Assembly (NCBI GenBank): GCA_037176845.1
Contig: JAYKXP010000165.1
Coordinates: 1-64,000, forward strand
Length of the DNA stretch: 64,000 bases
Reading direction: 5' to 3'
Source of the DNA: Paramarasmius palmivorus
Lineage: Eukaryota > Basidiomycota > Agaricomycetes > Agaricales > Marasmiaceae
Position numbers and translations under genes: made by a program. Shown in pieces: positions 1-64,000 of this stretch; position 1 is the first letter of the stretch; each line of letters begins with the position of its first letter. Under the pieces are notes generated by a model. It ran no database searches, was not told the origin of the DNA, and saw nothing but the letters and a program-made list of their open reading frames with translations.

Positions 1-217
1 ACTTTCAGCATCTGGACTTTGCGAAATTTCGGATTTGAAAAATGGTGATGATCTCACCGCGTGGTACTAGCCACCAAGCGCGTCCAAGGAAAGGACTGGA
101 AAGGACCCTGAAGCAACCGATGCCGGAAACGCATCGGACATGGCAAAACCATCTCAGTGCAAGCCAGAAAAATAGCGGAATAATTGGGAGAAAATAAATA
201 AATATTTGCGCACCCAA

Positions 218-227
218 AATATATAAG
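218..227 (+). promoter_or_regulatory. possible TATA element upstream of the first gene
   Basis: AATATATAAG lies about 105 bases upstream of the ATG at 333, a plausible distance for a fungal core promoter. The surrounding 60 bases are AT-rich, so a chance match cannot be excluded. Confidence 0.35.
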
Positions 228-332
228 AACGAAATATTGTCGTGTGGAAACTCATCGGCTCTTCCCAGTGGTCGTTCTCGCATTCTCTCGTCTCATCTCA
301 TCATCTTTGCCTTCTCTTGCTATCTCTTCATC

Positions 333-3300
333 ATGCCGAACCCTGGTGCCTTCAAGGGCTCTCGATTGTCCTATCTTGAGTCCCATATTGCTGGGTATCG
401 AAAGTCTATCGAGGAGGATGTAGAGCAGGAGTTTCTTGCGAACGTCACTCGTGTTTATAACCATCTCTTCCCAGAAACCTTGCCTCCTGACACGGAGCGT
501 TCTGCGGAGGAGATTGATGCTGTTAGCCCTGACAACGTCGAGGATGTGGTTTTTACTCCACCTATTCAGAAGCCTGGTCAAGGTGACGAAGACTTCGCCC
601 GCGAGATGAGGGAATATGAAGAGTTGAAGCGTCGTTACGCGTTCCGCCGTGATGTAAGTACACGTGAGCTTATTCCCGTGATATTGTGACTGTGACTGAC
701 TCTGTTTCTCCCCATTTCTCAGCAAATCGCTCGTTGGTTCAACTATCGTCGTGGGGAGCGGGCTGCCCGCGATCCTTCTCGCAAGGAGCCTGATGCTCTC
801 GACAGGCTGCTCGGAAAGCTCTCAGGGACAACACAACCGCCTCGTCGCAAGGTTCCGGCTTTCACTGCGTGGGCTCAGGCTCATCCTGAGATCGTGGAAC
901 CTTTGATCCAACAGCGCATTCTGGAGTTGGAGGCGGCCAAGCAGCAAGCGGAAGGAGATGCAGGTGTGTTTACTTACCCTTTTCTGCTATGTTCAGCTTT
1001 GACTGATGTGTTGTATAGCTGGGAACGGGATGGGGAAGAAGGGAGACTCTGATGGGGAGAAAAAGAAGGGTAAATTTATTAAAAAAGGTGCGTTCCCTGA
1101 TCCATGGTGTATAGTCTTCGGATTGCTGATACTGGTAACTGCTGTAGGGAAAGAAGCTTTCGTCGCTGTTCGCCAAGACGTTGTTCGTGGTGCATTCGAG
1201 AAGCTTCCGCCCGAAACTAGGAAGGAATTCGGCGATAAAGCTCGGGCGGGAAGCCACGGAACGTGAAGAAGCCTATAAGGCAGCCCTTCGTCAGCCGCCT
1301 GCAACGGAGCCTGCAGCTCGTCAGAGGTACGATAACCTTTTTCTCGAGGTACATTGGTCTGACATTTTTCAATCACGCAGTGCCATCGAACGTGTCCCTG
1401 CATTTGTGCAACCCATCCTGGATGGAATGTCTGCAGCGACTGGGTGGTCCTTTACCCTGCTTGCAGGAGGACCTGAGCCTGCGGACGGTGGAAGGTTGAA
1501 TATCATCAGGTAGAATGGGCATCAAAGTTAGTTTATGTACACGTTTAATGATATGTTTTTTCTGCAGTTCCCACTCAGCTGTTACCGCTGGCAGTCCCCT
1601 CGCATTGAATTTCGGTGCCGCCTCGCGAACGAATTACAAGAAGTTCATCATTCCTATCTTTGCTCAGTACTTGCAACGGGTTTACAGTGAGTAATCTGTT
1701 GCAGTCGCATGTCGCATGGTGCTGATGGATATAACTCTTTACAGCTATCGAAGAATGCCGCTCTCGTGCTCTGCCACCTGGCGCACCTTCGCTTGCTTCC
1801 TTGATCAACGAAGAAACCGACGGGGTCAGCCTCGATACCGTCGTTTTGCCACCAAAGCTCCCACAAGGTGCATCTCTGACGTTACCAACTCCATCCTCTT
1901 CATCCTCGATGACTGGCTCGACTTCAAGTAAGGACCAAGTTCAGACCAAGGCAGCAATATCTTCAGTATCCTCCTCATCCAAATCGACCTCAAAACCCAC
2001 TGCAGCTGCTCCTTCAACAGCAAATGCAGTGTCTGGTACTACGACGCAGCCGAAGAAATCAGTGTTCAGGTCGTCGATGCGTATGTCGACGGGTGGCAAG
2101 CCTCCTAAACTTCCACCCCAGGCTACCTGTACGACCGCCCCTCCATCCTCTCAGAAACATCTCCCGCAGTCGAATGGTCCTGCTGGTCGCATGCCGGTAG
2201 ACCAAACAGATGCCAGGCGTCGTTTGGCTGGTTCAAGTCGCGCGGCAGCTGAACATCCAGTACAGAAGCACCCTAATGTCCAGTCGGTCACTCGTCCTCG
2301 ATCAGCGTCATCACCACCTTCTCCAAGTCGCAACCCTGACTCCAGTCCTGTCTCCACGCGTCCAACGCCACCACGTGCGACTCGTTCCCCAGATCGTTTG
2401 TCTCCCATCACCGTTCCATCCTCGCCTCCAGCGCCTGTCGAGAATGGCTCTGGCGGCCAAGATTCACCCATTGACTTGGATCTCGTACCATCTTCATCTG
2501 GGTCTGTGATTCGAACGTATCGGTCTCCGTCCAGGAAGGCCAAGGGGCGAAAGTCGTTGCAGTCGCGTTCCGATGTCTCCCCAGATCCTCCAAGGGAGAT
2601 GAAAATGTCTATCTCAGACGATGAAGTCGAGATTGCAGACATTGATTTCACTAAGCAGCCGGGCTATGAACCCGATTCCGTTTTCTATGCCTCCCTGAAA
2701 CGCCGTCGCAACTCTGGATCGGAACCCGCCACTAAGGAAGCAAAGAAGGCTCGCACAACTCTTTCCGCCCCGGCTACCAATGGAGGAAAAAAGAAGGCTC
2801 GCACAGCTCTTTCCGCCCCGGCCTCCAATGGAGGACATTCAAAAAAAGCCACACCATCTGCCACCAATGGAGAACATTCCCAGAATGTTGCCGCATCTGC
2901 ACCTGGTGGTGGTCCACCATCTCCCCCTGATCCTGCCTCATCTTCCTTCGATGTACCGACCCCTGCAGAAGCTCCGGAATATGTCATTCGGACCTTGATG
3001 CTGGCCAGAGCCGTTGGTATCGATGCGGACTTTCGTCAAATGCTGCGCCTCTACCTCAGGATTGACGGTGCGACTGGGTTTACCGGCAGCGGCCAACTTC
3101 CGACGTATCGTCGTCCCTCGGGGATTGGCGCTTGGATTGGGCGTGCTCGCTCTCACAAGTATCGGCCGGATATGTCGGACTTGTCATGGTATTACGAGGA
3201 GTTTTTCCATTGGTTCAAAGCCTGCATGCCAGACTGGCGCAAAGACCAAAAGAAGGGCATTCGGCTGACAAGGGATCCCAACGGTAACTGGGACGATCTC

Positions 3301-3486
3301 CGTCTCACTGGACGGAACGGCATCGTTAGCTTTATACCGGCGCTCGCTTGGTGGAAGGAAGCGATTGCTAAACTACCTACTGATACGACTCGTCAGAAGC
3401 AGTACAAAGCTCACCGTCTGGTTGAGTATGAGGGGGCCTTAGACGAAATTATTTACTGTTTCTCTGGACTAGCTAAAAACCTGTAG
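333..3486 (+). CDS. uncharacterised agaricomycete expanded-family protein, 7 exons, one frameshift
   Basis: Function unknown. Predicted exons are 333-653, 723-963, 1019-1087, 1148-1326, 1381-1509, 1568-1686 and 1745-3486; all six introns are 54-69 bp with GT and AG ends, and their phases agree. The start MPNPGAF is the first ATG of the coding frame. Near residues 108-123 lies QIARWFNYRRGERAAR, which resembles the recognition helix of a homeodomain. A conserved middle block reads GWSFTLLAGGPEPADGGRLN and then TAGSPLALNFGAASRTNYKK. A Ser/Pro-rich linker follows, then a C-terminal domain with several Trp residues. I remember this arrangement as a large family of hypothetical proteins in Agaricomycetes. 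In exon 4, around 1240-1252, the frame moves by one base between ...EFGDKAR and REATEREEAYKAAL, both clearly coding. This is either a mutation, making it a pseudogene of about 932 codons, or an assembly error. It sits only 260 bp from the giant palindrome. Confidence 0.7.
2743..2838 (+). repeat. two 48-bp tandem coding repeats
   Basis: Two near-identical 48-bp units, starting at 2743 and 2791, encode KKARTTLSAPATNGG and KKARTALSAPASNGG. The unit length is a multiple of three, so the frame is kept. They lie in the low-complexity linker of the first gene. Confidence 0.8.
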
Positions 3487-3741
3487 TTACTGGATATAGT
3501 TGTCGTACGTTGAACATAATCTTAAATTTTGTTATTCTGGCTTAAGCGCTGGGGATGTTCCTGTGTGGTAATCACGTGTAAAAGCCACCCTTCACCTGTG
3601 TAGTTACCGGAATATTCCGTGATTCCCAAGCCACCGGTTTGTTTGGCTCAAACAAACAATCAACAGAACATTCTTGCTCTGTTGCGCCGCGGTGTGCATC
3701 GTTTGTGCGGAGAGCAATTCGGGCGGTGGAAGTGAACACAT
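3487..3741. other. intergenic spacer, no feature seen
   Basis: Sequence between the stop codon of the first gene and the palindrome. It has no convincing coding frame or repeat. It probably holds the 3' UTR of the upstream gene. Confidence 0.5.
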
Positions 3742-3748
3742 ATTGAGC
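3742..3748 (+). repeat. left target-site duplication of palindrome 1
   Basis: ATTGAGC immediately precedes the left end of the palindrome and is repeated directly after its right end at 8677-8683. Confidence 0.75.
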
Positions 3749-3845
3749 CACTTCAGTCACCCCCCATACAGGACCTAATAGGTCCATCCCTTGAGGTGAG
3801 CAGTTGGGCCTCTTAGGTGGGTTTTTTAGTTGTGGTTACCTCAAT

Positions 3846-4685
3846 AGGCAACTACCTCTACCTTAAGCCTGCAATAGGGTATTTTCCTGGAATTCAGCTA
3901 AATTGAGGTTTAGGCAGCTACCTATATAGTATAAAAGATTTCAAGCTATTGCCTGGGCTTTATTGGTAAATACCATATTTGTGTGATGTGACAGGGGGTG
4001 TCAGGGGTCCTGATTCTGAAAAATAGGCTATAAAATAGGCATCTATGCTCTGATATTGCTTTCAATTATTCTATTGATGCCTTTATCTTGTTTTAAGTGT
4101 TTATAAGACTTGGATAGTGTAAATTCTATATAATTGTGCCTATTTCTCATTAAATAGCATGCTCTCCAATAGGCTATACAAATGTAAATGTGACATATAA
4201 AATGCTATTGAGTATTGATATTAGACATAATAATCAGAGTACAATATAAAACTCTAACCACAGAAAGCAGCACAGTATTTACTCTTAGTAGCTTAAAATA
4301 TAGATGCTAACACTATAAAATTGTAATCTTATCAATTTGGTGAGGATTATAGGTAGCTATCTGTAAATTGAAAGCAGATATCTGATTCCATATAACTTAA
4401 GAATCTCTATCTATCATTTAAAAATAAGATAGGCAGCAACCTGTATCCTCTGGGCACTTGCTTTAATATAAATGGTGTCTACCATAGCTCATAGGTATAT
4501 ACCTTGAGTTAGTCTATACTATAGGTAATTACCTGAAAGTGATATGGGTAACAGGTAGTAACCTATATCTTTCAGGTATCTGCCCTAACATCAATGTATC
4601 TACCACAGATCTCAGGTAGTTGCCTCAGGCTCTTTTAGACTACAGGTAATTACCTCAAAGCTATATAAGTGGCAGGTTTTTGCCT
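3846..4685 (+). repeat. subterminal array of 12-bp palindromic motif, left arm
   Basis: At least eleven copies of a motif close to AGGTARYTACCT, itself a palindrome, start at 3846, 3912, 4351, 4431, 4493, 4523, 4553, 4574, 4614, 4644 and 4674. Two copies are the exact palindrome AGGTAATTACCT (4523 and 4644). Arrays of short motifs just inside the ends of DNA transposons are commonly transposase-binding sites; that role is inferred here. Confidence 0.75.
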
Positions 4686-5529
4686 GAGATAGATATATAA
4701 AATAATACATATATTATTACACTTTTTATAATCCAAAACAGGCAAGGACCCAGATGAATTCATGAATTAATTTTTTACATACTTTATGGCGCTTTTTTGG
4801 GCGCTTTTTTAACAGGAAAATAATTCCCACCCCTTCTGACATCATTTAAACATTATTTTAAAGTTATTTTAGAGTTTTTGAGCGCTTTTTGAGCGCTTTT
4901 TTTAATGGAAAATTATTCCCACCCCTTCTGACATCATTTGAGATCTTCTCCACTCCGCTTTTTTGGTCCCAAAATAGAAGGTGCTCTTACCTCACTATTT
5001 TCTACCTGGAATCAATGCATTGGGGGGCTATTGGGGCATGCTGGGGGGCTATAAAAATCACATTTTTGAGGGAATATGTTCTAATATGTTCTAAAAGCAT
5101 GCTACTGCAATTGGGGGGCAGGAGAATGCAAAAAAAGCGGTCCAAATATGGTAATTCAGGAAAATGGCATATTGGATCTTGGGCTACAGGGCAGATATTG
5201 ACATGGGGTAAGTTGGAGGACCTAGATACATTAAATACAAGGCTGGAGACACCAAATAGTACATAGATTAGTGGGATAATGGTGTTTAAATATCAAAAAT
5301 ACTGAAAATCTCCGAAATTGGGGGAATAAGATTACAGGATGGGATGTAATGCAGCTAGGGCTTAGATGTTGTGGAACAGAGATGATATATATGTCCCCTT
5401 GATGGGTTTACAATCCTGGAGAGCTGCCTATTTTTCCAGATTTATTACAGCTAAATTCGCTTTTTTTGGACATTGGTAATACTATACCACAGGGAATGAT
5501 TGGGATAGGCTAATTCTTGTTCATAACCC

Positions 5530-6067
5530 ACTCTAGGGTATACAGATGATGAATATATACTTGCCCAAGCACTCCTGTATGTGCAACACCTTGTTCAATC
5601 CAATGTATTGTACAGTTATGTAACACAGGCAGTAATACATGAATAGCACCTCAGGGAAGCATCCCAGCACCAAGGAGAGTTGAGAATCGAGTTCAGGCAC
5701 TCAAAATACACTTTCCTACTATGGAAGTACATTTTTTGAATACATCTGTATGTTGCTACATAAAAAATCACATTTTTAGGGGTTTTTATGCACTGGAGCA
5801 TGGGGACTGCTCCTAAAATCACCAAAAGTGAATTAGAGACTGCTCACTATGCATAGAACAGGAATATCAATTGCCTCCATGAGTCCCATGACAGCAAACC
5901 ATATGCCAGATGCATCAATTCTTGCACAATTACAGAAAACATGTAATATTGATGTAGTATTACAGGGAGGGGTCTGGGGACTTGGAGAATCTCAAAATCA
6001 AATTCAGCATGAAAAAATAGTTAAGAAACAATCCAGGTTTGAAAGGAATCCAATTACTATAGCTTGA
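5530..6067 (+). pseudogene. decayed coding remnant in palindrome 1, left arm
   Basis: A translation of this part reads like old protein (DEYILAQALLY, then RIEFRHSKYTFLL, then MHRTGISIASM) but needs frame changes and crosses stop codons. The same remnant occurs at 60920-61439 and, inverted, in the right arms of both palindromes. It may be the tail of a lost transposase gene. I do not recognise the family. Confidence 0.35.
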
Positions 6068-6340
6068 GATATGTTCAAGTTATGTTTATAGGCTTATGTA
6101 TAAAGTACTTGCAATCAATCTTTAACTTGGATTGTCTGACCTTTTCATTTAGGTCTTCCAGACCATTAGACCACCCTAGAACTAGCAATACCAACTCTAT
6201 GACATTAGAATATGAAGTATATAATACAATTTGGTGTCTAGTTGATCTCAGAATGCTTAATGAAAAGGTCAGACAATCCAAGTTAAAGATTGATTGCAAG
6301 TACTTTATACATAAGCCTATAAACATAACTTGAACATATC

Positions 6341-6880
6341 TCAAGCTATAGTAATTGGATTCCTTTCAAACCTGGATTGTTTCTTAACTGTTTTTTCATG
6401 CTGAATTTGATTTTGAGGTTCTCCAAGTCCCCAGACCCCTCCCTGTAATACTACATCAATATTACATGTTTTCTGTAATTGTGCAAGAATTGATGCATCT
6501 GGCATAAGGATTCCTGTCATGGGACTCATGGAGGCAATTGATATTCCTGTTCTATGCATAGTGAGCAGTCTCTAATTCACTTTTGGTGATTTTAGGAGCA
6601 GTCCCCATGCTCCAGTGCATAAAAACCCCTAAAAATGTGATTTTTTATGTAGCAACATACAGATGTATTCAAAAAATGTACTTCCATAGTAGGAAAGTGT
6701 ATTTTGAGTGCCTGAACTCGATTCTCAACTCTCCTTGGTGCTGGGATGCTTCCCTGAGGTGCTATTCATGTATTACTGCCTGTGTTACATAACTGTACAA
6801 TACATTGGATTGAACAAGGTGTTGCACATACAGGAGTGCTTGGGCAAGTATATATTCATCATCTGTATACCCTAGAGTGG
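6341..6880 (-). pseudogene. mirror copy of the decayed remnant, right arm of palindrome 1
   Basis: Inverted copy of 5530-6067 with only a few substitutions, for example in the MSPMTGI stretch. It carries the same disabling stops, so decay happened before or together with formation of the palindrome. Confidence 0.35.
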
Positions 6881-7734
6881 GTTATGAACAAGAATTAGCC
6901 TATCCCAATCATTCCCTGTGGTATAGTATTACCAATGTCCAAAAAAAGCGAATTTAGCTGTAATAAATCTGGAAAAATAGGCAGCTCTCCAGGATTGTAA
7001 ACCCATCAAGGGGACATATATATCATCTCTGTTCCACAACATTTAAGCCCTAGCTGCATTACATCCCATCCTGTAATCTTATTCCCTCAATTTCGGAGAT
7101 TTTCAGTATTTTTGATATTTAAACACCATTATCCCACTAATCTATGTACTATTTGGTGTCTCCAGCCTTGTATTTAATGTATCTAGGTCCTCCAACTTAC
7201 CCCATGTCAATATCTGCCCTGTAGCCCAAGATCCAATATGCCATTTTCCTGAATTACCATATTTGGACCGCTTTTTTTGCATTCTCCTGCCCCCCAATTG
7301 CAGTAGCATGCTTTTAGAACATATTAGAACATATTCCCTCAAAAATGTGATTTTTATAGCCCCCCAGCATGCCCCAATAGCCCCCCAATGCATTGATTCC
7401 AGGTAGAAAATAGTGAGGTAAGAGCACCTTCTATTTTGGGACCAAAAAAGCGGAGTGGAGAAGATCTCAAATGATGTCAGAAGGGGTGGGAATAATTTTC
7501 CATTAAAAAAAGCGCTCAAAAAGCGCTCAAAAACTCTAAAATAACTTTAAAATAATGTTTAAATGATGTCAGAAGGGGTGGGAATTATTTTCCTGTTAAA
7601 AAAGCGCCCAAAAAAGCGCCCAAAAAAGCGCCATAAAGTATGTAAAAAAATAATTCATGAATTCCTCTGGGTCCTTGCCTGTTTTGGATTATAGAAAGTA
7701 TAATAATATATGTATTATTTTATATATCTATCTC

Positions 7735-8579
7735 AGGCAAACACCTGTCACTTATATAGCTTTGAGGTAATTACCTGTAGTCTAAAAGAGCCTGAGGCAA
7801 CTACCTGAGATCTGTGGTAGATACATTGATGTTAGGGCAGATACCTGAAAGATATAAGTTACTACCTGTTACCCATATCACTTTCAGGTAATTACCTATA
7901 GTATAGACTAACTCAAGGTATATACCTATGAGCTATGGTAGACACCATTTATATTAAAGTAAGTGCCTAGAAGATACAGGTTGCTACCTATCTTATTTTT
8001 AAATGATAGATAGAGATTCTTAAGTTATATGGAATCAGATATCTGCTTTCAATTTACAGATAGCTACCTATAATACTCACCAAATTGATAAGATTACAAT
8101 TTTATAGTGTTAGCATCTATATTTTAAGCTACTAGTAGTAAATACTGTGCTGCTTTGTGTGGTTAGAGTTTTATATTATTTTACTCTGATTATCATGTCT
8201 AATATCAATACTCAATAGCATTTTATATGTCACATTTACATTTGTATAGCCTATATTGGAGAGCATGCTATTTAATGAGAAATAGGCACAATTATATAGG
8301 ATTTACACTATCCAAGTCTTATAAACACTTAAAACAAGATAAAGGCATTAATAGAATAATTGAAAGCAATATCAGAGCATAAATGCCTATTTTATAGCCT
8401 ATTTTTCAGAATCAGGACCCCTGACACCCCCTGTCACGTCACACAAATATGGTATTTACCAATAAAGCCCAGGCAATAGCTTGAAATCTTTTATACTATA
8501 TAGGTAGCTGCCTAAACCTCAATTTAGCTGAATTCCAGGAAAATACCCTATTGCAGGCTTAAGGTAGAGGTAGTTGCCT
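7735..8579 (-). repeat. subterminal array of 12-bp palindromic motif, right arm
   Basis: Mirror of the array in the left arm, running from AGGCAAACACCT at 7735 to AGGTAGTTGCCT at 8568. Because the motif is itself palindromic, both arms present it in the same orientation relative to the ends. Confidence 0.75.
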
Positions 8580-8676
8580 ATTGAGGTAACCACAACTAAA
8601 AAACCCACCTAAGAGGCCCAACTGCTCACCTCAAGGGATGGACCTATTAGGTCCTGTATGGGGGGTGACTGAAGTG

Positions 8677-8683
8677 ATTGAGC
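8677..8683 (+). repeat. right target-site duplication of palindrome 1
   Basis: ATTGAGC directly follows the right end and matches 3742-3748. Confidence 0.75.
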
Positions 8684-8771
8684 CCCCCTCATATTGCTAT
8701 CGACGGTACCATGCTGTGGTTTTTGTACTAGTAATGAAGGCATGTATTTAGGTGGCAAGTAATATATTTCA

Positions 8772-8862
8772 CGGCGTGATGGCGCAGTGGGTCTGGCTTG
8801 AACCGATGATCGGTCACCTTACATCACTGAAGGTCAGCAGTTCAAACCTGTCAAGAAGCACT
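8772..8862 (+). other. tRNA-like sequence, possible SINE head or tRNA relic
   Basis: TGGCGCAGTGG at 8780-8790 fits the Pol III box A consensus, and AGTTCAAACCTG at 8839-8850 is close to box B. A short stem ACCGA/TCGGT lies between them. A full cloverleaf with a 7-bp acceptor stem cannot be drawn, so this is not called as a functional tRNA. Confidence 0.3.
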
Positions 8863-9109
8863 ATTTTGTCAGAGTTTGCCCTGGCTGGCTGCTTTCACTT
8901 TAACTTGCCCGCGAGAATTGGTGCTGGATAAAGCCAACTCTGATATATACTGAGGATATTGGCTTCGCCAATATCCTCATGTATGTAGGGTGCCCCTACA
9001 GGTGCCGACATAGAGGGTGGATCATAGAGGAAGGGGAAGCAGGTACTGAAGCAGACTCGTGGAAGAACTATAGTATGCAATTCTATTACACCCGTATTGT
9101 ACTATGATT
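8863..9109. other. unrecognised sequence
   Basis: Spacer between the tRNA-like sequence and the TTGCAATC patch. One short imperfect hairpin (GATATTGGC/GCCAATATC near 8953-8975) is visible; nothing else can be supported. Confidence 0.4.
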
Positions 9110-9475
9110 GTAATGAGTAAAGGTCTAACAGTATACTGCAATGTGATTACCAGATCGAAACAATTGTGTTGGTAGACGATTACAATCACTCGCAGGTCTT
9201 TTATATGGTTGAAATCACGTTACAATATGGTTGAAATACAGTTGCAATCAGCTGCAAGTATCTCAGTCCATTGCAAGCACATTGAAATTATGTTGCAATC
9301 TAGCTGCAATCAATCGGGATTCCTTCAGCCCACTGCAATCACGTTGCAATAGTCTGGCTTGTTGCAATCCCACCGCAAGCTAGTTGCATATCTCCTGTAT
9401 ACTAATTGTAAATACATGTGAGTCTTGTAGTTTGGTGCAATCACCGAAATTGGCGGCAATTGGATTGCACTGTTC
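9110..9475. repeat. cluster of TTGCAATC-type motifs
   Basis: More than a dozen variants of TTGCAATC or TGCAATCA fall within about 360 bp, spaced 10-40 bp apart, e.g. around 9241, 9291, 9336, 9346 and 9361. This resembles the subterminal region of a DNA transposon. No matching opposite end was found in the window. Confidence 0.5.
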
Positions 9476-9479
9476 TTGC

Positions 9480-10258
9480 ACCCATCAAGACATTTTGCTG
9501 GTTAGTAGACCATCCAACATCGACTAGAACTCTCGACTTGCAGACTCTGAATCCCGGTCAACGCCCGCTATTCTTCCTTTCCGAGATGGGGAGTGTCTCC
9601 ATGTCATTGGTCAAGGTAAGCATTTGTCCATCTTTGCTTGATATATCCCAATAATCTTAGTGCGTTACCCTAGGATACACACCCCGTCATACTTACCGCG
9701 GACGATAGTACCTGGCCCAACCATAGCTAAACGAAAGCATCCCGTACCAAGGTACTATGCTGGCACGTCTGAGCGAAGTCAAGGGGCAATTACACTGACG
9801 CTCAGATACCCTCAACTGCGCTATGCCCAATGAGACTACACATGTCGGTTTCTGGTGTTGGGGATCTGTATTGTACATTTTCACGTTATCTACTAGTATG
9901 ATAAAAAACGCCCGAGTCTTCGTTCCAGTATCGTTATAGATACCCTGTGACAATGTGGTCTGCCTGTTGTAAGAAATGGTGGTCAGCGATGTATGAGAAC
10001 TATACGACAGGTACACGCACGGAATGTTTCATGCAGCCGGCGCCGGTAGTCTCCTGTAAGCAGACGGTATACCCTTTTTTGTGGTGAGGTGAGGGTGGGT
10101 ATACCCGGCGCCGGTGCGGATCCAAGAGGTAAAGGTCCAGGTGTTGGAGGTATTTTTCCATCGTCTGTCGACCGGAAAATGTTGCTTTGGTGTACCGAGG
10201 GCTGAGAATGAGCCCACTGGCAGGGTCGAGGCACTTCACAGGTATGGATTCATGACGC
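9480..10258 (+). repeat. duplicated block D, copy 1, first part (gene relic)
   Basis: Clearly related to 39765-40450. Both copies contain a stretch translating to ILPFR followed a few residues later by ECLH and a splice donor, so a spliced gene once lay here. The later part (about 9735-9830) also resembles 15050-15150 of block AB, so D and AB share an ancestral gene. No intact reading frame remains and the family is not recognised. The homology to copy 2 is interrupted at 10259 by an insertion and resumes at 12153. Confidence 0.55.
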
Positions 10259-12152
10259 TGAATGGGTTCAATTGGTGTAAGGCCGTCTAGAGACAACTAA
10301 ACACAACTCAACCTCTTTTGTGCAAGGATGGCTCGGCGTTGGCAAAGGTTCCGCACGGTAGTAAGATCAAGAAACGATGTATTATCGCTATAGACACTCT
10401 AGTACTCGATCTAGACCAACGAACAACAAGGGTGCGTGGTATAGAGAAAGGTATAAGGTGTATATTCGTATCCAACGAACACAGAAATCAACAAAATGCA
10501 ACAGGATAGTGCCCAAGTGCAGCTAGCCTCTTCAATATCCAAACTGGATCGATTCCAAACAAGTTCAACAATGACCAATATATGGCAATGGGAGGCCCTC
10601 AGTCCTCAGTGCCAAAACAATAAGTAAGGTGGCCCTCTGTCCACAATACTTCAGTTACAATAGATAAGGAGGCCCTCTGTCCTCTATATCTCAAACTTAG
10701 GTAGGAGGCCCTCTGTCCTCAGTACCTCAACTTAGGTGGGAGTCCCTAGTACTCCAAACCTCGGTGGTCAAGTCAAATCCCGTCTAGACGCAACTCAGTA
10801 CGTTCTATTCAAGAGACTACTGTACGCTTATCACAGCTATACAAGTAGCAAATCACTGACTCTGTGTCAGGTGGGGTATATTCTTAAATATTCTCTGAAG
10901 TCAAGTTCCAAAGTCGTTGATTGCTCTGTGCTATCTGACAGTGGGGGGATCTACTTGCTTGCCTTTTCGTATCGAAATGGGCCAGCTTATATACCCTCTA
11001 GCTGTCCTATTTACCCATAATCTACAGATACATATTTCTAGCTATGATTCCGATGGCTCGCTGCCCATACAAGGTATAGAACTACTTAAGAAGGAAATGA
11101 AATATTCTTTTTTAGACGATCTTTCGTCCATATTCTGGGTTTATTCGCATTTTGGTCCTGAAAGCAGTTCCAAATATTTGGCTAGCTCCACGTCGGAAAT
11201 CGCTCGGTGGACTATCCTTCTTCCTTGCGCTGACTCACTCTTGCTAGACCGCATGGTACATAGCTGTTGAGCGGAGACGGCTCTCCTTGGTATCGGATAT
11301 CGTCAGGAACTGCCTAGACATCTTCCCTTCGAGTCCCTCCCTTAGAGTCTATTCTCCTATATTCTTCTAGGTTCAAGAATGTGTAATTCTATCACCATTC
11401 CCAGCTAGCACTTTGTCTAGCCAGGGGAAAGGTACGGTCTCTCCTCTGAGATATAATTCTCTGGTTGGTTTCGGATCTACACCTTTCGGCAATGAGTCCG
11501 AAATGTCCTGGGCAAGTAACTCGCTTGTAGTAAGCGGCTAGCGTAAAACCCTAAAACCTTGCTTGCTTATCAAGTCGATCTTCGGCCGTCTAGCTTCGGA
11601 TCTCGTCGATTTTACTAAGCTATGCTGAGAGCTTCGGATTAATCCAAGCTGCAACACGCGTGCTTCCTCCTAGAGCGGAAGATCCTCTTTCCATCATATC
11701 CTGCCAGCGTCTAGACTGGTCAGTCAACAATGTGTCTCTACGCCTATGCGTCTATTCTGTGCCAAGTTCGAATCCCCTTGGTCGCAGACATTATTCAAGG
11801 TCTCTAGTCGCAACAACTCTTCCAGATTAGTTGTATAGCCTCATAAGAAGTCTATAGCCAATTCCATAGCGTTTCTATAGATGACACGACAACTGTCTTT
11901 CTAGTATAGACAGTCCTACAGTTTTCAGACACGTCTAGTATGCATGGCTAAGTCCCCAGCTACCATAGCCTGATCATACGATCCATGAACAAGCGTATAG
12001 ACAACTAGTTACTCTTTGTTAGAGCCTAAGTCCGCTTTCACTAGCTGCTCGGGCTCACACTAGTGCTCTTGTTTCCCTTATCAAGTGTATTAAAACTTGT
12101 TGAAGGCAAGAATATTCGTCTAGATACGCGATTTATATTTTGGACCATATCA
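10259..12152. mobile_element. 1.9 kb TG...CA insertion in block D, probable solo LTR or short LTR element
   Basis: Block D copy 2 (around 40450) reads straight through the point where copy 1 contains these 1894 bases, so the interval is an insertion. It starts TG and ends CA, and the flanks carry a 4-bp direct repeat ACGC (10255-10258 and 12153-12156). If the ends are shifted by one base the repeat becomes five bases, ACGCT. Both values fit LTR retrotransposons. No gag or pol coding and no second internal LTR is visible, so a solo LTR is the simplest reading. A tandem repeat lies inside. Confidence 0.55.
10586..10760 (+). repeat. imperfect tandem repeats, 40-45 bp unit
   Basis: About four to five units built around GGAGGCCCTCTGTCCTC, at about 10590, 10630, 10669, 10707 and a degenerate one near 10738. 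The array lies in the 5' part of the 10259-12152 insertion. Confidence 0.7.
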
Positions 12153-12245
12153 ACGCTCTTCGAAGTCCCCTTCGGCTATGTGGGCTTGAGGGATATGTAT
12201 GGTTTTCGGACTACAATATCTTCATCAACCTGCGTATCAATGGTT
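12153..12245 (+). repeat. duplicated block D, copy 1, second part
   Basis: Resumption of homology to copy 2 at about 40453-40545 (GCTCTTCGAAG and following). It establishes the right end of the inserted element. Confidence 0.6.
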
Positions 12246-12299
12246 TAAATGTTGAACATGCGATCGAGATTCTGGTGTAGGTTGTGACTCTGAGCTGCC

Positions 12300-13175
12300 C
12301 TGAGATACAGATGAGACGGCACGGAGATTGATGTGGTTGGATCATCAGTAGTTCGTCCGTGTTTGGGTTTTTGTATTCGGCGAGGAAGAGGCTAAAGCCA
12401 GATGTCCAAGTTGGTACATCAGCTATAGTCTCGAAACATGCAGAATAAGAGGAAATCTTACCGTATACGACAATCTCACACTCCTCTGTGAGCTTTCCTT
12501 CCTCTCTCCTTTCAAACGTCCTCACAAGATTTGCGGCACCGAACTTTCCTTGCCAGCACTTTCCTTCGTGTTGAGTCTTGACCGGGAGAAGTTCGGGACC
12601 TTTATCCAAGACACTAGACTTGGTACTCGAGATACGGTACAAGCGGAATATCTCGAGTAAAGGCGGATCCTCGACGTGATGGAATTGAGAGTATACACCA
12701 CCATGGACTCAGCGAAATATAGAGAAGTACCAGAGAAAGCGGGTAGATTTGTGCTGTTTTCAACTTCACGGTATTGAGTCGGAAGGCCATGGAAGTCTGT
12801 GTAGATGTTAGTGAAGGTAAAAGTATGACAACTTGAAGGACTCACGATCATCCAACTGGACAGTCTTGTACGCAGCTGTACCAGCTTCATCCTGCGTCGT
12901 GTTGTCAGCTAGCCAGAAATGTAGATCATGCGAGAGCTCTTTCGACTTGGGGTTTTTCGTACGTCTGTCAAAACCAACATCGGCGCTCACGATAGATGTC
13001 ACTTACATTAAGCACGAATCCCCTTCCTTTCTTCTGGCCAAGAGACGACACGAAAATCCTTGTCATGCCAAATTTGAAGTCCAGGAACGAGACCGGCAGA
13101 AGGATCAAGCCAGTTCAGTGTCTCCTGCACGTTGGCGAACGTTCTTCTCAAGCTATCGTCGAAGTATGTCAGTGA
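12300..13175 (-). pseudogene. gelsolin/villin-type actin-binding protein pseudogene
   Basis: Gelsolin-family proteins sever and cap actin filaments in the cytoplasm. Reading leftward from 13175, the minus strand gives LVPGLQIWHDKDFRVVSWP, then (about 12983-12846) DLHFWLADNTTQDEAGTAAY followed by KTVQLDD, then (12796 down) FHGLPTQYREV, then VHGGVYSQFHH and LEIFRLYRISSTKSSVLDKG, then NTKESAGKE and FGAANLVRTFERREEG. These are successive hallmarks of gelsolin repeats 1-2 in fungal homologues. Defects: no GDSYIVL segment between the first two pieces; a frameshift near 12735; an in-frame stop just before VHGG; and a frameshift at about 12550, after NTKESAGKE. Splice-like borders remain, e.g. GT at 12845 and AG before 12796. 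The upstream flank (13.19-13.35 kb) is related to 14.40-14.55 kb and 54.53-54.66 kb, so this segment took part in the local duplications. Confidence 0.8.
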
Positions 13176-13839
13176 GAATTTAGATCAGGTTGGGAATACT
13201 AGCGTCCGAACCTAACAATGCCATATCAAAAGCCCTGATGTTGATTGGGCTTCGCTAGAGTTTGCAGGAAGTAGGTTACCTGGTGGTTACCGTTGAAGAG
13301 AACTAGCGCTCGTCACATCTCACGGCCTTTCACCGAACTTTCACCTCGATTACCATCATCGAGTCATCATGCCCCTTACCCGATGAGGATAAGTATGTGT
13401 TTTTCCTCGCTCAGCGTTGAATCTCAGCCCGAGAGCATAGCAGGTAGTGTCACGGGCAAAGGTGGAGTTTTTGTATAAAGTCCAATTGTGTACGCATTTG
13501 CTGTCTTCAGGTGAGGCGGATTTGAGGGATTCGGCTGTTTGGAGGCCGGCAGTGTGTTCGCTGGTATTGGTCTGAGCACAAGGGCAGTAGAGATACGAGA
13601 CTCGGAAGCGAATAACTCACGCGCGTCGCGCAGTTTGACCTAAACACCGGATGAGGATCATGAGCTTCTATTTGACAGCGGTATAAAGGTACGTACTTGT
13701 GAGAAGGATAATCTTCGACTTGACATTTCCTTGAACTAATCAAGCAGTCAAGTCAGCTCTCAATCCAAGATGTGTATAGTTGCACATACCAATAATACAC
13801 ATGCAGACATTTTGAACACTTCATCAACTTGAACGATAA
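13176..13839. other. upstream region of the gelsolin relic, partly duplicated
   Basis: 13190-13350 resembles 14395-14555 (shared GGTTACCGTTGAAGAGAA and flanks). The rest shows possible splice sites on the minus strand but no recognisable product. Further N-terminal gelsolin exons may lie here but cannot be demonstrated. Confidence 0.4.
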
Positions 13840-15684
13840 ACCTTCTCCCTTTCCACACCCATACCCATTCCCGTGTAGATGTATAACACCGAAACGATCC
13901 CAGCTGGGAAGGCTATGAACTAGGTGTAGGTATCAAAAAGGCGAATTGAAGCGCGACTTGTTGCCTGAGATGCTCTAGACTGATTTTCCGGCCTCTTCCT
14001 GCTCTATATGTGTGTATCCATTCATCATTGAATGGTTTGTCGTGGAGACAGAGCAACACGTCCTTTTCAATATGCGGCGACCATTTCTTTGCCTCTGGGG
14101 AGATTCCTGGGCTAAACATGTAGCGGTGAACGAGCCGAACACGATCTGCTGAGTTAATCGGTTCCAAGGGAGAAAAGGATGAAGATAGCGGTACGGGGAA
14201 GCATAGGAGTAAAGCTCCATCGGGTTCTGCTTTGAGAAGACCGTGAAAAAGATGGGAAGGAGAACAGATAAAAACAAGGATGTGGGAAGAAGAGTCGCCT
14301 TGTCGGCCGACTGCTTGGAGACCCGAAGGAACGGAGGTGAAGAAGTTGGGTGTAGGTGGTGCTAGCATCTAGAGCAGGTTGGAATCGCTGACGCTCGAGC
14401 CTAACAATGCGATATTCGAATCTTTGATGTCGCATCGATTGGTCTTTGTTGGATAGGCCATTGAATTTGCAGAATGGATGTAGTGGTTACCGTTGAAGAG
14501 AATTAGCGCTCGTCAGTCATCAGCCTTTTTCCTCGACTACCATCATGCTCCTCACCCTCACCAGCGTTCTTCATCCTATTCCCGGATTTCTCCATCTACT
14601 AAAATGTCTTTTCTGAAGCATACAAGGTTCTCAAACCACCAGTAGCAGTAGCAAAGGGATACAAGATAACGAACAAAGGATCTTTGATACATTTGGGTTG
14701 GTGGACTTCGAACCCAACATTGACCATCCACAGTATAAGTACGTGTGGAGTGGAATTTCATTTTAGACTCTCCGCTAACACGGTACTCATGATATTAGAG
14801 CTTGCGATAATGTCGATTGAATCAACCACTGCCCAAGTCATCTCCACGAAGCACCCAGCCATTCCTTTTCAAGCCTTCCGGTCCTAGTAGGAGCCCAGCG
14901 ACACCGAATTTCTCTCGAACACTTGCACTCACAGGCAACATAGAGTGCGTTCCGGAGTGTTGCACTTGGGAATCAGAATGTGCACAATCTCGCTGACAAG
15001 CTCGTGTACCTCGGACGACAACACCCAGTGGCCCGACCCTTCCTCCAAATGAAAGCAACTGGTACATCTGGCACGCCTGGGTGAAGTCAAAGGGTATGTA
15101 TACTGGAGCTCGTGTTGGATCTCATTGTATACCCTCGACTGTGCTCTGCCCGATGGTTTTTTTACTGTGCAATTTTGCATCATGCTCGTTCAACTACCAG
15201 CATAGTAAAACTCGAGCGTGTGCGGTTTACGATATTCTGCGAACTGTCGGTGTGCTGGATTCGGTTGGGCATTGTCGGAGTATCCGTATACGATAGGAGG
15301 GTAAGTGATACCTATATCTTCTTGTGATTGCTGTATTCATTGTTCTTTCTATGTAGATCCCGGGCTTCAAGTGCGAAGGAGAAGATCAACACTCATGTGA
15401 GCTATCTATGTCTCACTGAATCTCACCCTTTGTGACTGGTCTCTTACTCTCAGCCTATTTTGTTGGTTAGCGAGCTCAGGTTGACAACTTTGTACATCCC
15501 AAGCGTTAGTTCAGGAAGATCGCTCGGCATCCCTTTCCACCATCCAAGGTACGTTAACATCCAATCTTTACTCATTCATCTGAGTGCACAGCGCCTTATC
15601 GCCAGCATCCTCAATATGGAACGCATAACCAAACGAACCGAACATTGTAGGTCTACTATTTTCAGAGTTGTGCTACCATGCTAA
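13840..15684 (+). repeat. duplicated block AB, copy 1, part A
   Basis: Matches 53990-55531 joined to 57980-58270 in the same orientation, with high identity by eye. Position 15376/15384 corresponds to the empty site of the Penelope-like element: here 7 bases (15377-15383) stand where copy 2 has 2.4 kb. The block seems to hold remains of spliced genes on both strands; only the minus-strand frame at 13913-14368 is open over a useful length. Confidence 0.85.
13913..14368 (-). CDS. hypothetical protein, 151 aa, block AB copy 1
   Basis: An open frame on the minus strand with ATG at 14368. Its centre reads DRVRLVHRYMFSPGIS and SPHIEKDVLLCLHDKPFNDE. The same protein is encoded in copy 2 (54057-54505) but is cut there after MFSPGIS-equivalent residues, and a third diverged piece at 46529-46756 keeps KDRVRLIH. 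Preservation of this string among three copies suggests real coding, perhaps one exon of a larger gene. I do not recognise the family, and see no signal peptide or membrane segment beyond a weakly hydrophobic stretch near residues 30-60. Confidence 0.4.
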   Translation of the reverse strand: MLAPPTPNFFTSVPSGLQAVGRQGDSSSHILVFICSPSHLFHGLLKAEPDGALLLCFPVPLSSSFSPLEPINSADRVRLVHRYMFSPGISPEAKKWSPHIEKDVLLCLHDKPFNDEWIHTYRAGRGRKISLEHLRQQVALQFAFLIPTPSS

Positions 15685-15874
15685 CATCGGGAAAATGAGC
15701 ACAAGATTTACCTTTGAATAAATGGATTTCAGTGCTTTGTTTCGATATGAATCACCTGAAATGATTTCGAGGTATTTAACTGTAAGTAAATGAAAGTAAA
15801 TGAGCTGAAATGATTTTGGCCAATATAAATGAATGTAAATGAGCAATAAATGAGCATAAATGATTCCGGTCAGT

Positions 15875-16135
15875 TTAAATGAAGGTAAATGAAAATACAT
15901 GCCAATCGACGGGAACATTGTGTACCAGTGTTCGCTTGAAGGCTTGTTGGCTAAAAACCAGGTCCATGGAGGGGATGTTATTGCAAGCACCCATTTCGAT
16001 GTATTCAAGTATGGAACCTCCTGTTTGTCCAACAATGATGCCGCTATAATCACCCTCAACCGATATCCTAATATTTGAGGGCATCAAGATATCCTCTGGA
16101 TACGCAACAATAGATGAATTCGTCATCCTTGTCAT
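15875..16135 (-). CDS. unrecognised minus-strand coding-like stretch inside the TIR element
   Basis: An 86-codon frame containing SVEGDYSGIIVGQTGGSILE and then PSMDLVFSQQAFKRTLVHNV. Composition is protein-like and not repetitive. An AG acceptor and an upstream exon are possible around 16150-16230. Product unknown; it may be a captured host fragment or part of an unfamiliar transposase. Confidence 0.3.
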   Translation of the reverse strand: MTRMTNSSIVAYPEDILMPSNIRISVEGDYSGIIVGQTGGSILEYIEMGACNNIPSMDLVFSQQAFKRTLVHNVPVDWHVFSFTFI

Positions 16136-16677
16136 ACCGGGGGATAACGAACACCTCAGATCTCAGGTAACGGTGAAAGCGTAAGCCGTTGGATCTGGTT
16201 GCTTCGGGCTGTATTTTCTGTAGGGGAGGTCGGTCAAAGGGATGGAAATTGTAACGTTGAGCCAGAATGGTATGTACATAACTGTATATTCAAGTTAGAA
16301 AATAAAAGGAACGTATAAAATAGCAGGTCACGCACCAGACATCCTATGCTCATTTCATGCGCTTCTCATTCTATGCCCTATTTCCTCCTTTATTCTCCAC
16401 AGACCTGATTAACACATCAAAACATTTCAGAAAGGAATGGGGTACCATGGTCATTGATATCGGCATCTGTTGGTGGTAGGGATAAAACTTGAAGACTGAC
16501 AGTGACAATGACTCGACTCCGAGCGGGCAGATGGCTGTGGTCTACGGACCACACGTGACTTGACAGACCAAGGAAATCTCGACCCAAATTTCGTTTGCGC
16601 GTGACGTCACACCTTTTTCCCTCTTTCTTCTTGACCTCCACCATTAAACGACTCGTCGAATGCTCCCCATTGTTAGC

Positions 16678-17279
16678 CATGATGAGCGCAACACATTACT
16701 CATCATGTATCCTGGTAAGGCTAGCTATTCTTTCTGTACTATCATTGACCGTCAACACTAGAAACCGCCAGCAAAACCCCAACACTATCAAACAACCCTA
16801 TGCCCTGACCCCGCAATTACGAGCTCAATTAATCTCTTGCCTGCGTATACGGTGAGCTTCCCCCTGTATCTCCATCAAATCGAGTCTTAGTCTGAGCGTT
16901 GTTATCAATGTGTTAACAGTGAAGGTTGCGAAAGCAAACTGCTCGCTGAGGGTAACCCTATGCCCTGGTTCAAAGTTGTAGTGGCAACGAGATCGCCTTG
17001 GTACCTAACGGGTAGCTCAGTAAGTTACTCCTTTGTATTGTTAAGAATGTCTCAGCTAGTTTCAGAATTGCCAGTACCAAGTTGAACCCAGTGCGCCGAC
17101 TCCAAGCCTACCCTTCATCTCAAAACTACCGTCCTCGCTTCAAGGTGTGTTATTATTCTCTCTATCTTCAGCATATGCTGATATTTAGAACGCATATATC
17201 GGCCCAGTTGGATTGTCGACTTCTCAGGCCCATCGAGAACGATGTTTTGACGATAACACTGCCCTTGGTACTGCCGTAA
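16678..17279 (+). CDS. possible spliced gene inside the TIR element
   Basis: From an ATG at about 16679 the plus strand shows several GT-AG introns (about 16716-16760, 16857-16919, 17020-17065, 17144-17189). Exons read as LTPQLRAQLISCLRI, EGCESKLLAEGNPMPWFKVV, SQNYRPRFK and NAYIGPVGLSTSQAHRERC, ending TAVM-stop at 17279. Exon phases do not all agree in my reading, so either the model is imperfect or the gene is broken. Family not recognised. Confidence 0.3.
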
Positions 17280-17837
17280 TGTGATGAACTGCTACCACAG
17301 CTACACCACTACTCACGACCTCCATCCCTACCTCCCATCATTGGCAACAGTAGCAAGTTCGGTACTTTGCTCATCATCTAGGGCCAGTTCCAGGTAAGCA
17401 TCTTCATGAAATTCTTCACTACCCCTGTACTGATTGTGATACACGTCAGGTGTTGCGCATCGTGGTGGAGTTTGGGATGACAGTGGTGTTTCGTTTCCAT
17501 ACTATTGTGTAATAATACTTTGTATCGTACAGTCTGTACATAAATGACCCTATTCAATATTCAAGTACTCGATACCGAATGCGTGCTCAGGCATGAGCTA
17601 AATGCATGTAAGCGTAAGTACATGAATTTAAATCGTCGAAATACATTTAAATAACACAAATAATTTCGGCCCATTTACTTTCATTTATATTGAACCTAAT
17701 AGGGGAGGTCTGATTTATTTCATTTACTTTTCCAAAATCCATTTAAATGTATTTCGCTAATTTACATGTATTTCACAGATTTAAATGGATTTAAATGGAC
17801 GTAAATCAGCTGTCCATTTTCCCGATGAATGCACATT

Positions 17838-18745
17838 AATTACCCAGTGGGGTTTTATCTGATGCTATCCGACGTCATTTGATGCCCTTCCCATTTGTCG
17901 AATAACGTCGGATGGTGTCGAATAGCGTCCTTAAGTGGGAGTTTTCACGGACGTTATCAGACGTTATTGGACGCTACCTGATAATTTCTGACACAGTACT
18001 GGTTATGGGTATTTCTTGGTTCTAGGCGGTTCCCTTTGGGTTTTATTAGCGTAAATAAAACATATATTCAAGAACATACTCTAAATACAATACATCAACT
18101 CTACGCGTTACGCGTTACGACTACGAGTCAGCCACGTAGATGCCCACCGCTGGATCCCAACCACGCCCCAACCCTATGCCCTACCATCCCTAGACACCGA
18201 AATCCCTGATCCCTACTCTCTACATGATACATCTCTTCTCCCAGCAACGAGTCTTCTCATGCAACGGTATCCCTGTCCTTCATAATGTGTTGTCGTTAGG
18301 GTGATAACGTTATATGAAAGGACCCCTAGACTCACCGCAAGTTCGAACCCAAAGTACTGATATCCAAAGGTAGCCTACTCGTTGCACTGCTGTTAGAATT
18401 CAATAAAACAAGAAATGAGATGCAAAACGTACACGGAGCCAATGTTTCCTCAATCTAGAACGCGTACCGTATGTCCTTTGGCATGGATAGAGCAGATGAA
18501 GCAGGATATGGGTTGGGTAGAGGAGATGGTGGTGGTAGGAAGGAAAGAATGGGACGTGGGAGAAAGTCTTCTCGAAGTTGGTTTGACCCTGAGCTGCGCA
18601 CGGACCACAGGCCCAAGAATTTTTTATCGCAGATGTAAGTTCTTACAGAACATCAAGTGAGTATCGGCAGACGTCAGATTTTAAATGATTTCTCAGATGG
18701 CGTCGGATCGTGTCGGATTGCGTCAAGCAACATCTCGTTGGGTGC
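17838..18745. mobile_element. 0.9 kb insertion with 7-bp target duplication
   Basis: Absent from block AB copy 2. It is flanked by GCACATT at 17831-17837 and 18746-18752; copy 2 has one such site (GCACATA). The terminal inverted repeat is short and poor (ACCCA near the left end, TGGGT near the right). Both ends carry repeats built on CGACG or GACGYYA, for example TCCGACGTCATT near 17868 and GGCGTCGGATCG near 18700. No coding capacity for a transposase is visible. It stands 10 bp to the right of the 15685-17827 element. Confidence 0.65.
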
Positions 18746-18752
18746 GCACATT

Positions 18753-21290
18753 GATCATAGTTAGAACAAATTTCGACCACCAGTTCCGTCGATAGCAATC
18801 CTTCCGAAATAGTACTTCTAAAGCCAGAAATATCGAAACGCTGTCGTCCTTTTAGCCGACCTACCTGTCATGTCCAGTCGAATGCTGAGTGCTTCTAGGA
18901 CACAGGTAATACTCCATCCCATTCAAATACTTCTTTAGTCGTTACTGATGTTGTCTCTTGTACAGTTTTCCTCTGTTTCTACGACGTCCAACGTGAGTAT
19001 TGGTATTCTCCACTGCTATCGAACCGTGAACGCTGAAACGGTAGCAGTGCCTCGCGTGTCTGTATCACGCACAAGACGTCTTTCATCATGTTCTGAGGTG
19101 CGCGCCGCTTGAACTGTTGGTCATACACATCTCGCTTACGATCAAAGGCAGCGATATATACTCATTTCGGAGATGCGGATAGCGAATTGAAACAGGTATA
19201 CTTGAGGGTGTGTTCGTTGTATGGGCTACACTCGCATGATAGCCAGGTACACCCAAATACTCGATTTTTTCAGCCGGCACTCAGTGGCTCCTCAATTGCG
19301 GTTGGGTGGATATCTAATGTCTACTCAGTGCTAGATCTATAGCGCTGATTGACCAAAAACCCCATGTTCCACGTTCATGAGTGATACATGAAGGGGACTT
19401 ACTGGATTCCGTGAGTGGTGTCTGTCGTCCTACTACTTGCTGTACTCACCTTTGGGCTCTAGACATGGGCAAGGACGTACTGTGGAACGAGCAAATCTAT
19501 GGCCATTTTCGCATCCCCCGGGCCTAGGTTCGGGTGTTACATATTCATGCGGCCTGAGATGCTATTCTCATAACCCGAATGTCGACTTTTTGTATCCTTG
19601 ATCAATTACTGCAACAATAAAGATATGTTACGCTTCATACACGATACCAGTACGTTTACTCCCCGTGAGTCAGGTATTCCCCGAGGTGATGGGGTGACGA
19701 AGTCAATAAAAAGAAACTAAGCATATTTGCCACGTCCGAGACTGAAGTACTCGTAAATAGTTTGTATGACAACAATGATCATCGTGAAGCCATGAACAGA
19801 GCCCAGAGAGACGTTTCTGACTCTGAGAGAATTGAGTGCGAAAGCACTGTGGGAAATAATGCCGACAACATCTTGATCATGAACCACGACGACGAGCATC
19901 ATCTCTCGGTCCCTTTTTCCTTCTTCCTCTTCGCGTGAAAATTCAAATGGCTATATGTCACTTCATGGTTCGTCTCTTCTCCTATGGCCCATTCCTTCGA
20001 CTCAAAAAAACACCTTTTTAAAAAATTTCTCTACAGCTCCTAGTCGAAGATCTTCCTTGGTCAAAATACAAGCACATCGCGAAGATTAAAAGTTAATGGA
20101 TACTTTACCGGGGAAAGACTCGGTGCGTTGTCGTGTTGTTTTTCGTGGTATCGCTGCAAGGTGTCGTTTTGCTGACTATCGGAATACTGTAGCTTTTAGG
20201 TATTTCATAACTGAGGAATTACCAGCGGGGTCAAGATGCTTCTGCGCCCTTTCCTGCTGCATTTGATAGGGCCTGGGAGGTTGCAACGGGCGGTGTTTGT
20301 TGGAAAGATCGTCAAGAGCAAGGGTAGACAAGAAACTTTGAGCGAGCGAGGGGAGAGTGTTTGGGATCTTTTGTGTACGGTACGTCCTTGCCCGGAATCT
20401 TCCTTCACGCAGGAGCTCATGATACCTCATGGCCAACTTACAGGAAACCCTAGGCAATATTGAAGACTCAGGCAACAACGCAAAAAAGACGGCTTCAAGA
20501 ATAGTCTACAACCACCTGAATTGGCACCATCCATCGTTCAATCACTCAAGGCCATAGTAAACGCGCATTATTCTATATGGTATCTGAGCTCTCGGTTGGA
20601 CGTTCCAAAGGTAGGTATAGTTATTACCCGCAAACTCCAAGTGCTAACAGGGCTTCTAGGCTCCAAACTCTTGTACATGTCCTCTTCCCCGGTTCGGAGG
20701 TATGGAATATCGCATCTAAGGTATGTTGTACTATCTGGCTTCGAACTCGCTACCCAGATGTTAATCGGCGACATATAGCTGCCCACTGGCAGGGCCGGAC
20801 CTCTCAGTTGGAGACATTCAGCATTCAAGCTTCAAGCATCGAGGTATGCTCAAAATATGTTCTTCGTATAGCTTGCACTCACGGTGCAATCTAGCGTATG
20901 AGAACGAACTGGTACTATCTTTGCTGATGGCCCGGTTGTCCAACATTTAGTCTTCGCCAGCTTGCTCGTGCCGAAGGAGTCATTAGATCGGGCTACCTAC
21001 GCGTAAGTTGGTGATTAAAAAGTTTCTTGTGCTCATACGACTCACAATGCTTACCTCTACCTACTTCCTACTTATGCAGATAATCACCTTCAAATATGAT
21101 GGTCATGGCCAGTGTCGGGAACGAGGTACTCCAGTCTTTTATCCGCCCATCAACCAGCCTCGTTCGACAGTGGCTTCTCGATCTCGCTTGGGTGAATATC
21201 CAGCGTCCACTTGGTGCTAGACATGCTCGTGTAGGCTTGGCTTTGGATTGACCCCACAACTTCGTGTTCCACGTTCATGAGTGGATACAT
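18753..21290 (+). repeat. duplicated block AB, copy 1, part B
   Basis: Matches 58285-59841 and 63127-64000 in the same orientation. TTTGTGT at 20370-20376 is the empty site of palindrome 2. No intact gene can be supported. Short open stretches (for example ELAPSIVQSLKAIVNAHYS near 20517) and splice-like sites suggest decayed spliced genes. The window ends inside copy 2, so the full length of the block is unknown. Confidence 0.8.
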
Positions 21291-21850
21291 GAAGGGGATC
21301 TACTGAATTCCATGAGCCAATGTACAATCATCCTCGCATTCCCTTAGGTTCAGGTGTTATTCACGTAGATGGCATTCTCCATAGCCCAAATGTTTATCCT
21401 TGATGAATTACTGCGACATTGGCGACCTGTTGTACTTCTTACGGGAAGGCTATCAGTACGTTGACTCACCGCGAGTCAAGGTGGAGTCAAGGTCTGAGGT
21501 GATGGGGCAGCGACGTTGACTGAGTACTGAACCTTACTGGCTGCGAAGGACTGAACGTATCTGAGGTGCTCGTAAATAGTTTGTGGGTAACAAGTATCAT
21601 CCTGAAGCCATGGACAGAACCCGGAGAGACGTTTCTAAGAGAACTGAGTGCGAAAGGAAGCGTCAACGGTTACGCTATGGGAAACGACACCAACAACCGC
21701 TTGATCATAAACCACGGCGATGAGCATCATCTCTCGGTCCCTTTTTCTTTTCCTCTGAATTCTCTCGCTCTTTACATCACACGAAAATTGAAATGGATAT
21801 TACTGCATGGTACGTTTTCTTCTTTAATGGCCCATTGCTTCGACTAAACA
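19100..21850 (+). repeat. local tandem duplication inside and beside block AB
   Basis: 19350-19960 and 21250-21800 are diverged copies of each other: both contain TGTTCCACGTTCATGAGTG, CTCGTAAATAGTTTGTG and GAGCATCATCTCTCGGTCC in the same order. A related piece at 24770-24910 repeats the segment around 20990-21130. An older, smaller duplication therefore preceded the larger one. Confidence 0.6.
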
Positions 21851-21974
21851 CCCTTTCGTTTCTCTACAGCTCCCATCGGCTCCCAGTCCAGGATCTTCAA
21901 AGCTTCAACGGTTAACAAAACTCATTCTCTGCATATAGAGCGAAGCCTCCCGAGAGCCCTTGCAATTGGTATCA

Positions 21975-24680
21975 CGATGAACCTGTTCTTCCTGATAATA
22001 CGCTTCCTCAATAGTCCTCATCCACCGATTTCAACACCACTATCAGCGTACAGCTCAACTCCAGTCCACTCCTCTCGTCCTCCAGAGCTACGCAAGATAC
22101 CAAAAGTCACCAACTCCATTGGCCACTACCAGCATCCCCTTCACCGAAGTCCATGTCGTCCTCACCAAGAAGAAAGAACGCCTCCCTGCCGCGATAAAGA
22201 GAACCTCACATCCCCAAGAGTCTAGTCACCTCCAATGTTTTGAAAGCCCACTGTTCCATCTCAAGACTACTGGCCTTCAACATCCTCGATTCAAGCCAAA
22301 CGTCCCCAGTGCCTACCGGTCTATCAACGTATCAACACCTCTAGCCCACCTCCTCTTACACTCAATCAAGCTAACTCCTACGGATGAATGGCCATTTCTC
22401 CTGTCAGACTTCAATTGTAGACGCGCTATACGCAAGAGTGGGCATGTTCGTTCCTCTTTTGTCTGTTCCGCTAATCATTCAGTCAAGCTCAATAGGTATC
22501 GTTATTGCCCACATTCGCCGCTGGTACTATGCTATCACCCTTGAGGGATTTGGAGGTGGACAACTACAGTACGTCGTTTGAATCCACCTACTCCGCATGT
22601 TGCACTAATTCGCGCACCTTAGAGTATAATCTATTCAAAGCTGCAAATCGGACGGAATGTACTGGGCTCTGAAAGTAGCTACACCCTAGACCCCCAACTG
22701 TACAATATCGAGTTCGACAATAAAGTACCCAAATCAGAATCTTTTCTATCTAGAAGCATCGTATGTCAGCGAGTCATTTACGAGTCGCGTCAAAGTTGAA
22801 CATACACCACCTCTCGTGTGTAGTGACGTCTACTCATACACAAGAGGAGCAGCCAACGCCCTTCTAACGACCCAACCAACACCCAGCTATACATGACCAG
22901 CCAACGGAGCCACCAAAAGCACATCTTTTGCCCCTTGCTTCCTTTACCCCTGTGTTCGGAGGTACCACGGAACACCAAACGCAGCCTGCCTATCCATTTC
23001 ATACCCCTCACACCTACACCCCTACTAACGCTGGTGGTTTCGACGTCAACCGCCCTTCGATACCCAAAAACACCCCGCGCGACCCTTCTCATACCCTAGA
23101 TCGCACTCGTCAGCGCGAGGTACCATGTCGGGAAGAATAGGGCGATGAACACGGACGCGGAGGTGTGTGCGGGGGCAATGGAGAGGCGGAAAAGGGTGGA
23201 GAAGGAGAATGGGTGAATGTGGAGAATGCAATGGCGGGGGCAGCGTTGGGTGTCGGGTCGCGTGTTGTTTAATAGTTACCCCAAGTCATTTCACCCGAAT
23301 TCCCTCTGTTCCAATTTTCCGAGCCCAGCACAAGCATGATAAAGATCTATAGCTCTGCATATTGTCCTGAGAGCTAAGATGAAGGACAGGCGGGTGTTGT
23401 ACGGGGAGAGCAATGACGGAGATGCCGTTGGTGAGTGGAATCAAGCGACGCGTCTCATAGGGCTGAAGCGTGAATCCTGGACGCCGGAAGTCGAAGAAGT
23501 CGTTGAGAATGAGTAGTTCCTTGTATTTGCATGATGACTAGATGACCGATATCGATGGCTAGGTTGTGTTGGATGAGGAGCGTTATAGTCGATACCCTGC
23601 AGAAGCAAATGGTTCAATTCCATCGTCAGCGGCTAAATGAAAACGACATACCAGTTATTAGTTTCTGCTCGCTCCTTGGACCGGTACACTGAACGTTGAA
23701 AGGGTGAGAGGAAACGAGGAAGGGAAGCGGATGGTGGTCAGAGATCAAAAAGACGCGTCGCACGTCTTGTTCCCAAACCACCACCATCCAACTCCTCGAT
23801 GCATCTACTCTTCCCAGTGCGCTCTCAGGCCTTGAGAAAACGCGGATACATTTGAAAACTGAAATGCAGCTGGATTGACGGCAGGTGAGTTTGGAGGTCA
23901 ATCTCAGAGTATATAAACTCACACTACTATTGCAGACTCGATAACACGCAAATCTCGGTGCTCCGGAAAGCTTCACAGATCACAACATCTGGGAAACCAT
24001 GTTGTGCGTTCTGCATTGTCATTCAACCTTCCTCATGCAGCGTCAGAATTTAGAAACTCGATTCCTCGGACTTCGCTGCTCCTGACCAGGTCGCGATACC
24101 TTTAAACGACATTTCTTGCCCAGTGACGACATCTGGACACCTCCGAAGACAGTTACCCTGCTCTTCCCGCAAACTTGGTACTCATCGTTCTTACCTTGTT
24201 TGCGCTGAGAGTTGACCCGACGTTTTCTAGCTCCGAAATCATCAAGAATGAATTCGTATAGGGCTACGCAATTCATCTAGACAGGGTACGTTGCTAACCT
24301 CACTCTCTGTTCTTTACTGACTCGATAGCTACCAGTTCATTTCCGCGAAAGACTGAGGAACTCCGGGTGTTAGGCACGAAGGCTCGGCCTACCCACTTGA
24401 AATACACAGGTTAGCATTTACGGACCGAGCAGGCGCGACGGAGACACTTGCTGTCGATCTGAAGTGCGTGGTTCTGTTACCCAGCTCCCTATCTTGCGTC
24501 AATTGACCACTATGTTAGATAATGTTGTCAAACGTTCGCTCAAAGCACTGGTCGCTGTACCTCTACTGAGGCTTGGCCGTTGAGCAGCTCGTACAGGTAT
24601 GTTTTTATCTTCATCTTACTCGTCTTTCAATGTTGATTGACTTGCTTTTAGGCTTCTGTAGCTTTATGCCGCACTGAATG
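21975..24680 (+). repeat. duplicated block C, copy 1
   Basis: Matches 42745-45690 in the same orientation. On the plus strand both copies share VVLTKKKERLPAAIKR near the left end. On the minus strand at 23976-23626 copy 1 has VRRVFLISDHHPLPFLVSS followed by HPFNVQC; copy 2 has lost two bases there. Both copies look like decayed multi-exon genes. No family recognised. Confidence 0.75.
23626..23976 (-). pseudogene. minus-strand gene relic in block C
   Basis: Open for 116 codons in this copy, with VRRVFLISDHHPLPFLVSS in its middle; the second copy has a 2-bp deletion at about 44725 that breaks the frame. A GT donor-like site follows at about 23655. Product unknown. Confidence 0.3.
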
Positions 24681-27600
24681 ATCTTGGTCGTCCAACATGT
24701 TTGGTCTATGCTAGCGTGCTGGAGTATCAATCACTGTTATATTAATACTGTGTCATGTCCGTGGGCACCAGGTTGCCTACGCGTTAATTGGTGAGTAACA
24801 GGTTTCTTGTGCTTATACTTCTCACAGTACTTACCTCTACCTTCGTCCTGCTTATACAGATAGGAACCTTCGAAGTGATGCTCATAGCCAGCGTCGGGAA
24901 TGAGGTACGCCTGGGTTTTATCTGCAGCGCTGAACTACTGCTCATGTTGTGCGCTGTTTTCGTAGATGGCACCTTTGTGGTCGCCTTCGTATAATCTTCG
25001 GCCGCTCGTTCTGGAAATGCTCTAGCAATATCGAGGAGGCCTTCACCAGATGAGGGATTTCGTTCTTATATTGCGCCAATAGATGTACGTTGACCGTCCC
25101 GGGCTGCCTAGTCTGCTGGGTCAAAAGCATGTCATCAGGCTGCACTGAATGATCGGGAGTTCGTTGTTATGACTCAGTGAGCACGGGTTATGCTGTCCGG
25201 TCTGCGGAGTGCTTATATAGGATGCAGCTGGATGTATTGTGATGTACGAACAATCTGAACCGTTTTTCGCCATGCCTCCTTCGGGGTTCGGTTGCTAGCG
25301 CTTGCGTTCCCTTTGTATTGCCAGAGACTCGTAAATAGGATTGAAGATATGCTATGCTAGATTGTTATGCGGTCTCGTTGATATAGATTTAGATGTACAA
25401 GTGAAACTTGTGGATTTGACGCAGTGTTGTGCGAAAACCAGGACAGCAAAAACAATGATAACTAGGGCTCACAATGTCACGGGAAGACTCGAAGCAAATA
25501 GTACGAGAAGCGAAAGACCTCGCCCTCGGATGAAAGAGGTAGATATCCAAGCCATGTTGGTGTGGGATGGAGGTCATCCACTGGGCATAGAGCCTCGGAG
25601 AGATCGTATAGACCGGTAAATGTGATGATCATAAGGGAGATATGGAATACACCGTATGGGAAGGAAAGGGCAGACCAGCAACTTGTACTTGATTTCCTTG
25701 TACAACACGGACTTCGCGACTTTTGTGGGCATTGTTAACGAGGAACGTGCAAGACTCTTCAAATGCGTAAAGTATTTTTAGTGCTTTCATTCTGGTTAGA
25801 TAGCTAAATGTCAAACAGGGCCTGGTACCAGTATGAGAAATAGACGACGCACCTTTTCATCGGCCTCGACTGCAGCGCATTTCCATCATGGTATGTCGGT
25901 CATCCCCTGTCTATCCTCAAAGAATATCCGCAAAATCCATCCCCTTCATATAGAGCGGAGCGAAGAGTCGGCGAGTACGACGGTATACATTCGCATCCTT
26001 AGTAAGGTGCTGAGTGCGAAGCGTAGTGCTTTGACGGTGCGCGCAGCACTTCCAGCAGTCAGAAGCAGGGTCGGACCGTCAAGCTTCAGGTTGCGCTAAT
26101 GGGGATGACGCGCATGGACACGGTAAAGGTGCGCAGAAAATGGCTTGGAACGTGCCGTATAAAACAAGTAACTGCGAGATTGTGCGATATTTTCCATTTT
26201 GTCGCGGTGAGCTACTTCGACTCGCTCGAGGATACAGGACTACCCCTCCAACAGAAACCTCCCATCTATGCAACTGGTCAGCTCAACGCCGGAAGATCAA
26301 GCAACGAGGACACCTTTACCTTGTACTTCTGCATGGAAGTTATCGTTAATCGTCGAACTTTGGCAATGTCGCAAGCGAATAAGCGATGCAGTATCTTGAC
26401 AACTTCGTCCGCAATGGGCACAGTCCCAATGTTTCTGCGCTATTCGCACATTCGCAGGAACCCCAAGAATGTTTGGATGATATCCGAGTCCATCATCTTT
26501 CGTTCCTCAGTGTAGCCAAACAACCAAAAAATGTTTCGGGCAATGACCAGCGTGTTTCGTCGTTAGAAAGTAAGGGAATTGGCGGTAGACTGGGAGAATA
26601 TTCGCAACGGAGCTTGAAGGCGGTCGTAGTGGAGCCAAAGGAAACCAATCGCGGCTACAAGGCATCGGTCAGTCGTGATGCTGTAAAAAAGCCACGAAAA
26701 CTTACAAACTTGGTCTTCCCAGTTGCTTTTATTCAGCTAAGGCTCGAGTCAGCCACGATTCTTCTGGGATGACGTCTAGTCGCTGTCCAGTATGCGACTA
26801 TAATGATGAACCTGCGTGATTTGCGAGGTCCATGTAGAGTGTTGGCAGTGTGTGGTTATAACTTGTAGGCGAGAAGCGCCTGAAACCCAAGGAATCAGTT
26901 CTGTACGAATCACGATAAGCTAGGAGCTTTGAAGTCTTTGATGCCGCACCATTGCAGAATATCAGCGCAGGCAGGTTCCTATCCGAAAGGCTGGGTTACG
27001 CTTGAGGAATGCTATGTCGAGAATAATGACAGGTGCTTGACACGGGAGAAGCGCTCGATATCCTGTCTAAACCCCCAGATCAACCACACAGTCAGTCGCC
27101 CCAAGATTGGACGATACCTTCTCAACTGCTGTCACCCACCGCTTTTCGGAGATGCTAAGGTTTCCGGGCGTCGTGTTGGAGTCTTTGACTCGGATGCCTG
27201 GGATTAGGAAGCCGCTATCATCAAAAGTTCTTAGTATCTGCGCATTGGATATCTTGAGGTAGATTTTCACCTGTTTTGGGTTTGTTCGAGAATGAAATTA
27301 TCGTTGCCGAGCGGATGATACTGAATCTATCGGTTTCTACGAACTTCTTGGCTTGAGACTGCTACCACCAGCATCCAACGGTAGCGTAGTTTTCTGGTCT
27401 GAGATATGGTGATGCGGAGACTCTGGGCAAGGACTGAGCAATTTAGAGAATAGAAATGGATATAAGTGAGTATAGACTTGGCTGTTAAACGAAATAGCCC
27501 TCACCGATGTATTTTGAGCGAAACGACGAGTACCTTGACGGCATCAAGTCAAGCCTTCAAGTCCGGTAGACACAGAGCTGAATGCCTTGATGTCAGTGTG

Positions 27601-28594
27601 CTTCGACTCGTAGGCTCAGGCATCCTTTTGTTGAATCTTCGTGTTGTAAAAGTTGCACTGTGCCAGCTTGGGAGTGCCATTCTGTGCTCGAGAGATGAGA
27701 ATGGGGGACAGGACGCGAACAAGGGTTAACTACTCACAGTTGTATCCCCAATCCACAAGCCCATACCCAATGCCTACGATAGCCAGTGTTCCGCTCGTCG
27801 GTTTCTGTAGTAATTCGGGCATGGGAAGAGACGTAAGTAGTTGTATAGTCAGAGAAGGGAGAAACAGACCTATTTGAGAATATCAGGCTTTACAAAACCT
27901 TGAATTTGGGCCCATGATGTACACCTTGTGCGCCTCCTGCATCCATAAAGGTTAGTATGACTTTATAAGGTAGTGGTAGTGTAGTCCCTGTAGAAAATGA
28001 CCAACCGAGCAAGCTCAAGTGTCAGGTCCACAGTAACCTATGTTCCACTAGAGATGGGCATAATCCTCGGACGTTGTTTGATTTGGTAAAGGGAAGAGTT
28101 CCAGCAACTGGGAAGGATTATGGTGGGGTGCTTGTGAGTGTGGTGGTGGTGGTTCACGATCAAGAGTGTTCGCGACGCGTCTGAGCGCTCAGTCAGAACG
28201 TTCTGTTAAACTTCTACCTTCCATCATACTTCCTTCCTCTGTCAGCTCCCTGTTCAACGAAACTATGAGATGGAATTAATGGTACGACTTATTCTATACT
28301 AGTGATTGAATTATTTCGCTGACACAACCTTGCCTTGTCGTGTTCGCTCTCTCCTCATCCGCCGATTTCAACAATACCATCTACAATCTTAGCTGTCCCA
28401 AACTCACCAACACACAGCTCAATTCCAGTCAACTCCTCTGTCCTCCTGTCCGTACTCTAGACCTCCAAAGCCGCCAACTCCATCCTGCACTCATCTCCAC
28501 CTTGGTCATTCTGTCCACTTCCATGGCCTCCTACCGCAAGGTAACACCTTACCTATGACGCTCAGCTCCCTCCAGTGGTCTCCAAGGCATCACC
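24681..28594. other. unrecognised region with short duplicated pieces
   Basis: No intact gene can be supported across this 3.9 kb. 24770-24910 resembles 20990-21130; 27460-27700 resembles 41900-42110 (shared TGAGCGAAACGACGA context); 28140-28440 resembles 42550-42850 and 21990-22090, which all include TCATCCGCCGATTTCAACA. These are probably remnants of upstream regions of duplicated genes. Confidence 0.4.
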
Positions 28595-28677
28595 AGCGCC
28601 TACTACAGCATCCACACTATTGCCCTCTGGAGATCACCGACCATTCCATCTGTCCATCACATCGTGCGCCCAACAGC

Positions 28678-28684
28678 TATAAAG
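28678..28684 (+). promoter_or_regulatory. TATA box of the E1 gene
   Basis: TATAAAG 92 bp upstream of the ATG at 28770. The identical motif lies 95 bp upstream of the paralogous gene (47093-47099) inside a conserved CAGCTATAAAGCTGTCG. It argues against using the upstream in-frame ATG at 28692, which is only 14 bp from the box. Confidence 0.6.
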
Positions 28685-28769
28685 CTGTCGGATGCCTCGT
28701 GCACTCCACGGCTTCTGCTGTTCAACTACCACCACCAAAGCCCTCAGCCCTAGTCCTCCTTCGCCCACA

Positions 28770-31092
28770 ATGGCCTTCAATAATGCCTCGCACTTCACCT
28801 TCACCGGTCAAGCTATCAACAACATATTGGGTAACCAGGTGGTCAATATCGGTCCACGGGATGTTGAGCCTACAGAATATGACGAGGTATGTGCCCTTAC
28901 TGTGATGTATATTCATCGACTGAAAACGAAAATGATAGTATGAACGCTTGAAGACAGGGGAGATCGTTCTTTTGAAAGAGATCCATCGTGATATCCTGGA
29001 CTGCCGCTGTTGGGGCCGGCACTGTAGATGTGATGCACGCCATAAGACCCAGAGCACAGTTTACAACGTCGAATTGGTTGGCCGGCAATCCAAGTTCACC
29101 GCCATAAAATACGAAGGCAAGGAGGCACAAAGGTTTTGGGAACGAGAATTTCGTCGTCTTTCACAAAACAGGTCCGTTACCGCTTCCCCCACCCAACAAC
29201 TTCACTGACAACCAGATAGGTCCCCGAACGCTTGGCAACTCTACGGCCTGAATCAATCCAACGTCCCGTTTTTGATCTTCCACAACGGCGAGTCTTCCTC
29301 CCTCTTCAGCAATGCCGTATACTGATCAAGTTGGCGCGATAGAGCTCGTTCCTCTTGGGCATTTCTACAAAAAATCGTTCTGGGGGGATCTATTTGTTTT
29401 TTGGTTGAGGGTGCGTCCTAAACCTGGTGTTTCCTGTGCCCGCAGAGCTAACACGCCGTTCTTTTAGAGGAAATTGGGTTGCCATGAGTCGGTGTTATGG
29501 GTGAACACGAGAGGGACTCTGATCGAGGGACCCGAGGGGCCTGATTTTGACGTCCAATATGTTGAAGACCCCGATGGAATCACTGTCCCACCCTCAGCAA
29601 AGATGCTACAAGACGACATTTTCCTTCAATTCCTCCTTCAATTCCCTTCAGCGATGATGGACCGTCTCATTGTGGAATCTGCATGGTATCATCACTCAGG
29701 GTCACCACTCAAAAGCTTTTTTCGTGAAGGAGCGCTCAACATCCCACCGGAAAACACCCCAGAAACCCTCGATTGGCTCCGCATTGATACTGTATACTCC
29801 CCCTCACTGGGGGCTGTTGCAAGGTGGCGGGATGGTGGGGCGTTGTGGGAAACAGTGGAGGAGGAGGGGTTGGTGGATAAAACGGTATTGGATGATGGGC
29901 TGATTCGGTGAGTGAGCGTGGGCGTAATGGTTCAGTTTTGGGTGCTGATTTCTAAAGTTTTAAGCTAGACGGTCCAGATGTTGGTGCTTGTTTTCACTTT
30001 GACTGGCACAAATTTTGGGGGAGTTGGCTGTCGCAAAGCTCAAGGATCATTGATGGCTGCAGGATGTCAGGAACAGAGGAAGAATACTGTATGTTTACCC
30101 CTTCACCATGTTGATGATTGAACTCATCATACTTCCTTTGCATAGGTATCATTGATTCTCCACTTGAGATCTATCTCACATTATCAACAAGACACTCGGT
30201 TCAACAAAGACTCTTACCATTTGAAACACCCCCGCCCATCTACCTCTTCATCTACCCTCTCCCCATGACGGTGTCCGGAATCAAGTCATGGGGAGAAAAC
30301 AGAACCCACTTCTGGTCTCTTGATGAGAATGGGCGATCTGAGATGACGGAGGAGGAATGTAGGCGATGGGGAGTTCCGGAGCTGGAGACACATGTACACT
30401 TTTATGGGCCAGACAGTGTGTGGACATGGCCAACCCATGTCTACAATGCCATCCGCAACTGGCAAGTCGCTCGTGACTTCGACCCTGCCACTGCCGATTT
30501 TGCTCGAAGTTTGGGATATCCAGAGTTGGATATCCTCATCGATAACGAGACAACGGGAAGTCGGTTTGAGGAAGTTCATGGTGAGTCTAACAATCTCCTC
30601 GCAGTCGTTGGTACATTGTTCATTTATGATTCACAGAAAACTTGTCTACTCCCGACAAGCAGAGTGACCCAAGTGTGCTGGAAGAAATTGATACACCTCC
30701 GGCGGTTGAAGGTCAGTGCTCCGTTCAACACGCCGTTCGTTCCACTATCTCACTTCGCGATCACAGTCGCGATCCCTGGGCCTTTGCTCACCACATCCAG
30801 GCCGAAGCCTTCACGAAACACTGTGCCGCCAAAGCATTCCATGGCCAAGCCTCAAGCAAGAGCTGACATTGCACTACCTGGTTGTCTTGCAGTTCCTCAA
30901 CAGAAGCACTCTTACCTTGTCGGCGAGGCCAGCCGTTCACTGATTCCCATACCGACATGGCGAGCTCAGGGTAAGGGTTGGAGAAGCGCATTGGATGGAG
31001 GTGCAGTCGATGGTTCACGCGCACGACTTGGAGGTTCCGGAAAGACGCCAGCACAGGAGATACGCACGAAAAGCACAAGAAAGACAATGTGA
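28770..31092 (+). CDS. E1: intact 9-exon agaricomycete-family protein, 630 aa
   Basis: Exons 28770-28886, 28939-29171, 29220-29287, 29343-29410, 29468-29907, 29958-30088, 30146-30580, 30637-30711 and 30767-31092 join without stop or frameshift. Intron 3 (29288-29342) begins GC rather than GT. The N-terminus MAFNNASHFTFTG followed by an Asn/Gly-rich stretch is typical of an uncharacterised family I remember from mushroom genomes. Residues 91-127 (KFTAIKYEGKEAQ, W106, E107/E109, SPNAWQLYG) resemble beta-3, helix C and beta-4 of a protein-kinase N-lobe, with K96 at the AIK position; no HRD or DFG motif is seen, so catalysis is doubtful. Near the C-terminal third is FWSLDENGRSEMTEEECRRW and GYPELDIL, a second conserved domain. 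The tail is basic. Paralogue of 47188-49411 with every intron position conserved. Confidence 0.8.
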
Positions 31093-32470
31093 TTGTTTAT
31101 GGTAAAATGGATCATCATGCCTCGTAGCGTTAGGAGCGTCGCACTGATCATCTGCAGGTACTCTTATTCTATGTGATTCCTTGAACAGTACGCAGTGCGT
31201 ACTTTTCGTGTTCTGATTCATGGACGTGTTGTTCTTTGTCTTGTTTCCTGTGCTTATGGTTTTATGTAATGCTACAATACACGGAAGTACGCGCTCTATG
31301 TAACATAATATATCGATTTGTTAAATCTGCGGAGATGAAGATAGTCGCGTTGGATCCCATGCACTGTGCGCGCGCGGATGAGACCTGGAGAAAGCATGTC
31401 AGCCGAAGGATGAGATATAAAGGAGACATGAACGAGAAGTAGAGGCGTTAATGTTCTCGGCGGGTGATCTGCTACTGCCTGTCGGTGATATGTTTACAAG
31501 TAGCATCGGCATTGAATGGTTAGCATGGGCTGCGTTGAATACGCGTTTGGGGCGGTTGAATAATACTTGTAGAATATCGTTTTGACAGATTTATTTACCA
31601 TCTCTCTACATCCCTGCCCACATACTCGTGTCCGAACGAGGATAGAATGCTGTCCGAATTCACGGCCAGTTCAACGTCGATTTTGTAAGGGTATGTCAGG
31701 TTCTCATTAGTACATAGACGATAAATACACAGATAGTACAGAAGATATACGTGACAGAGGTATCAGGAAGTAAACCATTCAGCCTTTCGTCAGTCAAAGC
31801 TCCATCCTGCACGAGCTCTAATTCCTTCGTTCCTTTGTCTTTCGCCACTATACATATAATCCCATAACCAACACCGCCAGCCTCAGTCGTCTGAGACTTT
31901 CCTCATCCCCAACTTTTTCTTCGTACTTCACATCCCGCGCACATAACGACTTGCCATTCAAATACCCTGATTTGAAACCTACATCGTCGTCAACATACTC
32001 AATTTCATATCGAGAAGAACACGTACAAGAGCTAGACATACCTATACTCAGCTGGAAGTACCTCCAATCCTGCGATACCGTGACATACGGCATGAACAAC
32101 AGAGCGTATCTGTTTCTTAGCCCGATACCCAAGAGCCAAAAAACGATTCCTAAACACGCCTCGCAACTCGAGGTGGTCCTTACTCGACCTGTTGACGAGA
32201 GACGGACCGCACGCGCCTGAAAACAACACGCATTGTTGGTCTATTCAGGCATTCCATCGAACACCAAGGCCATTGTCGGACGTAGAGCTTTTACGAAGCT
32301 TCTTCTCGCCATACCATGAGCGTTCCGGCGTCCTGTAATTTGAACGATATCAGTACACGAGGAGTCAAGAACGCGATAAATAGTTTGTACTCACGCAATG
32401 TGTGTTCCTCGATGTTGAAGTTTTTCGAGCTAGAACAACGATCCAGCCAGCTTCGCCTCTGAAGGTCAAA
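31093..32470. other. 3' flank of E1 and unrecognised sequence
   Basis: The first 150 bp still match the 3' flank of E2 (for example CTGCAGGTA near 31153 and 49465). Beyond about 31250 no paired copy is found. Some minus-strand coding-like pieces occur near 31850-32230, without a recognisable product. Confidence 0.4.
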
Positions 32471-32479
32471 AGGGGAACC

Positions 32480-33240
32480 TACCAGTCAAACGTACACCTC
32501 TTCTTCACCGGTACCCCCAAACCACCTCTTGAACTTGACATGCTTGACACCCCAAGACCTTGAGCCTGAGGTACGTTCAACCATTTCTTACCGCCGAGCT
32601 CTTCCAAAACAGGAACACCTGCGTATAACAGTGTCTTGTCGAGGGTTTTGCTTGAACCACTCCACGAGGTCAGTTTCACTGCAAATACACTGTCAGAGTC
32701 CATACGTCCAGTAGAATTAGAGATAGAATAATAAACTTACTGTTTCACCGCCTCCTCAACCTCGCCTATCCGTCTCAGTACCCTTGAGAGGTATAGTTTC
32801 GTTTGGATAGTTATCATATCCACCTCACCGCCATCTTTCGCTCGGGAGTTGAGAATCCTCTCCAGTACACCTCTAGCTTCAACGTCCCATGTTCGTATAC
32901 GAGTGAGAATTTCACCGTATAGAACGTAGAGTACCCTGTTAGCATTTTGCGTTAGGTATTACAGTTGGAGGAAGCCGTATAAACGATGGACGTACAGATC
33001 ATCTTCAAATTCAACCCCATCTCCGGCCTTCAAGGTATGCAAAAGAGCCTCTTCAGGCCGGGCTATTTCGAGGTGAACTAGGAAAAGAGTGCCTATTGGC
33101 TGTGGTCTACGTGTGAATGGGGATTGGAGGCGTACAGGAGGTAGTTTACTATCCTCGTACGCGTTGAGGTCTATACAAGTCCGCAGTTCAGCCCGAGCGA
33201 AGGAAATAGTAGAGCTGGTATGTCGCACGTACCATGAAAT
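32480..33240 (-). pseudogene. C-terminal part of a TPR/MYND-type agaricomycete protein, MYND finger not seen
   Basis: On the minus strand, 33228-33000 encodes ARPEEALLHTLKAGDGVEFE, spliced through a GT-AG intron (about 32940-32995) to LYVLYGEILTRIRTWDVEAR and then TIQTKLYLSRVLRRIGEVEE. A further exon gives DLVEWFKQNP, then VPVLEELGGKKWL. I remember this order (helical repeats, KNPRQ-like, then LGGPKWL) from mushroom proteins that continue into a MYND zinc finger. Here no Cys-rich finger follows LGGKKWL, so the gene is truncated or degraded. Upstream exons may extend to about 35140 but I could not connect them. Confidence 0.4.
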
Positions 33241-35930
33241 CCCGCGTGCTAAAGGGTGCGGGCTGAACTGAGATAGAGAGAAGAAAAACTAAGAAAAAGT
33301 CGGCAGAGGATAATCATGGCCAACCTACTGTTTTCCTCGTGTCAGGGATAGTGATACGAGGGCCTAGGTGGACAGGAGGAAAGATGATACGCGATTCGAG
33401 AAGAGTTGGAGCTTGGAGGCGTGTTTTGGTTGTGTCATCTTGAGACTAGCAAAGAAATTCCGAATCAGGTTTGGTTGGCTGTGGGAGTCGTTTCATTGCG
33501 CTTCGTGTTTGCCTATCCGAGCTGGGTTGACGCACGACATCCGCTGGAGGGCGTTGTTGGATTGTCGGAATTTCAGAAGGAGTGCGATTCTGGACGACAT
33601 GGTGAGAGGAAACAAGGAGAGATGCGTACCGTAAGCGCTCGCGAATCTTCTTTTCACCAACTTTTCACGCACAACGAACACGATAGATTTTATCCTCCTC
33701 CTTTCAGACAAGACCAATGGCTACGGCACGAGCATTCTGATACAAGTTCCATCTGCTAGAAACACAAGGTGCCCAAAGACACCAACAATACACGGTTCCT
33801 CAAGCTTTGACCATTGGTTGACCACCATGTCACCTTTTCTCAAAGTGCTCTGGCCCATGCACGTTTGCAATAGGTACGTCTACATACTTTTACATTCCCA
33901 ACGGTACATCTGATACATTCCTCAGAGTAAAACGCACTCAACATTCCGCCTCGATTGGAATAGTAGCCGGCGACACTTGCGGCTCCTGAAGAAACGATAC
34001 GACTATTCAAAGGTGTGTTCTTCGCGTAGATCTCTCGATTTCTATACCTGACCTCATTGTTTTTGCAGCGCCGGAAGATTCGAATTCTGAACTGCTCGGG
34101 ACACGCAAGTTTGCAAAAGCCAGCATACCAAGTCCACATGTACAATAGCTAAGTCTCGAGCAATACACGAAGTCTCCCATATACCAACCAGTCCCTCTTC
34201 TCCTCATACCCAACAAACGGAACATCATCGCCCGTATCTTTGGGTATACCTGCAAGATAAAGGAATGTTAGTCCGACTCTAAAATACTCAAGACGAAGCT
34301 CAACGTACCCCGTGCATCCCGATCTGACATGATTTCCAAACCATGCTCAAGCCCATCAGGCCTGTTCGTCTTGGTATTGGGTCAAGGCCGCAGGGAGCTG
34401 ATTCATCGTATCGAGTAGCGAAGCCTTAGATAGCTGTAGGACCGATTGTTCTTGTAGGGCAGGCTCTCAAGATAGAGCCAAACCACTGAATACCATGCTC
34501 TTCCGCCTGAGTTCTCTATTAAGAGAACGACAGCATGAGCCGGCGTTACTGATACTTAGGATATAACAAAAACTCACCGAATGTCCCGTTGTAAACTAAG
34601 ACATGCTCAGGTTATTCGTTTCCGAGGACCAGCCAACAAGGATGTCTGAGAAGCGAGTTTGACGCGCTTCTGACAGTGGATTGGTTACCATACACGATTG
34701 CCTCTAATGGATTCGGTATAGCTTGTCTTGAACCCTAATCGGCGCGGATCATGCATTGTTCTTCACGCTATCTTCTGGTGTGGGCTTCGTGTCGATGGTA
34801 CTTGGATCTGAGACGGCAGCTAGGGCAAACATTAGTAACCAGACAAATACAGCGAGAAAAACAGACGGACCGACCTGTGCATAAATAGGACGTACTAGGA
34901 TGAAGAGCTTTCTCGCTACAGGTAAGCGTCAGTAAAACATGCTGAAAGGGCAAGATGAAAATTACTTGCCCTAGGGTGTGCTATACGGTAGTACAGCCAA
35001 CAAATCCATCTCCCAAGGGACGTTTCCACCATTCCAGCCTTCGTATCCGAACCTATCATCGCCCAAAAATTCATCGGAGCCGTTCCTGCAAGCACAAAAG
35101 CTGAGGAGACCAGCTGAGTGACGCGATTATCAGAGTGCGTTGACATTGTGGAACCTCAGGATCCCAGACGCGGCAATGTATACGTGGAATAATGCATTAT
35201 GGTTGAAGGAGGGAGTGGTGCTGTCTGGCGAAGGTCTGAGAGGTGGAATCAGGGTATGTGCAGCATTTGGATTGGGACGCATCGGGTGCAGAAGTAGAGC
35301 TGCAGCCGAACACGGTGAGGTAATGAAAAAGGACGATTCAAGCTTTGCTGAGAATAGTTGGGAGGCATGTGTAGCCGTGTATCCTGTTCAGCAGCGACTG
35401 AGGTTGAGGTAAATGGGAGTACGGTGTCGAGGTTGTGTTGGGAAGTTACGAGTTCGGATTTATCCGAATTCGTTCTTTATCGGTGAGCTCTGCGTTGGTC
35501 CTGTCAAACCCTGCCCTCTGATTGGCTGAATTCTTTTTAGTTTCTCCCACGGTCTCTCCATGCCGCCGGATGTTGTCGACAGCTGTCAAGACGTCAACCC
35601 CTTAATAGAAGTGTGTTCAGGCACATCCATGTTGCCCCCCAACTCTTCGCAAAGCGTTAAGTACATGTAGCTGGTACCATAGTTGATGTCAGCAGTAGGT
35701 ACCCATCTATTGTTACCAGTGCTGCTGCTTTTTTATCTTGTTCCGGAAATAGATAGTGCTACTTCTTATGATGAAACTATGACTGTAAATTCACTATATC
35801 CCTACTATCTACATGTAACCTAGCTCTAATTCAGCTCTATGTGAATACTCCAGTACTATGTTCCACAGAGATGCATATGCCGAACCCAACCAGCTCAAGG
35901 GCTTCAAGAATTAAATGTGATCATGTGACG
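33241..35930. other. unrecognised region, possible upstream exons of the minus-strand gene
   Basis: Minus-strand stretches at 34145-33840 and 35146-34916 are open, the latter starting MSTHSDNRVTQLVSS and containing SLGRWICWLYYRIAHPRA. They could be N-terminal exons of the gene at 32480-33240 but no continuous model was found. Confidence 0.3.
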
Positions 35931-38900
35931 ACCTTAGGAGTAAGGTCGTCATGTGACTCTCAGGGTTTGGTTAGTAGGGTTGACAATGAACAATGCCAGT
36001 GAATATCGAAAGTTGAATGTTGACGCAATGTTGATATCGGGCAGACTTGGGTTGTGCTCAGTACAATGAGAGGTGAGTAAATGTCCTTTGTTGAAAAAAA
36101 AAGGCGCCGAACTCGGTCCTGTCAGCGTTAGCTGACCCATTCCTGCTAGTAAGTTGAGGAAGAGGAAAGTGTTGGCCATGAGTTGGCTAAGCAGATTTCA
36201 TTGCTGAAGGTGTAAATGAGAACCTGGACCTATGCTGGGATGGGAGGTGTGAGCCAGGATGAAAGGTGTAGGATGAAAGAGGCCAACATACAATATCCAC
36301 TCTCTTCCCAGGCGGAAACCACACTAGTATCAGAATATTTGGGGACAAGAGATACTGTGGTGTTTCCGTTATACAGCAACGTGGTATCTCCGTATAATGG
36401 CTTTTGTTCCATGATTTCCAAATACAGTAATTGTCCTTCCGTTTTGGGAAAGGTCTCAGAAACATGGGGTGCGATGCTAATACTACCGTACACACAAGTC
36501 TGGTACACCCCGTGTATGCCCATTGCTGTAGAGAAGAATAAGGACATTGAAGACAAGCAGCTAGTAGATTGCAAGACTCTCTGACCGCTCCCCGAGGATC
36601 TCCTAGCAGCTGAACCACTCGACGTCTATCTCAACTGTCGTTCCAATTCAACGCTGCACCTTGGTAAAGTACCCAAAACACAGCTTTCCGATACCCCCAA
36701 TTCTCCGGCGCATCCGTGGTCTAGCTCTGTAGCGCTGAAACTTCATAACTCGACGACAACGTCTAGAGCTAATGTCGATCCCGGATTTAAACCTTGAGGC
36801 AAGTAGATGATCAAAGCGCTGGTTCGAGAACGGGAATAGATTTGATGTTGGGTTGTAGAAGCTGGCTGGGGTATAAGCTATCGTTGAAAGAATGCGAGGC
36901 GGAAATTCACTGCAGAAGGGACGGAATATGTTCGTGTTCATACTGGTGTTCCTCTTCAGGTTTGGGGATGTAAAGCTTTGGGATCTACGGGTGTAGAATG
37001 AATCAATGCTGCATCATGAGTTTGGGAGACGTCCTTTTACCTTCAGCACCAAAGTTCAAGCTCATGATTGACTAGCGGTTCACTTTCTGCACAAAGCCCT
37101 TGAGTGACGATAAACCGAGACCTGAACCACCGAAGTCTTGAGTTGTCGATTTGGGGTGTTGGTGTTCGCTGCGCGCGTGTAGAGAGTGAATGATCGACAT
37201 AAGAGTAGAAGTAGGTTCCACGACGATCCCCGTAGGTGCTGGTAAGAGCATGTTCGCTGTAGAGGCGGGGAAGTGCGGTAGCTTGACTATCTTTTCGTTC
37301 TGTACTGCGGAGATCGCTGGGTTCCACCTTGCCATACTGTAGGGCCCAGGTAGAATAGACGCTAGTTCGCGTTTGGGACCTAGGGTGCGTAGTGAGTAAA
37401 CACGCATAATTCAAAGATGAAAGACCGTTGTTCACCTTCAAAACAAAAGTTAAGCCCACGTTCACCTCTGAGCTAGTAGAATGGCTCGCGTGCAGAGCTT
37501 AGCTCAGAAGCACCATGGGTTTTTCCAGAGCCGGCAAATGCGCTAACCCATGAACCAGGATTTTGGGAGGCTTGAAATTCGGGAGTTTGACCCGACAGGG
37601 TAGCACCGAGCAAAAGGGTTGAGTCTCTGTATTTGGCGTCACCCAGCTTTGAGTGCCGAGGTATGCTGAAGGCTATGAGGCGTATGATATCAAGCGGTAG
37701 AGTATTCTGTTTTCGAGGCTTTGGGGAGTTAGTGGTTGCACTGGCGCTCTACTATGAGATCGAACTAACAACTTGGCAGGTTTGGGATTTCTCCTCGTTC
37801 TCTGGAGCTCTAAGTCTTGTGATAAAAGACGGTAAGACTGGTTGATAGGCGGGGGGTAGGTCAAAGAACGTACCCTTCAGTCTTTGAGGTATTGTGTCGG
37901 ACTCAATCGCTAGCGTCTTCACATCGATGAGGTGCTCTTCTGCACACTACTTCAAGCAGAATCTGCAGGGGGTATAGTGGTAGGTTGGAGCTACAAGAGT
38001 ACGCGCAGCTTGCAAGGTTGTTGACTCTAAGATGGTGGCACCAGGCATTGTCGAGGCTATGAGAATAGCAAAATGACTAAAGGATCAGAGGCATACCTTT
38101 CCGTAGTTGTTTATCTAGCGAAGTCTGAGCACAAAAAGAAGCTGCTAGTCGGAGGCATAAGGTGTAGTTTGCCTGTGAGGTAGGATGAGCGTGCTGCAAG
38201 GGATATAGAAAAAGATACGTACCTGCTACATCTGAGAGTGCGTGTACGGCCGAATTAGAGCCCTTAGAGTTGGAAGCGTTGGGTAGAAAAGGGTAGACGT
38301 CATGGTGGTCGAGTTGCAAGCGCGTCGCCTGACTTTCCTCAAAACGTCCACCCCGTTCTTGCCTCGTTCATCAACGTGTTCATTTCTGCTGGCCTATGAA
38401 GGCCTCCTCAAACGCTTCACATCCCCTCTGTCCCGATTCCTCAGCCTGCACCAATTGGAACCATACTTCACATTCTCCACGGGACGAAGACTACGCTTGA
38501 CGTTGAAATCCGCTGATCAACGTCAACTCTCTTCCTTCCTTCTCTATACACCGCTGTTCCCCGGAATCCATACGACGTTCAAAGCTACTTTAGGACATGG
38601 GAGACATCTTGCATCTACAATAACTCGGATGAAATCCAACTGCTCCACCTATGCGTCTATGCGCTAGCCTCCTCACCACGCTCCTCCTCACTCCACCAAG
38701 TACCTTCCTCCTCATCCGCTCCATGGCATCAGGATTCCCCAACTACACGTATTCATGGAACATGCTGTATCTACGGTCTGCCTAGCGGCCCGGGTATCGC
38801 GAGTACACCGAGGTACCAGAGACCTGAATGAAGATGGGGAGAAAAGAAGCTTCGGGTTGAATGGTAGAACTGCAGGGACTCGTTGGACAGAAGCCTTTTG

Positions 38901-39764
38901 AAAGGGCGGGGTCATGGGCTCGATATGTCGTCAGGTCAGTTTCTTTGCTCCTCATTTTCTTCATGAGACTGATCATTCTTATTGAAGCGCGTGGACTCAG
39001 TGTGCGCACACCAGAAGACTACAGAAATCAATATCCCATACAGCACAGACTGGGTATGCTGTCACCTTTCTCCGTCTGTTGCCCTTCGCTGATATGAGCA
39101 TACTAGGCCCAGCTCTTCAGTATGAGTCATCGCATACAACCTCATCCGACAAACTACGCCAGCTATCATTATCGGCGTGATTCCTTGTGCGTACTCCCTC
39201 TCCAGTATCTCCTCTCGAAAGTCGTATACTCACAGTATGATTCTCGTCGCAATAGGTATACCACGACAAGAAACCTTTGAAAATCATCAACACTGGCTCT
39301 TCGCCTGGTTGAAGCTTCGTGCCAGCATGTGCAAGATGGAAGGTACACAGGAAGGGGAGTGCCGATAATCGCTGGGGTGTTTTCTAGTACGTGCTCCTCA
39401 GCTAACACTCCCACTATCCCAACATTTTCTGCTCTTTTTCGCCATTTTTCCATGTCCTCTGGTTCGAGGAGCGAACACTGACCGAAAACTACCTCCAGCC
39501 CCTCATGGAACCCTTCAAATGCCGGCTTCATTACACATCGTATTACATGGCACACACTAAGACAATAGAGCCTAGGCCGTTGTTGCGTGAAAGATGTTTT
39601 CGGGTGTGTAAACCTGCTATTCGGTTCCGGCTTTCCTTTGCGTGTTTGTATTTCGCTATCGTTACTTTGCCGCGCTCTTCTTCAAGCTGCGATGTGCTAT
39701 GTAACTCATCCCTTGTTTCGTTGTTCGCTACTCCCTCTCCTCACTTAAGCTAACATTTAGGCAT
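35931..39764. other. unrecognised, probably degraded gene sequence
   Basis: A perfect 11-bp inverted repeat lies at 35930-35953 (GACCTTAGGAG around TAAGGTCGTC with ATGTGAC flanks). Minus-strand coding-like stretches occur at 36179-35949, 37407-37072 (PHFPASTANMLLPAPTGIVV) and 39555-39169 (FEGFHEGLEVVFGQCSLLEP, then KRAENVGIVGVLAEEHV). None gives a complete gene and no family is recognised. Confidence 0.35.
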
Positions 39765-40550
39765 ATCTAGACTATTCAACATCAACTAGAACTTGCGGTC
39801 CCCGAGACGCGACCAATGCCATTTATTCTTCCTTTCCGAAACAGGGAGTGTCTTCATACCATATGCGTATACTTGGCTTGGTTTGGGTAAGTATCCGAGT
39901 CTATCCTTGATCGATGTATCTCATAGTAATCTCGGTGCGATATTCTAGGACACGCTCGTACCCTGGAGCGATTACCTTCCGCTGAACGAAAGCACCTCGT
40001 AGCTACCATGCTAGCACGGCTAGGCGAAGTCAAGGGGCAGATACATTGGCGCTCGTGCTGGATGGCGCCGGATACCCTCGACTACGCTATCTACACATGC
40101 CGGTATTTCATGTTGGGGATTTGTACTGTACATTTCCGCAATATATTCTTTCAGCTACCAATATGATAACACCCGAGTATTAGCTCCAGTGCGAGCGGTC
40201 TGTCGTTGTAGATACCCTGTGACAGTGCGGTCGGCCTGTCGTAGTAAATGTCAGTCAGCAACATATGAGAACTATACGACAGGTACACGCACCGCAGAAA
40301 TGCAATGGTCCATATAGCCGGCGCTAGTGCGGATTCAAGAGGCGAAGCTCTGGATGTTGAGGATGTATTTTTCCGTTGTCTGTTGACCGGAAAATGTTGG
40401 TTTTGTGTGTATCGACCCATGGTACAGGCACCTTATAGGTACGGATTCCTGGCGCTCTTCGAAGTGCCTTCGGCCATGTGCGCTCGAGGGATACGGATTG
40501 TCTTCGGGCCGCGACATCTTGATCACCCTGTATATCGACAGTGAGAAGCG
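39765..40550 (+). repeat. duplicated block D, copy 2 (gene relic, uninterrupted)
   Basis: Related to 9480-10258 plus 12153-12245. It lacks the 1.9 kb insertion of copy 1 and so supplies its empty site near 40453. The conserved plus-strand piece encodes MPFILPFRNRECLHTICVY before a GT donor at 39890. Later stretches contain stops. Confidence 0.6.
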
Positions 40551-42744
40551 GAGAGTTGTGGAGTGCACCCTAGACTACATCGTCCAACAGGGAGCCTTGA
40601 GAACCAAGGAATCTCCTGGAGTTTAAATTTGTTTCCCTGTGGTATCGTCCTGTCGTAGCTTTGGATAACCCAATAGAAGAGCTAGCTGTGCGTCGGATAT
40701 GTATCAGTAAGAACGTAAGTAGCTTGCTTGCTGAGACGAACCTTGTGCCTCGGGATAATCTTCGACGGACGATAGCCTTCCAGGTCTTGATTCTTCTGGG
40801 TCTTGAGGTTCCTAGAGATGGCGTTGATGTTGAATGATGCCCTGTACGACCGATCATGATAATAAACTTACCTAGTCCTTTCCTATTACTTCTGCTTCGT
40901 TGGGTCACCCCCAATGGCTCGATAATCTACTCGGCGATTCGCCCGTTTTCCGAGATCCTGGGGTTTGCCAGGAGATTTGATGGCAGGCTGATGAACTTGG
41001 AGTTGTTGCAGCATGGGACTGGATCCAAAGGGTGAACCCAGCCTAGAAAGCCCAGACGCCATGCGTCAAAGTTCAAGTTGACTTGACATCTCCAATCTGG
41101 GACATCCAACCCGGTTTTATCCTCCGACGCAGCAGTTTAGCTGGTCAAACTATCCGAAACCCGTTAACCGTGTTTCATTCACCGACTCGGAGACCTGGAG
41201 CTGGTTGGCTTGTCCTAGTAATTATCGACCCCGCACGGCGAGTTGATGCTGGTGGTGATCTTGAATGTTGTTATGACAATCATGACTCGAAGACGAAGAT
41301 GCGCGAAATAAACTCACCTGACGTTTTCGGATTGCTTTTGCTAGGCTGAACCGCCATAACCTAACATGGAAAATTCATATCCGCTGAGTCTTTCCCCGCC
41401 TTTCTAGGATCTTGAGGTTCACGAGCGTCACCTCCTTGAACAGCTTGAGCCATACCAGGCGATTCGATAGCCGTTCTCTGTCATTCTCGGTTTCTTCACG
41501 CCGGAAAACTGGCGTAAGGGCTGTAATCGGTGGATGGTATCCTGTAGGCCTAATTTCATGAGAATACTAGTCTCAAGGTGCGTGGAATCAACTTACCAGT
41601 CGGATTTCGACGCCTGTCCTTCCTCGCTGTTCCTCAATCATGGATTCAAGTTTTGCAAGAGTTTTTGGCGTCGTTCCACCCTGGGTCTTTTCTGAGGGTT
41701 TGAAAGTCTTTACAGTCGTTCTCGGCAGCTTTGCGTCAGATGCTTGAGATAAATTTTGGATGATGTGGTTGTTGGCGACGAGTTAACCGGTGCCGGTGTG
41801 TACCGTCGGTGGTTTTCTAGCCTGGCAAAATGGTGGTGCATGAGCAACGCTGAGCAATCGAAAGAATGAAAGTGAGCGTGAGCGACTATGGATAGCGCTG
41901 TCAGTGAGTACTCACCCATGTATTTCGAGCGAAACGACGATTATCCTTGATCGCATGGAGAGACAAGCGCTGCGTACTCTAGGGTTGGGATCTCCGGTAC
42001 CTAGGAGTCCGTTCGCTGATTCTTCATGTACAGTGTTCTTGAGGTACCAGCTTCGCAATAGATCTATGGGCTCGACAGATGAGAATGCAAGGTGGATGGA
42101 TCAGGCTCTAGGGCTCTAGCTCTCACCGTTATCGTTATTTTTCCGGCCAACAAGCTCCCAACCAACGCTTAACACTCAAAGCCAAATGCCTGTACAAGCA
42201 TCCAGATTTTTACGCGTTGACTTTGATTACTAGAGCACGCGAAAAGTGATATAGTTGAGTTTGGAGCATTGATTCTGAGAAGGGAGGAACACACCTAGTT
42301 CAGAGTTTTGTTCTTCGGAAATCCTTGAATTCGAGCTCAGGAGATGTATTTTGTCTGCTTTCTGCATTCGTACAGATCAGTTGAGCGTATTCTCCATAGA
42401 AGAGGAGTGTGAACTGACCGGTGAGCAAGCCCAGGGATCACGAGTCCTTAGCGACGTATTTTCTTTAAGAGACGGGCCCTGTTCTTGAGTGTTTTCTGCC
42501 TTGACATCTTGCTCGGCCAGTTGAGGAAAGATGTGTTGCAAGTGGGGATGCTAGGGGTGGTGATGGTTCATGATCAAGAGGTATTCGCGACGCGTCTGAG
42601 CGCTGTCAGAACGCTTCCATCTACTACCAAAACCACTAACCACGGTTCTCTACCATCTCGTTCCTCTGCTAGCCTCGGTTCTCTTGCTATCTCCCCTTGT
42701 AACAAATTACTGGGATGGGATTACTTAGCGGTACGACTCACTCT
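40551..42744. other. unrecognised sequence with short duplicated pieces
   Basis: 41900-42110 resembles 27460-27700, and 42550-42740 resembles 28140-28270. A minus-strand open stretch at 40914-40570 is Arg/Ser-rich and has no recognised family. No gene can be supported. Confidence 0.35.
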
Positions 42745-45690
42745 ACATACTGATAAATTTGTTTTTCTCTGATACGCTACTCAATAGTCTTTGCTCTCTC
42801 CTCATCCGCCGATTTCAACACCAACAACATACAGCTCAACTCCACCCGTCCTCCAGAGCTACCCGGGACATCGAAAGTTACCAACTCCATCGGCCTTTAC
42901 CTGCATCCCCTTCACCAAAGTCCCAAACACAATTGCACCGACATGTCGTCCTCACCAAGAAGAAAGAACGCCTCCCTGCCGCGATAAAGAGAGCCCCACA
43001 TCCACAAGAGTCTAGCATTTTGAACGCCTACTGTTCCATCTCAAGACTACCGGCTTCCAACATCCTCAATTCAAGCCAAACTCTCCCGCTCAGGCTGCTC
43101 CCAGTACCTACCGGGCTATCAACTCCTCCACCTCACCTCCTCTTACACTCAAGCAAGTCAACTTCCACAGATGGATGGACATCTTTTCTGTCAGACTTCA
43201 ATATTTCAATTGTAGACGAACTATACGCAAGCATCGAGTGAGCATTTTCGTGCCTTTTTCGTCTGTTCCCGCTAATCATTCTCAAGACTCGACAGGTATC
43301 GTTGTTGCCCACATCCGCCGCTGATACTACGCTATCACCTGCTTGAGGATTTGGAAGGTGTCGTCTACAGTACGTCGGTTTGATCCACCTGCTCCGCGTG
43401 CAGCGCTAATTCGCGCACCACAGTATAATCTATTCAGAGCTGCAAATCAGACGCAATGTACTGGGCTCTGGAAACGGCTATATCTTATTTATCCCTGACT
43501 ATTTACACATCTTGACCCCCAACTGTATAATATCAATTTCAACGATAAAGTGCCCAAGTCCGTTAGCAGCCCAGACCCAGAACCAGTATCTAGAAATATT
43601 GTACATCAGCTAGGCATTTGCAAGTTGCCATACACCACCTTCCTCCTTCTCCTTCATTTCCGGTGTGGTGACGTCTACTCATGCACAAGAGAAGCAGTCA
43701 ACGCCCTTCGAACGACCCAACCAATACCAACAGAGCCACCTTTCCCTTGCCCTTCCTTTACCCCTGTGTTCCGAACTTCCGAGGTACCACAAAACAGAGC
43801 ACCGAACACAGGATAACCACCTAATCCATTTCATACCCTCACGCTTACACCCCTACACCCCTTGCTGACGTTGGCGCTTTCGACATCAATTGCCCTTCGA
43901 TACCCAACAACACCCCCGTGTCCCTTCTCATACCCCAGATCGCGCTCGTCAGCGTACCATGTTGGGAAGAATAGGGCTACGATGAACATGGACGCGGAGC
44001 TGTGTCGGGATAATGGGGAGGCGGAGAGGGAGATGGGGTGAATGGAGATGGGGGTAGAGTAAGCTCGTGTGTGACCGAGAGGGAAGGATGAACTCACCAA
44101 CGGATTGCTCCCTTCACAGTATCCACACGCATGCTCTAGGCTTCATTCAGTTCGGCTTGGGGTTTCCAGACACGCCCTTAGGCTCTTGGAAACAGGGAAG
44201 GGAGGGGATAGAGTTGTGGAGAATGCAACGGCGGGGCAGCGTTGGGTGTCGGGTCGTGTGCTGTTTAATTACCACCCGAATCCCCTCTGTTCCAATTTTC
44301 CAAGCCCAGCACAAGCATGATAAAGATCTGTAGCTCTGCGTATTGTCCTGAGAGCTAAGATGAAGGACAGGCGGGTGTTGTATGGGGAGAGCAATGGCGG
44401 AGATGCCGTTGGTGAGTGGAATCAAGCGACGCGTCTCATAGGGCTAAAGCGCAAATTCTGGACGCCGGAAGTCAAAGAAGTCGTTGAGAATGAGTAGTTC
44501 CTTGTATTTGCAGGATGACTGGATGACCGATATCGATGGCTAAGTTGTGTTGGATGAGGAGCGTTGTAGTCGATAGCCTGCAGAAGCAAATGATTCAATT
44601 CCATCGTCAGCGGCCAGATGAAAACGATATACCAGTTATTAGTTTCTGCTCGCTCCTTGGACCGGTACACTGAACGTTGAAAGGGTGAGAGGAAACGAGG
44701 AAGTGAAGCGGATGGTGGTCAGATCAAAAAGACGCGTCGCACGTCTTGTTCCCAAACCACCACCATCCAGCTCCTCGATACATCTACTCTAACCAGTGCG
44801 CTCTCAGGCCTTCAGAAAACACAGATAAGCACTACTACCCGAGGCATTCGAAAGGCAGCTGGATCGATGGGAGGTGAGTTTAGAGGACAATCTCAGAGTA
44901 TATAAACTCACACTACTGTCGCAGACTCGATAACATGCAAAGCTCGGTGCTCCGGAAAGCTTCACAGATCACAACGTCCGAGAAACCATGTTGCGCGTTC
45001 TGCATTGGCATCCAACCTTCCTCATGGAGCGTCAGAATTTAGAAACTGGATTCCTCGGACCTCGCTGCTCCTGACCAGGTCGCGATACCCTTAAACGACA
45101 TTTCTTACCCAGTGACGACATCTGGACATCTCTGAAGCCAGTTACCCTACTTTTCTCGCAAACAGGGTACTCATCTTTCTTACCTTGTTCGTGCTGAGAG
45201 TTGACCCGACGTTTTCTAGCTCCAAAATCATCAAGAATGAATTCGTATAGGGCTACGCAATACGTCTAGACAGGGTACGTTGGTAACCCCACTCTCCGTT
45301 CTTTACTGACTCGGTAACTACCAGTTCATTTCCGCGAACGACTGAGGAACACTGGGTGTTAGACTCCATCTTCAGGCTTCAGGCACGAAGGCTCAGCCTA
45401 CCCACTTGAAATACATGGGCTAGCATGTACAGTCCGAGCAGGCGCGATGAAGATACTTGCTGTCGATCTGAAGTGCGTGTTTCTGTCACCCAGCTCCCTA
45501 TCTTGCGTTAATTGACCACTATGTTAGATAACATTGTCGAACGTTCGCTCAAAGCACTGGTCGCTGTACCTCTACTGAAGCTTGGCCGTTGAGCAGCTCG
45601 TACAGGTATCTATTTATCTTCGTCTTATTCGTCTTTCAATGCTGACTGACTTGCTTTTAAGTTTCTGTAGCTCTGTGCTGCACTTTAGAT
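42745..45690 (+). repeat. duplicated block C, copy 2
   Basis: Matches 21975-24680 in the same orientation with many small indels. It carries the same plus-strand VVLTKKKERLPAAIKR string near 42950 and a frameshifted version of the minus-strand relic near 44700. Confidence 0.75.
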
Positions 45691-46528
45691 AATCAACGAT
45701 CTATCCAAATTTGCTCATGTATTTGTTTCTATCTAATACATGTGTTCGTTTCTTCTTTCTCGATACGCCTTCGACCTCCGATGCTTCCAGCAATACTAGT
45801 GGATCCTCATAAGCGCCGAGCCTCCGAGAACGAGGAAAAAAACCTACCGTGTTCGTATGCCCGTGGGCGATGTAAAACACTTGCTCTGTGTTCAGAGCAG
45901 TGCCTTTGGTGGTCAATATGGGCGTTAGATAACGGGACCGCGAGTCACCGCATGTTGATCACATAGCGGTACAGCCTGTAAATCATTCAATCACTGAGCT
46001 CTACCGATCGAGAAAACGAGCTTACCTAGCTGTCTAGAACCTGTTTTCGGATCTAAATCGGTGTCTTCACTGTGGATGGCTTGAATGAGCCAAACAGGCA
46101 GCGAAAACTATGGTACCGATGACCTTTGGGAGGTCGTGTCAACCATAGGAACAAAGGCATTCAGTTCCTCGCCGAGGTCATGGTTCGCTGGTCGGATGCC
46201 TTGAAAGAGTTACTGATTGGAATCTCAGGTATGGAATTGCGCACTTCTCGAGTCGAAAGACAAGCATACTACATCAACATCGAGAGGCAAAAGCGAGTGA
46301 AGTAGACATACGATCCATTTAACTTGGGGTTTGTGCAGATTGATAGTGAATGTTGCTCGGGTGAAGGGGTACAGATTCTGGCTGAGTATGACATAAACTT
46401 GCTGTGAGCGAGCGGTCCAAAGAACAAAGTGAATGGGAAAGCTCACAATGAAGCCAAATCACCGTCCTTCAAATTCGATGTACGCTGACCATTCCCTGAC
46501 ACTCTGGGGAGATTCCTAAGCTAGAGAT
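45691..46528. other. unrecognised sequence
   Basis: No duplicated partner and no convincing gene. Short open frames on both strands overlap and look like chance. Confidence 0.4.
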
Positions 46529-46756
46529 CTATTGGTGAATGAGTCGAACGCGATCTTTTGGGCTAATCGGTACAGGCGGCCTTCTGCCTGGAGACCGGAG
46601 GAGGGAAATGAAGATGTTGGGTGTAGGCGGTACTGAATGAAAATCGATTGAAAGGTCGTTTGAAGAAGGTGAAGGGTCTGAGGGGAACAATGCATGGTGG
46701 TTGTGGGTCAAACCCAGTCTGGGGCGTAACCAAGGAACGTCTAACGATGGAGTCAC
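46529..46756 (-). pseudogene. diverged third copy of the block A hypothetical protein
   Basis: The minus strand ends in KDRVRLIHQ, matching DRVRLVHRY of the frames at 13913-14368 and 54057-54505, and the DNA around 46500-46630 aligns with 14090-14370. The remainder is too diverged to read. Confidence 0.4.
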
Positions 46757-47092
46757 AGCGCGATAAGATTAGATAGCCGGGAGTCAAAAGACAGGCACTG
46801 GTGAGGTCTTTTTGTCTGTCCATTCATCTACTCTTCACGATAAATCAAGCACAAGACGTTCGACGTTCCAGCGCTCAGCCAAAAGGCCACCTGATGGAGC
46901 AACTCATCGACATCCCATCCCGCGTTTATTCCATCGAAAATGACATTACTCTAGGTAAACTCCGTCACAAGAGTCGCCATCCCACTCAACTTTCCGCAGA
47001 GTCTAAGGCAAAACTAGCGCCTACTACAGCACTAACGCCCTCTGGAGATCACCGGCCATTCCACCTATCCATCACATCGTGCACTCAGCAGC

Positions 47093-47099
47093 TATAAAG
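47093..47099 (+). promoter_or_regulatory. TATA box of the E2 gene
   Basis: TATAAAG 95 bp upstream of the ATG at 47188, conserved in sequence and spacing with the E1 gene. Confidence 0.6.
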
Positions 47100-47187
47100 C
47101 TGTCGTATGCCTCGTGCACTCCACGGCCTCTCCTGCTATTCAATTACCACCACCAGAACCCTCAGCCCTAATCCTCCTTCGCCCACA

Positions 47188-49411
47188 ATGAGCTTCAATG
47201 CCTCGCAGGTCATTGTCACCGGTCCAGCTATCAACAACGTATCCCGCGATCAGGTCAATTTCACAGCGAGAGACGTCTATTTCAGTCCACCGGCGGAGCC
47301 TACAGAATATGACGAGGTACGGGCTCCTACAGTGATCTATATTCGTGAGCTGAACATGAAAATGACAGTTCGAACGCTTAAAAACAGGGGAAATCCATCT
47401 CTTGGAAGAGATCCATTGTGATGATATATTGGTCTGCGGTCACTGGTCTTGGAACTGCAGATGTGATGCACCTCGTACAGTCCAGAGGAAAATCTACAGT
47501 GTCGGATTGGCTAAGCACCAACCCAAGTTCACCGCCATCGAATATGAAGGCCAGGAGGCACGAGAAGTTTGGGAGAAAGATTTCCGTCGTTTTTCACAAA
47601 ACAGGTTCGTTACCGCCTTCCCCACCCAACAACTTCACTGACAACCAGATAGGTCCCCGAACGCATGGCAACTCTACGGCCTGAACCAATCCAACGTCCC
47701 ATTTTTGATCTTTCATGATGGTGAGTCCTCCCCCTTCAGCAATGCCGTATACTGATCAAGTTGGCACGATAGAGCTCGTTCCGATTGGGCATTTCTACAA
47801 GCACTCGTTCTGGGGGGATATCTTTGTTTGGTGGTTGCGGGTGCGTCCTAAACTTGGTGTTTCCTGTACCCGCAAAGCTAACACACTGTTCTTTTAGTTG
47901 GAAATGAGGTGCTATGTCTCGGAGATATGGTTGAACATGAGAGGGACTCTGATCAAGGGACCCCCGGGGCCCGATTTTTCCGTTCCAGGTGCTGGAACAC
48001 CCGACAAAATCACTATCCCATCCTCAGCAAAGATGCTACAAGACGACATTTCCTTTCACTTCTTCCAACAATTCCCTTCAAGGACGATGGACTGTCTCAT
48101 TGTGGAATCTGCACGGCGTCATTACTCAAGATCACCGCTCAAATGCCTTCTTCATGAAGGAGCGCTCAACATCCCACCGGAAAACACCCCGGAAACCCTT
48201 GATGGGCTCCGCATTGATACTGTATACTCCCCTTCACTGGGGGCTGTTGCGAGGTGCTGGGATGGTGGGGCGTTGTGGGAAATGGAGAGGAGGAAGGGGT
48301 TGATGGATAAAACAGTATTCGATGATGGGCTGATTCGGTGAGTGAGTGTGGGTGTAATGGTTCAGTTTTGGGCGCTGATTTCTAAAGTTTTAAGCTAGAC
48401 GGTCCAGATGTCAATGCTCGTTTCGAGTTTGACTGGCAGAGAATTCGCAAGAGTTGGTTGTCACAAAGCTCAAGGATCATGGATGCCTGCAGGAGGTCAG
48501 GAACAGAGGAACAGTGTGGTATGTCCTCCTCCTTCACTATCTTGATGATTAAACTCATCTTCCTTCCTTTGCATAGGTATCATTGATTCTCCAGATGATA
48601 TTGATCTCACATTAAAATCAACAAGACACTTGGTTCGACAAAGACTCTTACCATTTGAAACACCCCCGCCCATCTACCTCTTCATCTACCCTCTCCCCAT
48701 GACGATGTCCGGAATCAAGTCATGGGGAATAAACAGAACCCACTTCTGGTCTCTTGACAAGAATGGGCGATCTGAGATGACGGAGGAGGAATGTAGGCGA
48801 TGGGGAGTTCCAGAGCTGGATACAGATGTAGACTTTGGTGAGCTATATGTGTTTACATGGCCAAGCTATGTCTACGCTGCCATCCACAACTGGCAAGTCG
48901 CTCGTGGCTTCGACCCCACCACTACCAATTTTGCTTGGAGTTTGGGATATCCAGAGTGTGATATCCTCATCGATAACGAGACAACGGGAAGTCGGTTTGA
49001 GGAAGTTCATGGTAAGTCTCACAATCTCCTTGCAGTCGTTGGTACATTGTTCATTTACGATTCACAGAAAACTCATCTACTCCCGACAAGCAGAGTGAGC
49101 CAATTGTCCCGGAAGAACTTGATACAGCACTGGCAGTTGAAGGTCAGTACTCCGTTCAACGTTCTCTGTTAGTTCCGCTATCTCACTCCACAGAAACAGT
49201 CACGACCCCTCAGCCTTTGCTCACGACATCCACGATGGAGCCTTCACGGAACACTGTGCCACCAGAGCATTCCATGGTCAAGGGTCAACCGAGAGCTGAA
49301 ACACCCCCTCAGGTGCAGCAGATGGTCAATAGCTCGGACACGGTGAGCATTCTGGGAAAACGCAAGCGAGGAAACCAGATTTATACAAGAAGGGTCAGAC
49401 GAAGAGTGTGA
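47188..49411 (+). CDS. E2: intact 9-exon agaricomycete-family protein, 597 aa
   Basis: Exons 47188-47316, 47369-47604, 47653-47720, 47773-47840, 47898-48337, 48388-48518, 48577-49011, 49068-49142 and 49200-49411 join in frame. Seven of the nine exon lengths equal those of E1 (68, 68, 440, 131, 435, 75) or differ by whole codons. Intron 3 starts with a normal GT. In the kinase-like N-terminal part the motif is AIEY, so the lysine of E1 is Glu101 here; with no HRD or DFG this protein should not be an active kinase. The C-terminal domain has FWSLDKNGRSEMTEEECRRW and GYPECDIL. The tail ILGKRKRGNQ followed by YTRRVRRRV is a strong candidate nuclear-localisation signal that E1 lacks. Two open copies after visible divergence suggest that both have been under selection. 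Confidence 0.8.
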
Positions 49412-49560
49412 TTTTTTTTTGGTAAGTCATTCGGCAAGTTCTAGATTGTCGTACTGACTACCTGCAGGTAGTCATGTCCTATACGGTTCCTTGCTGAATT
49501 TGCATATTTATGAACATGTTATCCTCTTTTCTTCCTCTCCGGTGATTAGTAGATGTAAGG

Positions 49561-52500
49561 CGCATAACGATACACGAGATGTGCGCGCTACGAGTTGAAC
49601 TCATTGTATTATACCGTTCAATACTGCGTATTTGGCAGTTAACAAGGTTCCTTATGCATGCGCGGTGATACCTAGATCAATGGATCGCTACTGCCTGTTG
49701 GTGATATACTTGAAAGTACTGTAACATCAACGACATCAGTGGCGCGTTCAGAGTGTACATCGAGATCAGAACGTCAATACGGGCTAAATAGCCTGTACGA
49801 GCATGCTATGGTAGTCTACCATACCCTGGCCTGGGTGCGGTACCTATGCCTTAGAAAACTCAGAATCAAAGGCTCATGTGAAGACGACACGGTACCATAG
49901 CATTCATGGGCTATTCTCGCTGAGTGATATAGCCTTGTTTCTCTGTACGGTACTCGCAAGCTAAAGCCATATCTCGTACGAAAATCTTCCACCTTGGTTA
50001 CCAGGGAATCTGTCGAGAACGGGTATAAGCCGTTGAACAAAAGTGTGGGATAGAAACTTACCCGACTTCCACATGCACCTCTTGAACTGCACCTAGTCCT
50101 CGGTCACGGTATGCGTTCCACCCAAAGCTGAAAACGCGAACGAAAAGTCCAGTCTAGAGGTTCATCATGAAGCGATGCTATGACACCTCACTCATGGCAT
50201 CATGATCCACATCGATGTCTGTGATCATTGAACTCTTCGGGAGAACCACCATGCACCTTGACTTCCACCACAAATGTTTGTCTATCTGCTTTTCGGGTCG
50301 ATAAAAGTCTGAGCCGAAAGCAACGAGCTATAGCGTAGCCATCAGCGTCAGAATAGAAGAACAAAAGATACCGACGTACCAATGCCCATGTCTTCATCTT
50401 GCCCTCGGGAGCTCAACCCATTACGCGTTCAAGGGAGCGGAAAAGACCCTACATTGCGCCGAACATGAATATCAGTAGATGAAAACCACAAGAATGATTA
50501 GGGCATACCTTTGTTTAGAAAACTTGTTATCAAATCCTCGAGGTTGGTCAAGGATTCAACAGCCCAAAGAACCATGATAGCCTTGAGAGAGAAATGTTTG
50601 TCTTGCACATTCATAAAGATATTCTTGTCGATGTAAACCCCCAAGAGCTAGCACCTGGCACTCTTTCGACCCAAATCTATCGACGACAACTTCCAGTTCC
50701 TTTTTTCCAGAGTCCTATGGTGCCCACAACAAATCGATAAACCAACGACTGAACGTCCCAAAACCCAGGGAGCGTTGGATCCAAACTTGAGGTAAAATGG
50801 GGTATGGAAGAGCGAGTTGCGGATCAGGATATGGGCGAAGAGTTAGTTGCAGATAGCCTGGAACCGACTTGGGTATTGAACCGATGGCAAGGCGATACCA
50901 TGTATCTTCGGTCGAGGCGACTGACCCTGAAGTTCTTACTACAACCAGCAGTCTCTCGAACAATGTTATCGACACTCTATTAGGCTAGATATGAGCGAAA
51001 CGCGCGGAAAATGAGGAATGACAATACCGACCTGGGAGAACCAACAAAGCCAGCTTGGCCGTGGTGTCGACTAGACCGATCTTGCATATCCGGACCTATA
51101 TAGCCACGACACGACCCATTGCAAGCTTTTGGCAATTTTTTCACAGCAGAATACGCAAGGGAAGATGGGGTGTGAGCGGTGTGTTGACATCGGGAGATCA
51201 ACGATTTCCCAGTGCAGTGACTCGAGTATGCGAGAAACTGTGCTCGGAAGATCACGAGATGATGCAGAAGAAGCTGCACCGAAGATTCACGAGGGGTGAT
51301 ATGAGGGTGTAGTATGCGCAGGAGTGAAGGTGCAGACTCGGACAAACATGATTGGCAATGGGTGGTGAAAAGCGCCGACTCGGTCTATTGTGGAAAGTGT
51401 TTAGGTGTCATAGATAGTGGAGAGCCTTGATAGCGGATACTTGGCTTGTAGGTGGTGTTGGAAAGTGGGAAGGGAACTGGAATGCTGGGATAGCGATAGA
51501 CCTGCGGGAGAATCCATTGTCGAAGAAAATTTAGGTGTTATCTGCTTGTGTGCAAGGTGTAATGAGAATTGATAAAAACCATAGAATAGACAGGGTACAT
51601 ACCACGGTGGCCTGAAGACAGGGCGAAAAAGACGATGGCTGGAATCTGGCTGGAATGGTTGTGAGGAAGGTGATCGTTTTGAGAAGACAAGCGCCGGCGG
51701 CGAACACGCTTCTACCTTGACCCACACCTCTTTCCTCAGCCAACTCATGCTCCTCCCAGGATATATACAAGCCCAAGTTCATATTGATGATATGGTACAT
51801 TCTCATGCCTAACCTCTCTCAGGAGACTACACGTCATACCTCCGACGTCCACATTCCGGCATAGCTCTTTTGGTGCTCAGAGTAGAGTTTGCTGGGTATA
51901 TGACCACGAAAAGGTACGCTCTCAACGCTTCGCTCCATTTTCTGCTCTCATAACCTCAACTCCCGCCTAGGACAAGACCTCGAAGCACTCAACACGCCCT
52001 TCCATGTCGATCTCAAAACTACTACCAACGACCGTCGACAATCTCGCGCATCCTCCACATGTACAACTTTCAACCACAGTACATATCTATGCCATTCCTC
52101 GAAGTTGGATGCAGAGGCGACTCTGGGGTGTGACCGAGCCCATATACCAATGTTCGGCTGGAATGGGCATCAAATTGGTCCTTGATCAGTTGAGGGCTGA
52201 GATCTGAGAACACAGGAGATCCTCGAGAGGAGCGGTCAAAGAGCTGGTGGTTTATCTACAAGCTAGCCGTTGTCAAAATGCTCATGCTGTTCTTGGGTAG
52301 CGTTTGAAAAGGTGTTTGTTGGAGTAAATTGATGGTCAATTAGACGAGGAGTACTATCCTACTGGCTCCTCTACTTCGAAATCTTGCGGAAAGCTTACTA
52401 TGTTTCAATGGCTACATACGTACCACGATGGCCGAGTACTCTAGTCCGAGTCTGTGTATATCGCATTCGCGATCCTGAAGGGTAAATTGAAAACAGTCCT

Positions 52501-53985
52501 TATAGCTTTTCCCCTTGATCTCGAAGTCAGCTTCTTGTGTAGACCCCCGATTCATACGAGTTGAAATCAGCCTAGATGAGCACGCTGCTGACGGAGAACA
52601 ACACTGACTACGTACATCGAACTACAAGTACTCGGTCCATGGAATCGTAGTAGCGTCAATCGTAATGTCCTCTTTAATATCCGTATCCTTTCTTCCTACA
52701 ATCTTCGCATTCCGTACTTTCTTTCCTCCTAGCACCTCAGCATGTTCATATCTCAGCCCAAAACACCTTTTCCTCATCCCTAAGTACCAAGTCCTTTTTC
52801 ATTCACCTCCTTACCCACGCCAACACCAGCGCTACCTAAACTATCCTCAGTCCTCAAACGCGACCCCAGCCCAGCACCAGCATCTCCCAAACCCTTCAAA
52901 ACACTCACCCTAACTGCTCTCCCGATCTCTTCTCGCTCCTTGCGAATACCTATCCGATATAAGGAGCGCTACCAATGACTGGGTATGCCTCTCCACTGCG
53001 GTCCCAGTGAAATCGTAAAACATCCATACAAGAGCGGCATTCAGCCAAGCTACAACTTGCTCCATATCGCGCCTCCGGCAGAGCTCTTGGGTAACGCCCG
53101 GCGCACGTGAACGCATATCTTGAAAGCGTCACCACGTCCTTTGATCAAGTCGTTGGGCTAGCCCATAGCTGGTGTGAGTGACCAGATGGTGCTCCAGATA
53201 GCGATGTACCCGAATTAGGTGAATATCTCGAGTTGGTCGGATGCTGGTGTGTATGGTGGGAGTGAGAGCTGCTTTCACTAACGAGAATGGAGTTTGAGGT
53301 GATGGCGATGGCGATGAAGACGAAGCCGGCGATTTCTTCTTCACAGTGAAAGTCTCCACTCGACGAAGGACAAACGATAACCCAACCTCCTTCAGCGCGT
53401 TGACGATCTAATTCGTCGCCGTATGCGCAAACATCCGATTTTGTAGCCTTCCTTTGTCCAGCTTCATCTCCGAGCTAACTTGGAATGCGTCTAACGCAAA
53501 GCCTCCGAGCCATTGCTGGGAAAACGCCACGATAGTTAGCACGGAAACGGGCGCGCTTAGTGCTACGCGACGAGTGCAGTGAATACAAATCGTTTTCGGA
53601 GGATGCTTCGTTCATAGGTATCTCTGCCTTTAATGTGGCCTTCCCATAGCGTAAGCCTCTCTACAGCTAAACCGCATAGCGCTACGAGTCAGGGAACGAG
53701 TAGGACGAAGAGGAGTGTGGGTAGTAGAGAGAAGAGTCGGGGGAGTGGACCGATCTATAGGTGTGAGATGAAGGCCTCGAGGACAACTTGAGGATGAATA
53801 GGGTATGATGAGGAGTATGGAACAGAGTGTTAAGATGGGGAATGTGGATAAGGATTTGGGTAGTGTGTGTACCATGATGCTTGTGGTGCGGGTAGAGAGA
53901 TAAAAACCAAATCGCGTGACGTCTTGACACGCCAGTGCTCTATGAAGACGCCACACCACGACACGAGGAGTGTCGAGTGGATCGG
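49561..53985. other. unrecognised region
   Basis: No duplicated partner in the window. Minus-strand coding-like pieces, e.g. 50397-50200 (KADRQTFVVEVKVHGGSPEE) and 50975-50715, have splice-like borders but no recognised family. 53100-53960 has many short overlapping frames rich in Ser and Pro that look like chance. Confidence 0.35.
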
Positions 53986-53989
53986 GCTG

Positions 53990-55531
53990 TAACCATACCC
54001 ATTCCTGTGTAGATGTATAACACCGAAACGATCCCAGCTGGGAAGGCTATGAACTAGGTGTAGGTATCAAAAAGGTGAATTGAAGCGCGACTTGTTGCCT
54101 GAGACGCTCTAGACTGATTTTCCGGCCTCTTCCTGCACTATACGTGTGTATCCATTCATCGTTGAATGGTTTGTCGTTGAGACATAACAACACGTCCTTT
54201 TCGATACACGGCAACCATTCCTTTGACTATAGGGAGATTCCTGGGCTAAAAATGTAGCGGTGAACGAGCCGAACACGATCTGCTGAGTTAATCGGTTCCG
54301 AGGGAGAAAAGGATGAAGATAGCGATACGGGGAAGCATAAGAGTAAAGCTTCATCGGGTTCTGCTTTGAGAAGACCGTGAAGAAGATGGGAAGGAGAACG
54401 GATAAAAACGAGGAGGTGGAAAGAAGAGTCGCCTTGTCGGCCGACTGCTTGGAGACCCGAAGGAACGAAGGAGGTGAAGAAGTTGGGTGTAGGTGGTGCT
54501 AGCATCTAGAGCAGGTTGGAATCGCTGACGCTCGAGCCTAACAATGCGATATTCGAATCTTTGATGTCGTATCGATTGGTCTTTGTTGGATAGGCCATTG
54601 AATTTGCAGGATGGATATGGATGTAGTGGTTGCCGTTGAAGAGAATTAGCGCTCGTCAGTCATCAGCCTTTTTCCTCGACTACCATCATGCTCCTCACCC
54701 TCACCAGCGTTCTTCATCCTATTCCCGGATTTCTCCATCTACCAAAATGTCTTTTCCGAAGCGTACAAGGTTTTAAAACCCCCAGTAGCAGTAGCAAAGG
54801 GATACAAGATAACGAACAAAGGATCTTTGATACATTTGGGTTGGTGGTCGACTTCGAACCCAACATTGACCATCCACAGTATAAATACGTGCGGAGTGGA
54901 ATTTCATTCTAGACTCTCCGCTAACACGGTGTTCATAATATTAGAGCTTGCGATAATGTCGATTGAATCAACCACTACCCATGTCATCTCCACGAAGCAC
55001 CCAGCCATTCCTTTTCAAGTCTTCCGGTCCCAGTAGGAGCCCAGCGACACCGAATTTCTCTCGAACACTTGCACTCACAGGCGAAATAGATTGCGTTCCG
55101 GAGCGTTGCACTCGGGAATCGGAATGTGCACAGTCTCGCTGACAAGCTCGTGTACCTCGGACGACAACACCCAGTGGCCCGACCCTTCCTCCAAATGAAA
55201 GCAACTGGTATCATGGTACCATCTGGCATGCCTGGGTGAAGTCAAAGGCTATGTATACTGGACCTCGTGTTGGATCTCATTGTATACCCTCGACTGTGCT
55301 ATGCCCGATGGTTTTTTTATTGTGCAATTTTGCATCATGCTCGTTCAGCTACCAGCATAGCAAAGCCCGAGCGTCACGGTGTGCGGTTTGCGATATTCTG
55401 CGAACTGTCGGTGTGCTGGCTTCGGTTGAGCGTTGTCGGAGTATCCATACAGGTAAGTGCCAATACCTATATCTTCTTGCGATTGATGTATTCATTGTTC
55501 TTTCTATGTAGATCCCGGGCTTCAAGTGCGA
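53990..55531 (+). repeat. duplicated block AB, copy 2, part A, left of the retroelement
   Basis: Matches 13850-15376 until AGTGCGA, where the Penelope-like element begins. The long open frame of the reverse transcriptase runs by chance into this host sequence as far as 55267, but that upstream part is not element sequence because it is shared with copy 1. Confidence 0.85.
54057..54505 (-). pseudogene. block A hypothetical protein, copy 2, frameshifted
   Basis: Near-identical to 13913-14368 up to RYIFSPGIS, where a small change around 54230 brings a stop (ends at about 54227). The downstream half persists in another frame (54354-54109). A pseudogene relative to copy 1. Confidence 0.55.
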
Positions 55532-55548
55532 TCCCGGGTCAGATTAAG

Positions 55549-57411
55549 ATGCTCGCTCTCAACCCCAAGTTTGTTCCGAAACCGCCACCTACGGCAGTAA
55601 GCGACGCGCTTGATGCGTTTGATGATTTCGCAAGGCGCCTAAGGCTCAGAGGCTTCGCAACCTCCAACAAACCAGCCCAAAGCACACTCTGCTCATACTT
55701 CGGTAAAGCAGAGATGGAAAAAGGTCAACTAACTTATGTGCCTGAATTCCACATTGCAAATCCTAACGCAGAGGGACCACCCCTCATAAATCTAATTGAA
55801 AACGCTCTTGGCAAAGTACGTGACCAGTTAGAGCTTGAGGTCCTCAGCAGACAGTCAATACGCATCTGCCCGAACATTAACCAGCGAGAACTTGAACAAC
55901 TGCTCAAGCTACTCTGCCGGAACAACTTGTTGGCACTGCCGGCTGATAAAAACCTTGGACTCTGCCTCGTTACCACAGAATGGTACCACCAAGCAGGTCT
56001 CAAGTTACTGCGAAATGCCTCGTACATTGAGGATGAACCCGACTTCTACAGCATACGTGATACACTGAAAGCTATCATTGAGAAATCAAAGAAGCTTCTC
56101 ACCTCACAACAGCTAAAATGGCTACTCCTACCATGTGAAGAAGGACGGTTCAAGGTACCCACCCTCAAAGTCATCCCGAAGATACATAAGCTGCCTATAT
56201 CCGGCCGCCCGATCGTCCCTACATTTGATACTATGTTGGCGAACGCTTCGGCCTGGGTTGACTACCAAATCAAACCACACCTTGCAAAATTCCCTTGGAT
56301 CCTCCCAGACTCTAAGACGTTCTGCCGTCAAATACTGGAGCTGGAGCTACCAATGGGAGAAGAGATATGGCTCGTCTCTGGAGATGTCGTAGCGATGTAC
56401 CCTAACATCCCGGTGGAGGATGGCATCAGGGAAATCGCGAAGATTCTCCGAGTCAGTGATATGAGCTTCAACTCACTTCATCATGCCTCACAGTTGAATG
56501 TACGCTCTATCAAAGAGCTAACAGTACTACTCCTCAGGATGGTACTGAAGTACAACTACGTCTCTTTTGCAGATAAAACCTACCGGCAAGTGATAGGGAC
56601 CGCTATGGGTACCGCATGTGCACCTACCTATGCGAACCTATTCCTCGCTAATGCCGAAAAGGTAGCGCTAACGGAAATGAAAGACATCATCCTATACTAC
56701 AGCCGCTTCATTGATGACACATTCGCCATCATACGAGGCACGCTAGAGGACGTCTTGAGATTCCAAAAGCGCTTCGGGAATCTACACCCAAACATGAGGA
56801 TGGAGTGGGCCCAGTCCCGCCATCGTTTACCCTTTCTAGACATTTCGGTAGCCCTGGAAGTTGCACCAGGGACCCCAGCATGGGCTGGACAACTTGAACT
56901 TGTGACACGTGTCTATCAGAAAGCTCTAAACGCATACCTCTACATCCCCTGGAACTCCTGTCATTCTGCTAACTCCAAACGTGCTTGGGTTAAAGGAGAG
57001 CTCATTCGATATATCAGAATATGCTCACGAGAGGAAGATTTCTCCTGCATACAGAAAGAATTCGCTATCCGATTACATGCCAGAGGATACCCGGGGAGAT
57101 GGCTACATAGTGTCTTTGATGAAGTATCATACTCGGAGGAGCGCCCAACCGCACTTACCTCTTCCAAGGATAACCCCGAGGAAGACCCGATACATGTTCT
57201 CAAACTCACCCATAATCCAATATGGGACGACGTAGACCTTGGTCCCATTTGGCACGAGCTGAGAAAGGTTTGGAAGGAATCAGTTAGCAGCATATCTGAT
57301 TTACGCTTCCTCGCTTCTTTCAAGAAACCGCCCGCGCTGGGTGACCAGTTAAATAAATCTAACTGGGATACTATGAAAGCTTTTCACGATGAATTGGCGT
57401 TAAACGTTTAG
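55549..57411 (+). CDS. Penelope-like reverse transcriptase, 620 aa, apparently intact
   Basis: RNA-directed DNA polymerase that would copy the element's RNA, presumably in the nucleus. Starting at MLALNPKF: DKNLGLCLV at residues 133-141, a Penelope-type N-terminal motif; KIHK 211-214 and GRPIV 219-223; motif A GDVVAMYPNIP 278-288 with Asp279; motif B GTAMGTACAPTYANLFLA 350-367; motif C YSRFIDDTF 384-392 with Asp389 and Asp390; FLDIS 429-433; and YQKALNAYLYIPWNSCHS 456-473 in the thumb. All three catalytic aspartates are present, and there is no stop or frameshift. The C-terminal 150 residues contain no GIY-YIG endonuclease pattern. The start is chosen because sequence before 55532 is host DNA; ATG 55549 is the first inside the element. 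An intact gene plus an empty paralogous site indicate a fairly recent insertion. Confidence 0.92.
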   Translation: MLALNPKFVPKPPPTAVSDALDAFDDFARRLRLRGFATSNKPAQSTLCSYFGKAEMEKGQLTYVPEFHIANPNAEGPPLINLIENALGKVRDQLELEVLSRQSIRICPNINQRELEQLLKLLCRNNLLALPADKNLGLCLVTTEWYHQAGLKLLRNASYIEDEPDFYSIRDTLKAIIEKSKKLLTSQQLKWLLLPCEEGRFKVPTLKVIPKIHKLPISGRPIVPTFDTMLANASAWVDYQIKPHLAKFPWILPDSKTFCRQILELELPMGEEIWLVSGDVVAMYPNIPVEDGIREIAKILRVSDMSFNSLHHASQLNVRSIKELTVLLLRMVLKYNYVSFADKTYRQVIGTAMGTACAPTYANLFLANAEKVALTEMKDIILYYSRFIDDTFAIIRGTLEDVLRFQKRFGNLHPNMRMEWAQSRHRLPFLDISVALEVAPGTPAWAGQLELVTRVYQKALNAYLYIPWNSCHSANSKRAWVKGELIRYIRICSREEDFSCIQKEFAIRLHARGYPGRWLHSVFDEVSYSEERPTALTSSKDNPEEDPIHVLKLTHNPIWDDVDLGPIWHELRKVWKESVSSISDLRFLASFKKPPALGDQLNKSNWDTMKAFHDELALNV

Positions 57412-57432
57412 TTCTATTTGGTCCCTATCCTC

Positions 57433-57480
57433 GAACACGGCCTGCCACGCCCCTACGGGACGCGGCTTGCGGCCGTGTTC
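57433..57480 (+). other. strong hairpin just downstream of the reverse transcriptase gene
   Basis: GAACACGGCC (57433-57442) is perfectly complementary to GGCCGTGTTC (57471-57480). The 28 bases between them can extend the structure through CGCC/GGCG-type pairs. It starts 22 bases after the stop codon. It could be an RNA element for reverse transcription or for 3' end formation; this role is inferred. Confidence 0.7.
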
Positions 57481-57869
57481 TTTGGATAAGGAAAAAAGGA
57501 ATTAAAATTACACGTTTCTCCCTTATTCCTAATAACTACCGTGAATTCATACCTGTCCCCTACGCTGTGCGTTAACTCGTGAGTAGGAAAAGGAAGCGGA
57601 TACTCACCTGTGATCTTCTCTTTAAACCCTTGACCGGGCCCATAAGACACGGTTTGTGACCGCGGCATGATTCTAAGGTTAAGAACTGGCATGTCAATTA
57701 ACAACCCATATACTAGCAATGTGGATAAGACTTACCAGTAGGATAAGGCTGTCGAGAGGTAAACGCGTCGAGTCCTCACCAAAGGATTCCGCGACTCGAA
57801 ACAGACACCTATGTCATTGTTTGGCTCAACGCCCGATGACAAACAATTCGCGTGAAGACGGGAAACCAC

Positions 57870-57918
57870 GCTGCCTGATGAGTCTTTGCAGACGAAACGT
57901 TGGTCCAAACGTCGCGGC
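57870..57918 (+). ncRNA. type I hammerhead ribozyme of the Penelope-like element
   Basis: The complete conserved core is present: CUGAUGA 57875-57881, GAAA 57894-57897 and UC before the cleavage site, after C57913. Stem II is GUCU/AGAC (57882-57885 with 57890-57893) closed by UUGC. Stem III is CGUU/AACG (57898-57901 with 57908-57911) with a 6-nt loop. Stem I is GCUGC/GCGGC (57870-57874 with 57914-57918), with one G-U pair. Hammerhead ribozymes are known in Penelope-like elements, where they self-cleave the transcript. Only one copy is present here, on the 3' side. Confidence 0.88.
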
Positions 57919-57979
57919 CCTTCCTCGCTCTCTTAAACTCGCTAGAATACCCTTCAGACACCTCAGATCGCTCGCTCTC

Positions 57980-58284
57980 GATCAACACTCATGTGAGCTA
58001 TCTATGTCTCACTGAATCTCACCCTTTGTGACTGGTCTCTTACTCTCAGCCTATTTTGTTGGTAAGCGAGCTCAGGTTGACAACTTTGTACATCCCAAGC
58101 ATTAGTTCAGGAAGATCGCTCGGCATCCCATTCCACCATCCAAGGTACGTTAACGTCCAATCTTTACTCATTCATCTGAGTGCACAGCGCGTTATCGCCA
58201 GCATCCTCAATACAGCACGCATAATCAAACGAACCGAACATGGTAGGTCTACTATTTTCAGAGTTGTGCTACCATACTAATGCA
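57980..58284 (+). repeat. duplicated block AB, copy 2, part A, right of the retroelement
   Basis: Resumes homology at GATCAACACTCATG (15384 in copy 1) and runs to about 58275, where copy 1 instead has the two insertions at 15685-18745. Confidence 0.85.
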
Positions 58285-59841
58285 CATAGAACGAATTTCG
58301 ACCACCAGCTCCGTCGATGGCAATCCTTCCGAAATAGTACTTCTAAAGCCAGAAATATCGAAACACTGTCGTCCTTTTAGCCGACCTACCTGTCATGTCC
58401 AGTCGAATGCTGAGTGCTTCTAGGACACAGGTAATACACCATCCCATTCAAATACTTCTTTAGTCATTACTGATGTTGTCTCTTGTACAGTTGTCCTCCG
58501 TTTCTACGACGTCCAATGCGAGTATTGGTATTCCCCACTACTATCGAACCGTGAACGCTGAAACGGTAGCAGTGCCTCGCGCGTCTGTATCACGCACAAG
58601 ACGTCTTTCATCATGTTCTGAGATGCGCGCCGCTTGAACTGTTGGTCATACACATCTCGCTCACGATCAAAGGCAGCGACATACACTCATTTCGGAGATG
58701 TGGATACCGAATTGAAACAGGTGTACTTGAGGGTGTGATCGTCGTATGGGCTATGCTCGCATGATAGCCAGGTACACCCAAATACTCGATTTTTTCAGCC
58801 GGCACTCAGTGGCTCCTCAATTGCGGTTGGATGGATATCTAATGTCTACTCAGTGCTAGATCTATAGCGCTGATTGACCAAAAACCCCATGTTCCACGTT
58901 CATGAGTGGTACATGAAGGGGACTTACTGGATTCCGTGAGTGGTGTCTGTCGTCCTACTACTTGCCGTACTCACCTTTGGGCTCTAGGCATAGACAAGGA
59001 CGTCGTGTGGAACGAGCAAATCTATGGCCATTTTCGCATCCCCCGGGCCTAGGTTCGGGTGTTACATATTCATGCGGCCTGAGATGGTATTCTCATAACC
59101 CGAATGTCGACTTTTTGTATCCTTGATCAATTACTGCAACAATAAAGATATGTTACGCTTCATACAAGGTACCGGTACGTTTACTCCCCGCGAGTCAGGT
59201 ATTCCCCGAGGCAATGGGGTGACAAAGTCAATAAAAAGAAACTAAGCATATTTGCGTCTGAGACCGAAGTACTCGTAAATAGTTTGTATGACAACGATGA
59301 TCATCCTGAAGCCATGAACACTGACAGAGCCCAGAGAGACGTTTCTGACTCTGAGAGAGTTGAGTGTGAAAGCGCTGTGGGAAACGATGCCGACAACGTC
59401 TTGATCATGAACCACGACGAGGAGCATCATCTCTCGGTCCCTTTTTCCTTCTTTCCCCTTATTCTTCATTTCGCGTGAAAGTTCAAATGACTATATCCTT
59501 TTAAAAAATTTCTCTATAGTACCCAGTCGAAGATCTTCCTTGGTCAAAATACAAGCACATCGCGAAGATTAAAAGCTAATGGATACTTTACCGGAGAAAG
59601 ACTCGGTGCATTGTGTTTTTCGTGGTATCGCTGCAAGGTGTCGTTTTGCTGACTATCGGAATAGCTTTCAGGTATTTTATAAATGAGGAATCACCAGCGA
59701 GCCTTCTACGCCCTTTCCTGCTGCATGTGATAGGGCCTGGGAGGTTGCAGCGAGCGGTATTTTGTCGGAAAGGTCGTCAAGAGCAAGGGTAGGCAAGAAA
59801 CTTTGAGCGAGCGAGGGGATAGAGTTTGAAATCTTTTGTGT
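58285..59841 (+). repeat. duplicated block AB, copy 2, part B, left of palindrome 2
   Basis: Matches 18760-20376. No intact gene. 59242-59469 and its copy 1 equivalent show short open frames on both strands that are not supported as coding. Confidence 0.8.
59835..59841 (+). repeat. left target-site duplication of palindrome 2
   Basis: TTTGTGT, repeated at 63120-63126 and present once at the empty site 20370-20376. Confidence 0.85.
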
Positions 59842-61430
59842 CAGCCGGCGGTGTAGGGACTTGGTAAAGGCCCTTGTTGACTAACCGTAGACCCTTTGTA
59901 AAGGCCACAGGTTATTCTTAAAATGGAAATTCTTCGGCCCACCAGGATTCTATTCCCTGGATTCACTTCCTAAAAGGGCAGGAACTTTGGGAGAAAGATA
60001 CAGTCCGCTTTTTTTGTTCCAAAAAGGGCAGGAGAGGGATTCCCAGGCCCTGGGAAACCCTAATAGGGTGTTTGGGGCGCTTTTGGGCGCTTTTTTGAGC
60101 GCTTTTTTAACAGGAAAATTATTCCCACCATCTGGGGGGTCATATAGGATGCCTCCCTGCTCCGCTTTTGGCTTCCCAAAAAGGAAGGTAGCCTTCCCAG
60201 GCCCTGGAAAAGCATTGTGAGCGCTTTTGGGCGCTTTTTTCAGCGCTTTTTTAACAGGAAAAATATTCCCACACCTCCTGACATCATCTGACATGCCTCC
60301 TGATGCCTCCCTGCTCCGCTTTTGGCTTCCCAAAATGGAAGGTGCCCTTACCTCACTTTTTTCCACCCACAATCAATGCATTAGGGGGCTATTGGGGCAT
60401 GCTGGGGGACTATAAAAATCGCATTTTTAAGAAAATATGTTCCAATATGTCCCAGAAGTATGCCCCTGCAATTGGAGAGCAGGGGAATGCAAAAAAAGCG
60501 GTCCAAATAGGGTAATTCAGGAAAATGGCCTATTGGATCTTGGGCTACAGGGCAGATATTGACATGGGGTAAGTTGGAGGACCTAGATACATCAAATACA
60601 AGGCTGGGCATACCAAATAGTACATAGATTAGTGGGATAATGGTGCTTAAATATCAAAAATACTGAAAATCTCCGAAATTGGGGGAATAAAATTACAGGA
60701 TGGGATGTAGTGCAGCTAGGGCTTAGATATTGTGAATCAGAGATGATATATATGTCCCCTTGCTTCGTTTACAATCCTGGAGAGCTGCCTATTTTTCTAG
60801 ATTTATTACAGCTAAATTCGCTTTTTTTGGACATTGGTAATACTATACCACAGGGAATGATTGGGATGGGCTAATTCTTGTTCATAACCCACTTTAGGGT
60901 GTATAGATGATGAATATATACTTGCCCAAGCACTCCTGTATGGGCAACACCTTGTTCAATCCAATGTATTGTACAGTTATGTAATATAGGTAGTAATACA
61001 TGAATAGCACCTCAGGGAAGCATCCCAGCACCAAGGGGAGTTCAGAATCGAGTTCAGGCACCCAAAATACACTTTCCTACTATGAAAGCACATTTTTTGA
61101 ATACATCTGTATGTTGCTACATAAAAAATACATCAAAAATCGCATTTTTAGGGGTTTTTGTGTACTGGAGCATAGGGATTGCTCCTAAAATCACCAAAAG
61201 TGAATGAGAGACCGTTCACTATGCATAGAACAGGAATATCAATTGCCTCCATGAACCCCATGACAGGAATCCATATGCCAGATGCATCAATTCCTGCACA
61301 ATTACAGAAAACATGTACTATGGATGTAGTACTGCAAGGAGTGATCTGGGGACTTGGGGAACCTCAAAATCGAATTCAGGGTGAAAAATCAGTTAAGAAT
61401 ATGTCCAGGGTTGAAAAGAATCCAATCACT
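59842..61430 (+). repeat. left arm of palindrome 2
   Basis: Inverted copy of 61531-63119. Identity is near-perfect in the outer part and lower next to the spacer, where a few indels separate the arms. Confidence 0.9.
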
Positions 61431-61439
61431 GTAGCTTGA
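60920..61439 (+). pseudogene. decayed coding remnant in palindrome 2, left arm (mirrored at about 61535-62040)
   Basis: Same remnant as at 5530-6067: DEYILAQALLYGQHLVQSN, then several stops, then FRIEFRHPKYTFLL, then in another frame MHRTGISIASMNPMTGIHM. Shared stops in both palindromes show that the core was already dead before the two elements separated. Confidence 0.35.
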
Positions 61440-61530
61440 GATAGGTATCTGACAAGTTTTATGCTTATAGTTAACATATGTTGCACATATACTTGTGCAT
61501 TTAACTTGATCTATGCATATTGAAGTCAAT

Positions 61531-63119
61531 TGTGGATGGATTTCCTTCAACCCTGGATATATTCTTGACTGATTTTTCATCCTGAATTCAATTTTGAGGT
61601 TCCCCAAGTCCCCAGATCACTCCTTGCAGTACTACATCCATAGTACATGTTTTCTGTAATTGTGCAGGAATTGATGCATCTGGCATATGGATTCCTGTCA
61701 TGGGGTTCATGGAGGCAATTGATATTCCTGTTCTATGCATAGTGAACGGTCTCTCATTCACTTTTGGTGATTTTAGGAGCAATCCCTATGCTCCAGTACA
61801 CAAAAACCCCTAAAAATGCGATTTTTGATGTATTTTTTATGTAGCAACATACAGATGTATTCAAAAAATGTGCTTTCATAGTAGGAAAGTGTATTTTGGG
61901 TGCCTGAACTCGATTCTGAACTCCCCTTGGTGCTGGGATGCTTCCCTGAGGTGCTATTCATGTATTACTACCTATATTACATAACTGTACAATACATTGG
62001 ATTGAACAAGGTGTTGCCCATACAGGAGTGCTTGGGCAAGTATATATTCATCATCTATACACCCTAAAGTGGGTTATGAACAAGAATTAGCCCATCCCAA
62101 TCATTCCCTGTGGTATAGTATTACCAATGTCCAAAAAAAGCGAATTTAGCTGTAATAAATCTAGAAAAATAGGCAGCTCTCCAGGATTGTAAACGAAGCA
62201 AGGGGACATATATATCATCTCTGATTCACAATATCTAAGCCCTAGCTGCACTACATCCCATCCTGTAATTTTATTCCCCCAATTTCGGAGATTTTCAGTA
62301 TTTTTGATATTTAAGCACCATTATCCCACTAATCTATGTACTATTTGGTATGCCCAGCCTTGTATTTGATGTATCTAGGTCCTCCAACTTACCCCATGTC
62401 AATATCTGCCCTGTAGCCCAAGATCCAATAGGCCATTTTCCTGAATTACCCTATTTGGACCGCTTTTTTTGCATTCCCCTGCTCTCCAATTGCAGGGGCA
62501 TACTTCTGGGACATATTGGAACATATTTTCTTAAAAATGCGATTTTTATAGTCCCCCAGCATGCCCCAATAGCCCCCTAATGCATTGATTGTGGGTGGAA
62601 AAAAGTGAGGTAAGGGCACCTTCCATTTTGGGAAGCCAAAAGCGGAGCAGGGAGGCATCAGGAGGCATGTCAGATGATGTCAGGAGGTGTGGGAATATTT
62701 TTCCTGTTAAAAAAGCGCTGAAAAAAGCGCCCAAAAGCGCTCACAATGCTTTTCCAGGGCCTGGGAAGGCTACCTTCCTTTTTGGGAAGCCAAAAGCGGA
62801 GCAGGGAGGCATCCTATATGACCCCCCAGATGGTGGGAATAATTTTCCTGTTAAAAAAGCGCTCAAAAAAGCGCCCAAAAGCGCCCCAAACACCCTATTA
62901 GGGTTTCCCAGGGCCTGGGAATCCCTCTCCTGCCCTTTTTGGAACAAAAAAAGCGGACTGTATCTTTCTCCCAAAGTTCCTGCCCTTTTAGGAAGTGAAT
63001 CCAGGGAATAGAATCCTGGTGGGCCGAAGAATTTCCATTTTAAGAATAACCTGTGGCCTTTACAAAGGGTCTACGGTTAGTCAACAAGGGCCTTTACCAA
63101 GTCCCTACACCGCCAGCTG
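61531..63119 (-). repeat. right arm of palindrome 2
   Basis: Inverted copy of 59842-61430; for example the frame at 62589-63011 mirrors 59950-60372 without a visible difference. Confidence 0.9.
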
Positions 63120-63126
63120 TTTGTGT
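63120..63126 (+). repeat. right target-site duplication of palindrome 2
   Basis: TTTGTGT, identical to 59835-59841. Confidence 0.85.
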
Positions 63127-64000
63127 ACGGTACGACCTTGCACAGAATCTTCCTTCACGCAGGAGCTCACGATACCTCATAGCCAACTTACAGGAAACCC
63201 TAGGCAATATTGAAGACTCAGACAACACCACAAAAAAGACGGCTTCAAGAATAGTGACGACCACCTGAATTGGCGCCATCCATCGTTCAATCACTCAAGG
63301 CCATCGTAAACGCGCATTATTCTATATGGTATCTGAGCTCTCGGTTGGACGTTGGTAGGTATAGTTGTTACCCGCAAACTCCAAGTGCTAACAGAATTTT
63401 CAGAATCCAAATGCTTGTCCATGTCCTCTTCCCCGATTCGGAGGTATGGATTATCGCATTTGAGGTATGTTGTGCTATCTGGTTTCGAACTCGCTACTCA
63501 GATGTTAATCGGCGACATATAGCTCCCCAGGGTTGGACTTCTCAGCTGGAGACATTCAGCATTCAAGCTTCAAGCATCGAGGTATGCTCAAAATCTGTTC
63601 TTCATATAGCTTGCACTCACGGTGCGATCTAGCGTATGAGAACGAACTGGTGCTATCTTTGCTGATGGCCCGGTTGTCCAACATTTAGTTTTCGCCAGCT
63701 TGCTCGTGCCGAAGGAGTCGTTAGATCGGATAGCATCAGCTCATGTTTGTGGGCATCGGGCTACCTACGCGTTAGTTGGTGATTAAAAAGTTTCTTGTGC
63801 TGATACGACTCACAATGCTTACCTCTACCTACTTGCTACTTGTGCAGATAATAAACTTCAAATATGATGGCCATGGCCAGTGTCGGAAACGAGGTACTCC
63901 AGTCTTTCATCCGCCCGTCAGCCAGCCTCGGTCGACAGTGGCTTCTCGATCTCGCTTGGGTGAACATCCAGTGTACATGTCCACTTGGTGCTAGACGTGC
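63127..64000 (+). repeat. duplicated block AB, copy 2, part B, right of palindrome 2
   Basis: Matches 20377-21240 and continues to the end of the window, apart from small indels (for example about 30 extra bases near 63735-63765). Confidence 0.8.

Follow-up and report, generated by a model that had tools for sequence, protein, structure and literature searches.

The window analysed here, a 64,000-nucleotide stretch of the Paramarasmius palmivorus genome (positions 1-64000 of contig C165 in a 68.3-Mb assembly of 393 contigs), contains a giant palindrome at 59842-63119, which the original prediction had delimited and which proved true to the base, spanning 3278 bp with arms that end exactly at these limits (palindrome 2 or W2; Table 1). 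Its arms are 99.5% identical over 1583 bp with no internal indel, a match that, given its length, is far beyond chance; one of the differences lies at position 5 from the end and seven lie at 1530-1577 beside the loop, with positions 6-1529 being identical. With 2 x 1583 of the 3278 bp in aligned arms and no recognised transposase in the ORFs tested, the element has the makeup of a foldback element. The tested arm ORFs (62589-63008 in palindrome 2 and 4889-5263 in palindrome 1) gave no Pfam hit and do not encode a KDZ transposase (PF18758), as expected for a non-autonomous element, and an Rfam search of the palindrome likewise yielded no hit. It had been called the second such palindrome in the window, and palindrome 1 indeed is also flanked by a 7-bp duplication; it shares the core of palindrome 2, and the outer ~1.1 kb of each of its arms is unlike that of palindrome 2. 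The loop is conserved at 92-100% over ~92 bp in most copies read from the genome and at 79-86% in four of them (L016, L019, L021 and L032); the copy comparison did not find the loop of palindrome 2 in palindrome 1 or in L031.

Table 1. Features of the two palindromes, their insertion sites and related loci (window coordinates unless a contig or locus is named)
Feature	Position	Strand	Remarks
Palindromic element 1, ends CACTTCAGTCACC...	3749..8676	.	4928 bp; same core as element 2; TSD ATTGAGC at 3742-3748 and 8677-8683
Paralogous flank surrounding the empty site	20016..20991	+	
Empty site, single TTTGTGT in paralogous block	20370..20376	+	
Filled site, left flank	59499..59841	+	
Left target site duplication, TTTGTGT	59835..59841	+	
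Palindromic element 2 (W2)	59842..63119	.	3278 bp; self-alignment and flank alignment
Left arm (A) of element 2	59842..61443	+	8 mismatches in 1583 aligned to right arm
Left terminus, CAGCCGGCGGTG...	59842..59886	+	83% to left end of KDZ element C127:10134-22180
Core, left arm	60225..61443	+	common to palindrome 1 (90%) and other genome copies read
Asymmetric loop of element 2	61444..61536	.	93 bp
Right arm (B) of element 2	61537..63119	-	
Core, right arm	61537..62736	-	common to palindrome 1 and other genome copies read
Right terminus, CAGCTGGCGGTG...	63075..63119	-	80% to the same C127 KDZ end
Right target site duplication, TTTGTGT	63120..63126	+	
Filled site, right flank	63127..63729	+	
Uninterrupted paralogues of the empty site	C48:70548, C103:52198, C111:71988, C88:63183, C103:24128, C88:198325, C111:19064, C111:120646, C209:37555		
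PF24764 nested element	L029 about 2575-10000, with L030 (C213)		~8.6 kb; alpha-kinase match; inside right arm

The window also carries a large duplicated block (13859-30866 and 42942-64000) whose halves apparently lie in swapped order, 22152-30866 resembling parts of 42942-49299 and 13859-21226 resembling parts of 53993-64000, with main pieces 81-96% identical; one part of the block has diverged relatives on contigs C48, C88, C103, C111 and C209. Between the duplicated segments lies a 714-aa open frame (55267-57411) with a weak match to reverse transcriptase (PF00078, E 0.0027, below the cut-off), and a 561-aa frame at 1801-3486 has no Pfam hit, the seven homologues listed for it all being from Paramarasmius palmivorus and five of them being named SERTA domain-containing protein 3 by the source.

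The insertion of palindrome 2 can be read directly from the two copies of this block, as TTTGTGT is present once in the uninterrupted copy and twice, on either side of the element, in the other. When the immediate flanks of palindrome 2 were joined with a single TTTGTGT and aligned to 20300-20450, 125 of 136 positions were identical with no internal gap, and the longer flanks aligned to 20016-20991 with 880 of 945 positions identical and eight internal indel openings. A palindrome that had once occupied both blocks and was then precisely lost from copy 1 would equally leave a single TTTGTGT, and the original prediction had itself named such a deletion as an outcome that would overturn it. However, a genome search with 20016-20991 recovered nine paralogues outside the window in each of which a single match, at 69-79% identity, runs uninterrupted through the junction, with no kilobase insert at that point in any of the nine (some shorter matches from this search end before the junction); precise loss would thus have to be invoked repeatedly at the same place. 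Moreover, the arms of palindrome 2 differ by 0.5%, as against 6.9% between the flanks of the two blocks. We therefore find precise loss scarcely credible: absence at the nine paralogues implies most simply that the ancestral state lacked the palindrome, which supports the earlier claim that the palindrome went in as one piece once the block had been duplicated, creating a 7-bp target duplication. In a tenth paralogue (C48:50744-52958) the match is interrupted by ~1.4 kb near the junction, the break falling at query 328-347 and the junction, 10-30 bp or so away, at 355-361.

Palindrome 2 belongs to a sizeable family. A search with the first arm, counted by eye, detected at least 40 loci in the genome including palindrome 2 itself, 37 of them with both arms (the best 40 of 185 first-look candidates were scored, and the copies on C155 and C47 may represent one site). 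Sequences 97-98% identical to the outer 1032 bp of palindrome 1 occur at 11 other loci, six of which have both ends in inverted order, and three more pairs are found at 86-94%. We then considered 24 distinct sites, comprising 20 loci read at 8.7-10 kb each, the copies on C213, C150 and at 118 kb on C120, and both window copies, with C155/C47 counted once; 19 of these have exact 7-bp duplications together with CA..TG ends. An automatic search found an exact 7-mer adjoining CA..TG ends in 19 of the 21 stretches with a measurable palindrome (18 distinct sites), as against 2 of 418 mismatched flank pairs in the control, only one of the two having at least 6 of 12 matching end bases; the nineteenth site, L032, comes from a wider search without a control of its own. 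The two ends of L017, L020 and L027 agree at only 6-7 of 12 bases, and the 7-mer search of the flanks gave no clean duplication for L015 (one arm only), L018, L023, L029 (which has a nested insert) and L031. Two near-identical palindromes in opposite orientation, L013 and L014 (C68:91035 and C68:106372), lie ~12 kb apart, each with its own TSD, and possibly reflect a local jump. Paired palindromes at this spacing had suggested a composite transposon, in which two palindromes would bound a larger element; this model was dropped because each C68 copy is flanked on both sides by a TSD of its own (GCACATG in one, GAAATTC in the other), as is the copy read on C79 (GCACCCT).

Across the family the two arms of a copy mostly resemble each other far more closely than they resemble those of other copies. 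In the 22 copies compared (that is, without L015, which has no second arm, L029 and L031), the core arms within a copy differ by 0.79% on average, whereas their medians to other copies average 6.91%. In 18 of the 22 this difference is 0.00-0.77%, the exceptions being L025 (1.45%), L009 (1.77%), L023 (2.13%) and L032 (6.44%), and the nearest other copy is 2.1-7.4% away outside three recent sets (W2/L009/L010, L013/L014 and L021/L032). The partner arm is the nearest relative, ties counted, of 33 of the 44 arms, where shuffling gave a mean of 1.1 and a maximum of 8 in 2000 trials, and in a tree the arms of the same copy are sisters in 15 of the 22 copies (all but W2, L009, L010, L013, L014, L023 and L032). 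L032 is chimeric, one of its arms lying 0.67% from L021 and its own arms being 6.4% apart. In 19 copies the mismatch between arms falls steeply with distance from the end, from 19.1% in the outer 20 bp to 4.6% at 20-50, 2.5% at 50-100, 1.5% at 100-150 and 0.2-0.4% from 150 to 1400, before rising to 6.0% at 1400-1550, a bin which reaches into the loop of the shorter copies.

A second signature is the orientation of the loop. On contigs C155 (14345-17620) and C47 (400364-403641) the element occupies one and the same site, with ACAATGA as the duplication in both and flanks that show one mismatch in 3205 positions on one side and one gap in 3358 on the other, the outermost 140 bases read on the left not being collinear. 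In these two copies the loop is in opposite orientation, and the seven differences beside the loop switch sides along with it, which is what a crossover between the arms predicts. An inner crossover also accounts for position 5 of the left end, which is T in both contigs, but not for position 5 of the right end, which is T in C155 but C in C47 and needs a further change. One C155 arm additionally carries a variant tract that spans positions 32-957 and comprises 30 substitutions plus a 2-bp gap; L013 has the gap and 25 of these substitutions as well. Where the ends of a copy can be told apart, as in 14 copies, 10 loops face one way and 4 the other, and in both L026/L028 and L021/L032 the first 24 letters are the same at both ends (24/24) with the loops being opposite. 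We infer that crossover and conversion between arms are the processes behind the arm identity and the flips.

It might instead be argued that arm identity reflects mere recent amplification from perfectly palindromic masters, with no continuing exchange between arms. The ends of palindrome 1, alike at 97-98% at 11 other loci, do have the appearance left by a recent burst; the arm differences beside the loop are common to W2 and the C47/C155 copies and were hence passed on by transposition; and L023 is about as distant from its nearest other copy (2.30%) as its arms are from each other. Yet within-copy differences of at most 0.77% in 18 of 22 copies, set against 2-7% to the nearest copy outside the three recent sets, mean that the masters of the different subgroups must have had their own arms homogenised again once the subgroups had separated, and the difference in loop orientation and the ~0.93-kb one-arm variant tract of C47/C155 arose at one site. 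We therefore regard amplification alone as unlikely and favor continuing exchange between arms. Long inverted repeats are a known hazard for assembly, which raises the question of whether the palindromes or their loop flips are artefacts; flips and arm identity both come from one assembly, and short-read polishing or repeat collapse could exaggerate the arm identity and imitate part of the flips. Nevertheless, the recovery of at least 40 loci, 37 with both arms, with 7-bp duplications that vary from site to site and a paralogous site that stands empty, makes wholesale artefact very hard to believe, although this evidence protects the palindromes better than the flips.

The original prediction did not address what moves the palindrome; its ends tie it to KDZ transposons. 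The 21-base end pattern of the palindrome 2 type occurs at 21 places with up to three mismatches, as against 4 for the reversed control, and among these are C127:10134 and, inverted, C127:22180, which bracket a PF18758 (KDZ) match at 19641-20357. The 12,047-bp element so defined has TCGTGAG on both sides and inverted ends of ~66 bp at 78%, and its PF18758 match has stops inside (introns or decay). The likeness of palindrome 2 to it is confined to the outer 31-46 bp at 80-87%, extending up to 74 bp in sister copies. A second KDZ-bearing element, of 19,245 bp at C47:108773-128017 (L035/L036; TSD GCTCTTG), has 301-bp inverted ends at 93% and a PF18758 match with E 2e-55, and matches palindrome 1 at 97% identity over its first 93 bp; it also has a 924-residue open frame with a weak match to the KOW motif (below the Pfam cut-off), along with several further unassigned open frames. 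The termini of both window palindromes are thus common to elements that encode a KDZ transposase, C127 for palindrome 2 and C47 for palindrome 1. KDZ is abundant in this genome, with at least 178 matches (150 scored of 365 candidates), and the left end of a further KDZ element was read on C17. A candidate third partner, for the CACCAGATG type, is hinted at on C18, C68 and C200, where ends of this type that depart from the pattern by three mismatches each lie 11-12 kb away from a KDZ match. Based on the shared ends, the TSD length and the co-residence in one genome, we propose that the palindromes are mobilised by a KDZ protein; their assignment to KDZ is well supported, and the presence of KDZ partners makes a P-type transposase a less likely helper.

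The copy on C213 offers a case for a different transposase, as C213:10185-21580 resembles a single 11.4-kb element with ~800-bp inverted ends, a gene for a PF24764 integrase (P0008) and an alpha-kinase match, and it was initially entertained as the autonomous partner. In the alignment, though, ~8.6 kb of foreign DNA breaks the right arm at one point, with element positions 2345-2353 on both sides, and a perfect 34-bp inverted repeat lies at or near both of its borders; this single break point and the inverted repeat make it most likely that the PF24764 DNA is a separate, perhaps IS3EU-like, element nested in the palindrome. Furthermore, no palindrome sequence turned up in the 8.5-9 kb read at the relatives of the PF24764 gene on C76 and C29, two stretches that match each other perfectly over 8.5 kb; the comparison covered these two of three places, the third being C76:52864. 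C213 was accordingly rejected as the autonomous partner, and mobilisation of the palindromes by such an integrase, or by another transposase, appears highly improbable relative to mobilisation by KDZ. The C213 gene piece had no match in a plasmid search and one insignificant match (E 0.96) in a PDB search.

The same core (about 60225-61443 and its mirror) is found behind several unrelated types of ends in this genome: CAGCCGGCGGTG in palindrome 2; CACTTCAGTCACC in palindrome 1; CAGCTGATG/CACCAGATG in L022, L024-L026 and L028, a pattern present at 102 places as against 7 for the control; CAGCTGAGG or CAGGCGG/CACCCGTAG in L017 and L020; and CAGCCGCAC/CATCCG in L027. In copies with unlike ends one usually begins with CAGC (CAGG in L020) and the other with CACC (CATC in L027), and the C127 KDZ element likewise has one CAGC-type and one CACC-type end. 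Both ends are of the CAGC type and alike in W2 and in the C47/C155 copies, which nevertheless lie at two sites with duplications. We tentatively raise the possibility, which we hold to be somewhat doubtful, that the palindrome acts as an end-swapping device, whereby a core that gained the end of a new KDZ family on one arm would transfer it to the second by copying and thereby change transposase family. Such a process would by itself account for the mosaic of unrelated ends, the almost perfect identity of the arms and the flipping of the loop, and would make the palindrome a perpetual passenger that outlives every one of its helper transposons.

Taken together, we consider it quite probable that these palindromes are non-autonomous foldback-type DNA transposons, passengers of KDZ (perhaps Kyakuja-like) transposons, whose arms recombine with each other. 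A palindromic core of ~1.2 kb per arm plus loop sits behind the ends, whose last tens of base pairs the KDZ transposase would recognise; judging from the ends and duplications, the enzyme would excise the palindrome and reinsert it with a 7-bp stagger. Between jumps the arms would pair and recombine, with crossovers flipping the loop and conversion keeping the arms near-identical; conversion would for the most part not reach the outermost bases, at which the two ends usually still differ. These outermost bases would usually escape or resist equalisation, perhaps since unlike ends work better, and exchange of ends could proceed by the same crossover or conversion between arms. A high-copy palindromic passenger with clean TSDs, empty sites and large partners makes the recognition of ends by KDZ testable, and the arm data offer a natural experiment on how long inverted repeats recombine in a eukaryotic genome.

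Among known systems, the closest in target and termini are the Kyakuja elements. According to the accessible portions of the account by Kojima 2025 (PMC12730594), Kyakuja of Laccaria have 7-bp TSDs, 5'-CA..TG-3' termini and no TIRs, TSDs are 8 bp in Zisupton and a Dileera family, and IS3EU has a 6-bp TSD with TAYGG..CCRTA ends. A 7-bp TSD with CA..TG ends was found at 19 of the 24 palindrome sites and in both KDZ elements read, and the palindromes share with Kyakuja of Agaricomycetes an agaricomycete host; the 19 clean palindrome sites give 7 bp, in contrast to Zisupton, the Dileera family and IS3EU, and their CA..TG termini also differ from those of IS3EU. Unlike the Kyakuja families, which encode a transposase and are reported to lack TIRs, the palindromes have no recognised gene and are inverted repeat almost throughout, and the C47 and C127 elements have TIRs (301 bp at 93% and ~66 bp at 78%). 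The partner transposons are perhaps Kyakuja-like, and the palindromes, which would act through KDZ, are filed as non-autonomous elements and not as full KDZ members. KDZ1-3 of Cryptococcus neoformans, as described in the portions available of their account (PMC12810828), are 9-11 kb coding elements with TIRs of 139-241 bp, shown mobility and TSDs of 8 bp (KDZ1) or 4-8 bp (KDZ2, KDZ3); TIRs are in common with the palindromes, whereas coding content and TSD length differ, and those portions report no palindromic or shortened DNA elements jumping; the TSD lengths and this lack of jumping derivatives, like the missing TIRs of Kyakuja, count against the KDZ reading. We found no palindromic KDZ derivative among the titles and abstract openings listed in searches of the KDZ, Kyakuja and Zisupton literature, unlisted, closed-access and supplementary texts lying outside this survey. 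KDZ elements and non-autonomous DNA elements are reported for Marasmius oreades (PMC8290104), and unnamed relatives of the palindromes may therefore sit there.

In architecture, the foldback element Tetris, going by the available part of its description (PMC4079207), is similar in having long inverted repeats, no conserved ORF and ends common to an element thought to use the same transposase; it differs in its 8-10-bp TSDs, suggested Mutator affiliation and tandem repeats inside the TIRs. The behaviour of the palindromes is already known in kind from Galileo, a P-superfamily element of Drosophila and hence of a different superfamily from that to which sequence comparison points here. As set out in the accessible portions of two papers (PMC3573991, PMC4168063), Galileo has 7-bp TSDs, two-TIR (2T) copies with 98-100% TIR identity within a copy, one central region with TIRs of three subfamilies, and chimeric copies. 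Like Galileo 2T, the palindromes are non-autonomous and combine two very long inverted repeats, 7-bp TSDs and near-identical arms with several ends on one core and chimeras; unlike the palindromes with their KDZ-associated ends, Galileo has a P-superfamily transposase and a GTANTAC target preference, and the loop flips at one site seen for the palindromes were not found described for Galileo in those portions. Long inverted repeats have been proposed, in the portion available of one of these papers (PMC3573991), to aid transposon survival by promoting sequence exchange, and the present family would allow that proposal to be tested in an unrelated superfamily.
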